Source of the DNA: Selaginella tamariscina
Taxonomy: Eukaryota; Streptophyta; Lycopodiopsida; Selaginellales; Selaginellaceae
Direction: 5' to 3'
Assembly: GCA_003024785.1 (NCBI GenBank)
Contig: PUQB01000854.1
Coordinates: forward strand, 1 to 64,000
DNA: 64,000 nucleotides
Below the pieces are notes generated by a model that saw only the letters and a program-made list of their open reading frames with translations, did no database searches and was not told the origin of the DNA. Below are positions 1 to 64,000 of this stretch, one piece after another. The number at the start of each line of letters is the position of its first letter. Position 1 is the first letter of the stretch. Position numbers and translations under genes: made by a program.

Positions 1-1226
1 TCGAGAGAAAACCCGGCCGATGGGAATGTTTACTTGCTAGCGGAGGGTGAGGAGCAGCTGAAGCTCGCTCTCTCCGTAGATGATAATGTGATCACGTGAG
101 CAGCGATGCCTTCATGCTCTGAGTGCATAAACTCTTCGCTGCAGAGTTTGATATATCGGCGATGGGTCCTCTGAGCTACTGCCTCGGCATCCAGGTGCAC
201 CGAGAGAGAGAGGCGGGAGTGATGCAGCTTTCACAAGCGGCTTATGTCGATGACATCCTGGAACGTTTCGGATGCAGGCTTGTCATCCCGTTTCCACTCC
301 AATGCAGGTGGGTCTTTTACTCTCCGAGAGCAGGGGCCCAAGAACGAGGAGGAGTCACAGTACCCTACAGACAGGCGGTGGGGAGCCTCTTATATCTGGC
401 CGTATGCACACGGCCAGACATCTCCCATGCAGTGGGAATTGTGAGCCAGTTTTCTTCACAGCCAGGGCCGTACACTGGAGGGCGGTGAAACGGATATTCC
501 GTTACTTAAAAGGTACCAAAAATTATGCTCTCACATATACAGCAAGCCCTCGGAGATGGAGACCTCGAGCTACAAGGCTTCTGCGATGCCGACTGGGGAG
601 GTGATCCAGATACTGGCAATCCACCACCGGGTACATATTTCAATTTGCGACTAACACCATCACATGGCGCAGCCACAAGCAAACGCTCATAGCACTCTCG
701 AGTGCCGAAGTTGAGTATGCAGCTGCGGCTGCAGCCGCACAAGAGGCGGCTTGGCTGGAGCACTTGATCCATAGCTTGGACATCACCATTGTCAAGCCGA
801 TCCTGCTGTATTCCGATAGCCAAAGTGCTATAGCACTTGCATCCAATCCCAAGTTTCATGCTCGGACCAAGCACTTTGATCTCCGTCTACATTATATTCG
901 CAATCAGGTAACTACAGGGCATTTGTGACTCCAGTACCTTTCAACCAACAAGATGCCGGTGGATCTCCTGACCAAGCCGCTGGCAAAGTTACTCTTCCAA
1001 GCACACCAGGACACACTAGGTATTCGACCTTTACATTCTGGTGAACCGGGGATCCACGAGGAGCGTGCCTGAGGAGGAGTGTTGGAGGTCTAGTCACGCT
1101 ATGCCTCGTCACTACCGCCACGTAGACATAGAGTCGTGTCCGCCCAATTATTTTTTAGCGGGATCATGTACATCTTTAATTCAATAGAACACTTTCTAGA
1201 GTTCTCTCACGTTCATATCTCCTACA
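1..1226 (+). mobile_element. Ty1/copia retrotransposon fossil, 3' part
   Basis: A broken copia element that enters from the left edge of the window. Visible in order: the end of the reverse transcriptase region, a linker with the copia-typical 'TRPDISHAVG' and 'RIFRYLKGT' stretches (about 390-520), RNase H (about 570-930, 'SDSQSAIALASNPKFH'), the 'VDLLTKPLAK' tail, a purine-rich tract and an LTR. Coding continuity is lost in several places, so it is a fossil. Just past the LTR the sequence resumes inside a copy of the Lnt-like gene, so the element landed in that gene copy. The family call is firm; the left end lies outside the window. Confidence 0.9.
1079..1226 (+). repeat. Probable 3' LTR of the first copia fossil
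   Basis: Begins TGTTGGAGG directly after a purine-rich tract (GAGGAGGAG) and ends CTCCTACA where homology to the Lnt-like gene resumes, giving the usual TG...CA ends. About 148 bp, short but within the copia range. The 5' LTR is outside the window, so the limits rest on these two junctions. Confidence 0.6.
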
Positions 1227-1735
1227 TTACACCCAGAGAAGAGTACCAGTTTTGCTTGAATAATTGCGATTTGTGTAGAAACTGTAGAAGGAAGAACGGC
1301 TGAAGCCATGAACAAATCTCGACATTATGAAACCCAGTAAAGAATGTGCAAATCAAAGAGAGAACAAAAAGAGAGGTGTAGACGGAGAAACTGCTCTCAT
1401 CCTCTCTCTTATTGAGCTCGGTATGTGTCTTATAACATTCATAAGAATCTTCAATTAATATATAATGTATATAAACAATACATTATCTTTGGATGATACA
1501 CGTTCAATTGGTTCAAATATAATTTTAAATATGCAGATTCACTTCACGGTGGTAGCTGTAGTTGAGATTCAAAATATAAAAGTGAGAATTATCATATAAT
1601 TATATTATAAGTAGTAATTAGATAATTATGGTTTATTGAACATATTAATGCATGTAACATTGGTGTTTTATGAATTTAACTTTGTAGCGGGGCCATTTTA
1701 CTTAGAAAAATATGAGAGTTTATCTAACTAATTTT
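1227..1735 (-). pseudogene. Truncated third copy of the Lnt-like gene (5' end and promoter)
   Basis: The sequence from 1228 to about 1430 matches the 5' coding part of the intact Lnt-like gene (about 13906-14107) almost base for base, in the same minus orientation. The upstream DNA to about 1735 matches the promoters of the two other copies, somewhat better that of copy B near 15545-15790. The downstream part of the gene is cut off by the copia element at 1226. It cannot make an enzyme. It shows that the locus once held at least three copies. Confidence 0.75.
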
Positions 1736-1777
1736 TATATTGATTTTCTCAATATATATATATACAAAGTATCTGAA

Positions 1778-1870
1778 CGTCGTAACGCTCAGTGCACATG
1801 TATCATCACTGTAATGCTCAGTGCACATGTATCATCACCGTAACGCTCAGTGCACATATATCATCACCGT
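1778..1870. repeat. Three ~31-bp tandem units inside the copia LTR
   Basis: Three near-identical units of the form CGTAACGCTCAGTGCACATG + TATCATCAC lie side by side. The copy of this LTR at 10786-10918 carries the same units in reverse. Repeats of this kind in an LTR U3 region are often promoter elements; that role is inferred. Confidence 0.7.
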
Positions 1871-2041
1871 GCGTACACGTCCGTCGCCACCTGTCCTTGA
1901 CTCCAGGCTGGCTCCCAACACTCCCACTCAGCCGTGAGAGTACAGAACTCCCATAGCTTCACGATGACCTGCAAACTTGTCTCGAGCTAATGACTTGGTC
2001 ATCACATCCGCTGTCATCTGCTGCGTTGAAATATACTGCAA

Positions 2042-2050
2042 GCTAACTCG
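2042..2050. repeat. Target-site duplication, left copy (9 bp)
   Basis: GCTAACTCG directly precedes the element start GAGTCCC at 2051 and is repeated exactly at 9813-9821. Removing 2051-9821 rejoins the copia sequence to match the uninterrupted paralogue at about 10643-10673 with one mismatch. Confidence 0.93.
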
Positions 2051-2170
2051 GAGTCCCAACAAAAAGAGGGCTTCCGGGCTTGGACCCGGAATATTCTAAA
2101 GAATCTACCAGAATATTCTTAGAATATTCCTAAATATTCTTAGAATTAGGATTTTGGCTCAGTCGGCAGT
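2051..2170. repeat. Left end and subterminal repeats of the Mutator-like element
   Basis: Starts GAGTCCCAACAAAAAG. Between 2088 and 2150 there are several GAATATTC-type dyads (near 2088, 2110, 2121 and 2132), then an AGTCGGCA motif at 2161. The same two motif types occur at the other end. Clustered subterminal motifs are usual transposase binding sites in Mutator, hAT and CACTA elements; the role here is inferred. No gene lies between 2051 and 2322. Confidence 0.7.
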
Positions 2171-2321
2171 TAACAACAAAAAATATTTAAATCATAGCTA
2201 TGTTTATACTGTATTATTAAAGTTTTATTTCAACACCAAAGAGTACAATTCAACACTTGTCATTTCTTCTTACGATTGAGCAATGCTGCAATTCGTGAAC
2301 CACCAGTCCTACTTGACATCG

Positions 2322-5300
2322 CTATTGCTTGGGTTGGGATTTCCTCTGGCTGATGTTCTCTTTAATCCTGTTCATAGCAATTCTCTTGAGCTCAAGGTTC
2401 TTCTCAGTCCCAACAATGTTTCTCCCCAGCTCGATAGCTGCAAGCATTGAGGACCCCGTACCACTGCCTATATCCCAGATAAGATCACCTAGCCGGGTGA
2501 GTCGTTCTATCACGAGCTGCATCAATCGAGTGCTCTTCGGTTGGTAGTCCATCCTGCATGTGAAGATAATGGTAAATACTTAAATTGTTGAAATGAAATG
2601 CCTACCATGGTTCTTGGAACCGCTCAGGATTATCAACAAGAATTGTTGATGACAAATGCAGCGGATTATCGCGCAATCCTCTAGATGCATCTTGGAAGAC
2701 AAGGAGCAGGATGCTCTCCTGTTAAAACATCAAAAATCATTAATGAACTTCATGAATAAAGAAAAAAGTACCTTCATCTTGTTGCGGTAGCCCCAACCAC
2801 GCCCTCTGTAGATGTAGTACGTTGCAGCAAGTTGAAGGTCCACCACACTTGCAGCTCGGACAACTTGATCCCAGGTGTTTGCTGCAGCAAACACAACCAA
2901 CCAACCATTTGCATCCATATGCATACATGCAAACTGGAGTGCTTCATTGAACTTCACTGGATCAAGGTGTATTTGGCGTATCACTCGTTGTATTTCCTGG
3001 CAAGGTCCCATTTGGAAGGTCGAAGATCACCAAGTTGAAACCATATTCTCCCGCAATATGCTGGTAGCGAGTCTGGCTGTCAGCTGTATGGTACCTGGCC
3101 ACCTGTGTCTGAACTTTTCTATAAGGAACCAGTCTAGGCAGGAACCTCCTCTTCCTTCTCATCCGTGAGCACGGCCTGTTGCATCTCCTCGATGTCATCA
3201 ATCGCCAAGAAATTATCACCTCGAGTTGTAGCAAGTGAAGGGACGAATGTGACCAAGTCATCCTTGATGTCCATGGTTCCCTGCGATGGTAGCACTTCAG
3301 ATAAATTGAATAAGGCAGCTGGTCGCGAGTAGTGGAGGTGCCAGCTACTGTATCTGAGTCTTCTTTGACTGCTGCACAGGCTGACGCCGCTTTGCCTTGG
3401 CCTTTGTCTTCTTAATGAAGTCGACCTCTGCCGGATCCCATGAGATGCATGGGAGATCTTTTGAGTGTTCATTGTAGAGATCCTTCTCCCATGTTGGTGG
3501 TTGCCCAGGTGGATAATCAAGCCAGAACGGTACGTTTACACGTTCGAACTCTGTCAGGCCAGATCTTGTCTTCGACCACATGTGTGGTGCTTCCATGTAA
3601 TCTGACCAGAATACCATAGTCTGTGTGTGAGGCACCTTTCTCGCTGCGACATACCTGTAATGAACATATAGTAGTGTCAGAATGTAACATGTCAAGAAGA
3701 TCATCCTTACCTCCAAATCATCCTTCTTGCTGTCTCTTCGTGTTCGAGGAACTCTTTCGGCTCTATGGAGTAAGTGAACTTCACACACTCATGGAATGGC
3801 TGGAACATCACGTTCTTGCATTTTACCCGCACTTCATCGTACCAAGTCGTGAAATCTGTAACCGGCCTGGTCCACTCGCCATCCTCGATGAGTCCCGTGA
3901 GAATCTGGACTGCCTCCTCTCTGATCGCTCGCCAATACAAATCGATAATAAACCACCTTATCCACTCCTTATCCTGAACACCCGGCAATCCAAGTGTCTC
4001 TTGCTCTCTCTTCAGATCGAGACGTACCAGTTTATTGAAGTACATGATTCTCGTCTCGTTTGGAATTCTCGCCCTTGAAAGCGCGTACAGCTTTTCCAAC
4101 CCCATCCATCTGCATTGTTTCCATGTGATTTGGGTCACCTTGTCGAACCACTCTTCACCCAATGCAGGATCGATGATGGCTAAGATCTTCATCATGCGCT
4201 TGTCATGCTTAATGTAGACCTGTTGTTGCTCCTGGTATTTGTTGCCTTTGGATGCCCTTGCAGCCTTCTCAAGATCATCCTCAATCTCACTCTGTAATTC
4301 ACAGACGTAATCAACTAAGTAATATAAGTGTGAGACGTGGTACCTCAAAAAAAATCTTTGCACAGATCAAATTCGGAAGTGGATGCCAAGCTTGTTGTCC
4401 AGTTGCGCTTTCCTTCCACTTTCTTATGTCATCTCGTTCCTTGTCACTGAGCCTGGCCAAGATCTTCGCTGTGCCCTCCTCACTGGTGCAACATGTCTTC
4501 ACAGATAGCAGAAGATGTGGCAGTGTGGTTTGCACTGCCGTTGCGGAGGAACTGCATATTTGAAAATCTCGAAGTTAGTTAATCCTATGATCTAGAGGTC
4601 ACTATGTTTACCTATTAATTTGCTGAAACATTGTCACAAGCTGAAGATTATCCATGACCCCAGCACGGATGAAGCCTGAACGCACTCTCACTGCCCACTG
4701 ATTCTTATCTTCCGTGTCTTCTATGTACAGCTTCTGAAGCACCTTTAGCCTGTGATTACCATCCCAACAGATGAACTTCTTCATCGAAAGCATTGGTGCC
4801 CATTGCCGGAACATGTCAGACTGAAGCTCCTCCTCAAAAGCCAAATGCTGAGCATACATCGCTTCATCGCTTCTCAATGCTGCCAGATCTGCATCTGTCA
4901 TGGGGTCCCCAACTTGAAGGATGAACTGAGTGGTGTTGCGCAAATAACCAACTGCCTTCTTGAAACTCCTAGTCAAAGATTCCAGATCCGCTGGATTGAC
5001 TCTCCGCACCTGTTCATTTCCCAGAATTCGGCAAATAGGGACATCCGGTGCCTCTCCATATTCTCGGATTGTGATCTTCGCGAGAAGACGCACTGCACTC
5101 TCCGAATGCATGCTGGCTGCAATGTTGTAAACTTCCTCATTATCTGGCACTTCTGCTTTACCCTTCTTCTTCTTCTTAGCAGCCTCTGAATCTCCAGCAG
5201 CTTTGCGTCGTCTCTTCTTGTTCTTGGGTTCATCCTCTTCGTCACTCGACAAAGTCACTGCGCATGAGGCTTGTGTGCCTTCTGTCTGCTCCTGTGTCTC

Positions 5301-5570
5301 CTGTGGTAAGACATCATCCTCAACTTCTTCAACAAAGTCTGATTGTTCTTGTTGGGGTTGAACTACATCCTCTTGCTCTCCTGACCAGTCCTGCTGGCTT
5401 GCCTGTTCAACTGGAGCATCACTTGAAGGTCCTTGTTCCTGAACCACAGCCAGCTTCCTACTTCCTCTCCCACGACCCCGACGCCCTCTCTGAATTGCAG
5501 CTCTAGCTTCTGCTTCTCTCTCAGTAGGCTCCTTCATCTTCTTTTCTTGTAAACGTTGTGAAGAGCGCAT
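2322..5570 (-). pseudogene. ParB-like domain / beta-class DNA methyltransferase fusion gene, frame-slipped
   Basis: Multi-exon gene carried by the Mutator-like element. Clear exons: 5570-4612, 4551-4344, 4291-3711 and 3654 onward, with GT-AG introns of 52-60 nt; the last exons start near 2715 and 2551. The N-terminal part is acidic and Gln-rich with a basic nuclear-localisation-like run ('KNKKRRRKAAG'). A ParB-N-like segment follows ('RILGNEQVRRVNPADLESL' to 'CWDGNHRLKVLQKL', the GNHR resembling the ParB GxxR motif), then a helical middle. The C-terminal half has the beta-class order: motif IV first ('LVIFDLPN', near 3030), then motifs X/I ('DLIWDIGSGTGSSMLAAIEL', near 2430-2490). Three one-base frame slips (about 3355, 3157 and 3024) interrupt the methyltransferase half. 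ParB-methylase fusions are familiar from bacterial phages, which suggests acquisition. The expected DPPY is DLPN here, so catalysis is doubtful. Confidence 0.75.
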
Positions 5571-5649
5571 CTACAAAAGCAATAAGGTTTAACAAAAAAC
5601 TGTAATAAATGTTCAAAGATGTTTAAAAAAAAAAAAAACATACTAGCCC

Positions 5650-5972
5650 TCACAGTCGGCGTGCCGACTGAGAGAGCAGTTGCTGTAAGTCCCAGTCGGC
5701 ATGCCGACTGGGCCTGGCATCAAAGGGAGTCCCAGTCGGCATGCCGACTGGGACTGGCAACAAAGGGAGGCCCAGTCTGGGACTGGGAACGAAGCGAGGC
5801 CCAGTCAAAATGCTAGGTGGGACTAGAACAGTCAACCCTAGTCAAAATGCTGACTGGGGCTGGAACAGTCAACCCGGTCAAAATGTTGACTGGATCTGGA
5901 ACAGTCCACCCCAGTCGGCCTGCCGACTGGGACGGACAACGAAGTCAGTCCGAGTCGGCAGGCCGACTCGGA
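5650..5972. repeat. Array of nine palindromes (AGTCGGC...GCCGACT)
   Basis: Nine dyads at about 5653-5670, 5691-5712, 5731-5752, 5771-5787, 5799-5821, 5836-5859, 5872-5894, 5910-5931 and 5950-5971. Units 2 and 3 are perfect 22-bp palindromes around the core AGTCGGCATGCCGACT; unit 8 differs only in the centre and unit 9 has CGAGTCGGC arms. Units 4 to 7 have drifted, with AAAATG at the centre of three. Spacing is near 40 bp. The array lies upstream of both divergent genes of the element. A role as operator, as a parS-like site for the ParB-domain protein, or as an internal transposase site is inferred. Confidence 0.9.
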
Positions 5973-6137
5973 TTTCTTGCAACTGTGAAGAGATGTAAAA
6001 AGATGAACAGATCATGAGCAGATCATGAAGAAATCAGAAAATACTCACCCCCTCAATGGAAGCCTATTGTGATTAATCCCTGGAGCCACACTTGCTCCAC
6101 GCTATGCCCCCAAATGAGCCCCTGCTCCACGAAAACC

Positions 6138-6193
6138 TAGCCGCCCTAGCTGCCCTAGCCGCCCTAATTGCAAAACCCTAGCCGCCCTAAATC
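6138..6193. repeat. GCCGCCCTA short tandem repeat in the transposase leader
   Basis: Repeats of CTAGCCGCCCTA type stand out from the AT-rich flanks, upstream of the transposase start at 6454. No coding sense was found. The rest of 5973-6453 is non-coding leader/promoter DNA. Confidence 0.6.
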
Positions 6194-6453
6194 AATTAAA
6201 AACCAACCTAATTTCTGTAAACATATTGCATGCATGATCGCCACTTGTACATAGTAAAACTTTTTAATTTACAAAAAACCTACCCAGACGCAGTAAATTA
6301 ATTTCACTCTTCTACCCAGACGCACGCAATTAATATTATTTTTAATATTTGTCAATGAAATGATTGCCTCACGACTAACAAACACATTAACCATCGTGTG
6401 TAATATGTTCATTGTCTTTGAATTTTAACTTTTGTTTGTTCCATTTTTGCTAC

Positions 6454-9400
6454 ATGGCAAGAATCAGCTACAATGGTGTTGACAAGGACTTCCCTGCAGA
6501 TGAAGATGGTATTGCATTTGTCTTTGAAACAGATCTCAGGTCTGCATTTGACATTCCACCTTGGCAATCTTTTAAAGTGCTGCATTTGATGTCTGTTGTT
6601 GGTGGAGATGCTGCGAATGTTGAGGTAGAACCAGAAGGGGCAAGAGCTAGCAGTTTTGTGTATTACACACTTCTTCCTTCCAAAGGACCACTATTCCGGT
6701 TGGAGACAACAGATCGGGACAATTCTATGGTAACAATACTTCGCAATAGTCAGAGATGTAGGATTGGGAAGCAACTGGTGGTCTCGTCATCGATTCAGCA
6801 AGTTGCTGAGGTCCCAGAAGATTGCAACGGAAATGTGATTTACGAGTTGCCAGCACACGAAACAATGAAGGACAAGTACAAAGGGATGAATAGGAAGGAT
6901 GGGTGTGATTACTGGACTCAACGCTGCACAACACATTGGAATGTTCCAGCTCGTGTTAGTCGCAGTTCATGTATTGGCCACATGAAATGCGTAAAGGAAA
7001 CATGTCCGTTCATCAGCTTAAGTAAGAAAGCAAATGACTGCCAATTTAAGGGCACCATTGATAAAGTCCAGTTATCTTCAGATGGTAGAGTGCTTGGAAT
7101 GAAGTGTGTGCATTGCAACAATGAGCCCCTTCTAGTGCAGACATGCTCCGTTGTTGCATATTACATAATTCCAGATGATATCACATGCACGAGGCTTTTC
7201 ATCCATCTTGGAGAACATCAACATCCACGTAGACCACCCGAATCCATGGTCTCTAAAGACAGAGCTAAGGAGACAATCAACAAAGCAGTCGCTGCAACCC
7301 CAAGAACTAATCAACGTGTCATAGAGTTTCAAGCAGCACGCAATATAATTTTGGAAAAACTGGTAACAGATTCTGGAGATGTATCATACGACAAGGTTCT
7401 GTCAGATCTACTACCACTCACAAATCACCGCCGGTAAGCAAAAAAATTATTATTTCCTTTTGGAGATGCTTAACCTTTCCACTGTAGAACAAGAGAATGG
7501 ATATCTCAGGCTAGAACAAGAGACACTCGTTTCAAAGAAGGTTACGAAGGACTTCTGCAGTTAAAGAAGAAGCTATCAATCCCATTCATACATGTTATCC
7601 ACATACCCGGAATGGACCTCAACGGAGCTGAAGAGCAGCCTTTAATCTTCAAAATGACGGTTGCCGGCCCAGGATCCGGAATAGACTACATTAGAAGGTG
7701 TCAATCTGGAGGTGATCTCGAACAGCAGTGGGTGGTGCTAGACCACACATATCGTATTGATGATTGGTGTACACTGGGAATACATCTCTATGATCCATTG
7801 TAAGTATTAACATATCTATGTTTTAAAATACTTACTAATATAATGCACTTATGTTTGTGTAGTTTAAGGTCGATGGTGACACTTGCTTATGGTGACATGA
7901 TCAGGGAGGATAGTGTGGCGGTGATCAAATTTTTGAACACTATGCTTCAAGTGTGCAGCAAGCAAGGACTTCATAATGTGAACTTTGCGGGGTTCATGTC
8001 AGATGAGTCAGGTGCAATTTGGTTAGCATTGCGTCAAGTTTTCAACAATGGGTCAAAGATGAAGGAAGAGAAAGGAGTTGTTTGTTCCATTACATGCAGT
8101 CAGTGCGTCAAGTTACAAAGAAGTGGATACTTGAGGAACACAGGGAGGAGCACATGAACCTTGCACGCTCATGGCCTGCAGCACTAACCAACCAAGATAA
8201 GTTGGAACGACGAGTAATGTTGGAGTCATTTTGGGAAGGCAGGTCCAGTAACGTTAGCGCTTTGCAAACATGGCTGTCATGGTGGGCAAGACATGAAGAT
8301 CATATTTCCATGACAGAGATAATTGACTTGACAGAAGATGGTGTTGCGAATGTGCCTACCACTAACAACTCCGAAGTTGTTCATGCAAGAGCACGAAGAG
8401 CAAGGCTGACGAAGCGTGTTCCTTTGTTGGAGGCAACAATGTTAGATTTAACAGATGCTTTTCCAAAGTGCAAAGGTCAAGGCATCATTTGAAGGGAGAT
8501 ATTCAGGCACAGGTCCTTCCATGGAAACTCTTCTGAAACGTGCACAGAGAAACTTTCAGCGGGAAAATCAGTGTCTCCAACAACTTTTGCAAATCTTGTT
8601 AGTGATGAAGAGCATCTTGCAAGTCCAGAGTTTGCCTCTACAACAAATGTTCGTGTTCGAACCGTTCGTCAACCGTCAACTGGGGACCATGGGATTGATG
8701 CGCTTCGTACACATAGACATGACACACAATATGCAGAACAAGTCATCCCAAATGCACGCAGGAAAAAACTCAAGTTTCAAGATGTCAATGTCACTGAAAG
8801 AGAGACGTTGATGACTCAGTGGGCCATCAGACGCATTGGGGAGGCAAGTCAGGTGAAATGTCTAGGTCTCACTCAGGACGGTAACAGCAAGTGTGGCAGA
8901 CCCATAGGATATCCACATCGTGTACCGGCACCAGGATTTCACGGTAGACGGCAATATACAAATGCATTTGGGAACATTGAGTTCACTCATCAGATGTTAT
9001 GGTTCTGCCCACGCGATTCTTGTTGCTTCAGACGACCATATGCAGGGATTCCTCCTGAGAGTATTCCAGAAGTTCCAGAGGTTTGGCCAGTTCAAAAAGG
9101 AACAAACTTGAATGCAAATGAGGTTGAAGCTCTTCTGAAAGCAGGATTCAAGTTGGAGGGATTTGAAGAAATGGTAGACGACAGTAGTAGCCGAATGGAT
9201 CGAACACCATCACCACCAAGAGGAGAGGGAGCACATAGAGTACCAACATACCATGGACGGAGTGTGCGAACACCAACAAGAATGTCCAAGGAACATGAGA
9301 AACATTACAACCAGGCAAAGATTCTTCAAGGTCGGATCAACAACGTGGAGGTGGTTCAAAGAGGGAAGACTGAGGCCTTCATTGTCTCTGCAGGCATGCA

Positions 9401-9641
9401 ATCTGCTAAGGTAACAATTTCTATTCTGTCATGCACTTGTGCAACTTTTCAGAAAGCCAAGAACTGGAGCCCCTGCCAACACATGTATTTTGTGTACACT
9501 CATGTTCTTGGATTGGACCCAACGACTTACTTCTTACAGAGGCGGACCCTTACTCCAGCAAAGTGCATCGGTTATTGGTTGATTGCAAGCGCAATGTCGA
9601 ACCTGCGACCTTTTAAGTCCAGTCGGTATAGTAAAGTCTAG
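6454..9641 (+). pseudogene. Mutator-type transposase with SWIM zinc finger, two lesions
   Basis: Three exons, 6454-7433, 7488-7799 and 7863-9641, joined by GT-AG introns of 54 and 63 nt; about 1,023 codons if one missing base is counted. The start ATG at 6454 is preferred over an in-frame ATG at 6412 because the product then begins directly with conserved-looking sequence. The N-terminal part holds a Cys/His-rich region ending 'HLGEHQHPRR', like the WRKY/GCM-type fingers of Mutator transposases. Catalytic-core cues are 'WVVLDHTYRID' and 'FMSDESGAIW' followed by 'CLFHYMQSV'. A second Cys cluster lies at about 8858-9030 and a SWIM finger (CTC...CQH) at 9436-9483. Lesions: one base lost in a T run near 8040 and one in-frame TGA at 8490-8492. 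It would cut and join the element ends in the nucleus. Confidence 0.85.
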
Positions 9642-9812
9642 TCGGCAAATAATTAGCGTTTTTCACTTGTTGGTCGGCATTTTATATTGAAAGTTAAAGA
9701 TAATCTACTTGGCAGAATATTCTAGAATATTCCCGTTTATTTGACAGAATATTCCTGGATATTCGGGAATATGCGAAAAGCCCGTTGTACGAAGCGGTTT
9801 TTGCTAATCCTC
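9612..9812. repeat. Right end and subterminal repeats of the Mutator-like element
   Basis: AGTCGGT/AGTCGGCA/GGTCGGCA motifs at about 9620, 9640 and 9672 echo the internal palindromes. A dense GAATATTC cluster follows (9714-9770). The end reads TTTTTGCTAATCCTC, whose complement shares GAG and CAAAAA with the left end. Confidence 0.75.
9714..9770. promoter_or_regulatory. Perfect heat-shock-element-like array
   Basis: GAATATTCTAGAATATTC at 9715-9732 is four contiguous, alternating nGAAn units, the consensus bound by heat shock factors. A second run at 9746-9770 keeps four of five units. Heat-driven plant transposons such as ONSEN carry such elements. It lies at the 3' side of the transposase gene, so it may instead be a transposase-binding repeat that happens to fit the pattern. 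Confidence 0.45.
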
Positions 9813-9821
9813 GCTAACTCG
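9813..9821. repeat. Target-site duplication, right copy (9 bp)
   Basis: GCTAACTCG, identical to 2042-2050, directly after the element end ATCCTC. Nine bases is the usual length for Mutator-like elements. Confidence 0.93.
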
Positions 9822-10555
9822 GTTAGCCAGCACCTGCTCTCGAACAAAATGTACCTTAATTTCAAAATGTTTTGTACGTCCATGAAACCTTGGATTTTTG
9901 GACAGTTCGATAGCGCTCTTATTAGATTCTCACGGGTTGTTGAGCAGGGACTCCGACTTCTCTGAGAAAATTTGCAATCCACTTGGACTCCTTTGTAGCA
10001 CCTGTAGTTGCTATATATTCAGCTTTCGTTGATGAAAGAGCCATAGTAGCTTGACGTTTACTTCCCCAGCTTACGAGTGCTCCTTCAAGGAAAAACAGGA
10101 AACCTGAAGTGGACTTCCGAGAATCCTTGTCTCCTGCCCAATCCGAATCAGTATAGCCATCCAGTTGTAGCTGATTTGAGCTCTCAATTAACGCTGCTTT
10201 GGAGCTCCCACTGAGCTCCAACTCTCCTAAGGAACATCCCCAATACCTGAGACAGTACGAAGCCGTACCTTTTAAATAACGAAGAATTCTCTTTACAGTG
10301 TTCCAGTGAATCACGCCTGGGTTTTCCAAGAACCTGGAGACGGCCCCCACAGCAAAGCTGATATCAGGTCTCGTACTAATGGCTAGATATAGCAAACACC
10401 CGACAGCCTGTTGAAATGGAACTCTGCTCATTAGTGCTCTCTCCTCCTCTGATGTCAGGCTTTGCTCATTAGACAAAGTCTGTCCAAGTTCCATAGGTGT
10501 TGCAGTTGGTCGAGCTTCATCCATGCTAAACCTCTGGAGAATCTCGTCAACGTAA
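9822..10555 (-). mobile_element. Second copia fossil, RT end and RNase H
   Basis: Minus-strand copia coding region continuing the fossil at 1771-2050 across the Mutator-like insertion. Readable stretches include 'STRPDISFAVGAVSRF', 'RILRYLKGT', 'DSDWAGDKDSRKSTSGF' and 'SSTKAEYIA'. It is broken and lacks its 5' two thirds. At about 10555 it meets an inverted copy of its own 3' part. Confidence 0.85.
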
Positions 10556-10918
10556 TGAGAGCGCTATCGAACTGTCCAAGAATCCAAGGTTTCATGGACG
10601 TACAAAACATTTTGAAATTAAGTTACATTTTGTTCGAGAGCAGGTGCTGGCTAACCAAGTTAGCTTGCAGTATATTTCAACGCAGCAGATGACAGCGGAT
10701 GTGATGACCAAGTCGTTAGCTCGAGACAAGTTTGTAGGTCATCGTGAAGCTATGGGAGTTCTGTACTCTCACGGCTGAGTGGGAGTGTTGGGAGCCAGCC
10801 TAGAGTCAAGGACAGGTGGCAAAGGATGTGTACGCACGGTGACGATATATGTGCACTAAGCGTTACGGTGATGATACATGTGCACTGAGCGTTACAGTGA
10901 TGATACATGTGCACTGTT
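10556..10918 (+). mobile_element. Inverted copy of the copia 3' end with partial LTR
   Basis: Plus-strand copia RNase H end ('SKNPRFHGRTKHFE', 'TADVMTKSLARDK') followed by an LTR start (TGTTGGGAGCC at 10786) with the same tandem units as at 1778-1870. It forms a head-to-head arrangement with 9822-10555, sharing about 90 bp inverted. It also holds the uninterrupted version of the site where the Mutator-like element sits (10643-10673). The LTR ends abruptly near 10918. Confidence 0.8.
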
Positions 10919-12376
10919 CCGGATGTGTTTACTTGTAAGAATTTATTGGAGTGGGCTGACTAACTAATTAATTATCGTATGTTTTACTCCACATAAGAAT
11001 CGTGTATAGATTTGAACAGGACAATTACGTGAACAAAATATTGCTTATTAACAAAGGCAGGATTTGTTATTTGTCTCAATGAGTTTTCATTAATGTTTGA
11101 TTTTTAATGATATGATTTTTAAATCTATTTGAGTGAAGTATATAATTCTTTGTATTTAATATTTATATATATATAAATTATATACAATAAATCTTATTAG
11201 CAAAGCCCACTTCTTGATTACGAAACTGAAACTATGAATTATATTTTAATTCATAATATGGCATTTTATTTATTTTTTAGATTAACAAGTTTTATTAATT
11301 ATAAAATTATAAATTATAAATTATAAATTTTGTCCTTCATTTTTTAAATTGGTCATGAAGCACAATTAATTAATTTATTTAACAACATCGACTCATGAAC
11401 CTCCAAATTCATTAGACACGAGTTAATAACACACAACGCATTTAACCTCGTAATTAATTCAAAAAATACAGTGTCAAAATACATCTATGAACGATACACA
11501 CAATATACCGGTGGTCCTCTCCTGTATTTAGGCTAAATAAACATCCAAAATCTACATGCATCTCCCAAAACATGTATAAATTTTATGTATTATTCCATAA
11601 ACAGCATCTTTGTGTCGACTTCAACTGTAGAAAAGGCAATGACATTAAATCGGCATCTGCCTGGCCCTACAAGTTGCATGTAGTACAAGACGGTAGTAAT
11701 GCAAGTTGTATGGTTCCCACAACATAGCAAATCAATTTATTCTGGTGTTTACGTGTTGGGATTGTTGCGCATTATGATATACATGTGACAACTCATACAA
11801 TGTAGGCCTCGAATCAGCGAAGTAAAGTGATGCACTTTAAAGGGGGGTTTCCAGGTAAAATAACAATTGTAGATACTGATTGCAAGGAAGGAGTCCTGAA
11901 ACTTGTGAATGATAGTGTGAGTGTAATTTTGCTAGTGCATGTATATATCTCCCGTATCCCATCCCTATCTACTTGTAAACCAAGGTAATGTGTTAAATGA
12001 TATGTGACACACATTTATAGACTCATAGAGGTGGTACCTGTGATTAATTCATCGGCCTACACTATATACACATATATATTTACATTACACGAGATCTAAC
12101 ATAGAAACATGGTTTTTTCTTGTTTTTCTTTTTATAAAAAACAAAAAAGATTCTAAGCCCCAGATTCCTTTTTGGCGGGACTCCTGAATATTCTAAGCCG
12201 CTCCTTTTCGGTGGGACCTCATCCTGCCTCGTAAGTCAGTGAGAGATCCCTCAAGTTGGGACGACATTGGACCACTCTGAATGGCACTGCTCTGCAACAA
12301 ATATATGAATGTACATTAACAAAGTTGTTGGTATTTACACTGTTTATGGGTATTTACACTCCGCTTTGCTATTTGT
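10919..12376. other. AT-rich non-coding DNA downstream of Lnt-like copy A
   Basis: No gene seen. The stretch 10925-11160 is a direct repeat of 14345-14580 (both from ACTTGTAA to the TTTATATATATA run) and recurs inverted at 15262-15480. From about 11220 on the DNA is the left arm of the inverted repeat and mirrors 17492-18850. Confidence 0.7.
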
Positions 12377-14210
12377 TCAAGCCAATAATGAGTACATGGC
12401 ACTTGACTCCACACCTAAGTCCTCGTAGCTGACTTCTCCAGTAAAATAAAGCACCGACGTGCTGGAACTGTTTCTTAGAACTGTCTTTACAATGTGAAGA
12501 GGAAGACAAGCAAGTGATAAGTGAACCATTGCAACTACGAGGAAAAGCCATGTGAAAATGTATCCGTATCTTGGATAAAAGCTCCACGCTCTCTTTGATA
12601 CTGGGAGTTGCATTAGAAACACTGAATCTGATATACCTTCCCTGTAAAACACCACATTTTACGTACATATAAAATTTGCTTTCTTCCACCCACGCATACC
12701 TGTAATCAAATACTTGATTGTATGGGTTGATAATGGCACTGATGCCTCCAGTTGAGCATCTAAACCAAGTAAAACCATTCTCTATTGCCCTCAACGACTC
12801 ACCTTCATATAAACGTGGCCCAGTAGCTCCCCATGTCTCAGCAGGTTGCAACATGAGATCTACCCTGTGTATTAAGTTATATATCACAAAACGCGAACTG
12901 TTTGTATTATTTCTTCACCTTTTCTGTCCAGCTTGACGAATGTAGTCTGGAAAATCGAAATCGAAGCAAATGGAACCTCCAATTCTTCCCAGCTCGGTAT
13001 CAACAAATGGCATCTCCAGCTTTCCTGCGGTTACATCGTCCTCGACGAATCTAACTGGATGAGATTTCTTGTAACTAAAACCTATGGATCCATTGGGTAA
13101 AACAAGATCAAACATGTTGTAACTCAGGTTGGTTTCAACGTCAAAGTAAGTATAAGTCACACCGAGAACAGCTTTGTGATCAGCAACTTGACGAGCTTTA
13201 CTTAACAGACTCTCTTTAGCTTCTCTGCCATGAACATAAACGGATGTTTCAGACCACAACACAAGCTTGTCTCCAGCGTGAACTCTCTCCCTCGTCCTAT
13301 TCATGAGAGTCTCACTGTCCCCGTCCACAAGCTCCTTACCAAGTATACATGAGACCGGCACCGTGGGAGCCATGGTGTCCTTTAGCTCTCTCTGGTAGAA
13401 ACTCCCAGAAAACAAAGTAACTCTTGCACTTCCATATAACAGGCATATCAAGAAAACGCCCCCAAAGGCTCTTTCTTGAACCTTGAGCATCTGCTTCGAA
13501 GCAGGGTGCTTATATACAACCTTCTCGTGTAGAAGAGCTGAGAACCATGCCATCAGGAAAGTGATACCGTCGACTCCCCATATGCTGGAGCTCATCACAA
13601 GTGGTTGTACGTGGAACTGTGTGCCACCTGGAGAAAGGATTGTTCCCATGCCACCATGTTTGTTCCAGAAATGCCATACGCCAGTCCATAGTGAAGCGAA
13701 CACGAAGGGATTGGAGAGTGTTGCAAGAGGAAACCTCTTTCTGTATATGATACTCACCAGGAAAGGGATTGATAGGCATACCCAGAGAAGCAGGCTCCAG
13801 ATAAACCCCACAAACAGAGTGTTGCTGTTTTGCTGTTGTGTTCCTGGGAAGAAAGGGCGAAATGCAAGACTTGTTACACTTGCTTGTGCGATGATTGCTA
13901 CAAGGATTACACCCAGAGAAGAGTACCAGTTCTGCTTGAATAATTGCGATTTGTGTAGAAACTGTAGAAGGAAGAACGGCTGAAGCCATGAACAAATCTC
14001 GACATTATGAAACCCAGTAAAGAATGTGCAAATCAAAGAGAGAACAAACAGGAGAGGTGTAGACGGAGAAACTGCTCTCATCCTCTCTCTTCTTGAGCTG
14101 GGTATGTGTCTTACAACATTCACAGGAATCTTCAATTAATATATAATGTATATAAACAATACATTATCTTTGGATGATACACGTTCAATTGGTTCAAATA
14201 TAATTTAAAA
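11220..14210 (+). repeat. Left arm of a ~3-kb inverted repeat
   Basis: Mirrors 15690-18850 in reverse complement, including the three-exon Lnt-like gene, its 3' flank (for example ACATGTATAAATTTTATGTA at about 11571 against its complement near 18307) and about 75 bp upstream of the gene. Arms are very similar by eye but differ by indels; limits are approximate. Confidence 0.8.
12377..14135 (-). CDS. Apolipoprotein N-acyltransferase (Lnt)-like CN-hydrolase, copy A
   Basis: Three exons, 14135-12919, 12864-12700 and 12641-12377, with GT-AG introns of 54 and 58 nt; 548 codons plus stop, fully open. An alternative start at 14081 (MRAVSPS) matches the start of copy B. The N-terminal 230 or so residues are hydrophobic with several membrane spans, as in bacterial Lnt. 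The nitrilase-fold half shows the likely triad: Glu in 'LVLWSETSV', Lys in 'YKKSHPVRF', Cys in 'GGSICFDFDFPDYIRQ', then 'LQPAETWGATGP'. A C-terminal span ('FTWLFLVVAMVHLSLACLPL') follows. Bacterial Lnt adds the third acyl chain to lipoproteins using phospholipid; the plant substrate is unknown to me. The likely origin is horizontal transfer, given the bacterial family. Copy B is its inverted, broken duplicate. Confidence 0.85.
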
Positions 14211-15689
14211 TTTGCAGATTCACTCTATGGTGTTTCATATATTACAATAATGATATTAAACACATTTCTGATTATGTAAATAATATATATTATTTGTATA
14301 TCTACAAATTGCATGTTAATATAATATAAGTGAATTTAACTTTGTAGTGGGGCCGTTTTACTTGTAAAAATTTGTTGGAGTGGGTGACTGACTAACTAAT
14401 CAATTGTCGTATGTTTTGCTCCACCTAAGAATCATGTATATATTTGAATTGGACAATGACATGAACAAAATATTGCTTATTAACAAAGGCAGGAGTTTTC
14501 ATTAATGTTTGATTTTTATGATTTTTATGATTTTTAAATCGAGTCAAGTATATAAATCTTTGTATTTAATATTTATATATATATTTAAACTATATAAAAT
14601 TGTAATATAATTATAACAATGAGAAATAATTAAAAGAATATACGTTTCTAACGTGTAAGGATTTTATAAATATACCTTATGTATATATATAAATGCTGAC
14701 TTGATGTTAGGACTAAGCCAAAGGTCGGGCATTATAACATTTTCTATTTAATAATTAATATAATTATTTTAATATATAATATTGGCTGCATGCGTGTACA
14801 AATGTATAGAATAGTTTATATATGAGAATATTTAAGAATATTTTTAAAGGGTTATTTAGAAAATTTCAAAAAATATATACGTGAGTTTTGTAAGAACATT
14901 GACATAAACATATTTTGTGTTTGAGCATATAAATCTAAATGGGACACACATATGATATAATCAGAACTTCACATGCACACTCCACACACACGTGTGTGCA
15001 TATGAATTTCATATGAGGTATGCACGTGCATGTTGTGTGTGTGTGCGCGTGCGTGTGACAATAGAGAGAGATTCTTATGATATAAATTAATCAAATATTA
15101 TTAAATTAAAAACGGATGTTTTAATTTTTCCTCTTCCACGTGTTCATCTAATAGATTTCCAAAGGAAATCCTAACCCAATACTAGATTAGTGGATGTCGT
15201 GTGCTACTTGTAAGAAGGGTACAAAGAATTATAAATTTGACTAAAATAGACTTAAAAATCATCAGTGAGACAAATAACAAATCCTGCCTTTGTTAGTAAG
15301 CAAATATTTTGTTCACGTCATTGCCATGTTCGAAAATAATTATATACATGAGTCGTATGTTTTACAACACGTAAGATTATGTTACAATAACATGCTTATG
15401 TGGAGTAAAACGTAAGACAACTGAGTAGTTAGTCAGCCACCCACCCACTCCAGATTCTTACAAGTAAAACACTTCCTTTGTTTAAGTAAAACGTAATTTG
15501 TAGATATACAAATAACATTTAATATTATTTACATACTCAGTGATTAATATAAATGCAATGTATAAAACACCAATGTTATATGTAGAACTATGTAACAATA
15601 TTAATTACCATAATTAAATACTTATAATATAATTATATGATAATTGTGTTCACTTTTATATTTTGAATCTCAACTACCAGATTTAAAAT
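14211..15689. other. Spacer between the divergent Lnt-like copies
   Basis: AT-rich, no coding sense found. It contains the 14345-14580 repeat and its inverted relative at about 15262-15480, and short alternating GT/CA stretches near 14980-15060. As the centre of a palindrome-like locus it would hold both promoters. Confidence 0.6.
15262..15480 (-). repeat. Third copy of a ~220-bp repeat (others 10925-11160, 14345-14580)
   Basis: Reads, in complement, as the ACTTGTAA...CTCCA...TTGTTCA...TTAACAAAGGCAGGA order seen in the two direct copies, with small insertions. It is non-coding. The copies lie just outside or between the inverted-repeat arms, so they may have served as recombination sites when the duplication formed. 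Confidence 0.65.
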
Positions 15690-15792
15690 TAAATCTAAAC
15701 CAATTGAACGTGTATCATCCAAAGATTATATATTAATTGAAGATTCCTATGTATGTCGTATGTAAGACACATACCGAGCTCAGGAAGAGAGG

Positions 15793-17491
15793 ATGAGAGC
15801 AGTTTCTCCAGCTCCTCTCCTGTTTCTCTTCTCTTTGATTTGCACATTCTTTACTGGGTTTCATAATGTCGAGATTTGTTCATGGCTTCAGCCGTTCTTC
15901 CTTCTACAGTTTCTACACAAATCGCAATTATTCAAGAAGAACTGGTACTCTTCTCTGGGTCTACTCCTTGTAGCAATCATCGCACAAGCAAATGTAACAA
16001 GCCTTGCATTTCGCCCTTTCTTCCCAGGAACACAAACAGCAAAACAGCAACACTCTGTTTGTGGGGTTTATTTGGAGCCTGCTTCTCTGGGTATGCCTAT
16101 CAATCCCTTTCCTGGTGAGTATCATATACAGAAAGAGGTTTCCTCTTGCAACACTCTCCAATCCCTTCGTGTTCGCTTCACTATGGACTGGCGTATGGCA
16201 TTTCTGGAACGAACATGGTGGCTTGGGAGCAATCCTTTCTCCAGGTGCCACACAGTTCCAGATACAACCACTTAAGATGAGCTCCAGCATATGGGGAGTC
16301 GACGGTATCACTTTCCTGATGGCATGGTTCTCAGCTCTTCTACACGAGAAGGCTGTATATAAGCACCCTGCTTCGAAGCAGATGCTCAAGGTTCAAGAAA
16401 GAGCCTTTGGAGGTGTTTTCTTGATATGCCTGTTATATGGAAGTGCAAGAGTTACTTTGTTTTCGGGGAGTTTCTACCAGAGAGAGCTAAAGGACACCAT
16501 GGCTCCCACGGTGCCAGTCTCATGTATACTTGGTAATGAGCTGCTTGTGTACGAGGACAGTGAGACTCTCTTGAACAGGACGAGGGAGAGAGTTCACGCT
16601 GGAGACAAGCTTGTGTTGTGGTCTGAAGCATCGGTTTATGTTCATGGCAGGGAAGCTAAAGAGAGTCTGTTAGCTGAAGCTAGCAAAGTTGCTGACCACA
16701 AAGCTATTCTTGGTGTGACTTATAGTTACTTTGAGGTTGAAACCAACTTGAGCTACAACATGTTTGACCTTGTTTTACCCAATGGATCCATAGGTTTTAG
16801 TTACAAGAAATCTCATCCAGTTAAATTCGTCGAGGACGATGTAACTCCAGGAAAGTTGGAAATGCCATTTGTTGATACCGAGCTGGAAGAATTGGAGGTT
16901 CCGTTTGCTTTGATTTCGATTTTCCAGACTACATACGTCAAGCTGGCCAGAAAAGGTGAAACAAAGTACAAACAGTTTGCATTTTGTGATATATTTATAT
17001 ACAGGGTAGATCTCATGTTGCAACCTGCTGCGACATGGGGAGCTACTGGGCCACGTTTATATGAAGGTGAGTCGTTTAGGGGAATAGAGAATGGTTTTAC
17101 TTGGTTTAGATGCTCCGCTGGAGGTATCAGTGCCATTATCAACCCATACAATCAAATATTTGATTACAGGTATGCGTGGGTGGAAGAAAGCATATTTATA
17201 TGTACGTAAAATGTGGTGTTTTACAGGGAAGGTATATCAGATTCAGTGTTTCTAATGCAACTCCCAGTATCAAAGAGAGCGTGGAGCTTTTATCCAAGAT
17301 ACGGATACATTTTCACATGGCTTTTCCTCGTAGTTGCAATGGTTCACTTATCACTTGCTTGTCTTCCTCTTCACATTGTAAAGACAGTTCTAAGAAACAG
17401 TTCCAGCACGTCGGTGCTTTATTTTACTGGAGAAGTCAGCTACGAGGACTTAAGTGTAGACTCAAGTGCCATGTACTCATTATTGGCTTGA
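15793..17491 (+). pseudogene. Lnt-like CN-hydrolase, copy B with two frameshifts
   Basis: Same three-exon structure as copy A: 15793-16954, 17005-17169 and 17227-17491, all splice sites kept and exons 2 and 3 identical in length to copy A. Compared with copy A it has one extra A in the run near 16035 and lacks one G near 16885. The two changes cancel, so the region between is shifted relative to the start and the last part returns to frame. The shifted region contains the Glu and Lys of the triad, and the second change sits just before the Cys motif. Little other decay is visible, so the lesions look recent or could be sequence errors. Confidence 0.8.
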
Positions 17492-18510
17492 ACAAATAGC
17501 AAAAGCGGAGTGTAAATACCCATAAACAGTGTAAATACAAACAACTTTGTTAATGTACATTCATTTATTTGATGCAGAGCAATGCCATTCAGAATGGTCC
17601 AATGTCGTCCCAACTTGAGGGGTCTCTCACTGACTTGCGAGGCAGGATGAGGTCATCCCACCGTAAAGGAGGGTTGGCTTAGAATATTCAAGAGTCCCGC
17701 CAAAAGAGGAATCTGGGGCTTAGAATTTTTTTTTGTTTCTATATTAGATCTCATGTAAATATATATGTATATATAGGACTTAATCATAGTTACCACCTCT
17801 AGACAAAGGATGAGTCGATAAATGTATGTCACATGTCATTTAACACATTACCTTGGTTTACAAGTGGATAGGGATGGGATATGGGAGATATACACATGCA
17901 TTAACAAAATTATACTCACACTATCATTCACAGGTTCTTCCTTCCTTCCTTGCAAACAGTATCTACAGTTGTTATTTTACCTGGAAAACCCTTTAAAGTG
18001 CATCACTTTACTTCTTTGGCTGATTCGAGGAGCCTACGTTCTCATACTGTTATGGGTTGTCTCGTGTATATCATCAGAAATGTCGGGTGGAAGTTATTTC
18101 AGTAGGCCAGAAGCTATAAATTCCAACACGTAGTACAAATCCCAATGCGCAACAATCCGGACACGTAAACGTTGTGGGAACCATACAACTTGCATTACTA
18201 CCGTCTTGTATTACATGCAACTTGTAAGGCCAGGCAGATGCCGACTTAATGTCATTGCCTTTTCTACAGTTGAAGTCGACACAAGGATCTGTTTTTGGAA
18301 TAATACATAAAATTTATACATGTTTTGGGAGATGCATATAGATTTTGGATGTTTATTTAGCCTAAATAGAGAGGGAGACCACTGGTATATTGTGCATGTG
18401 CATGTGTATCATTCGAAAGATGTATTTTGACATTGTATTTTCTTAATATTTATGAGGCTGGATGCCTTTTGTGTTATCAATTTGTGTGCAATGATTACGA
18501 GTTCACGACT

Positions 18511-18842
18511 CAATGTTGTTAAATAATAATTTAATTATGGTTCATGGTTAATCTAAAAAATGAAGGGCAAAATTTAAAATTTGTAATTTCATATAGTAAT
18601 CTAAGAAATAAATAAAATGCCATACTTAAGGTTTTGCGGGTGGCATTAAAATATAGTTCATAAGTCGTTCATGAGTCAATGTTGTTAAATAATAATTTAA
18701 TTATGGTTCATGGTTAATCTAAAAAATGAAGGGCAAAATTTAAAATTTGTAATTTCATATAGTAATCTAAGAAAAAATAAATGCCATACTTAAGGTTTTG
18801 CGGGTGGCATTAAAATATAGTTCATAAGTCACTCACGAGCTT
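18511..18842. repeat. 166-bp tandem duplication
   Basis: The block from CAATGTTGTTAAATAATAAT at 18511 recurs from 18677 with almost no change, including GGTTTTGCGGGTGGCATTAA. Two units. Only one counterpart is seen in the left arm (near 11220-11400), so the duplication postdates the arms. Confidence 0.85.
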
Positions 18843-18850
18843 CGGTTCAT

Positions 18851-19896
18851 AATTAACAAGTGGGGCTTTGGTAATAAAGTTTGTCATAAACAAGTATATT
18901 AAGTATTATAACTTAAAATATTTGTTTAAGAACTTCCCTTGTGACTCATTATTGAATACAATACAGATGTTTGTTGAATTTTTCTTATGAAAGTCACTAT
19001 TGCTTGTTGAATCTATACAATAGAGTTAAATTAAGTTTATAAATATTGATTTTAATTACTAATGATGAGTCTTTATTTCAAGACTTTGAGGATATTAACG
19101 AATGAATATCCTTTCAATACCAAATACTGATCGTTCTCTCTGATTGCACGAGTTGGAATCATACTTCCTATATTAGCTATAAAATTAACAACCACAACAT
19201 GTAGTTGTGAATATAACTCTAGTAGTTGCTACATCAACCTTGGTGAGCACTCCCTACAATTATTGTACTCCACTTCAAGAGGTACAATCACACAAATTCC
19301 ATCATTTAGGGCACTCAACATAATGTCAGTGTTGCTGTCATATCCTGGGAGAACAAGTCAAGTGGCATCATCATTCCTAGTTCTTTTCTAATCTCTTTGG
19401 CAAATGACATGGTACACCTTCAAAAGTGCAATCTTAGAAAAATAATTAAAGAAAGAATGCAATGTACCTTTCATAATTTGTTATCGAGTTGAGCTTGTAC
19501 ATATGAGATCGTGATTCATACTATTAAAAGTGTACCTAGAAGAGAGTGTTTTCAAGGACAATAGCCTAATACAAAGACACTGAAAGAATGAAGACAAGCC
19601 TGCCATTAGGATTAAGATAACCTTTGGCAAGTCCTAGTGCATGGGTAACAGTGTCATAGTTTTTTATTATGACTTCTCTTTACTTTAGACGTTGAATGTT
19701 GTTACCTACCAAACTATATTGATAAGCTTTAAGTGTAGAAGAAACATGAATATTTAATGCACTTGGATATGTAGTGATGGTTTAACCAGGTGTCATTAAG
19801 TATTTGCAAGAAACTCTAAGTGAAGCTAGTACTTCCATTTAGAAAACTTTTACTTTGATTTTTTGTGTTCAGTCAGGTTTTTGGGTGGTTTCGATG
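18851..19896. other. Non-coding DNA, no gene seen
   Basis: AT-rich with stop codons in all frames; no open frame of 60 codons or more and no recognisable motif. Confidence 0.6.
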
Positions 19897-21280
19897 AGTT
19901 TGACATGTCAAATATGGGTAGAAACACCCTTAGGGTTGACCTAATCCTAGGGTTTCCCTAACCCCACACCCTAAACGCCTCATGTTAGGGTTTAGGAGTT
20001 AATGGGTCATTAATTAATTCCCACTGGGAATGAGATTCCATGCTAACCCACTTATGTAAATAGGAAAACAAAGGGGGGGAGCCTATGTCACATATATTAA
20101 GTAGTACATGTAAGAGAGCTCCTAAGTTCATAACTAAGTTCGTTGCTCTTCTGCCAATTAGCTTGTGTTGTTAAGGTACAACCTTCTGTTGTGCCGCCCT
20201 AACTTCTAGATGATAGGGGTACGTCCCACCTTTGGAGTAGCTCACCCTTAACGTTGGTGAATTCATGCTTGGGAGGTCTTATCGGAATGCACGTTCCAAG
20301 AGGCAAAGATTAAGGCTTGTCTTCAGCCTCCTCCTCCACGTCAAATTATGTGTAACACTCATGGCCAAGCAAGACACATTCGTGTCCTTGTCCAATTGTG
20401 GGCGTGGGATCTTATTTGATCACATTACCCAGTTCTTAAGGGTTCACTAAAGGGTTCTAGAGTTGGCATTTATGAGCCACGTTTATGGCACTTGGTGTAA
20501 CTCTTGAATCTAAGAGCTATGGCATGATAGCCCACATCATGGAAGGTAGTGTTACATGGAGATGTGACATTGGCTAAACGTCACATGATACAACACCTGA
20601 GGCACGCCCTTTGGGGTTGTGTCATGAGTTTGTCACCAAGGGTTGGATACTCTAGTAAACATGCATGTTTGTACTCGCACTAGGGTGTTAAACCTTGGGC
20701 ATCTACTTAAGGGAGATTAGGTCTCATAACTAAGTGTGCTTTGGCACACTTGGCTAGGGGAGTGTTCTCCTTAAAAACCAGGGTTGAACAACCTAAGTTT
20801 GTTAGCATGAGCTCTTTTGTAAAGCACTCGCAAGGTCATGTACTTAAGATTATTCAAACCTAGCCTTAGGGAGTTTCCTTAGCAGAACACTCGTGTCTGC
20901 TTATGGCGCACACTTATGTCCTCACTAAGTACTGGTCCTAGGTTTAGGGTATGACTTGGCCACTCAAACCCTTAGGGGTTAGTCGGTTCATGGTACCCCT
21001 TGTCACCCTAAAGGGGTTGCACTCCCAGATGGGGTGATTCCTCAAGGTGTAAGTGATGATGCCTTAACTCTATCACGGGGCCATATGTGAGACACATCTC
21101 CTTTATGGGGTTAGGGCATGAGCCTGTTTAGGTTTATAAGTCTTCTGTTTAACTAGGCATTTGAGTCAGACTCTTGTGATCATCTTGGAAGACTTAACGT
21201 TACTCACACAAGGAATTAACGTTGGAAGGCCACTTGGCGGCCAAGTGTTGCCACGCGTTAGCTCCGAGTTAAAACTCTGA
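19897..21280. repeat. Candidate solo LTR or other repeat relic
   Basis: A compositionally distinct, less AT-rich stretch with no coding sense. It begins near TGTCAAATATG and ends near AACTCTGACA, giving short inverted TGTCA/TGACA ends. About 100 bp at its right end (21190-21290) resembles 36650-36740. I found no matching flanking duplication, so the LTR reading is weak. Confidence 0.3.
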
Positions 21281-24074
21281 CATTGTAAGAATTTGTAAGA
21301 ATACTTACTTGATATTTGAATAACCTTTCCTTGCCTTTCTTCTTTTGTGAAATTGTAAGAATTTGCAGTTGTAACAACTCTTATTTTACAATCTGTTGTA
21401 CATGTTGTCCAATCGGGCCTTATACCTCAAATCCCCTTGAGTTTGACGAAGATTCTCATTGTGCTTCATGTGCACTTTAACTTTTGGCAGTTGAATCTTG
21501 TTGATTGAAAAGAGATGTTCTAGACAATTGTGGCACTTAACTAGGATCATTGTGTTCCCTAATGAATGGTACTTTTGATAAATGTCATTCTCAAACTCCC
21601 TAACTGGTTCCTTACTTTGTAGTTTCAAGTACCAAGAGCAATGGATTAATTCTTTCAAGGAGTGGCCTCGAAGCCTTGAGGATACATTCTGTAACTATTG
21701 TGTTTTGAGAAGAGCTTCCTCGCAATATCCCTTTCAATATCCACAAAGTATTGGGCCAGTTGACATGTGTTTACATTGTCATATCTACAAGTAGCTTGAA
21801 TTTAGTCATAAATATTTATAATTATACACGACAACAAACTTGTAAACACATATATGTGTGAAGTATGGCTGGCTAGGTTATTTGTTGAATGGTAAGGACT
21901 CAAAACTTTTCTACTTTCTCATCTATTCTTCCAGTACATAAGAATATAAAGTGATGCTTTGTGAATCTTCGTAGGTGAGCTTGTCCTGAACAGTCCATTT
22001 CCAGATAATCTTCTCTCATTTTTTTATCAACTTTTTCTCATTGTCAAACAACTAGTCTTTTAGTTTTTTAAGTGCAAGAGCCTTCTGTTCATGAGTAAGT
22101 TTGCCTTTGACGATGTTGTAGATAACCTCCTCACTTTGTCCCCTCTTGTCCATCCCTACAGAAGCATATTAACCATGACTACCTTATGATAGGAATAACT
22201 TACTTATGCAGATCAAAGCCAAGGATGTGTCCCATTTGGGTGCATGACATGGATCTAGTTCCACCCTCTTGTTACGAATGTTTACCTTTTCACATTTAAT
22301 TTTGGTTGTGAAGATGAAATAATTAAGTATATGTGATTTAATAATGTGATTTACCTTGACCTAGATGCCCAATAATGGGTATATTTCTTTAATGTCTTGC
22401 ATAGTTATGCTTCCCAAGTGTCTTATTTGCTCCACATTGTGTAAGAGGGTTCCACTTAGAAAGCCAATTGGGTCAACCTAACAAAAACCATAATGTGATA
22501 AAGCTTGAATACTTACTGATTTATCTTTACATAAACCATATGTAGCTTCTTGGATTCTCTCTAAGTACAAACCTTGACAATCACTATCGAAACCCAGATG
22601 TGTGCGTGTGGATTGTGTCTCAAGTGGTCCTCAATGACTTTTATAATCACAGTACAATGATGATTACCGTCTGCAACATGGAAAACTTTTTAACCATAAA
22701 TTTCTAATCTTCGTCGAAATGTCGTGATTTCTTACCCAGATGTATTTTGTAACTGTCATTCCTATCTTGAATGGACATACTAGAAACATGTTGGTTTCAC
22801 CCAACCAAGGTACATTTGAGAATTCAAAATTATGATCAACCTTGCAAAATTTGTAACTCGTGGTCTGCATAGAGGGATGTACTTCACCATCTGCGACTTA
22901 GTGTATCTCATATCTTCTAGGAGCTTGTTGATAGTTTGGTCTTTGGCTTGTAACAATGTCCTCCTAACCATGTCCTCGACCTGTCCATCCATCTTGATCA
23001 CTTGCATTTATACAAAGTGCCTTCGCCAATTGAATTTGTCTACTGGCTATCCCATTGCTAGTTCATGTTGCTAGTAGGTTCCTCTGGAGTGGGAAAGAGC
23101 CTTCACCAGTTTGGTTTATGATAGTTGTCACTTGCTTATCAGTGTTGCTGGTAGCTTCCTTTGGAGTTGGTGAATAATGGTTGGGTTGCACTTCTTCAAA
23201 ATGCATAGGGAAAAGCATGGGTATCAAGGGCAAAATCGTTTTCAAGAGGGTGTAATTGAAAACAAAAGCATAGGCAAATCAATGAATGTTTAATCTAGTA
23301 TAGTCACATGATCTCCCTTGTTTGTATGTTGACCTTCATCTTTTGATAGATCCACCACTTCACTTTTGTGTATTTGTCGGTCATGTGTTATCTTTGTTGA
23401 TTTGGGTTGTGGGGTGTTCTTTCTTTTGCCTACAAAACCGAGTCAAACAAGCTTATTATTCATATCTTTACCCTAAAGTGTACAACTAAGTGAATCATTG
23501 AAACCTCCTTTCTTTGTCTTTTTTTGTGGTGCATTTCCTCGTATTAACCTATAAAAGCACAGTTAGAAACTTCAATGTAATACACAACAACAAGAACACC
23601 GAATTCTATTATTAATAATATTGTTGGGGTTTGTTGGTGAACCTCGTCAATAAAACAATAATAGAATGACATACTCATAACTTATAGATTTAAAATACCA
23701 CATCACACCAATAATTAAATGCAAATTCATTATTATAACTGTAAAATTGTGGGGTTCATTGGCAAACCCCACAATAACAAAAATCAAGAAGACCCTCGAA
23801 TATGAATACATCAATAAAAAAACATGAATTCCTCAAAAATGGAAAAAGTTAATCATTAGAAAACTCCATTATAATGGCAAATAAGCAAAACAATGAATTA
23901 AACCTCAGGGTTTGCTAGCAAACTCCATAAAATATTATTTTTAATAACTGCAAATACCAATATGGTCGTGGAGTTTCAACAAGCCATATATGGTGGCTTC
24001 CTAAACTTGTGTGGCATTTGCCTTTTGAAACCACTTTAGATAAGGTTTTTAGAGTGGCACTAATCTTTGTCGAC
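21281..24074. other. Unrecognised DNA with short minus-strand coding-like pieces
   Basis: Minus-strand open stretches at 21386-21658, 22664-22870, 22780-23007 and 23063-23245 overlap or adjoin in different frames and read like decayed protein ('GQVEDMVRRTLLQAKDQTIN', 'NKLLEDMRYTKSQMVKY'). I cannot assign a family. Past 23300 nothing is seen up to the hAT end at 24075. Confidence 0.4.
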
Positions 24075-27000
24075 CAGGGCTTTTTTAAAATAACATTTTT
24101 GGCATCTTGAATGAAGTTTGACTATATATGATTTAATGCTAATTGAGCCTAAGTTTATCTAAGTATTTGAAAACGGCATATTCCGAGGTCTGTACATCGG
24201 AAAAAATAATTCTTCGAATATTCTAAACCTTGATGAACGAGAAGAACACCTGAGTTTTAATTGAAATCTTCGACCAACGCAGTGGTATAACTTGAGTGGT
24301 AATCTACTGGCCTATTTTTCTCCTCTACATATTCTACTTTTCATTCTATAATCTCTACTCTTTCTCTATGTCAGGAGTAGCAGGGTGCGGACACGGGGGG
24401 AGCGAGCATGGTCATGGAGTTGCCACGATTGTTTGTGGGTGTGGCAGTCGTGGTTGTGGAGTTGCGATGGATCGTGGTAGTGGTAGTGGTAGTGGTGTGC
24501 CGTGGTCGTGGCCGTGGCCGTGGCCGTGGTCGTGGCTGTGGAGTTGCGGTAGATCGTGGGTGCCACCGTGGAGTTGTAGATCGTGGGCGGGGGCGTGGCC
24601 ATTTGAGCTTGGCTCCAGGGTTTTCAGCCACAGAGGTACTAGAAGTAGAAGAAGTAGTAGTGGAGGATGTAGTGGTCCCATCCGACCAGCCAGGAGCAAC
24701 TGAAGAGCAGCCTACTAGGAGCAATCGGCAAGATCAATCGCCTAGGTCAAGGAGTCACTGTCCAACTAGTAGCAGTAGTCTTGAGCCGCCAACTGAAACA
24801 ACAGGAGAAGAGCAGCAAAGTCGAGGTCGACCACGTGATTCAATCTGGAAATTTCTCTATTGCTGTCCAGAAGGACTTCTACGCACTGGGCAGATTTATA
24901 CAGATCCTCAAGTCTATGCAGGGAATTCGGATTTGTGGGAGAAAATAGTGCGGTGTTCTATATGTTCTGGCATTATCAACTTCAAGTACGCAAAACCAAA
25001 GGGTATCAAGGAGCACATTTTGGGATTCACCACAGATCCACTTGATCGTTGTCGTGGGGATTGGTCAAAACGATATAAGGCAATCCAGCAGTCAGAACCA
25101 AAGGAGTTTGCATGTAGGGTACTCTTCGCTTTCAGAAATTTGTTGAATCTCTTGAGCAGTATCGAAACAATCGTCATGCGGGAATGTCTTTGCTAAGGCA
25201 GCCAAGCAGGTTCAGGACTGAATCAGCATCCTCCTCAGGTTCTCACCATGCTACTTCGGCCTCCACACATGGTTCCAAGCCCCGTTGTGTGGACATCCCT
25301 GACACTAATGATTTCGAAGCGTGGGAGTGGATTAATCACCTCGAGGATCCAAGAGCAAAAGCCGCTGCACAAAAACTATTTCAAGTGAAACGGGAATATG
25401 AGTTGTCGCATTATGGTCTAAGTTCTATAGCAGTATTTCAGCCTGGGAGCTTGGAACTAGCAGATGGGAGGGAACTGGAGATCCTTGCAAGAGATGTATC
25501 ATCACCACCAGCTCGTCCAATGCCAACTGCAAGAAACAACAGTTACAATACTCATGCTCTGTATGCTTACTCCCCCGAGGAACTAAAGGAGTGGCATAAG
25601 AAATATGCAATGCATGTGTATTGCACTGCCATGCCATTTACTCAAGCTCTATTTGAGACTGCTCATGCAGCCTCTATGTATCCTTTGCCAACAATGGATG
25701 CCTTACGTGGAGAACTGCTGGATGAAATCGCAGAGGAGCATAGGCAGATCGTGGATAGAAAACTTCAAGCGGCTGCAAACTCTCATCATCCTCGACCGCT
25801 TTGTCTCGTCACTGACGGTTGGAAAACGGTTAATAGATCGCACTTGGGGAACATTATGATTGTTGATGCCACTCACCATGAGGAGTTCTTCTATGGGTCA
25901 TTTGAATGCCCAGAATCTTCAGGTATTCTATTTTGTGATCTATATGAATCATTCCTAACTTTTGATTATGTGTACGCAGCTCATAAAATCTTTGACAAGT
26001 TGTATGCTGTGGTGCAAACCGTGCAAGCCCGTGTAACCAGTAGAGTACTCATGCCAGAGGGTGGTGACACATTTGAGCAAGATGCCTCATTAGAGGAACA
26101 ACAGAGACGTGAACAATATTTGCGAATTCGAAGAAAACGTGCTATTGTTGCTGTCATTATGGATAACGCAAGCAACATGAAGGCAGTTGGGCGAAAGATG
26201 GAGGAGACTTTTGTGGACATATGGAGCGTACCGTGCCAGTGTCACGCACTCAATTTAGTTCTGAATTCCTGGGTGAAACAAAAGTTCATCAAGCGGTATA
26301 TTGACCAAGGGAAGACAATAGTTCAATTGGTTCGTAACACGGGTAATGTTCTGGAATTTTATCGAAAACATAAGGTGCTGCGAAATGGGAGGGAACTTAT
26401 CAAACCAGTAACTACAAGGTGGGTGGTTATTTCAACTTACTTCGATTTTTAGCACTAATTTTGTTTTTTTTTTTTTTTTTTTTTTTTTTTCAGATTTGGA
26501 ACTTATTATTACATGTTGAAGCGAATGCTGGATGAGAAGGGCACTTTGCTAGATGTTTTTAGTTCTCCAGAGTTTGCTAATTGGCTACGCAAACAACCTC
26601 AAGATGCAAAAGTTGGCGCAAAGAAAGCTATAGAGAACCTTGATAATGTTGAGTTCTGGCAAGGAGTGGATAGGGTATTGCAGCTGATGTGCCCAGTTGT
26701 GAAGGCTATCAAGTTCTTTGATAGGTCTGCACCAACGATGGGATTTGTGTGGCAGGCTTGGAAGTATATAAAGGTGATGACAGCAGGAGTTTTTGGTTTT
26801 AGTTCACAAGAGAAGCAGGTGCTTCTAGCTTTGCTAAGGCAACGTCAACAAAAATACCTAAACACATGCGACTTGTTTGGGGCAGCTTGGTGTCTAAATC
26901 CTAGATACAGGGACTCATGGAGAGGAGATCTAGATGCCAACCGGGCATTGAGTCAAGCAATGCAACGTTTTTATCCAAACAGCTCGGATGCATTCCAATG

Positions 27001-28339
27001 TAACCAGGAATATTTCGTGTTCAAGGAAGCAGATGGCCCCTTTAGTTGCACAGGCAGTGTAGCGAGGTTCTTTGATCCACCCAACATCGTAGAAGATGCT
27101 CCATATAAGCTTTGGGCTTCATATTCAATACTCGATTGTGAACTACCACTACTATGGAGGTTTGCTTGCTCTATACTTGGCTTAACCGTTTCAAATTCTG
27201 CAGCAGAAAGAAACTTCAGCTCATACGGCAATGTGTTGACCATTAAACGGAACAAGTAAGTTTACTTTTTGGAATTTTTTTTAGTTTATTCACGGCATAG
27301 AGTCTTGACTATAGCAAACTGCAGCCTAACTCTCGAACGGACGACGAATTTAGTAAACATTTACCAAAATCACCGTCTATGGAGCAAGGCACACAGTCGT
27401 AGGCATGCAAAGTCAGGGGCATTGGGAATGTGGACAGGAGCTGAATTTGACATCACCCAGCCAACAAGTTCAAGTTCAAGCCATAGAAGTATTGATACTA
27501 CTACAAGTGATGAAGCACCAGCAACAATAGGAAGGTCGTATGCAGATGTTGATGCAGACGACTCATTAGACGAAGACGAGGGTGACAATAACCATGAGGC
27601 ACAATTAATGTGAGTATTGTATTTTCAACATTGCTTGTGCATTTGATGCATTTGCATTTCAGGTCCTATGATGAAGATGAGGACCCGGACAAGCATCCAG
27701 ACGTTGAGAGGGCATTAAAAAATTTAGACCCGAGCTCCGCAGCCTTTACCCCACCAATGGCACCACAAGAAGCACCTACAGCTAGTGAGTCTATGTTTTT
27801 AGATGTGTCGGTGTCTCCAGTGCCTGTCCCGTTCACATTCCATTCAGAAGGTGGCCCAGAACTTGCTCTCCAACCCCGCAATATCTTTGGGTCATGTGCT
27901 ATGGGCCAGCAGCTTGAACAAGTTCAACCAAGTGCACGAACAAGTGAGATCCAAGAGGAAAGAAATGATATTAATATAGACGTAGACATTGGTTTAGTGA
28001 CCCAGCGACGGCCCAAGAAAAGGACGAGGAGAGTTTGTGAATTAGCGAGTCTGCCTGATTTAGGCAGTGGCAAAGCACCACTAGGAGATCCTCACGTTCT
28101 TGATTTAGATGTTCAAGAAGGATCTGGGTGAATAGAAAAGATCTCATGTTTTATTTTAAAAACTGCTTGCATGCACGTGTTCAATAAATACTTTCACATT
28201 TTAAATTCACGAGCTCCGGACCGGATTATTTTCTGACTACTCAAGTTTTAATATAATCATAAAAATTAACTTTTGCTAATATTTAAAAGTGCAACTTTTG
28301 CATTTAAAATGCAGATTTTGCATCTTTAAAAAAGCCCTG
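24075..28339 (+). mobile_element. hAT-type DNA transposon, copy 1
   Basis: 4,265 bp with terminal inverted repeats CAGGGCTTTTTTAAA (24075) and TTTAAAAAAGCCCTG (ending 28339), typical of hAT elements. Inside is one hAT transposase gene. TTTGCA-type subterminal repeats precede the right end. The left flank is TTGTCGAC. The right end is followed by a single C and then copy 2. Confidence 0.92.
24408..28131 (+). pseudogene. hAT transposase (DUF659 type), copy 1
   Basis: A Gly/Arg-rich low-complexity N-terminal region (24480-24620) precedes a BED-like zinc finger ('VRCSICSGIINFKY...GIKEHI', about 24950-25015). The RNase-H-fold core follows: 'LCLVTDGWKTVNRSHLGN' near 25800 and 'AVIMDNASNMKA...PCQCHALNLVLNS' near 26150-26270. 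The hAT dimerisation motif 'NSAAERNFSSYGNV' is at 27196-27237. Introns of GT-AG type lie at 25921-25978, about 26419-26492 (with a long T tract), about 27256-27323 and 27610-27661. An acidic tail follows to the stop at 28129. One G fewer than copy 2 near 25119 breaks the frame between the zinc finger and the core. The start ATG at 24408 is uncertain. Confidence 0.85.
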
Positions 28340-28340
28340 C

Positions 28341-31300
28341 CAGGGCTTTTTAAAATAACATTTTTGGCATCTTGAATGAAGTTTGACTATATATGATTTA
28401 ATGCTAATTGAGCCTAAGTTTATCTAAGTATTTGAAAACGGCATATTCCGAGGTCTGTACATCGGAAAAAATAATTCTTCGAATATTCTAAACCTTGATG
28501 AACGAGAAGAACACCTGAGTTTTAATTGAAATCTTCGACCAACCAGTGGTATAACTTGAGTGGTAATCTACTGGCCTATTTTCTCCTCTTACATATTCTA
28601 CTTTTCATTCTATAATCTCTACTCTTTCTCTATGTCAGGAGTAGCAGGTGCGGACACGGGGGGAGCGAGCATGGTCATGGATTGCCACGATTGTTTGTGG
28701 GTGTGGCAGTCGTGGTTGTGGAGTTGCGATGGATCGTGGTAGTGGTAGTGGTAGTGGCCGTGGCCTGGTCGTGGCCGTGGCCGTGGCCGTGGTCGTGGCT
28801 GTGGAGTTGCGGTAGATCGTGGGTGCCACCGGGAGTTGTAGATCGTGGGCGGGGGCGTGGCCATTTGAGCTTGGCTCCAGGTTTTTCAGCCACAGAGGTA
28901 CTAGAAGTAGAAGAAGTAGTAGTGGAGGATGTAGTGTCCCATCCGACCAGCCAGGAGCAACTGAAGAGCAGCCTACTAGGAGCAATCGGCAAGATCAATG
29001 CCTAGTCAAGGAGTCACTGTCCAACTAGTAGCAGTAGTCTTGAGCCGCCAACTGAAACAACAGGAGAAGAGCAGCAAAGTCGAGGTCGACCAGTGATTCA
29101 TCTGGAAATTTCTCTATTGCTGTCCAGAAGGACTTCTACGCACTGGGCAGATTTATACAATCCTCAAGTCTATGCAGGGAATTCGGATTTGTGGGAGAAA
29201 ATAGTGCGGTGTTCTATATGTTCTGGCATTATCAACTTCAAGTACGCAAACCAAAGGGTATCAAGAGCACATTTTGGGATTCACCACAGATCCACTTGAT
29301 CGTTGTCGTGGGGATTGGTCAAAACGATATAAGGCAATCCAGCAGTCAGAACCAAAGGAGTTTGCATGTAGGGGTACTCTTCGCTTTCAGAAATTTGTTG
29401 AATCTCTTGAGCAGTATCGAAACAATCGTCATGCGGGAATGTCTTTGCTAAGGCAGCCAAGCAGGTTCAGGGAATCAGCATCCTCCTCAGGTTCTCACCA
29501 TGCTACTTCGGCCTCCACACATGGTTCCAAGCCCCGTTGTGTGGACATCCCTGACACTAATGATTTCGAAGCGTGGGAGTGGATTAATCACCTCGAGGAT
29601 CCAAGAGCAAAAGCCGCTGCACAAAAACTATTTCAAGTGAAACGGGAATATGAGTTGTCGCATTATGGTCTAAGTTCTATAGCAGTATTTCAGCCTGGGA
29701 GCTTGGAACTAGCAGATGGGAGGGAACTGGAGATCCTTGCAAGAGATGTATCATCACCACCAGCTCGTCCAATGCCAACTGCAAGAAACAACAGTTACAA
29801 TACTCATGCTCTGTATGCTTACTCCCCCGAGGAACTAAAGGAGTGGCATAAGAAATATGCAATGCATGTGTATTGCACTGCCATGCCATTTACTCAAGCT
29901 CTATTTGAGACTGCTCATGCAGCCTCTATGTATCCTTTGCCAACAATGGATGCCTTACGTGGAGAACTGCTGGATGAAATCGCAGAGGAGCATAGGCAGA
30001 TCGTGGATAGAAAACTTCAAGCGGCTGCAAACTCTCATCATCCTCGACCGCTTTGTCTCGTCACTGACGGTTGGAAAACGGTTAATAGATCGCACTTGGG
30101 GAACATTATGATTGTTGATGCCACTCACCATGAGGAGTTCTTCTATGGGTCATTTGAATGCCCAGAATCTTCAGGTATTCTATTTTGTGATCTATATGAA
30201 TCATTCCTAACTTTTGATTATGTGTACGCAGCTCATAAAATCTTGACAAGTTGTATGCTGTGGTGCAAACCGTGCAAGCCCGTGTAACCAGTAGAGTACT
30301 CATGCCAGAGGGTGGTGACACATTTGAGCAAGATGCCTCATTAGAGGAACAACAGAGACGTGAACAATATTTGCGAATTCGAAGAAAACGTGCTATTGTT
30401 GCTGTCATTATGGATAACGCAAGCAACATGAAGGCAGTTGGGCGAAAGATGGAGGAGACTTTTGTGGACATATGGAGCGTACCGTGCCAGTGTCACGCAC
30501 TCAATTTAGTTCTGAATTCCTGGGTGAAACAAAAGTTCATCAAGCGGTATATTGACCAAGGGAAGACAATAGTTCAATTGGTTCGTAACACGGGTAATGT
30601 TCTGGAATTTATCGAAAACATAAGGTGCTGCGAAATGGGAGGGAACTTATCAAACCAGTAACTACAAGGTGGGTGGTTATTTCAACTTACTTCGATTTTG
30701 TTTTTTTTTTTTTTTTTTTTTTTTCAGATTTGGAACTTATTATTACATGTTGAAGCGAATGCTGGATGAGAAGGGCACTTTGCTAGATGTTTTTAGTTCT
30801 CCAGAGTTTGCTATTGGCTACGCAAACAACCTCAAGATGCAAAAGTTGCGCAAAAAAGCTATAGAGAACCTTGATAATGTTGAGTTCTGGCAAGGAGTGG
30901 ATAGGGTATTGCAGCTGATGTGCCCAGTTGTGAAGGCTATCAAGTTCTTTGATAGGTCTGCACCAACGATGGGATTTGTGTGGCAGGCTTGGAAGTATAT
31001 AAAGGTGATGACAGCAGGAGTTTTTGGTTTTAGTTCACAAGAGAAGCAGGTGCTTCTAGCTTTGCTAAGGCAACGTCAACAAAAATACCTAAACACATGC
31101 GACTTGTTTGGGGCAGCTTGGTGTCTAAATCCTAGATACAGGGACTCATGGAGAGGAGATCTAGATGCCAACCGGGCATTGAGTCAAGCAATGCAACGTT
31201 TTTATCCAAACAGCTCGGATGCATTCCAATGTAACCAGGAATATTTCGTGTTCAAGGAAGCAGATGGCCCCTTTAGTTGCACAGGCAGTGTAGCGAGGTT

Positions 31301-32567
31301 CTTTGATCCACCCAACATCGTAGAAGATGCTCCATATAAGCTTTGGGCTTCATATTCAATACTCGATTGTGAACTACCACTACTATGGAGGTTTGCTTGC
31401 TCTATACTTGGCTTAACCGTTTCAAATTCTGCAGCAGAAAGAAACTTCAGCTCATACGGCAATGTGTTGACCATTAAACGGAACAAGTAAGTTTACTTTT
31501 TGGAATTTTTTTTTAGTTTATTCACGGCATAGAGTCTTGACTATAGCAAACTGCAGCCTAACTCTCGAACGGACGACGAATTTAGTAAACATTTACCAAA
31601 ATCACCGTCTATGGAGCAAGGCACACAGTCGTAGGCATGCAAAGTCAGGGGCATTGGGAATGTGGACAGGAGCTGAATTTGACATCACCCAGCCAACAAG
31701 TTCAAGTTCAAGCCATAGAAGTATTGATACTACACAAGTGATGAAGCACCAGCAACAATAGGAAGGTCGTATGCAGATGTTGATGCAGACGACTCATTAG
31801 ACGAAGACGAGGGTGACAATAACCATGAGGCACAATTAATGTGAGTATTGTATTTTCAACATTGCTTGTGCATTTGATGCATTTGCATTTCAGGTCCTAT
31901 GATGAAGATGAGGACCCGGACAAGCATCCAGACGTTGAGAGGGCATTAAAAAATTTAGACCCGAGCTCCGCAGCCTTTACCCCACCAATGGCACCACAAG
32001 AAGCACCTACAGCTAGTGAGTCTATGTTTTTAGATGTGTCGGTGTCTCCAGTGCCTGTCCCGTTCACATTCCATTCAGAAGGTGGCCCAGAACTTGCTCT
32101 CCAACCCCGCAATATCTTTGGGTCATGTGCTATGGGCCAGCAGCTTGAACAAGTTCAACCAAGTGCACGAACAAGTGAGATCCAAGAGGAAAGAAATGAT
32201 ATTAATATAGACGTAGACATTGGTTTAGTGACCCAGCGACGGCCCAAGAAAAGGACGAGGAGAGTTTGTGAATTAGCGAGTCTGCCTGATTTAGGCAGTG
32301 GCAAAGCACCACTAGGAGATCCTCACGTTCTTGATTTAGATGTTCAAGAAGGATCTGGGTGAATAGAAAAGATCTCATGTTTTATTTTAAAAACTGCTTG
32401 CATGCACGTGTTCAATAAATACTTTCACATTTTAAAACACGAGCTCCGGACCGGATTATTTTCTGACTACTCAGTTTTAATATAATCATAAAAATTAACT
32501 TTTGCTAATATTTAAAAGTGCAACTTTTGCATTTAAAATGCAGATTTTGCATCTTAAAAAAGCCCTG
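28341..32567 (+). mobile_element. hAT-type DNA transposon, copy 2
   Basis: 4,227 bp, same orientation and same ends as copy 1 (CAGGGCTTTTTAAAA at 28341, AAAAAAGCCCTG ending 32567). Separated from copy 1 by one base (C at 28340). The right flank TTGTCAGA partly matches the left flank of copy 1 (TTGTCGAC), as if one original insertion had been doubled. Differences from copy 1 are mostly single-base losses, densest in the first 1.2 kb. Confidence 0.92.
28681..32362 (+). pseudogene. hAT transposase, copy 2
   Basis: Same gene as in copy 1. The frame between zinc finger and core is open here (29274-30287, 'CRGTLRFQKFVESLEQYRN'), unlike copy 1. However, the low-complexity N-terminal part, the segment near 30242 and the segments near 30610 and 30820 have lost single bases. 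The second half (30880-31490) with the dimerisation motif is the same as in copy 1. Neither copy is fully open, yet their lesions are at different places. Confidence 0.85.
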
Positions 32568-35500
32568 TTGTCAGATAATATATGACATAGTTCCATCCGG
32601 TGCACTAGTAACTTGCACATTGCACCTGCAAATAAATTCTGACTAGCCGAGCAATGACAGAACATGATTAGCTTGTGTGTACTGGCCATCTTCAGCAAGC
32701 ACAAGCTCTATCAACATAAAGATCTTCCACCTTAACACTATGGAGATAATGAGACCCAATCAATTCCCTTGTAATTGAATCACATTGTCAACTTGCACAA
32801 GAATGAAACCTTCTTCTATCTCCCACACAACAAAAAGCATTCCACATATGACCACTTTTGCTTTGTATTTTTGTTGAACTGCGACTAGCACTAATAGTAC
32901 TTCTCCCTGCATGACGACTTCCTCCAGCCAGTTGACCTCTATTATGTATCTCTGGAAATTGTTAGATGTTACAAGAGTTGCTTTCAACCCTGCACTTGTC
33001 TGAACATGAACAATATTGCCGCTTGAAATCCAAATAGGATTTTTACATGCTTCTATTTCCAACTCAAAAGGAAACTTACAAGGTGCAATGCAATGTCAAA
33101 GCCCTCCTACACATAACTGGATCACTATGAGGGACAATGCAAATTTCCTGGAGGATGTCTTCCACGAGTAGAATGCACATTGCATCAAATGGGACCCGGG
33201 CTGGTGCATGCTTATTGGCTCATGGATAACTAGCTGGGAATCACAATAATACATATTCAATTTTGTTAGATTATATTGAACTCACTTTCTAAATATAGTA
33301 GTGAATAGGACAATGATATTTCCTAAATAGTCCATGGAAAAAAGGTTGTCAGTTCTGTGTAGCATACTTCACCTGAAAAAGTGTAGGAATTAGTACTCCA
33401 TTAATAAGAACATAAATAATTCCACAACATACCAGGATTATTAGATCTTTCATGACAAAGAAGTGCCTTGCTTAAAAGCAGCACCATGCATGCAAATAGC
33501 CTTGTCTGGTCACATTGTGAGTTAATATGTTAACCTAACGTAATGGTGGTCGCCAAACAAGGGAAGAACAAAATATTGGAAATAAGAAAATAATAGAAAT
33601 TAGATTTCAGAAAGTTGAAAGAGAATAAGGATGACAAATATAATAAGTAGTACTGTAGAAGTGAAGGGAAAAGAATATATTAATAGATATTATAGAATAA
33701 GGTAGAAAATCATAATGAGATTAAGAAGAAGAGTTTATATTACGACCATCCGACAGCACATAGTATAATAATAAGTATTCTTGAGATCCTTTTTATAGTT
33801 CTACAATTATTATTTGAATCTTATCTAATTAATTATGTGACCTCTTTATTGTCGTTATGAGAACTACTCCTTTGACTATGTTCCATCGATATTTTCAAAT
33901 GTGTACACCACCTCAACCACCATACTATATTGTTGCCCGTAATTTTGTATTTTAACGTTACTCTTATTTTCACGATATATACACTGTTTTTGCAAAAAAA
34001 AAAAAATCTTATTTTATACTCCAAGCAAATAAACATAACTTAAACCACTATATGACTAAATACTACTTTTAACACATGTGATCGAAGCCCACACCTTTTA
34101 GTCTTAAGTGCATCAACTTGCAGTGAGTAATTCTCAGGTTTTCTACATGGCCAACATCACATCTAATCCAAATTTTCCAATCCCTACTACTATAATCCAA
34201 ACATTTCCTCCACAAGTCTACTGCCTTCTCCTCCGATTGAAACACCATTTTTAACCAGAACTTGATGCATGTGTAGACTGTGGTTTGATGAAGTGTTGGT
34301 TCAAGGTGGCTTTTAGTCTTTCTGGAGGTAGTAAGTCATCTTGTCCTTCCATCAGCTCTTCCTATACAGTGGTGAAGAAATATCTACAGAAAATAAGTTA
34401 TTGTGGAACTTGAAAAAAACTTTACAAGTCTGGTATGTACCTCAGATGTGCTTCCATAAATGTCAACTCCATCTGCATGTTGTTTGTCTCTGTGGCATTC
34501 GATCCTTTGAAGTCTGCCTTGAAACCATAACACCAAGTATTAAATGATACACCATATTGGTTTATGTCATAACAAATGTGGCCTCTTCCCATAGCATGCA
34601 AAAACATTGATTGATGTGCTCCAAATCTCTCATACCAGAGCACCTCCACTATGCTGCAGGACTCACGCATCAGAAACTGTCCATCCAAAAGTTCTTCTCC
34701 AATCATATAATATCCTTATCAACTTGGTAACTAAATGAACAAATGCGAAAATGGCCACCATCGATTAGTCCATCCACCACATATGGCTGATACCATTGGA
34801 CAAACTGTTGATGTTCTTGTGCATGCCAGAAACCCAAACGCATCAAAGAATGGTCTGGACGTTGGCCTTTCTTCATGTAGTTGGTTCTGTTTTTAGTACA
34901 ATGTCCAGCCTTGCCATGACAGTAGATGCTTCCCCACAATCTTAAAGATTAGCAAACAGATGGGATGCTAATTAAATAGTTTTAGCATGTTCAAGCACCA
35001 AAGGTGCATTACATCGAATGCGCTCACTTCTAGCAAATACAACCTGGAAGCCATAATGCAAAACCACTATCAACTTTTCAGGTCCATTCAAAAAACAGCT
35101 AAAAACTTACTCGTAAATCTCATGCAAACGATGCACCATGCACTCCTGTATCTCGTTGTAGTGTTCTCTTACAGGTGGCATTTCTTGCGTATTCAGCTTC
35201 GGCCATGGCTGCCTGGATTTCATGCAAAACTCGGTGAGGTGCAAGCTCCATAGAGTTCCTCAAAATATTAGCATGCTTCCGCTACGTTCCTTCCTTTGAC
35301 ATTGGAGTTTTGCATTGGCGACAACTATTTTTTCCGCCTACAAAAACAAAGGATAGAAAACACATGCAATGAAGGACTCACCGGTAGAGACTTTAAGCAG
35401 CTCACATTGAGCTGGATGATCTGCAGCCATGACCAACAAAAGAACATGCATGCTAAACTTATAAGGCAAGCATCCATACTGATTTGAACTGAGTGCATAG

Positions 35501-36100
35501 TTAACCTTGACCCTTCCACGAACAACTTTGAAAGCTCTGCGATGAGCAAGTCCAAAAACGGATCCAGGCAGTCTATCCCCCAATTTAGGTTTGTCATTAG
35601 TAGCAAGGTCATTGTCGAGGCTGCAGCTCCATGCACACCAGGATTAAGCACCCTTGCGTTCAAAGCTCCACTATTCCATTGCTTGGTTCTCACGGCCTAG
35701 AATCCATCCCAATGAATCTGCAAGGCCAGATTACTGGGATCCTTTCTAACTAGTAGTGAGGGTAGTCTATGGTGTAGTATCCATGGCTGTCCGGCCGAAG
35801 ACCTTCCATACAACTGTTTCTGACTGGCCACTGTCGAACAAACTCTTCACATAACTCACATTGTAACAAAAAAAACCTGATATCCTTGCCATTTGCTACC
35901 TTCCCATACCTCTGAAATTATCACTGGAGCAATCTTCCTCTCCATCGCTTGACTCTTCAGTAGGATATGCCTTTAGATTTTTCGAGGTGATTTGCATTCT
36001 ACCAATTAAACTAAACATGTCATGACATAGAAGAACATGTCTCTCAATACTCCCTCTCGGTCGATCAGTCATGAGACCATCATCAACACTCAAGAAATCC
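32568..36100 (-). pseudogene. Decayed transposase-like gene, possibly TNP2/CACTA type
   Basis: Minus-strand open pieces at 35693-35325, 34939-34703, 34706-34422 and 33062-32760 appear to belong to one decayed protein. The 5' piece has 'AAASTMTLLLMTNLNWGID' and 'DPFLDLLIAELSKLFVEG', then in another frame 'FSMHVLLLVMAADHPAQCEL', which recalls the region before the catalytic part of TNP2-like transposases. The 3' piece ('WEIEEGFILVQVDNVI') resembles the tail seen in such proteins. Frame breaks are frequent. No CACTA ends were found. The family is a tentative call. Confidence 0.35.
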
Positions 36101-36740
36101 TTCTACTAAAGCATTTAGATCTCATGCCATGTGGCTTCAACACTCCATCCCTCACACACACAGCACCTTGACTCCACAGTGAACAGCCCAGCACCTCTGC
36201 TACCAGCCCCCAGCATGTCTTAGTAAGTAGCCCAGCCCAGCAACTTGCCTCTGATCTAGGCCAGTCTCCAGCACTCAGTGCCTCAGATCCAGCGCCTCTC
36301 TCAGCGCCCTAATCCAGCCTAAGATGGGTCTTTACTGAGCCTCTCTACCATCCGTCTAGCCCAGCGTCCTCCCCGTGGCAGTGACTCCAGTGCCTAGCCA
36401 CGGCACTCTGCACTCGCCCAAGAGAGAATGACTATGCAGCAACCTCTACGCATGCCCTACTCAGGTGCCCTAATCCCAACACTCAAAGCACACAGTGCTA
36501 GCGCTCTGAGCTAGTGTCAAAGGCTTGTCCTAATCGCTGGCCTCTTCTTCGTCAGCATCCATTATTTAAAGATCAATTTTACTCTAAGGTTTTTTGTTTA
36601 ATTAAATATTTAAATTAAATTTTTATTAAATTATTTTGTTTGATTTAATGTTGTTCACACAAAGAATTGATATTAAAGTGCCACTTAGCAACCACATATT
36701 ATCACATATTAACCCTCTGGGTTCAAAATCTGACACTCTG
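36101..36740. other. C-rich repeat-like stretch
   Basis: From 36101 to 36560 the sequence is rich in CCAGC, CAGC and CTCC and has no open frame, unlike the AT-rich DNA on its right. The last part (36650-36740) resembles 21190-21290, sharing TCACACAA-GAATT, GCCACTT and a CTGACA end. It may be a remnant of the same repeat family as 19897-21280. Confidence 0.35.
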
Positions 36741-37930
36741 CATGGTTAAGATCACCCCCCATCGTCTCATTGGCATTGTTTTAACTTAGAATTTAAGTTG
36801 TGCTTTGTACTAGAAACAAATAATTAAAGAACATAGGTTCTTAATATCTTGTCCTTATCAATTTCATATTTATGATTTTGATTTGGCGCTCATCGTTACT
36901 TATTACTATGTAAGTACTATTGCATTTTGTAAGTGTGCATGAGATTATTACTTGTTTTATGTAGGGCACTGATTTTGAATACGAAGAATTTACTCGAGCC
37001 AAATAATGTTAACTAATCACTATGCATATACATAAATATATGATATTATATTTAACATGTATTAATACTGAATGATTTAAAATATGGTACAAGTGAGTTG
37101 GCAGTTATGATTGGTTTTAAACATAAAAGACACAATTTTACACTCAGAATGAGATTGTATATTCCTACTTATAAATTATACTATATGTTTTTTTTTTGAC
37201 GTTTTAAATTTTAATTGTATTAGTTAATATTTTATACATGCATATTTAAATAATGTATCAGTGTATTATATAAAATATATTAAAGTCACATTATTGATTT
37301 TAAACTTAAAATTTATAAATTTACATTTGGATTTTTCATCTTCAAACAAAATTTCACTATCAAAATAAAATTATTAAAATTTATATACTTACATTTAATT
37401 TTGATATTAAACAACTTATATTTCTGTCTCATTGTCACCGTTTTAAACATTATTTTTATTATTGTATTCCGTAATGTAAGATTAACTGCTGTAATATTAA
37501 AAGTCTCATGCTTTTTCTCTTTTTTTCTGTAAGCCCGTTAAATTCTCAATTACCTTAATATTAAAGTAAATATGTCCGAGTCATTATTCAATTTAATAAC
37601 AATTAATAACATTAAATAATATAATTAATAATTGGCAATTCATAAAAGATTTTAATATATTCTCTAATTCTATGGGTTTTTAATATGTTAAGAAAAATAT
37701 ATTTCTAGCTGTTAATAATGTGTTATATTAATACCTACGTATATACATGTATTGTATAGAAAGATATCAATTAATTAAGTAAACGTGATAATTATGTTAT
37801 TTAATTACATATAAATTACATAAATGATTTGATTACACTATATTACATAAATATTAATATAGTTTTAGAAATTTTTTAAAAATAAACAAATACCATGCGG
37901 ATATTCTAGTTGTCTTTATGGTTCCTGGCT
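36741..37930. other. AT-rich intergenic DNA upstream of CCB4
   Basis: No coding sense; many A/T runs. The CCB4 promoter must lie at its right end, but I see no distinctive element. Confidence 0.6.
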
Positions 37931-38458
37931 ATGGCGAAGATATGTGCACCTGTGCCACTTCGGCAATCTTCATGCGCTCAATTCTTCAAAGGCCGAGTTA
38001 AGAAGGTTTGTGTATGGGAAACGCGCACAGTTCAATTCTAATTGTGATTTTATTCTGTGTAGGTGGGATGCATCATCTCATGCTCTCTGAGAAAGGACAG
38101 CCAGGATTGGTTTTCTAAGAATGTGGCTCTTGTTCGAACAGCACCTGTTGCAATTGGAATCGGCTCATTTGGTTTTGTTCTATTTAACAGGGCTCTTTCC
38201 GGTGTTCCACCCGTTGTAGATGCAAGCAGGTCTCATTGTGTGTGTGTGTGTGTGCGCGCGCGCGCGTGTGCGTGTGTGTGCGTGTGTGTGTACATATTAA
38301 CTGTATTTAGTCACTGTACTAGTTTAAAGCTTAGCTAACAGGCTTTATGCAGCTCGCAGTCCAGAACAGATGTTCTAGTGCTTGCACTAAGTGCCACCGT
38401 GCTCCTTACAGGCCTCATTTGGATATCCATCCAGCCAAAGCGATTCAAACCCGTAAGA

Positions 38459-38512
<54 letters not shown>

Positions 38513-38968
38513 CCTGCATATGTTATATACAATAACAAGACATATTCATGGGTTTGGTATAGACAAACTACACACACATACTATAACAAAGACGTGCGTT
38601 TATGATTGAGAGTGTTGTGTTTGTACACCTAATGAAGACATTATCAGGTTGAGTTACAAGGAGTAAAATGCACAACTATAGAGGCGCCTTCACAAGCAGC
38701 CAAGAGAGAACTAATCTGGCAAGCTTGGCTGTGCTATATACACATTGACGATGTTTGTGACTATGTTTTATAGGCAGGTCTTGGGAGGTTTTGATAGAAA
38801 CTACTTGTACAGGAGCTATAGTGGTGGTCTACAATAATAGATGCATTTTCCAGGCAGGTTTAGCTGCGGAATCTCCTGATCAACCTGGTGAACCCATGCA
38901 CATTGACGTAGAACTGCTTATGAAAGGATCTCTCTACTCAAGTTGCTGACTAGTGGTAAACGTGCGTA

Positions 38969-39003
<35 letters not shown>

Positions 39004-39507
39004 AAGTTGCTTGACTAGTGGTAAATGTGCGTACATCTCTCTCTCTCTCTCAAGTTGCTTGACTAGTGGTAAACGTGCGTACATCTCTCTCTCTCTCTCT
39101 CTCTCTTGACAAACACCAACACTATCTATTCTTTCAGAATCATATTTGGCCAATCTTTCTCTGTTCCCGGCGCGATATGAACTTCCTTTCTTGCCTTCAA
39201 ATACGCAGGTACTATATGACTTCTATATTAAAAACTAAATCAATATGTAAGCGCACACACACATACACACACAACTCGAGCTAAAGAGAATGTTATCAGG
39301 CTGTAATTATCCAACCATTAGGAAGTAAAGGTGTTTTCATAGCTGGTGGCAATAGAATCCGTGGCTTTTCTAATACTGACCAGGTAATCATTCAATTGTT
39401 GGGCAATAATATTTAGCTATAATGTTCTTGTTTAGGCATGGATATCTACAATTGGTGAAAAGCTGGATGTTACATTAGAAAGTAGCTTCACAAAACCATT
39501 TTCTTAG
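37931..39507 (+). CDS. CCB4: CCB4-like cofactor assembly protein for cytochrome b6, with a frameshift
   Basis: CCB4 works with CCB1-CCB3 in the thylakoid membrane to attach haem c' to cytochrome b6. Eight exons: 37931-38005, 38063-38229, 38353-38452, 38648-38730, 38778-38955, 39138-39208, 39300-39383 and 39436-39507, all GT-AG. Exon 1 encodes a transit-peptide-like start (MAKICAPVPLRQSS). Family-matching parts are 'DWFSKN', 'FNRALSGVPPVVDAS', 'LLTGLIWISIQPK', 'AAESPD', 'SYLANLSLFPARYELPFLP', 'AVIIQPLGSKGVFIAGGN' and 'AWISTIGEKLD'; two membrane spans are in exons 2-3. Exon lengths sum to one base short of 276 codons. The missing base is a T near 38946, giving TGA at 38947-38949 and truncation after 198 residues. 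Two tandem copies of this exon end, just downstream, keep the T. Confidence 0.85.
38938..39107 (+). repeat. Triplicated exon end plus 5' splice site in CCB4 intron 5
   Basis: Three tandem units (starting about 38938, 39002 and 39050), each CAAGTTGC(T)TGACTAGTG, then GTAAA(C/T)GTGCGTACAT and a (CT)n run. Each unit therefore contains the end of exon 5 and a complete 5' splice site. The first unit lacks one T. The units probably grew by slippage or unequal exchange at the CT runs. Confidence 0.85.
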
Positions 39508-40547
39508 CTCTTCATTGTCTAATTAATATTCTTCAAACATTTGCATATTTCTCAATCAAATCTCATCAGATTGCATTTGTTGGTACTTATCATTCGAGTA
39601 TCCTCTTCCTTGATCGAGTAATAAAGTGGATGGATTAATATACTCTGTTTGTATATACGTGTATCTATACACATGTACATATATGTGTCTCCGCGTGCAT
39701 ATACATATGACAAATAAATAGAAGTGTGGTAGTGCGCACAATTGACTTTTTGGGCACATCAGTTTCAAGAATAAAACATCTAGCTTTTTTCACATACGTT
39801 TATAGAATGTGTGTGCATAGCGTTATTTGTTTTTGTCCTGAAACTCAAGTGCATTTTATTATGGAAAGTATGTGTTTTTTTCTTAAATTAACCCCGAATA
39901 ACTCCTCAACTGCTAGTCCTTTACCTAGTACATGCTTTGCAGCTTTCATACTAAAAGACACATACGATCTCTTAAAGACAAGGCAAAGAATCTTGTTCTG
40001 TTTGAACATACATATATATTACTAATATATTAAACCTTGCGTTTGTGGTCAATTCTCATGACGAGGCTGATGTATTGTTGCATTTGCATCGTCCGTATGA
40101 TCAAGCGTTAGAAATCAATATCTGTCAGATAGTGTACAATTAAATAGCTATGTATATAATATCGTGTACACGCACGCACGCACACACATTATAGATATAA
40201 TGCATTCACATTTTGCTGGCTGGCAACATAAGATTATATGATTTCTGGAATCTAACCTTTACCTCTTTACATGAAATCCGTAGGATATTCTTACTTCCGG
40301 TAGGTAGAGTTGGACCCAGCACGGTGCTGTCTGGTACGGACGAGAGACGTGTCGGTCCCGGAAGGGGCATAAAGCCCGTCCATTTCACTTTCTATCATCC
40401 AATCGGACACGTCCATTTCCCACCAATAAAATAGTTAAAAAAGGCTTAAACCCATATTTCGTTTAATTGTTAAAAAATATAAAAGTGGTCACGAAATATT
40501 TCTTCACGCATTTCGTGCCTGTGCATTCGAAGGGGATTTAATTAACT
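39508..40547. other. Intergenic DNA between CCB4 and SPL
   Basis: No gene seen. Mixed AT-rich sequence with short CA/GT runs (for example near 40170), and a GC-richer block at 40300-40430 that probably belongs to the SPL promoter or leader. Confidence 0.6.
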
Positions 40548-41523
40548 ATGGCTTCTTCCAACTCGAAATCGAGCACCCAGAGAGATCTGCAGCAGTCTCC
40601 TGATACAGGTAGCAAGGAAGTGCACAAGAGCAGATCTTGCTGGGGTATGGCGGACAGTAAGAATTCATCCTCCCCATGGTGGGTCTTAAACTCGGTAAGC
40701 GAACATACTTTGAAGATGGCATGATACGCAAGGGGAAGAGAAGAACAGCAAAAACACTGTTACTACTGCTGCTGCTGTTAGTAAGAAGGCTAGGAGCAGC
40801 TCGCAGAGTGGAGCTGTGCCCAAATGCCAGGTTGAAGGCTGTAATGCGGATCTGTCTGGCTCCAAAGAGTATCATAAGAGGCACAAGGTGTGCGAGGAGC
40901 ATTCCAAGACCCCCAAGTGCATTGTTAACTCACAGGAGCAGAGATTCTGCCAACAATGCAGCAGGTATGGAGAAATATACTGAAAGTAACTGTTATTTAT
41001 GTATGTTTGACAGGTTTCATTTACTTCCGGAGTTTGACGAGGGCAAAAGAAGCTGCAGAAGACGTTTGGCTGGGCATAACGAGCGTCGGAGGAAACCACA
41101 GCCGGATGCACTTGCAGCATACAGCATGGGAAATGTCTCAAACTTCCAAGGTATGCATATGCATCTGTATACACATCTTGTGTAGCACACACACACACAC
41201 ACAGACATAACCATGGAGTTTGAAACGTTAAGAAAACAAACGTGTCTCCCGTTGTCATATCTGTCGGGCTTGACTTATATAAATATATATCCGTTTCTTA
41301 ATATATGTTATTCTAAGCATACCCCAATCTGAAAGTTTGGTTATATATCTTAGTTTTACTAAAAGTAAGAGAACGAGACTCAAACTTCAAGGTCGTATCT
41401 TTTTAGTTGTCCAATGCGTTTTGATATAGGCATCTGTTGGTGTTTCACTACAGTTCACTGGTATCTGTGAATGTGTAAAAATTAAAGACATACCTGTATT
41501 TTTTAAATGGGTGTGTCCGTGTG

Positions 41524-41579
<56 letters not shown>

Positions 41580-42251
41580 TATTCTCATAAAGATAAATTC
41601 TTTAGTTCATTCTCTTGGACCATCTACGTTCACAATCTATAACATAGTTAATGAAACAAGTGATATTCACACATACTGACTTGTTTATCTGCAGCTGCAT
41701 ATCAGAGACTGGGTGTGGCTTCATCTATACTGGTAGACAACCACGGAGAACCGCTGGGCTATGGAAGCAGTGGCAGCGGCAACGGCAGCGGCAGCGGTGC
41801 CAGCACGCCAGCATCAACATGGGGAAGAATGGGAGCCCACCAACACTTTTTGAGCAAGCAGCTCGTGGAGAGCCTCTCCGCCGAGAAGCTCTTACTCCTC
41901 TTGCAGAATTCCAAACGCTCAACAGGACTACCCACAGTATCTACACTGTCTTCTACAGTGTGTACGAGTACAAGCACACCCACAGTCCGGAGCACAAATC
42001 AGGACAGTATGAAGCTAACACTCTCCTCAAGTTCTTCAAGGGATGTACACGCGGGTGATTCTAGACGTGCTCTCTCTCTTCTGTCATCGTCTGAGGCATG
42101 GAATACTAGTACTACTACAAAACCATATGAGAGTTCCCAGTTTACGATAAGTGGGTCTGTAAATGGCTCTTCATCCACGTCTCCTGCGGATACAGAACAA
42201 GATCATGGCTCGAAACATCAAGAGCATTACGGTAAATTGAGAAAGATTTGA
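40548..42251 (+). CDS. SBP-box (squamosa promoter-binding-like) transcription factor
   Basis: Binds GTAC-core promoter motifs in the nucleus and controls developmental phase changes. Exons 40548-40694, 40744-40964, 41014-41150 and 41695-42251 give 353 codons with all frames joining. The first intron is only 49 nt, in line with other short introns here. The SBP domain runs from about residue 77 ('[20 protein letters not shown]', 'HKVCEEHS', '[16 protein letters not shown]', '[17 protein letters not shown]'): two zinc sites plus the overlapping nuclear localisation signal, all key Cys/His present. The intron between QQCS and RFH is at the conserved SBP position. Exon 4 is Ser/Thr/Gly-rich and carries a miR156 site. 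The gene may have further 3' exons, since a GT follows 'EHYG' near 42232. Confidence 0.92.
41525..41580 (+). repeat. (CT)n-(CA)n microsatellite in SPL intron 3
   Basis: A long pure CT run followed directly by CA repeats inside the 544-nt third intron. It is about 115 nt from the acceptor, so it is not the polypyrimidine tract itself. Confidence 0.9.
42068..42087 (+). promoter_or_regulatory. miR156/529-type target site in SPL exon 4
   Basis: GTGCTCTCTCTCTTCTGTCA matches the classical miR156-complementary site of plant SPL genes and encodes the conserved ALSLLS peptide (frame CGT GCT CTC TCT CTT CTG TCA). Transcript cleavage here is established for this gene family; in this species it is inferred. 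Confidence 0.93.
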
Positions 42252-49423
<7,172 letters not shown>

Positions 49424-49614
49424 TATACGCATAATACATGGATATGTACATGTATGTATGCATTTTATATCTTGTTCCTCTTGCAGGTTGCTGTGATTTC
49501 CGAGGATGGACAGGATTTGGATATGTGTCTGCAGGTAGAGTTTGTCTGGTCTACATATGTCCTTGAATAAACTTTATATATTTTCTCTTTATATATATGG
49601 TTTCTGACGGTCCC

Positions 49615-49704
49615 GGCACCAGGGGTGCTTGTCCTCCCTTAAAGGACATGCTGAGAGAGTCCCTTTGCACCTGAACAGGTTAATACCTGCGTAGGGAGCG
49701 TGCC
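49615..49704 (+). ncRNA. TPP riboswitch in the THIC 3' region
   Basis: All hallmarks of the thi-box are present: GGCACCAGGGGTGCTTG at the 5' side, CTGAGA at 49651-49656, then CCCTTTGCACCTGAACAGG and AATACCTGCGTAGGGA, closed by CGTGCC pairing with GGCAC(C) (stem P1, about 49615-49619 with 49700-49704). In plants this aptamer controls 3' splicing of THIC, giving unstable transcripts when TPP is high. A candidate 5' splice site (GTAGAG, about 49533) lies some 80 nt upstream of the aptamer and an AG/GTAACC junction just after it (about 49720). Confidence 0.95.
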
Positions 49705-49774
49705 TTGTCTCTGTTTTGCAGGTAACCAGGTTTACGGAGGATGGGCAATGGATTTGGTATATATGCATGTACGT

Positions 49775-50246
49775 TTGAGAGAGAGAGAGAGTAACATTGT
49801 GTGGCGAGATGTCTAACATCGTTTTGCGTGCGTGCTTCCATGAGAGATAGAGAGGGGTGTGTGTGAGATAAAGAGGAGTGTGTGAGAGAGAGATAGAGAG
49901 AGGTGTGTGTGTGAGAGAGAGATAGAGAGAGGTGTGTGTGTGTGAGAGAGATAGAGAGTGGTGTGTGTGTGTGAGAGAGATAGAGAGTGGTGTGTGTGTG
50001 TGAGAGAGATAGAGAGTGGTGTGTGTGTGGAGAGAGAGGTGTCTGTGAGAGAGTGAGAGAGTGAGAGAGAGAGAGAGAGGCGTCTGTGCGTGTGTGAGAG
50101 AGAGGGGGTCTGTGCGTGTGAGAGAGAGGGGTGTCTGTGCGTGTGAGAGAGGGTGTCTGTGCGGTGAGAGAGAGAGAGAGGGGTGTCTGTGTGTGTGTGA
50201 GAGAGAGAGAGGGGGGTGTCTGTGTGTGTGTGAGAGAGAGAGAGAG

Positions 50247-50299
<53 letters not shown>

Positions 50300-50300
50300 G
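49775..50300 (+). repeat. GA/GT minisatellite downstream of THIC
   Basis: Irregular units such as GAGAGAGATAGAGAGTGGTGTGTGTGTGT repeat many times, drifting to GTCTGTGCGTGTGAGAGAGAGGG. The unit length varies between about 25 and 40 bp. Open frames through it (His-Thr or Ser-Leu runs) are artefacts of the repeat. Confidence 0.9.
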
Positions 50301-53300
50301 GAGAGATGTCTCACATTTCAGGCATGTAACTTAATTAACTTGGGCATCCTGTTTTGCCTCTATTCTTGAGGTTATTGTATGATAGACTTGCTTGATCAAA
50401 ACGGGCATGCACATATGTATTCCCTCTTGAGCATACTTCCTGGGAGCTTGTTGAATTCAGCATAATGGTGGACATGCTGTGTCTAAGTCTGATTTGGACC
50501 ACCGAACTTACAAACTATACTTAATGTTGAGTGTGTGTGTGTGTGTGTGTGTGTGTCTGTGTTTGTATTTGTCTGTGTTTGTTGACTCAGCCTACTGCAG
50601 AGAATTATACATTCTCCCCTTAACTTAATTCCTCTATTTATATTTAAATTACAAAATTTACCCAATTTTTAAATTTAAATAAGAAATATTAAATCTATAT
50701 ATAATATACAAAATATATCTCAACACTATACTACAAACAACAGTTTCCAAATTAGACATGAAAAAATATAAATAGTTATAACATTGAAATTAATTTTGAG
50801 AAAATTTTACCATTTTAATACATAAAATTATCTTAAAATTTTATTATAATTACTATAATTTAATAATAATTCTATTATTATAATTATAATAATTGCTCAT
50901 TGGAACGTTTATAAAAAATTTTATAATAGTTAATAACATTCTCTAAGACATGAAATTCTTTTAAAACTTTCTTGTAACTCTAATATGTAAATTTCTCCAA
51001 AACATAAAATTCTTTTTATTATTTTTTTTTAAAACAAATAGAAAAAATTATTAATTCTATGTCTTTGTTTTAATAATTTTCCCAATTTACTGTAAACAGT
51101 AAACCCCCAAGGCCTGAGTATATATGCATGTGTGCTCTGTGCATGTATGATAAAATACACCTTTGTTCATATGTTTTAGTTTTGATTAAACCTGTTAAAA
51201 CATGCATGTGCATGTGTGTGTTACTCTATGTGAGCCACACATACACTTAATCTGGAATACATATAGATGGGACAATGCCAATTATACACCAATTTTAATT
51301 TATTTATGTATTAACAGCCTTAATTAAAAACTAACATAAATGTATTAGTATTATTAGGTAAAAATAGACAAGCTTGTGTAATAAAAATGATAGTTTAAAA
51401 TATGATAATTTTAAAATATTAAGTACATGAGAATTATTTTAGGTTAAATTTTTAGGATATAAATTTCTTAATTACATTATATGCTAATAAAACTCATAAA
51501 AATCAAATTCATAACTTAATTTCAATATAATAACCTTTATTTATCATTTAATCTTTAATGTTTAAGTTTCATTATGTTTAATAAGAAAAAGATACGTTTA
51601 ATCTTTATAATAATCCAACTAGACCTAAATAAATAGTAATAATTCTAAAGATTATAATAAGGATGTTATTTTAAAATGTTTATTTTATACGAACCAATAA
51701 TCAAGATTTATAAATTATTTAATTTTAGATTTTTATTTAAAAAAAATGTGATAATTTATTAGTTTTTGTTTGAGATGTTTAAAAATTAAAGGAAATAATA
51801 ACAAGAAAATTAAAATATTAAATACTTTTGATAATAAATATAATGAATAACTGAAATCGACCCTTCTTATCTTAAAATTATATTAAATAAGTAAAAAAAC
51901 TAAAAATTACTTTAAATTATAATTTTTTTTTAATATTATTATAATAAGACATATAAAGTGTGTAGCAAAATAAAAATAAAAATCAAATGATAAATTAAAA
52001 ATTGATCATGTGGAAGGTTAGTTATAGTTTCACAAAAAAAAATAAAACTTAATTATTAGAATGAAATGAAATGGAAAATATTTATTATTCATTATCAAAA
52101 AAGTTTAATTTATTATGAAAATAAAAATAAAATTATAAACTTTAATTCTCAATTTTTAATTTGTGCATTAGAATAAAGTTTTTTCGATATAAAAATTTAA
52201 AAACAAAAAATTGTTTAACAAAATGTGACTTATTATATTTATCTTTCTTTCTTTATTTTTTAAATAACATTATAATTTATAAGATATTTAGAATCTTTTG
52301 TTAAATGTCCTTTTTTTATTATAATATATGACTTTTTTTTAAATTTTAACTAACTATAATAATAATTTTATTAGCTTTATAATCTAAATCTTAACAAATT
52401 CTTCCTTATTATAATTATCCTTTTATTTTTTAAATATTTTTTCAAATTTCTAACAAAAAATTTCATATTTGTCTCATGAATAATCATTTCAAAATGTTTA
52501 TATAGCTTTTGTAATTATTTTAGACTTTATATGATTTTTAATATTTTATTTAGTATTAATTAAATTAAAATTTTGTTATTTTAATTTGTTTTTCTTATAT
52601 ATGAATAGATACAATCAATATGAATTGCTAAATATGCTCGATATCTATTTTAAATAGATTAGTATTTATTAAGTATATTTAATATTTTATTAATAAATAT
52701 AAGATTATGAAATGTGTTAAATTAATGAATATATAAAACAATATATCATTACTGCAAAACATCTTTTTTCATATTTAATTTACACTTCTCCTCATGCTTC
52801 TTACAGCGATGTGTATATTTCTTTAATATAATTTTAATTTTACATTATAAGATATTTTTGAGCTTGTTTAAGTACTCTTTTTTGACAATTTTTTTTTAAT
52901 TTTAAATTTATTTATCATAATACTCTCTCACTTTTTTTTCTAACTTAACAACATAAACTTAATACCAATTCAAAGTTGTTTTTTTTAATATATGAAAAAG
53001 TATAAGTAGCCTATATACATTACTCATTTTATAATCTTTTCAAACTACAATTATATGTGTCTTTTTTTCTATATAAAATTTTAGGTACATCAAGATTATT
53101 TTTAACATTTCAAAAAAAAGTGTCATATTAAACATAATTAGTATAATTTATTTATCAATATTATTCATATTATTACGAAATATCTTATTCCCATTATACT
53201 AGACACTTCTTCTCTTTTTTATAATTTTAAATTATGAGATCTCTTAATGTCTTGTATACTGTATTTAATTTATTTTATGTATAAATATTTTTAATTGTTC

Positions 53301-56300
53301 TTATATAACAATGATTAAAAGAAAATCTTTTCTTTAACTTTAAAGATGAGTAAAATAATTTAATATATTTTCAAAGTAGAAGATTCTATATAACAAATTT
53401 GAAAATTCTCTTTTCTCGTATTTATATTTGTCTTATATCTTTCCTTTAACGCCATATCAATTTAATCATTATAATTATTTATATTTTATTACATATAATA
53501 TTTTTTTATAATAAAGGATTTATTACCTACTTTTTTACTCCTTATTTATTCATTTGTAAAAAGGTTTATATATAAATTTTAACTTAAAATTCTTGTTTTT
53601 AAGAATTTCTCTCTATGTTCTTTCAAATTTTTACTTAAATTTTATAAGTCTCGTCCTCTTTAAACATTATGCAACCTTAAATATGTATATAAATGCCCTA
53701 AACAAAAATGTACATAAAGACAAGAACTATACATTTATGATACCCATCTCGAAGTTAATCAAAATAATATAATGGAGTTTAATTGCACTTACTTTAAAGT
53801 CATATTGCAATTGTCACTAGTCACTTAATGTTTATCTTAAACATTTAATTACATATTCAATAATTTAACACATGTTATTAATTATTTATTTAATATTAAG
53901 TTAACACTCGCTTTTTCTGATAAAGCCATGTACTATAAACCCTTAACATATATTAAGGTTTTATTCTTAAACCATGCTATTAATTATATTTTTCAAATAT
54001 ATTCAATATGCCATCGCTAATATTGGCTTCCTTATATTAATGGTGCACACTTGTCACTAATGTAGTATTGAAATGACTTTAATAAGTGTGATTTTAACGG
54101 CCTATCAGGTTTATGTATGACTTGAAGTAATTGTTGTTAACATATTACTTTTTATTTCAATAGTCTTATCTTATAACTTAATAATACTTTAATATTCATA
54201 AATAACTTTAAAGTCGTTTATTGTCCTTTCCAACTAAGTTAAAACTTGATTCGTTGAAACTTATGAGACTTATTATGTCTTATTAATGTACTTAGTATAA
54301 TCTTTGTTGATTGACTTTTATCATTTATGCTAGAATCTTCTTTTAATTTAATTATTCAAGTTGTTTAAATCATTATGCGAACACCTTAGCTTCATTAATG
54401 ATCCTTCGTTAAAATTCAATTCACATATTAAGATGACAAAATTTCAAGACATGATTATCTTAAACCCATATGCTAATTAAAATGACATTACTTTAGTTAT
54501 TGATTTACATGTAATAACAATAACATCACTTTTGACCGTTCGAGTTCTCTATGGCATACCTTCTTAAACATCATTAATGAATTCTCATAATAAAATTTAT
54601 TATTTGTTATCGTATAGTAGTAGGTTATCAATGTATATTCATTATGAATTACTTAATTATGTTGTTGACAAAGTGATTTCCTAGATTTGATAAAAGCTTT
54701 AATGAACAAAGAATCTTATTAATATATTTTTATAAATAACATGCAGTCTCCTTTGCCTCCCATAATGCTTTATACCTCTTCATATACATGTTAAATTATT
54801 ATATAAATTTATCTTCTTTTTTTATAAAAAATATTTTATAAATTATAATCATTAACTTTGACAACTTATATCGTTAGGTGGTCCGATATGAGTTGCACTC
54901 TCCCAGGTTTTAGACTTATGTGTTTGAGTTTTATTTTTTAATCTCAAATTTCACAAATAACTTTGAAAATGAAGTTTAACATTTTTGTAGTATATTTAAT
55001 TGGATTGTTTACATTTTATTTTAGTTTTAAATTTACTTTAAGAAATGTTAATAGTAAAAAAATTAAAATATATTTATCATATTTTATGTTTAATATTAGT
55101 GTAGTTTATTAAATATACATATGTAATTTTATAAATGTGTATGCAATATAAATGTGTGTGTTCAAATGGAATTAAGTTATTTTTTATCATTTGAAGCTTT
55201 AAATAATATATACATAGTATGTATATGTAAAGTATTAATCATATAATATTAAAATTAATAATAACACTTTCATTTTAAGTTATGATATATAGCTACATAT
55301 ACATAAACATATAAATATATATATAATTTCATATTCTTACATATAAATATAAATATATTTTCATCTATAATACATACATATATATTAATTTTTTTTTTTA
55401 GTTTTTAAAATTTTTTATTTTTATATTATAGACTTTGTGTATCAAAATCGAAACATAGCCTAGTGAATATTCTACGATACCCTCTATTTTTTACTGTCTT
55501 CTATTTAAAAATAGTGAACATCCTTGCACTGTAAACCCTGGTTATGTGATATGTAGCAGATCAACATAAATATTGATATAATATACATGTACACACACAC
55601 ACACACACACACATATGTAGGATGCAGGATACACCGTGAAAAGCATGTATGAGGTATCTAGTGATCTTGTTATAACAAGTGCACAGGAAGGGGGTTTAGG
55701 ATTTAAGGATGTCTTACTGAAAATAAATTTGTTAAAAAGCTATATGTTTCACACGTAATTTGAATATGTATATGTGTGTGTGTGTGTGTGTGTGTTATAT
55801 GTTTATATATATGATACCTTAACAAAAACGTATTATATATTCAATTTTATTAAGAAATTATATGCTTACATATAATAAAGTATGTATATTAAAATTAAAA
55901 TTAAATGGTGGATCATTTGCTTTCAAGTGAGTCCATATAAATTTAAAGGACATGAAACTAATATAAATACACTTGAAATTAAAGTATTATTAGTAAATTC
56001 TGATATTATATGATTTATATTTCTTTCGTTCCATTTTAACAAACATACATATTTAAAATTATTACATGCATATCCTATACACATTAAAATTTACATATGT
56101 ACATTTAATAAAATACACTATATAATATTAAATTAATAATTTTATTTATTTATTATTATGTTTTAAGCCAAAGTTAAAACTTAAATAAAAGCCAAACCAT
56201 TCAGCTAAAACAAATTCTTGAAATATACTGCATCACTAATTTTAAACATCACTTTCAAAACTTAAGTTTATTAAGCAATATATATTATATAAGTATATTA

Positions 56301-56538
56301 TATAAATAATGAGTAACTATTTATTCATATAATGTACCTTATTTTTTTTTACTCTTAAGATGGCCAGATTATCACACATGTGTCTAGGATACCTTCTTAA
56401 ACAAAATATAAAAAATAAAAATATATGATTACATCAACAAGGATTTGAAAACCTTTTTATATTAAATATGGTTTATAAAATACTTTAAATATTCTATATA
56501 AATTTTTCATTATTTATATCCAAACAAGAAATGAACCA
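50301..56538. other. Long AT-rich intergenic block
   Basis: Over 6 kb with no open frame of note on either strand. It contains (GT)n at 50529-50560, (CA)n near 55592 and (GT)n near 55775. I see no element ends. Heavily decayed repeats are likely but cannot be named. Confidence 0.7.
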
Positions 56539-59500
56539 CTAGGCAAGGGGCCATCCAACAACTTGAACTCTCCTCTTCTGCAAGCAAGAAAGGAGTTCTT
56601 GCTGGTCATATACAGATTGATTGCAGCTTGTTAAACTGATCTTCCTAAGTTGCGGTGCAGCAGCAAGCTCGATAGGCACTTGTCGGATGTCACTGCGACT
56701 AAGGTCTATCTCCTCCAAACTGGTGAAATACTGTTGAACTCCAGTCACTTCTGGCAATGCTTGAAGACAGTTGCAATCACTTAGGAACAATTTCTTGAGA
56801 CGAGGCAGTGCCCCTATACCTGAAGGCATGTTAGAAATCTGCGTACCATTCAAGGACAGAACCTCGAGATTTAATAGCGATGTAATCACTTCATCCCTTG
56901 GAAGCTCCTTCAAACCTGACGTGTTCAACTTCAAGTTGACAATGCTGTGTAACACCTCAAACGTATGGGGAGTTGCTTGACCATCTTACAGTCAACCAAG
57001 CTTAGTAACGTTAACCGTTTGAAAGCTCCATCATGCAGCTCCGGGAATAGCTCTATCTGATGACATCCCATTAGCCAGAGCTCCTGCAAGGAAGGAAAAG
57101 CTTGTGCTCCCCCATATTCATGCGGTAGCGTCTTCAAAAGGAAGCATGTGCTGAAGTCGAGCTTTTCAAGAAACCGTAACTTCTCAAGGCCGGGAGGCAA
57201 CTCCGATAGAGATCCACATCCGCGCATGTCCAAGATCGTTAAGCTGGCATAAGATGCTGCTAACCAAGTCGGTAACTTGACTAAAGACCTGCAAGTGTTC
57301 AAGTCAAGTATTTCCAGAGCAGTTAAGGACCGGAGCTCATCTGGAACTTCCTTAAGCTCTTGAAAGTAGAGGCTGAGTTGTCGAAGCTTATTTAATCTGG
57401 ACATTGTGTTAGGAAGATGTTTATTGTAGGACTTCCTATCCATAACCTGGTGAGCCTTGTCAAACCACTTAGGTGCACTAGGCCAGGTGAAATTCTTCTT
57501 CTTGAACAAAAAACTTGATTTCCTGCAGCCATATATCACCACAGCCTCTAGTGTTTAGGTAGCGCAAGGTGACAAGCCTCGACATTTGTTCCGATGGAAA
57601 GTCTGTGACCGATCCACAGTTTTGCATGGTGAAATGCTCTAGCTTGTTCAATTTGCCTATCGACTTGGGGACATGCTTCAACCTGGAACAGTAACTGAGA
57701 TCAAGTACCGCTAACTTCTTGAGTTTAGAAATGTCCTTTGGAAGTTTTGAATGCCAGTCCTGCTTAAGTCTAACACTTGGAGGTTCTTGAAACTTTTCAG
57801 AAACCCTGCTCTAATAGTCAACTCACTATTCTCGTTGAGCAGCAATACCTATGGAAAAGAAACCAATTAGCGTTAAGAGAAAATGACAAGAGCTTACTTA
57901 CTCTCAAGGCTGGTGCTCGAATCTGGAGTTCCTTCAAATCGTTTGCCAACAAGGAGAGTTTCTGAGCTTTCAAGTTTCTGTTTGCAACCCATTCTCTTGG
58001 GAATTGGTGTAGGCCGTTGCCAGCTCGGAACAAACACTTCATATCCTGGATTTCCTGCCTGTGTCCAGTATGTAGATTGCAAGGTCCCGAAGCACATCGT
58101 GTATCTTGCAAGCAAGAAGCTTTGTGTTGTGACTGTCTGACCATGCTGTCTCCAAATCTATCAAGGAGCGTCCAATGAGTTGGCCAAGAATATAATAGGC
58201 TTCCACTTCTGGATCCTCATCATCATCTTGGTCCTCTTTATATTTAATCAGGTTTTCACCAACCCAATACTTAATCAGGCTATCTACTTGTACAGTTGCA
58301 TCTTCTTTGAAGGCAGCAAAGTAAAGAAAGCACTCCTGAAGCGTCGTTCCCCTTGCCCTGTCCATAACAAGCAGCTCATCGTAGCTCAATGAAGTCTCTT
58401 ATAAACCTGCTTCTCATGATCCTCCTCCAGAACCTGAGATTCTTCAGCTTTTGAGAGCGGATTTCCATTGTTCCACCTGCCTTTGCCCAGCCATGGTTGA
58501 CCCGATCACTTTAAGGGCTAAAGGAAGCCCTTTACATTCTGAAACGACCTCCTTCACTAACTCTGCCATACCCGGTGGAACCCTATCATCCAGATGTTCA
58601 GCTCTTCTCCAGGAAATGCATAGCTGCATAAAAGCTTCCAACTATTCTCCGGTGTCAGCATTTTCACCTCCAGCACCTTAAACTGCATATGGTATAATTA
58701 TTCTCTCTAATATTAGTGATTTCTAATGCGTTAGGGTTTATAATTTGCATACTTACAGGTAATTTGTCTAAAACTGGCCTGTTTCCGTGTGGTAACAAGA
58801 ATCTTGCCACCAGCTTTCCCATCCACTACATTGAATTCATCTAAGACTGGTGGACTCCATACATCGTCGAGGATGAGCAGTAATTTCTTGTCGCGAAGGA
58901 GGTTATAAAGCTTGGTTTTCATATCACTGGACCCTACATTTCGTCCACCCCGTGCTATTCGTTGACACAGATCACTTTGTAGTTTGCCAATGTTTGGATT
59001 CCGACCGACTGTCACCCAAACTATTCCCCCACTGAAGTGAGCCTGCAGTTCCCGGCTGTTGTTTGCAGTTTGTGTCAGTAAGGTTTTACCTGCACCACCT
59101 TTCCCCCACACACCGACATATGGGACTCCCTCGTCTTGGAGCAGCTGTTCTAGCTCGCTTGCCATGTCTTCTATTCCAAATACCAGATTTGGTATCGGTT
59201 GTAGCTCAGTGGTTGTATTCATATCTCGGAGAGAAAGGTCGTTCTCCGAGTGCTTAGTTGCTTCTGAGGATATAATAAAGGCTGCACGTTCTTTACTGTA
59301 GCTCTCTGACTGTGTGCAACTGGATGTCTTAGCTGCTAATGCTAAGTACTTCACCTCGGTATGTAGTGACTCGATCTTCTCCTCCAAAAGAGTGGTCACA
59401 TCCACAATCACAAAGTTTGCTTCCTCTTTGATTTTCTGCATGAGTTTCAATATTCTAGAGGAGATTCGATGCCTGCAGGCATGTATATGAATCAATTTTA

Positions 59501-60109
59501 TTGGGTAAATGTGTGCATTTAGATTGATTTATGTGCACTGACGAATTTCTCTCACTAAAGGTCACCATATAATATGTTGGTAAAAGACAATTCACTGTGT
59601 TGTTTTATTATGTTCGATTGCAATTCGGATCACACTACTCACCTGAAAATAGGATTTGAGGAGTGGACGGTACACTCTGAGATAATGGAATTTGCCTCTT
59701 CCAAGCAGTCTCGAACCCTCTCCAACCACGATTTTACAGCACTACTGCAAGTAGTTCTCCTGGAGATATCGTCAACAGTAGGTTGGAGTTTCTGTAGCAT
59801 TTCGACAAGGTCTCTGCAATGCTTCTTGAAGAGAATAACTTTCTTCACCTCTACTATGGCCGCACGTAGCAGTTCAGAAATCACTGCCCCTACAAACCCC
59901 GGATCTGCCATATTGTTCTCAGCAAACTTGTGTTCTACTCGTGTGTTTAGTGTCAGCCTCACTCTTATATTATCTCCCTCGCATCTTTTAATCAGCCCTA
60001 ACTCATATGCAATGGGATCCAAGGGTAAAGAACGTGCCAAGTGGCGTATTGATACGAGCGGCAGTGATTCGTCCAGATCGGTAGAGCTAAGCTCGTCCAG
60101 TTTCATCAT
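56539..60109 (-). pseudogene. RPW8-type NB-LRR disease-resistance gene, frame-slipped
   Basis: Exon 1 is 60109-59643; the usual RPW8 start is probably the internal ATG at 59911 (MADPGF), then 'VGAVISELLRAAIVEVKKVI'. Exon 2 (59472-58757) holds the P-loop 'GVWGKGGAGKTLLTQT', kinase-2 'KLLLILDDVW' and 'GGKILVTTRKQ'. Exon 3 (58682-57902) has 'ENSWKLLCSYAFPGEE', 'CKGLPLALKVIGSTMAG', 'SYDELL' and 'KCLFRAG'. Exon 4 (57848-56539) holds about a dozen leucine-rich repeats. Introns are GT-AG. Such proteins act as intracellular immune receptors or helpers that signal cell death. At least six one-base slips (about 58590, 58395, 58060, 57745, 57540 and 56955) break the frame, so it is a pseudogene or a poorly polished sequence; motif conservation is otherwise good. 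Confidence 0.8.
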
Positions 60110-60117
60110 GTGGCTAT

Positions 60118-61255
60118 ATGGCTATGGCAGCTCTTGCCTTACCCACCTCGCTAACTAGAACGTATAAGAAGAACAGGCATAGGGACTCTAGGATGGTCAC
60201 AGAGGCGCAGGATTGTGTGCCCCAGGGCACTCGAACTGGATAATGACACTGTAAGTGCACACATTCAATCTGCATTCTTGGGAATTCATCTGAACTCACT
60301 GATTTCTAGCTTTTGGCCATTGGTGTTGGATTGGCTGGATGTGCTGTTGGTATTGGTATTCCTGTTTTCTATGAATCCCAAGTGAAATCATCGGTAACCA
60401 TTTGTGTGTGTGCTGCACGCGCGCGTATATATAATGCTATTTTCAAAACACTGCAGCTGGACAAACATAGCTTGCAAATGTTTGTTTGTGTGTGTGTGCG
60501 TGTGTGTGAGAGAGAGAGTTTGGTTATATGAATCTATTTCTCGTAACTATTGACTTCTACTTCCTAGAAATAATGTTCGATTGCAGAAAAGTCGGGTGAA
60601 CAATCAGCCATGTTTTCCCTGCAGTGGAACAGGCTCACGTAAGTCAAACACAACACACACACACAATTGTTGTGTATACGTGATATCCCCCAGTATTTCA
60701 AAATGTTTATATAAAACATTATTATATATGAAGTGCACACACGCCCACACTGACACAATGAGTGTGCTATATGTAGCAGTTCTAACTTCTAAACGTATCG
60801 CATATAGTTCAAACAAACATTATTATATATGTAGTGTATTCTCTCTTTCTCCCACACACACACACACACGCCCACACTGACACAATGAGTGTGCTACGTG
60901 TAGAAGGGAGTTTCTTAAACGACATGTTATTCTATATAGTAGTTCTAAACGTATAGCACTGTATATATTAATACATGTTCTTAAGGGAGTTTTGCGGCAG
61001 AAAGATGCAGGTTTTGTGTGGGAAGTGGCACAGTCTCTATTGAACTGGGAGATGGTGAGATGGAGAAGTCCACATGTGTGAACTGTGACGGTGCTGGGTC
61101 TCTAGTTTGTACAACTTGTCAAGGCAGCGGTATCCAACCCAGATTTCTCGATAGAAGGCAAGGAACCTTCACACACACACACTCAATGTTTGAATCGTGG
61201 CCTTATTTTTTTTCTTTTCTGTTTTTTCAGGGAATATAAGGACGATGATGATTAG
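60118..61255 (+). CDS. LQY1: LQY1-like thylakoid zinc-finger protein (PSII repair)
   Basis: LQY1 is a small thylakoid protein with disulfide-isomerase activity that helps repair photosystem II. Exons 60118-60250, 60310-60393, 60587-60638, 61001-61157 and 61231-61255. After the transit region come 'LELDNDT', a membrane span ('LAIGVGLAGCAVGIGIPVFY') and four CxxCxGxG repeats ('CFPCSGTG', 'CRFCVGSG', 'CVNCDGAG', 'CTTCQGSG'), then 'GIQPRFLDRREYKDDDD' and stop. Exon 1 is one base off: the ATG frame at 60118/60124 (MAMAALALPTSLT) does not meet the frame of 'LELDNDT', so a slip lies in the transit-peptide part. The last intron starts GC, not GT. The start codon is only 8 bp from the longest frame of the opposite NB-LRR gene. 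Confidence 0.9.
61158..61230 (+). other. GC-AG intron of LQY1
   Basis: The exon end GATAGAAG is followed by GCAAGG, and the acceptor TTTTTTCAG precedes GGAATATAAGG. Splicing here gives 'LDRREYKDDDD', matching the family end exactly. No GT donor nearby keeps that frame. Confidence 0.8.
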
Positions 61256-62171
61256 CATTTGAAATGTTTTTGAATAATAAATACATCATCTCGAACGTTC
61301 TGATTTTCCATGGTTATGTATATATGCATTATATATGTTTCTAATACTTTATAGATGCATATGTATACACGTACGTATGTACGTGCGTGTGTATAGTATC
61401 CAAGTGCATATATGCCATTACTGATGTGGAAAGCGTACGATCGTATTCATATGAGTATACGTGTCAATATTAGGTTAGAGACATGCCACTATGAATTATA
61501 CTGTTCCCACCAATGGCATATTATATATAGAGAATCCTACTGGACCAAACAGCTAAAAGAGGAGATCCTTTAACAGTTTATATATGCTAAAGCGAGATTT
61601 TTTAACAGTATATATACGTTTAGAATACATTAAACTCTAGCAAGTTCCATGCCGAAGTTATATACTAACTCTCAGCATATGTCATAATAGAAACATAATC
61701 ATCTTTTGATACTTTTCCTTTACAAGTTCGACACACACATACGCATGTGTGTGTGTGTGTCTATATATGTGTATATGTGGGTACTTGTGTGCATTTGTCT
61801 AAGTACAAGTGTGTGTGCGCCTCATGTGCAATGTTGGAATAAAAGTACAATAATAGCTGAGGAATATATTCGATTTGTGTGCTATATTAATCAAGATATG
61901 AGCAATATCATGATATTGTAAAAGAAAAACAAAATATTATATATCCTATACCTGCGGTTACATCTCTTCGTACCATAGAACATGCCTGTGGCGCACTCAA
62001 TCATTAAAAAACCATAAAGAGAACCATTTACAATGAGTTGGTCTCATGAACAATATGCAAAACATTTCTCACATTTCATTTTCTTCTTTGCTCACGCACG
62101 CACGCACACACACATGCCAGCACATATGTACTAGCTTCTTATCCAGCATATAATACATAAGCGTACTTATA
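61256..62171. other. Intergenic DNA between LQY1 and the RING gene
   Basis: Two genes end here facing each other. AT-rich, with short GT/CA runs near 61735-61760 and 62095; no gene seen. Confidence 0.6.
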
Positions 62172-62810
62172 TCAAACTCCACAAGCTTGTTGATCTTGTT
62201 TGGGCATATCTACCAAACTCTTCCGGCAAATGGGGCAGGAATTATGTGAAAACAGCCACATTTCGATACATGCCGGATGGAAAGAGTGATTACAACCTGG
62301 AAGCAGTCGAATCTGTACATCTTTACAAGTGAAATCACACAAACACACTGTGCATATCTTGTCATACTGACTGCCGGACAGCGCCTTGTAATCTACCAGA
62401 TCAAACTTGCTTATGACCTCCTTCTTGAGCCCAGTATGCAGGCTCTTCTTCACGCCGTCTTCCATGTCTGCGCCAGAGTTATCGTTCCCGTTGGATCGAT
62501 ATCTCATCAAACAGCTGCACTTACATATCCAGAGACGAAGCGCTAGCAGTACCATCATAGAAGACGCAGTTACCAGAATTGCAGCCACTATATTCAACCC
62601 GTTACTGCCTTTGTTACTCATCGGACCAGCTTCTCCAGATCTCGCGAGTGGCATGTACCCGCCATACACCAAAGCCACCATTGGGGCGTTTGCTGCAGCC
62701 TCCGAGGGAGTTGTATATGCGAATTGAGAATCAGAAGTATGGAATGGTAACAGCCTTCCCATGTCCTTCTTGCAGAGACGATCTGTGTATGTACATATAA
62801 GCACTAACAA
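62172..62810 (-). CDS. RING-H2 finger protein, ATL type (E3 ubiquitin ligase)
   Basis: Single-exon gene of up to 212 codons; an internal ATG at 62762 (MGRLLPFH) is an alternative start. One membrane span ('GLNIVAAILVTASSMMVLLALR') lies near the middle. A basic/Cys stretch, a GLD-like 'FDLVDY' and a RING-H2 finger follow: CTVC, then CNHSFHPAC, 'IEMWLFSHNSCPICR', with the Trp typical of E2-binding RINGs. Intronless structure and domain order are those of the plant ATL family, which ubiquitinate membrane-associated targets. The substrate is unknown. Confidence 0.88.
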   Translation of the reverse strand: MLVLICTYTDRLCKKDMGRLLPFHTSDSQFAYTTPSEAAANAPMVALVYGGYMPLARSGEAGPMSNKGSNGLNIVAAILVTASSMMVLLALRLWICKCSCLMRYRSNGNDNSGADMEDGVKKSLHTGLKKEVISKFDLVDYKALSGSQYDKICTVCLCDFTCKDVQIRLLPGCNHSFHPACIEMWLFSHNSCPICRKSLVDMPKQDQQACGV

Positions 62811-64000
62811 CTACAGTGGATGTAAACGCAAGCTTGAAGATGAAGTTGATAGCTATGGAGAAATATAAATATATATGAGCAAAAGTATAAGTTAAATATA
62901 TATACATTGCCCACTTGTTTGACACAAAGGTAAACCATATATGCTCGGCTTGAGTAGCGTCCAAGCAAATACGGATTTAAGTGGCAACACAATTGCGAGG
63001 ATTTGCTATGATTGATTCTCTCCAAAGCGTCCTAGATGGTGGAGTTTTGCGTCATAAGTGTATACATAAATATAGTGTAATATTCCAAAATCTTTTTCTT
63101 TAATCTTTCTGGAATTAACTGTATTGATAAGCTTCATTTTTATTATATCTATGGTCAATGGTTTAAAGCTATGTATGTCTGCATTAGTGATGCTGATATG
63201 TGATGTATATATTCAAGGTGTTTCAAGTAGGCAGTACGTACGTACTTCAGGTGCCCACGGAAATAGGATCAAGTTGCTGGTAACAAAAGTTTCTACATGT
63301 TAAAAGTTTGATATGCATATACTATTATTATTCATATTCTCCATAGTTATAGACATGGATATACATATATGTACACGAACGCACAAAGAATGCCAATACA
63401 ATCATCATGTACACATTATATAATTCAGAAACAATGAAGACTTCAATATGCCATGTTAAACTACACATGATATGTACATACATGACATCTGAGGTCATAT
63501 ACTGACATCATTTACCCACTAACGGGAACACATACGCACGCACGTACATACACAGTGTGTGTGTCGCTTAGATGACGTCAGAATCAGGAATACAGCATGT
63601 GAATAATAAGAAGTTAAATTTCTTCTTCAAAGAATGTATACGTAATTAAAAACCTAATCATAACATATATATTTGTAAAATTAATAAAAATAAAAATATT
63701 TAAGAGCTATATTAATATATGATTTTAAACATCCATTAATTACAAAATGAAATATAAAGACATACAAATTTATATTTAAAGTATTTAAAAGTATCAATTA
63801 TGTACATATTTAGCTAGTAATAATTAACTAAAGATAATTATATACATTTGTGATTGTATATACATTATTAATTTTAAATTTATTTTTTATTTAGTGTTTA
63901 ATCTTTAAGTAATTAATGGAGGCGTATTTATGAAATTAATAAAATACATTTGAATCATATATTAATTAGCTCTTAGATAATATTATTTTTACATTTAATA
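62811..64000. other. Intergenic DNA at the right edge
   Basis: AT-rich past 63030, with CGTACGTA and CA/GT runs near 63236 and 63535-63560. The RING gene promoter should be at 62811-63100. No gene seen. Confidence 0.6.

Follow-up and report, generated by a model that had tools for sequence, protein, structure and literature searches.

A young two-gene DNA transposon of Selaginella tamariscina with a methyltransferase-like accessory protein and a motif array shared between two families

A two-gene element and its copies

The 64,000-nucleotide stretch of Selaginella tamariscina DNA analysed here (the window) contains a 7.76 kb copy of a mobile element, family A, at positions 2051–9812. The element has short imperfect terminal inverted repeats (GAG......CAAAAA) and is flanked by a 9 bp target-site duplication, GCTAACTCG, at 2042–2050 on the left (10 bp with the adjoining G included) and at 9813–9821 on the right. 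The window also holds an empty site, a paralogue of the flanking sequence that lacks the element, at 10553–10916 on the reverse strand. The joined flanks of the element align to this inverted paralogue without gaps over 354 bases, which places the ends of the element to within 1 bp and bears out the coordinates and 9 bp duplications of a preliminary description of this DNA. The flanking DNA appears copia-like by eye, and its open frame at 9922–10563 has no Pfam match at E 0.001.

Two divergent, intron-containing genes lie inside the element, as had been proposed. The transposase gene on the forward strand (6454–9616; exons 6454–7433, 7488–7799 and 7863–9616) encodes 1018 residues in the family majority. 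The accessory gene on the reverse strand (2260–5570) encodes 1015 residues in the majority, from six exons at about 5570–4612, 4551–4344, 4291–3711, 3654–2772, 2718–2606 and 2553–2260, the splice sites being assigned from GT-AG and frame and the last stop read by hand. Both reading frames are broken in the window copy: the transposase gene around 8061, 8458 and 8547, the accessory gene around 2971 and 3136. A decayed pseudogene family is ruled out, since these breaks are absent from most of the 20 other copies fetched; the break near 3136 is partly common, with 8 of 21 aligned rows lacking one of its two columns. Gap bases outnumber mismatches in most aligned pieces of family A copies, and given this excess the breaks in the window copy may be assembly indel errors.

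Around 200 young copies of the element are present in the 300.7 Mb genome, which contains 211 accessory sites and 204 transposase sites of family A (reversed-pattern controls gave none). Among the first 100 accessory sites listed, 87 are accompanied by a transposase site where the layout of the element predicts one, in both side and distance. This linkage of the two genes within other copies, which the preliminary description had named as one test of its proposal, recurs in a second family. The 21 aligned family A copies differ from their majority by 0.1–1.0%, and 13 of them retain both ends; here the target duplications match at all nine bases in seven copies (two of which, L019 and L020, have common flanks), at eight in two, at seven in one and at six or fewer in three. 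The element is a young, high-copy plant DNA transposon with two genes.

The second family, family B, is about half identical to family A in protein and contains both genes, arranged as in family A; one full copy is 8449 bp long with an 8 bp duplication, TTACCATT. When the family A majority is compared with one family B copy, pN and pS are 0.26 and 0.79 for the transposase (987 codons), 0.30 and 0.84 for the accessory gene (969 codons) and 0.28 and 0.85 for its methyltransferase domain, with synonymous sites saturated throughout. Both genes look strongly constrained between the families on this codon comparison, which was preferred because polymorphism within family A is noisy: pN/pS for the transposase and accessory genes is 0.80 and 0.84 among singletons, 0.64 and 0.67 among changes found in at least two copies, and 0.19 (10 changes) and 0.28 (12 changes) among those in at least four.

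Affiliation of the transposase

The preliminary description assigned the element to Mutator, and this part of it stands less firmly. Membership rests on target duplications of 9 bp in family A and 8 bp in family B, within the 8–11 bp of Mutator-like elements, and on a SWIM-like CxC..CxH near the end of the transposase, which scores below the Pfam cut-off (16.6 bits in the window copy against 19.6; 14.5–17.7 bits across the proteins scanned). The MULE domain PF10551 has no match at E ≤10 in the 1018-residue family A protein or in four family B transposase frames; the same genome has 137 matches to it, among them other MULEs. A link through one genuine MULE of this genome (L410) was rejected, the hhalign score of 18.9 falling within the range of shuffles (up to 20.4). 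Another MULE-profile match, L411, has a longest frame that is hAT-like by eye and was set aside. Duplications of 8 or 9 bp are not unique to Mutator, and with the two negative comparisons this makes it quite possible that the transposase comes from another or an unnamed DDE/SWIM superfamily. Against this, the transposase contains the order LDHTYR...FMSDES...CLFHYMQ...TTNNSE, which, judged by eye, we take to resemble the catalytic layout of MULEs.

The accessory protein and its methyltransferase-like domain

The C-terminal end of the accessory protein (2322–3130, reverse strand) is, on profile comparison, a permuted N6/N4 (beta-class) DNA-methyltransferase-like domain. The last exon matches the Pfam N6_N4_Mtase model PF01555 with E 2.3e-9 and 38 bits (38.6 bits in family B; cut-off 26.7), the match covering the C-terminal quarter of the model only. 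Comparison with viral ParB-methylase fusions using hhalign gives a probability of 95% and E 3.3e-8 over 180 columns, with a score of 58, where 60 column shuffles reached no more than 28.3. Both results uphold the beta-class assignment made earlier. The permuted order is kept, with motif IV before SAM motif I (WDIGSGTGSS), and the residues aligned at DPPY read DLPN, not [DNS]PP[YFW]. This position of motif IV depends on the full-length alignment, as the motif IV half by itself scores 16.7, not significant beside shuffles of up to 20.1. DLPN is found in 19 of the 21 family A copies (the remaining two lack the site or do not align there), in family B (L039, L167–L170) and in one relic of a third lineage, C (L041). 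The proposal of a DNA-modification module is retained as a methyltransferase-like domain, its capture from a phage or prokaryote being putative, and is weakened as regards methylation as its activity because the catalytic motif reads DLPN.

The claim of a ParB-like segment fared worse. The region concerned (4612–5135, reverse strand; putative) contains a single DGNHR motif, and all profile tests for ParB were negative. PF02195 has no match in the whole genome, though it is found in 11 of 14 control genomes, and the accessory protein has no significant match to any ParB protein in Pfam, PHROG or PDB. Comparison by hhalign with 115 ParB domains of the GHGR type, taken from viral contigs, yields a probability of about 1%. 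The value rises to 92–93% against DGNHR-type ParB-like proteins, a set that was picked by DGNHR itself and of which iteration had recruited 183 of 185, and only the selecting motif is aligned; with a strict set of 35 such proteins the probability drops to 67%. Masking DGNHR removes the alignment (probability 0.2%; score 10.9, with shuffles up to 16.9 in 80), and ParB homology was therefore dropped as evidence.

The accessory protein resembles phage and prophage fusions of ParB-N with N6/N4 methylases in its C-terminal permuted methyltransferase domain, which is alignable over its length, and differs from them in its unsupported ParB part, its DLPN motif, its eukaryotic introns and a long middle region without known domains. 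A search of IMG/VR confirmed no viral relatives of two accessory exons. The top Pfam score of the first exon, to CDC45 (E 0.0058; 15.4 bits, cut-off 34), was taken as low complexity, and a further pattern match, L040, encodes no relative of the accessory protein.

Shared motif arrays and possible self-recognition

Between the divergent genes lies an array of TGCCGACTG motifs (5651–5972), several of them paired as CAGTCGGCATGCCGACTG palindromes. The left subterminal region carries GAATATTC repeats (2085–2145) followed by one CAGTCGGC at 2160–2167, and the right subterminal region (9639–9775) carries AGTCGGC/GTCGGC sites together with GAATATTC repeats. The TGCCGACTG motif is common to families A and B, which have it in variable arrays in the intergenic region and close to the termini, and is new here as a cis motif shared by both. 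There are 10 occurrences of GCCGACTG in family A (shuffle mean 0.10, maximum 2), 18 in family B (mean 0.12, maximum 2) and one in the 56 kb of the window outside the element. Across the genome CAGTCGGCATGCCGACTG occurs at 1135 sites (control 0), and all 50 of those listed lie 0.9–1.3 kb from a listed family A accessory site, where they form arrays of 3 to 10.

A precedent is provided by the VANDAL elements of Arabidopsis with their VANC anti-silencing proteins (PMC5735166; PMC10398659). These too are plant DNA transposons with a transposase and an accessory gene, and are described as having a short non-coding motif, in tandem, that varies among copies and relatives (PMC5735166); tandem arrays of a short motif in non-coding regions are likewise found here. 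The present accessory protein differs in its methyltransferase-like end, and any anti-silencing role is putative; the VANC domains named in PMC5735166, DUF1985 and DUF287, have no Pfam match in the accessory exons scanned. By this analogy we tentatively favour a VANDAL/VANC-like design in which the TGCCGACTG arrays serve as binding sites on the element for its own accessory protein and the methyltransferase fold of this protein is not an ordinary writer. The transposase would move the element, and the divergent gene would supply a protein of ~1000 residues, probably DNA-binding, on a permuted N6/N4 methyltransferase scaffold that keeps the SAM-site motif and has lost the canonical catalytic DPPY. 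This protein, or a complex of it with the transposase, would recognise the TGCCGACTG motifs and keep the promoter region and the ends open or transposition-competent, as VANC does for VANDAL; in place of ordinary 6mA/4mC writing, the fold would serve for binding or for a changed chemistry.

Several observations count against this design. No DNA-binding domain was identified in the accessory protein, and catalysis by DLPN might still occur. The lineage C relics contain one GCCGACTG (L041) or none (L042), the right end of family A has only shortened forms of the motif, and GAATATTC is not rare nearby, occurring five times in the 56 kb that surround the element in the window. Three of the 13 intact-ended family A copies show no recognisable duplication. 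Finally, the motif includes GCCGAC, the core of host DREB/CBF (DRE/CRT) sites.

This common core, and the position of the array between the two genes in both families, would suit an array that works as a bidirectional promoter by attracting a host stress factor, the job of the accessory protein being unrelated to it. We find this rather doubtful, as conservation extends beyond GCCGAC (TG follows in 10 of 14 family A sites and 18 of 24 family B sites) and motif sites also occur near the ends, beyond the promoter region. Those end sites, which include GAATATTC in both families, and the near one-to-one linkage of the two genes are instead what a transposition cofactor would leave, if the accessory protein acted with the transposase on subterminal sites and had no silencing role; the intergenic array, not the ends, holds the majority of motif copies, and we consider such a role unlikely. 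It is similarly improbable that the protein is active as a DNA methyltransferase by way of a non-canonical motif IV and marks its own element with 6mA/4mC for protection or end labelling. The PF01555 matches above cut-off in both families, the full-domain alignment to viral methyltransferases, the intact SAM-site motif and a constraint on the domain about equal to that on the transposase all speak for such an enzyme, but the aromatic residue of motif IV normally stacks on the flipped base, and with DLPN in three lineages it is gone.

Other eukaryotic mobile elements carry methylation enzymes in different settings. DIRS1-like retrotransposons, which have a tyrosine recombinase, are described as containing a methyltransferase domain of undefined function (PMC3266345); theirs is a part of pol in a retroelement, whereas here the domain belongs to a separate divergent gene. 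Retrotransposons of dinoflagellates and charophytes have likewise recruited DNA-methylation enzymes, in their case C5-cytosine methyltransferases (PMC5890265). In bdelloids, N4-methylcytosine is reported to act as an epigenetic mark (PMC8885841), also a bacterial-type amino-methylation in a eukaryote, but the gene described here rides in a transposon and its active-site motif is degenerate.

Extending the VANDAL/VANC-like design, this lineage could have turned a bacterial-type methyltransferase into a conserved, element-specific DNA-recognition factor with a rebuilt DLPN active site, docking on arrays of TGCCGACTG palindromes as on a portable landing site and shielding or de-silencing the element so that hundreds of young copies spread; this we offer as speculation, with more doubt than confidence. 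Plants have, to our knowledge, provided few examples of anti-silencing or self-marking factors encoded by transposons. In the present case a single gene pair has been kept in two diverged families of one genome, coupled with an element-specific motif array, and protein binding, DNA modification and the defeat of silencing are each directly testable on this pair and its array. Should the fold prove to be a pseudo-methyltransferase reader, it would represent a novel means of self-recognition by a mobile element.

Ends, copies and gene pair of the element

The element (2051–9812) is flanked by the target duplication GCTAACTCG at 2042–2050 and 9813–9821, and a paralogue of its flanks that lacks the insertion lies inverted at 10553–10916, aligning to the joined flanks over 354 bases with no gap. 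This empty site within the window is independent proof of the element ends and of a single insertion event. It is available because the flanking DNA (1790–2051 and 9813–10916) is duplicated head to head; by eye this DNA resembles copia pol, and its open frame has no Pfam match at E 0.001. Under a single rule applied to all 21 copies of the element's family (family A), both ends are intact in 13, with the duplication matching at 9/9 bases in seven, 8/9 in two, 7/9 in one and ≤6/9 in three; L019 and L020, both among the seven, share flanks and represent one event.

A 1001-base transposase query against the assembly (300.7 Mb, 1391 contigs) gave 656 candidates, of which the best 40, hence no random sample, each matched at 100% after rounding; 20 of the 39 outside the window were fetched. 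These are 92.1–99.1% identical to the element per piece (pieces over 300 bases), and most aligned pieces contain more gap bases than mismatches, which suggests assembly noise besides mutation and changes in array length. Counting substitutions only, and excluding 200-column blocks with <120 aligned or >12% mismatch, the 21 copies lie 0.12–1.0% from their majority. In the majority both frames are open, encoding a transposase of 1018 aa in three exons and an accessory protein of 1015 aa in six; the window copy has frame breaks absent from most other copies. Genome-wide, 211 accessory and 204 transposase sites were found (reversed-pattern controls 0 and 0). Among the matches listed, a divergent transposase site lies 4.0–6.5 kb away, on the side expected, for 87 of 100 accessory sites; conversely, 89 of 96 transposase sites are partnered by an accessory site (4 of the 100 listed were set aside because they lie beyond the final contig covered by the accessory matches). 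At G000:C546:177145–177618, four exact SWIM-coding sites fall within 475 bases, as if the transposase end were tandemly repeated in one copy.

The preliminary description had noted 9-bp target duplications, which GCTAACTCG on both sides and the empty paralogue confirm. It would have been refuted if the two genes never occurred together in other copies; the pairing is present there and extends to a second family, B. Its Mutator-like assignment with a SWIM-finger transposase stands only in part: the duplications fit, but the SWIM match is below cut-off and PF10551 has no match on the proteins scanned, and Mutator membership is unproven.

The window has plant-type content, namely short introns and genes of the NB-ARC, LRR and RING kinds. 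A likely disease-resistance gene is represented by leucine-rich-repeat and NB-ARC open frames at 56931–59528, and a ThiC thiamine-synthesis gene fragment lies at 48263–48982 (PF01964, E 2.6e-92). A 4.27-kb direct tandem duplication (24074–28339 and 28340–32567; 98.8%) contains a hAT-like transposase (DUF659 and Dimer_Tnp_hAT matches). Inverted duplicates of one gene (12139–14147 and 15725–17738; 94%) resemble apolipoprotein N-acyltransferase: one copy matches CN_hydrolase, and the other falls just short of the LNT_N cut-off.

Related families and the accessory protein

The W-D-G-N-H-R-L pattern, searched without family A's codon, has 356 exact genome matches (control 0), and 12 of 13 distinct loci examined encode relatives of the accessory protein. 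L039 and L409 give a complete family-B element of 8449 bp with the duplication TTACCATT and a divergent gene pair arranged as in A, at 45–72% (accessory gene) and 50–82% (transposase) identity per piece; two loci of a further lineage, C (L041 and L042), are decayed. Comparison of the A majority with the B copy gives pN 0.30 over 969 codons of the accessory gene and 0.26 over 987 codons of the transposase, with pS at 0.79–0.84 and synonymous sites saturated; for the methyltransferase domain pN is 0.28 and pS 0.85. Constraint on the accessory gene is about equal to that on the transposase. The exceptional locus, L040, carries a degraded distant relative of the transposase (5624–7621; 24–50% per piece, with E 0.025 and 0.10 for the weakest two) and no accessory-gene match within an 8-kb stretch, and is perhaps an older branch without that gene.

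The last accessory exons of A and B match PF01555 above cut-off, covering the SAM-motif quarter of the model. In a whole-genome PF01555 scan, with 150 of 739 candidates scored, all six fetched loci were family A or B. A combined A/B/C profile aligns over 180 columns with 24 viral-contig ParB-methylase fusions (probability 95%, E 3.3e-8; 87% and 3.9e-6 at one other setting), scoring 58.0 against ≤28.3 in 60 column shuffles; the top-scoring solved relatives are M.MboIIA and DpnA (E 0.0003; 0.0018 and 0.024 with one sequence). These matches uphold the methylase core proposed earlier. The ParB-like segment proposed with it was not recovered: PF02195 has no match in the whole genome, the same profile finding matches in 11 of 14 controls, and profile–profile comparison with ParB yields nothing past the DGNHR motif. 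In the exons scanned, no Pfam family reaches its cut-off over the middle 400 residues.

Methyltransferases in mobile elements are already known from DIRS1-like elements (PMC3266345) and from retrotransposons carrying DNMT (PMC5890265); of the papers listed on transposable elements with N6_N4_Mtase, bdelloid work alone seemed related. Judged by title and opening abstract, and with subscription journals and Repbase outside the search, none of the papers listed describes a transposase paired with a methyltransferase-like accessory gene.

Motif arrays and their putative recognition

The A majority contains 10 copies of GCCGACTG and B contains 18, where shuffling gave means of 0.10 and 0.12 (never more than 2 in 200 shuffles); the remaining 56 kb of the window contains one. 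In A as in B, the motif clusters between the divergent genes and reappears towards the ends, near GAATATTC sites; at the right end of family A the 8-mer is absent, with AGTCGGC/GTCGGC forms only. GAATATTC itself (three left and three right in A, one left and three right in B) is less special, since five sites lie elsewhere in the window. The arrays consist of ~40-bp units with a perfect palindrome in A and of ~136-bp units with an inverted pair in B. The A palindrome has 1135 sites genome-wide, each reported on both strands (control 0); the 50 places among the matches listed, on eight contigs, are all 0.9–1.3 kb distant from an accessory site of family A that is itself listed, with 3 to 10 per array (at least, for the last array), and palindrome number varies from 0 to 6 across the 20 fetched loci. 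That a single motif persists within differing, changing repeats speaks for selection on it; the lineage-C relics, with one and no GCCGACTG, count against this. The arrays of A and B resemble the targets of VANC, the anti-silencing proteins of Arabidopsis VANDAL elements, for which selection on a motif amid changing repeats is described (PMC5735166).

A real methyl writer would account for the PF01555 similarity, yet seems unlikely given motif IV, where the alignment to viral fusions sets DLPN opposite DPPY. DLPN is present in 19 of 21 family-A copies, in five family-B loci with the stretch in frame and in one lineage-C relic, and is therefore fixed rather than a product of damage. In this enzyme class an aromatic residue of motif IV (tyrosine, phenylalanine or tryptophan) stacks on the target base, and its loss suggests altered or absent catalysis. 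That the accessory protein is instead a transposition cofactor is likewise improbable. The arrays might serve as a promoter bound by a host factor, as the motif contains GCCGAC, the DRE core; we regard this as possible but doubtful. The data establish the gene, its constraint, the motif and the turnover of its arrays. We favour a VANC-like design in which the accessory protein would recognise the arrays of its own element by putative binding and, once on them, may keep the element active or competent, with a putative effect on silencing.
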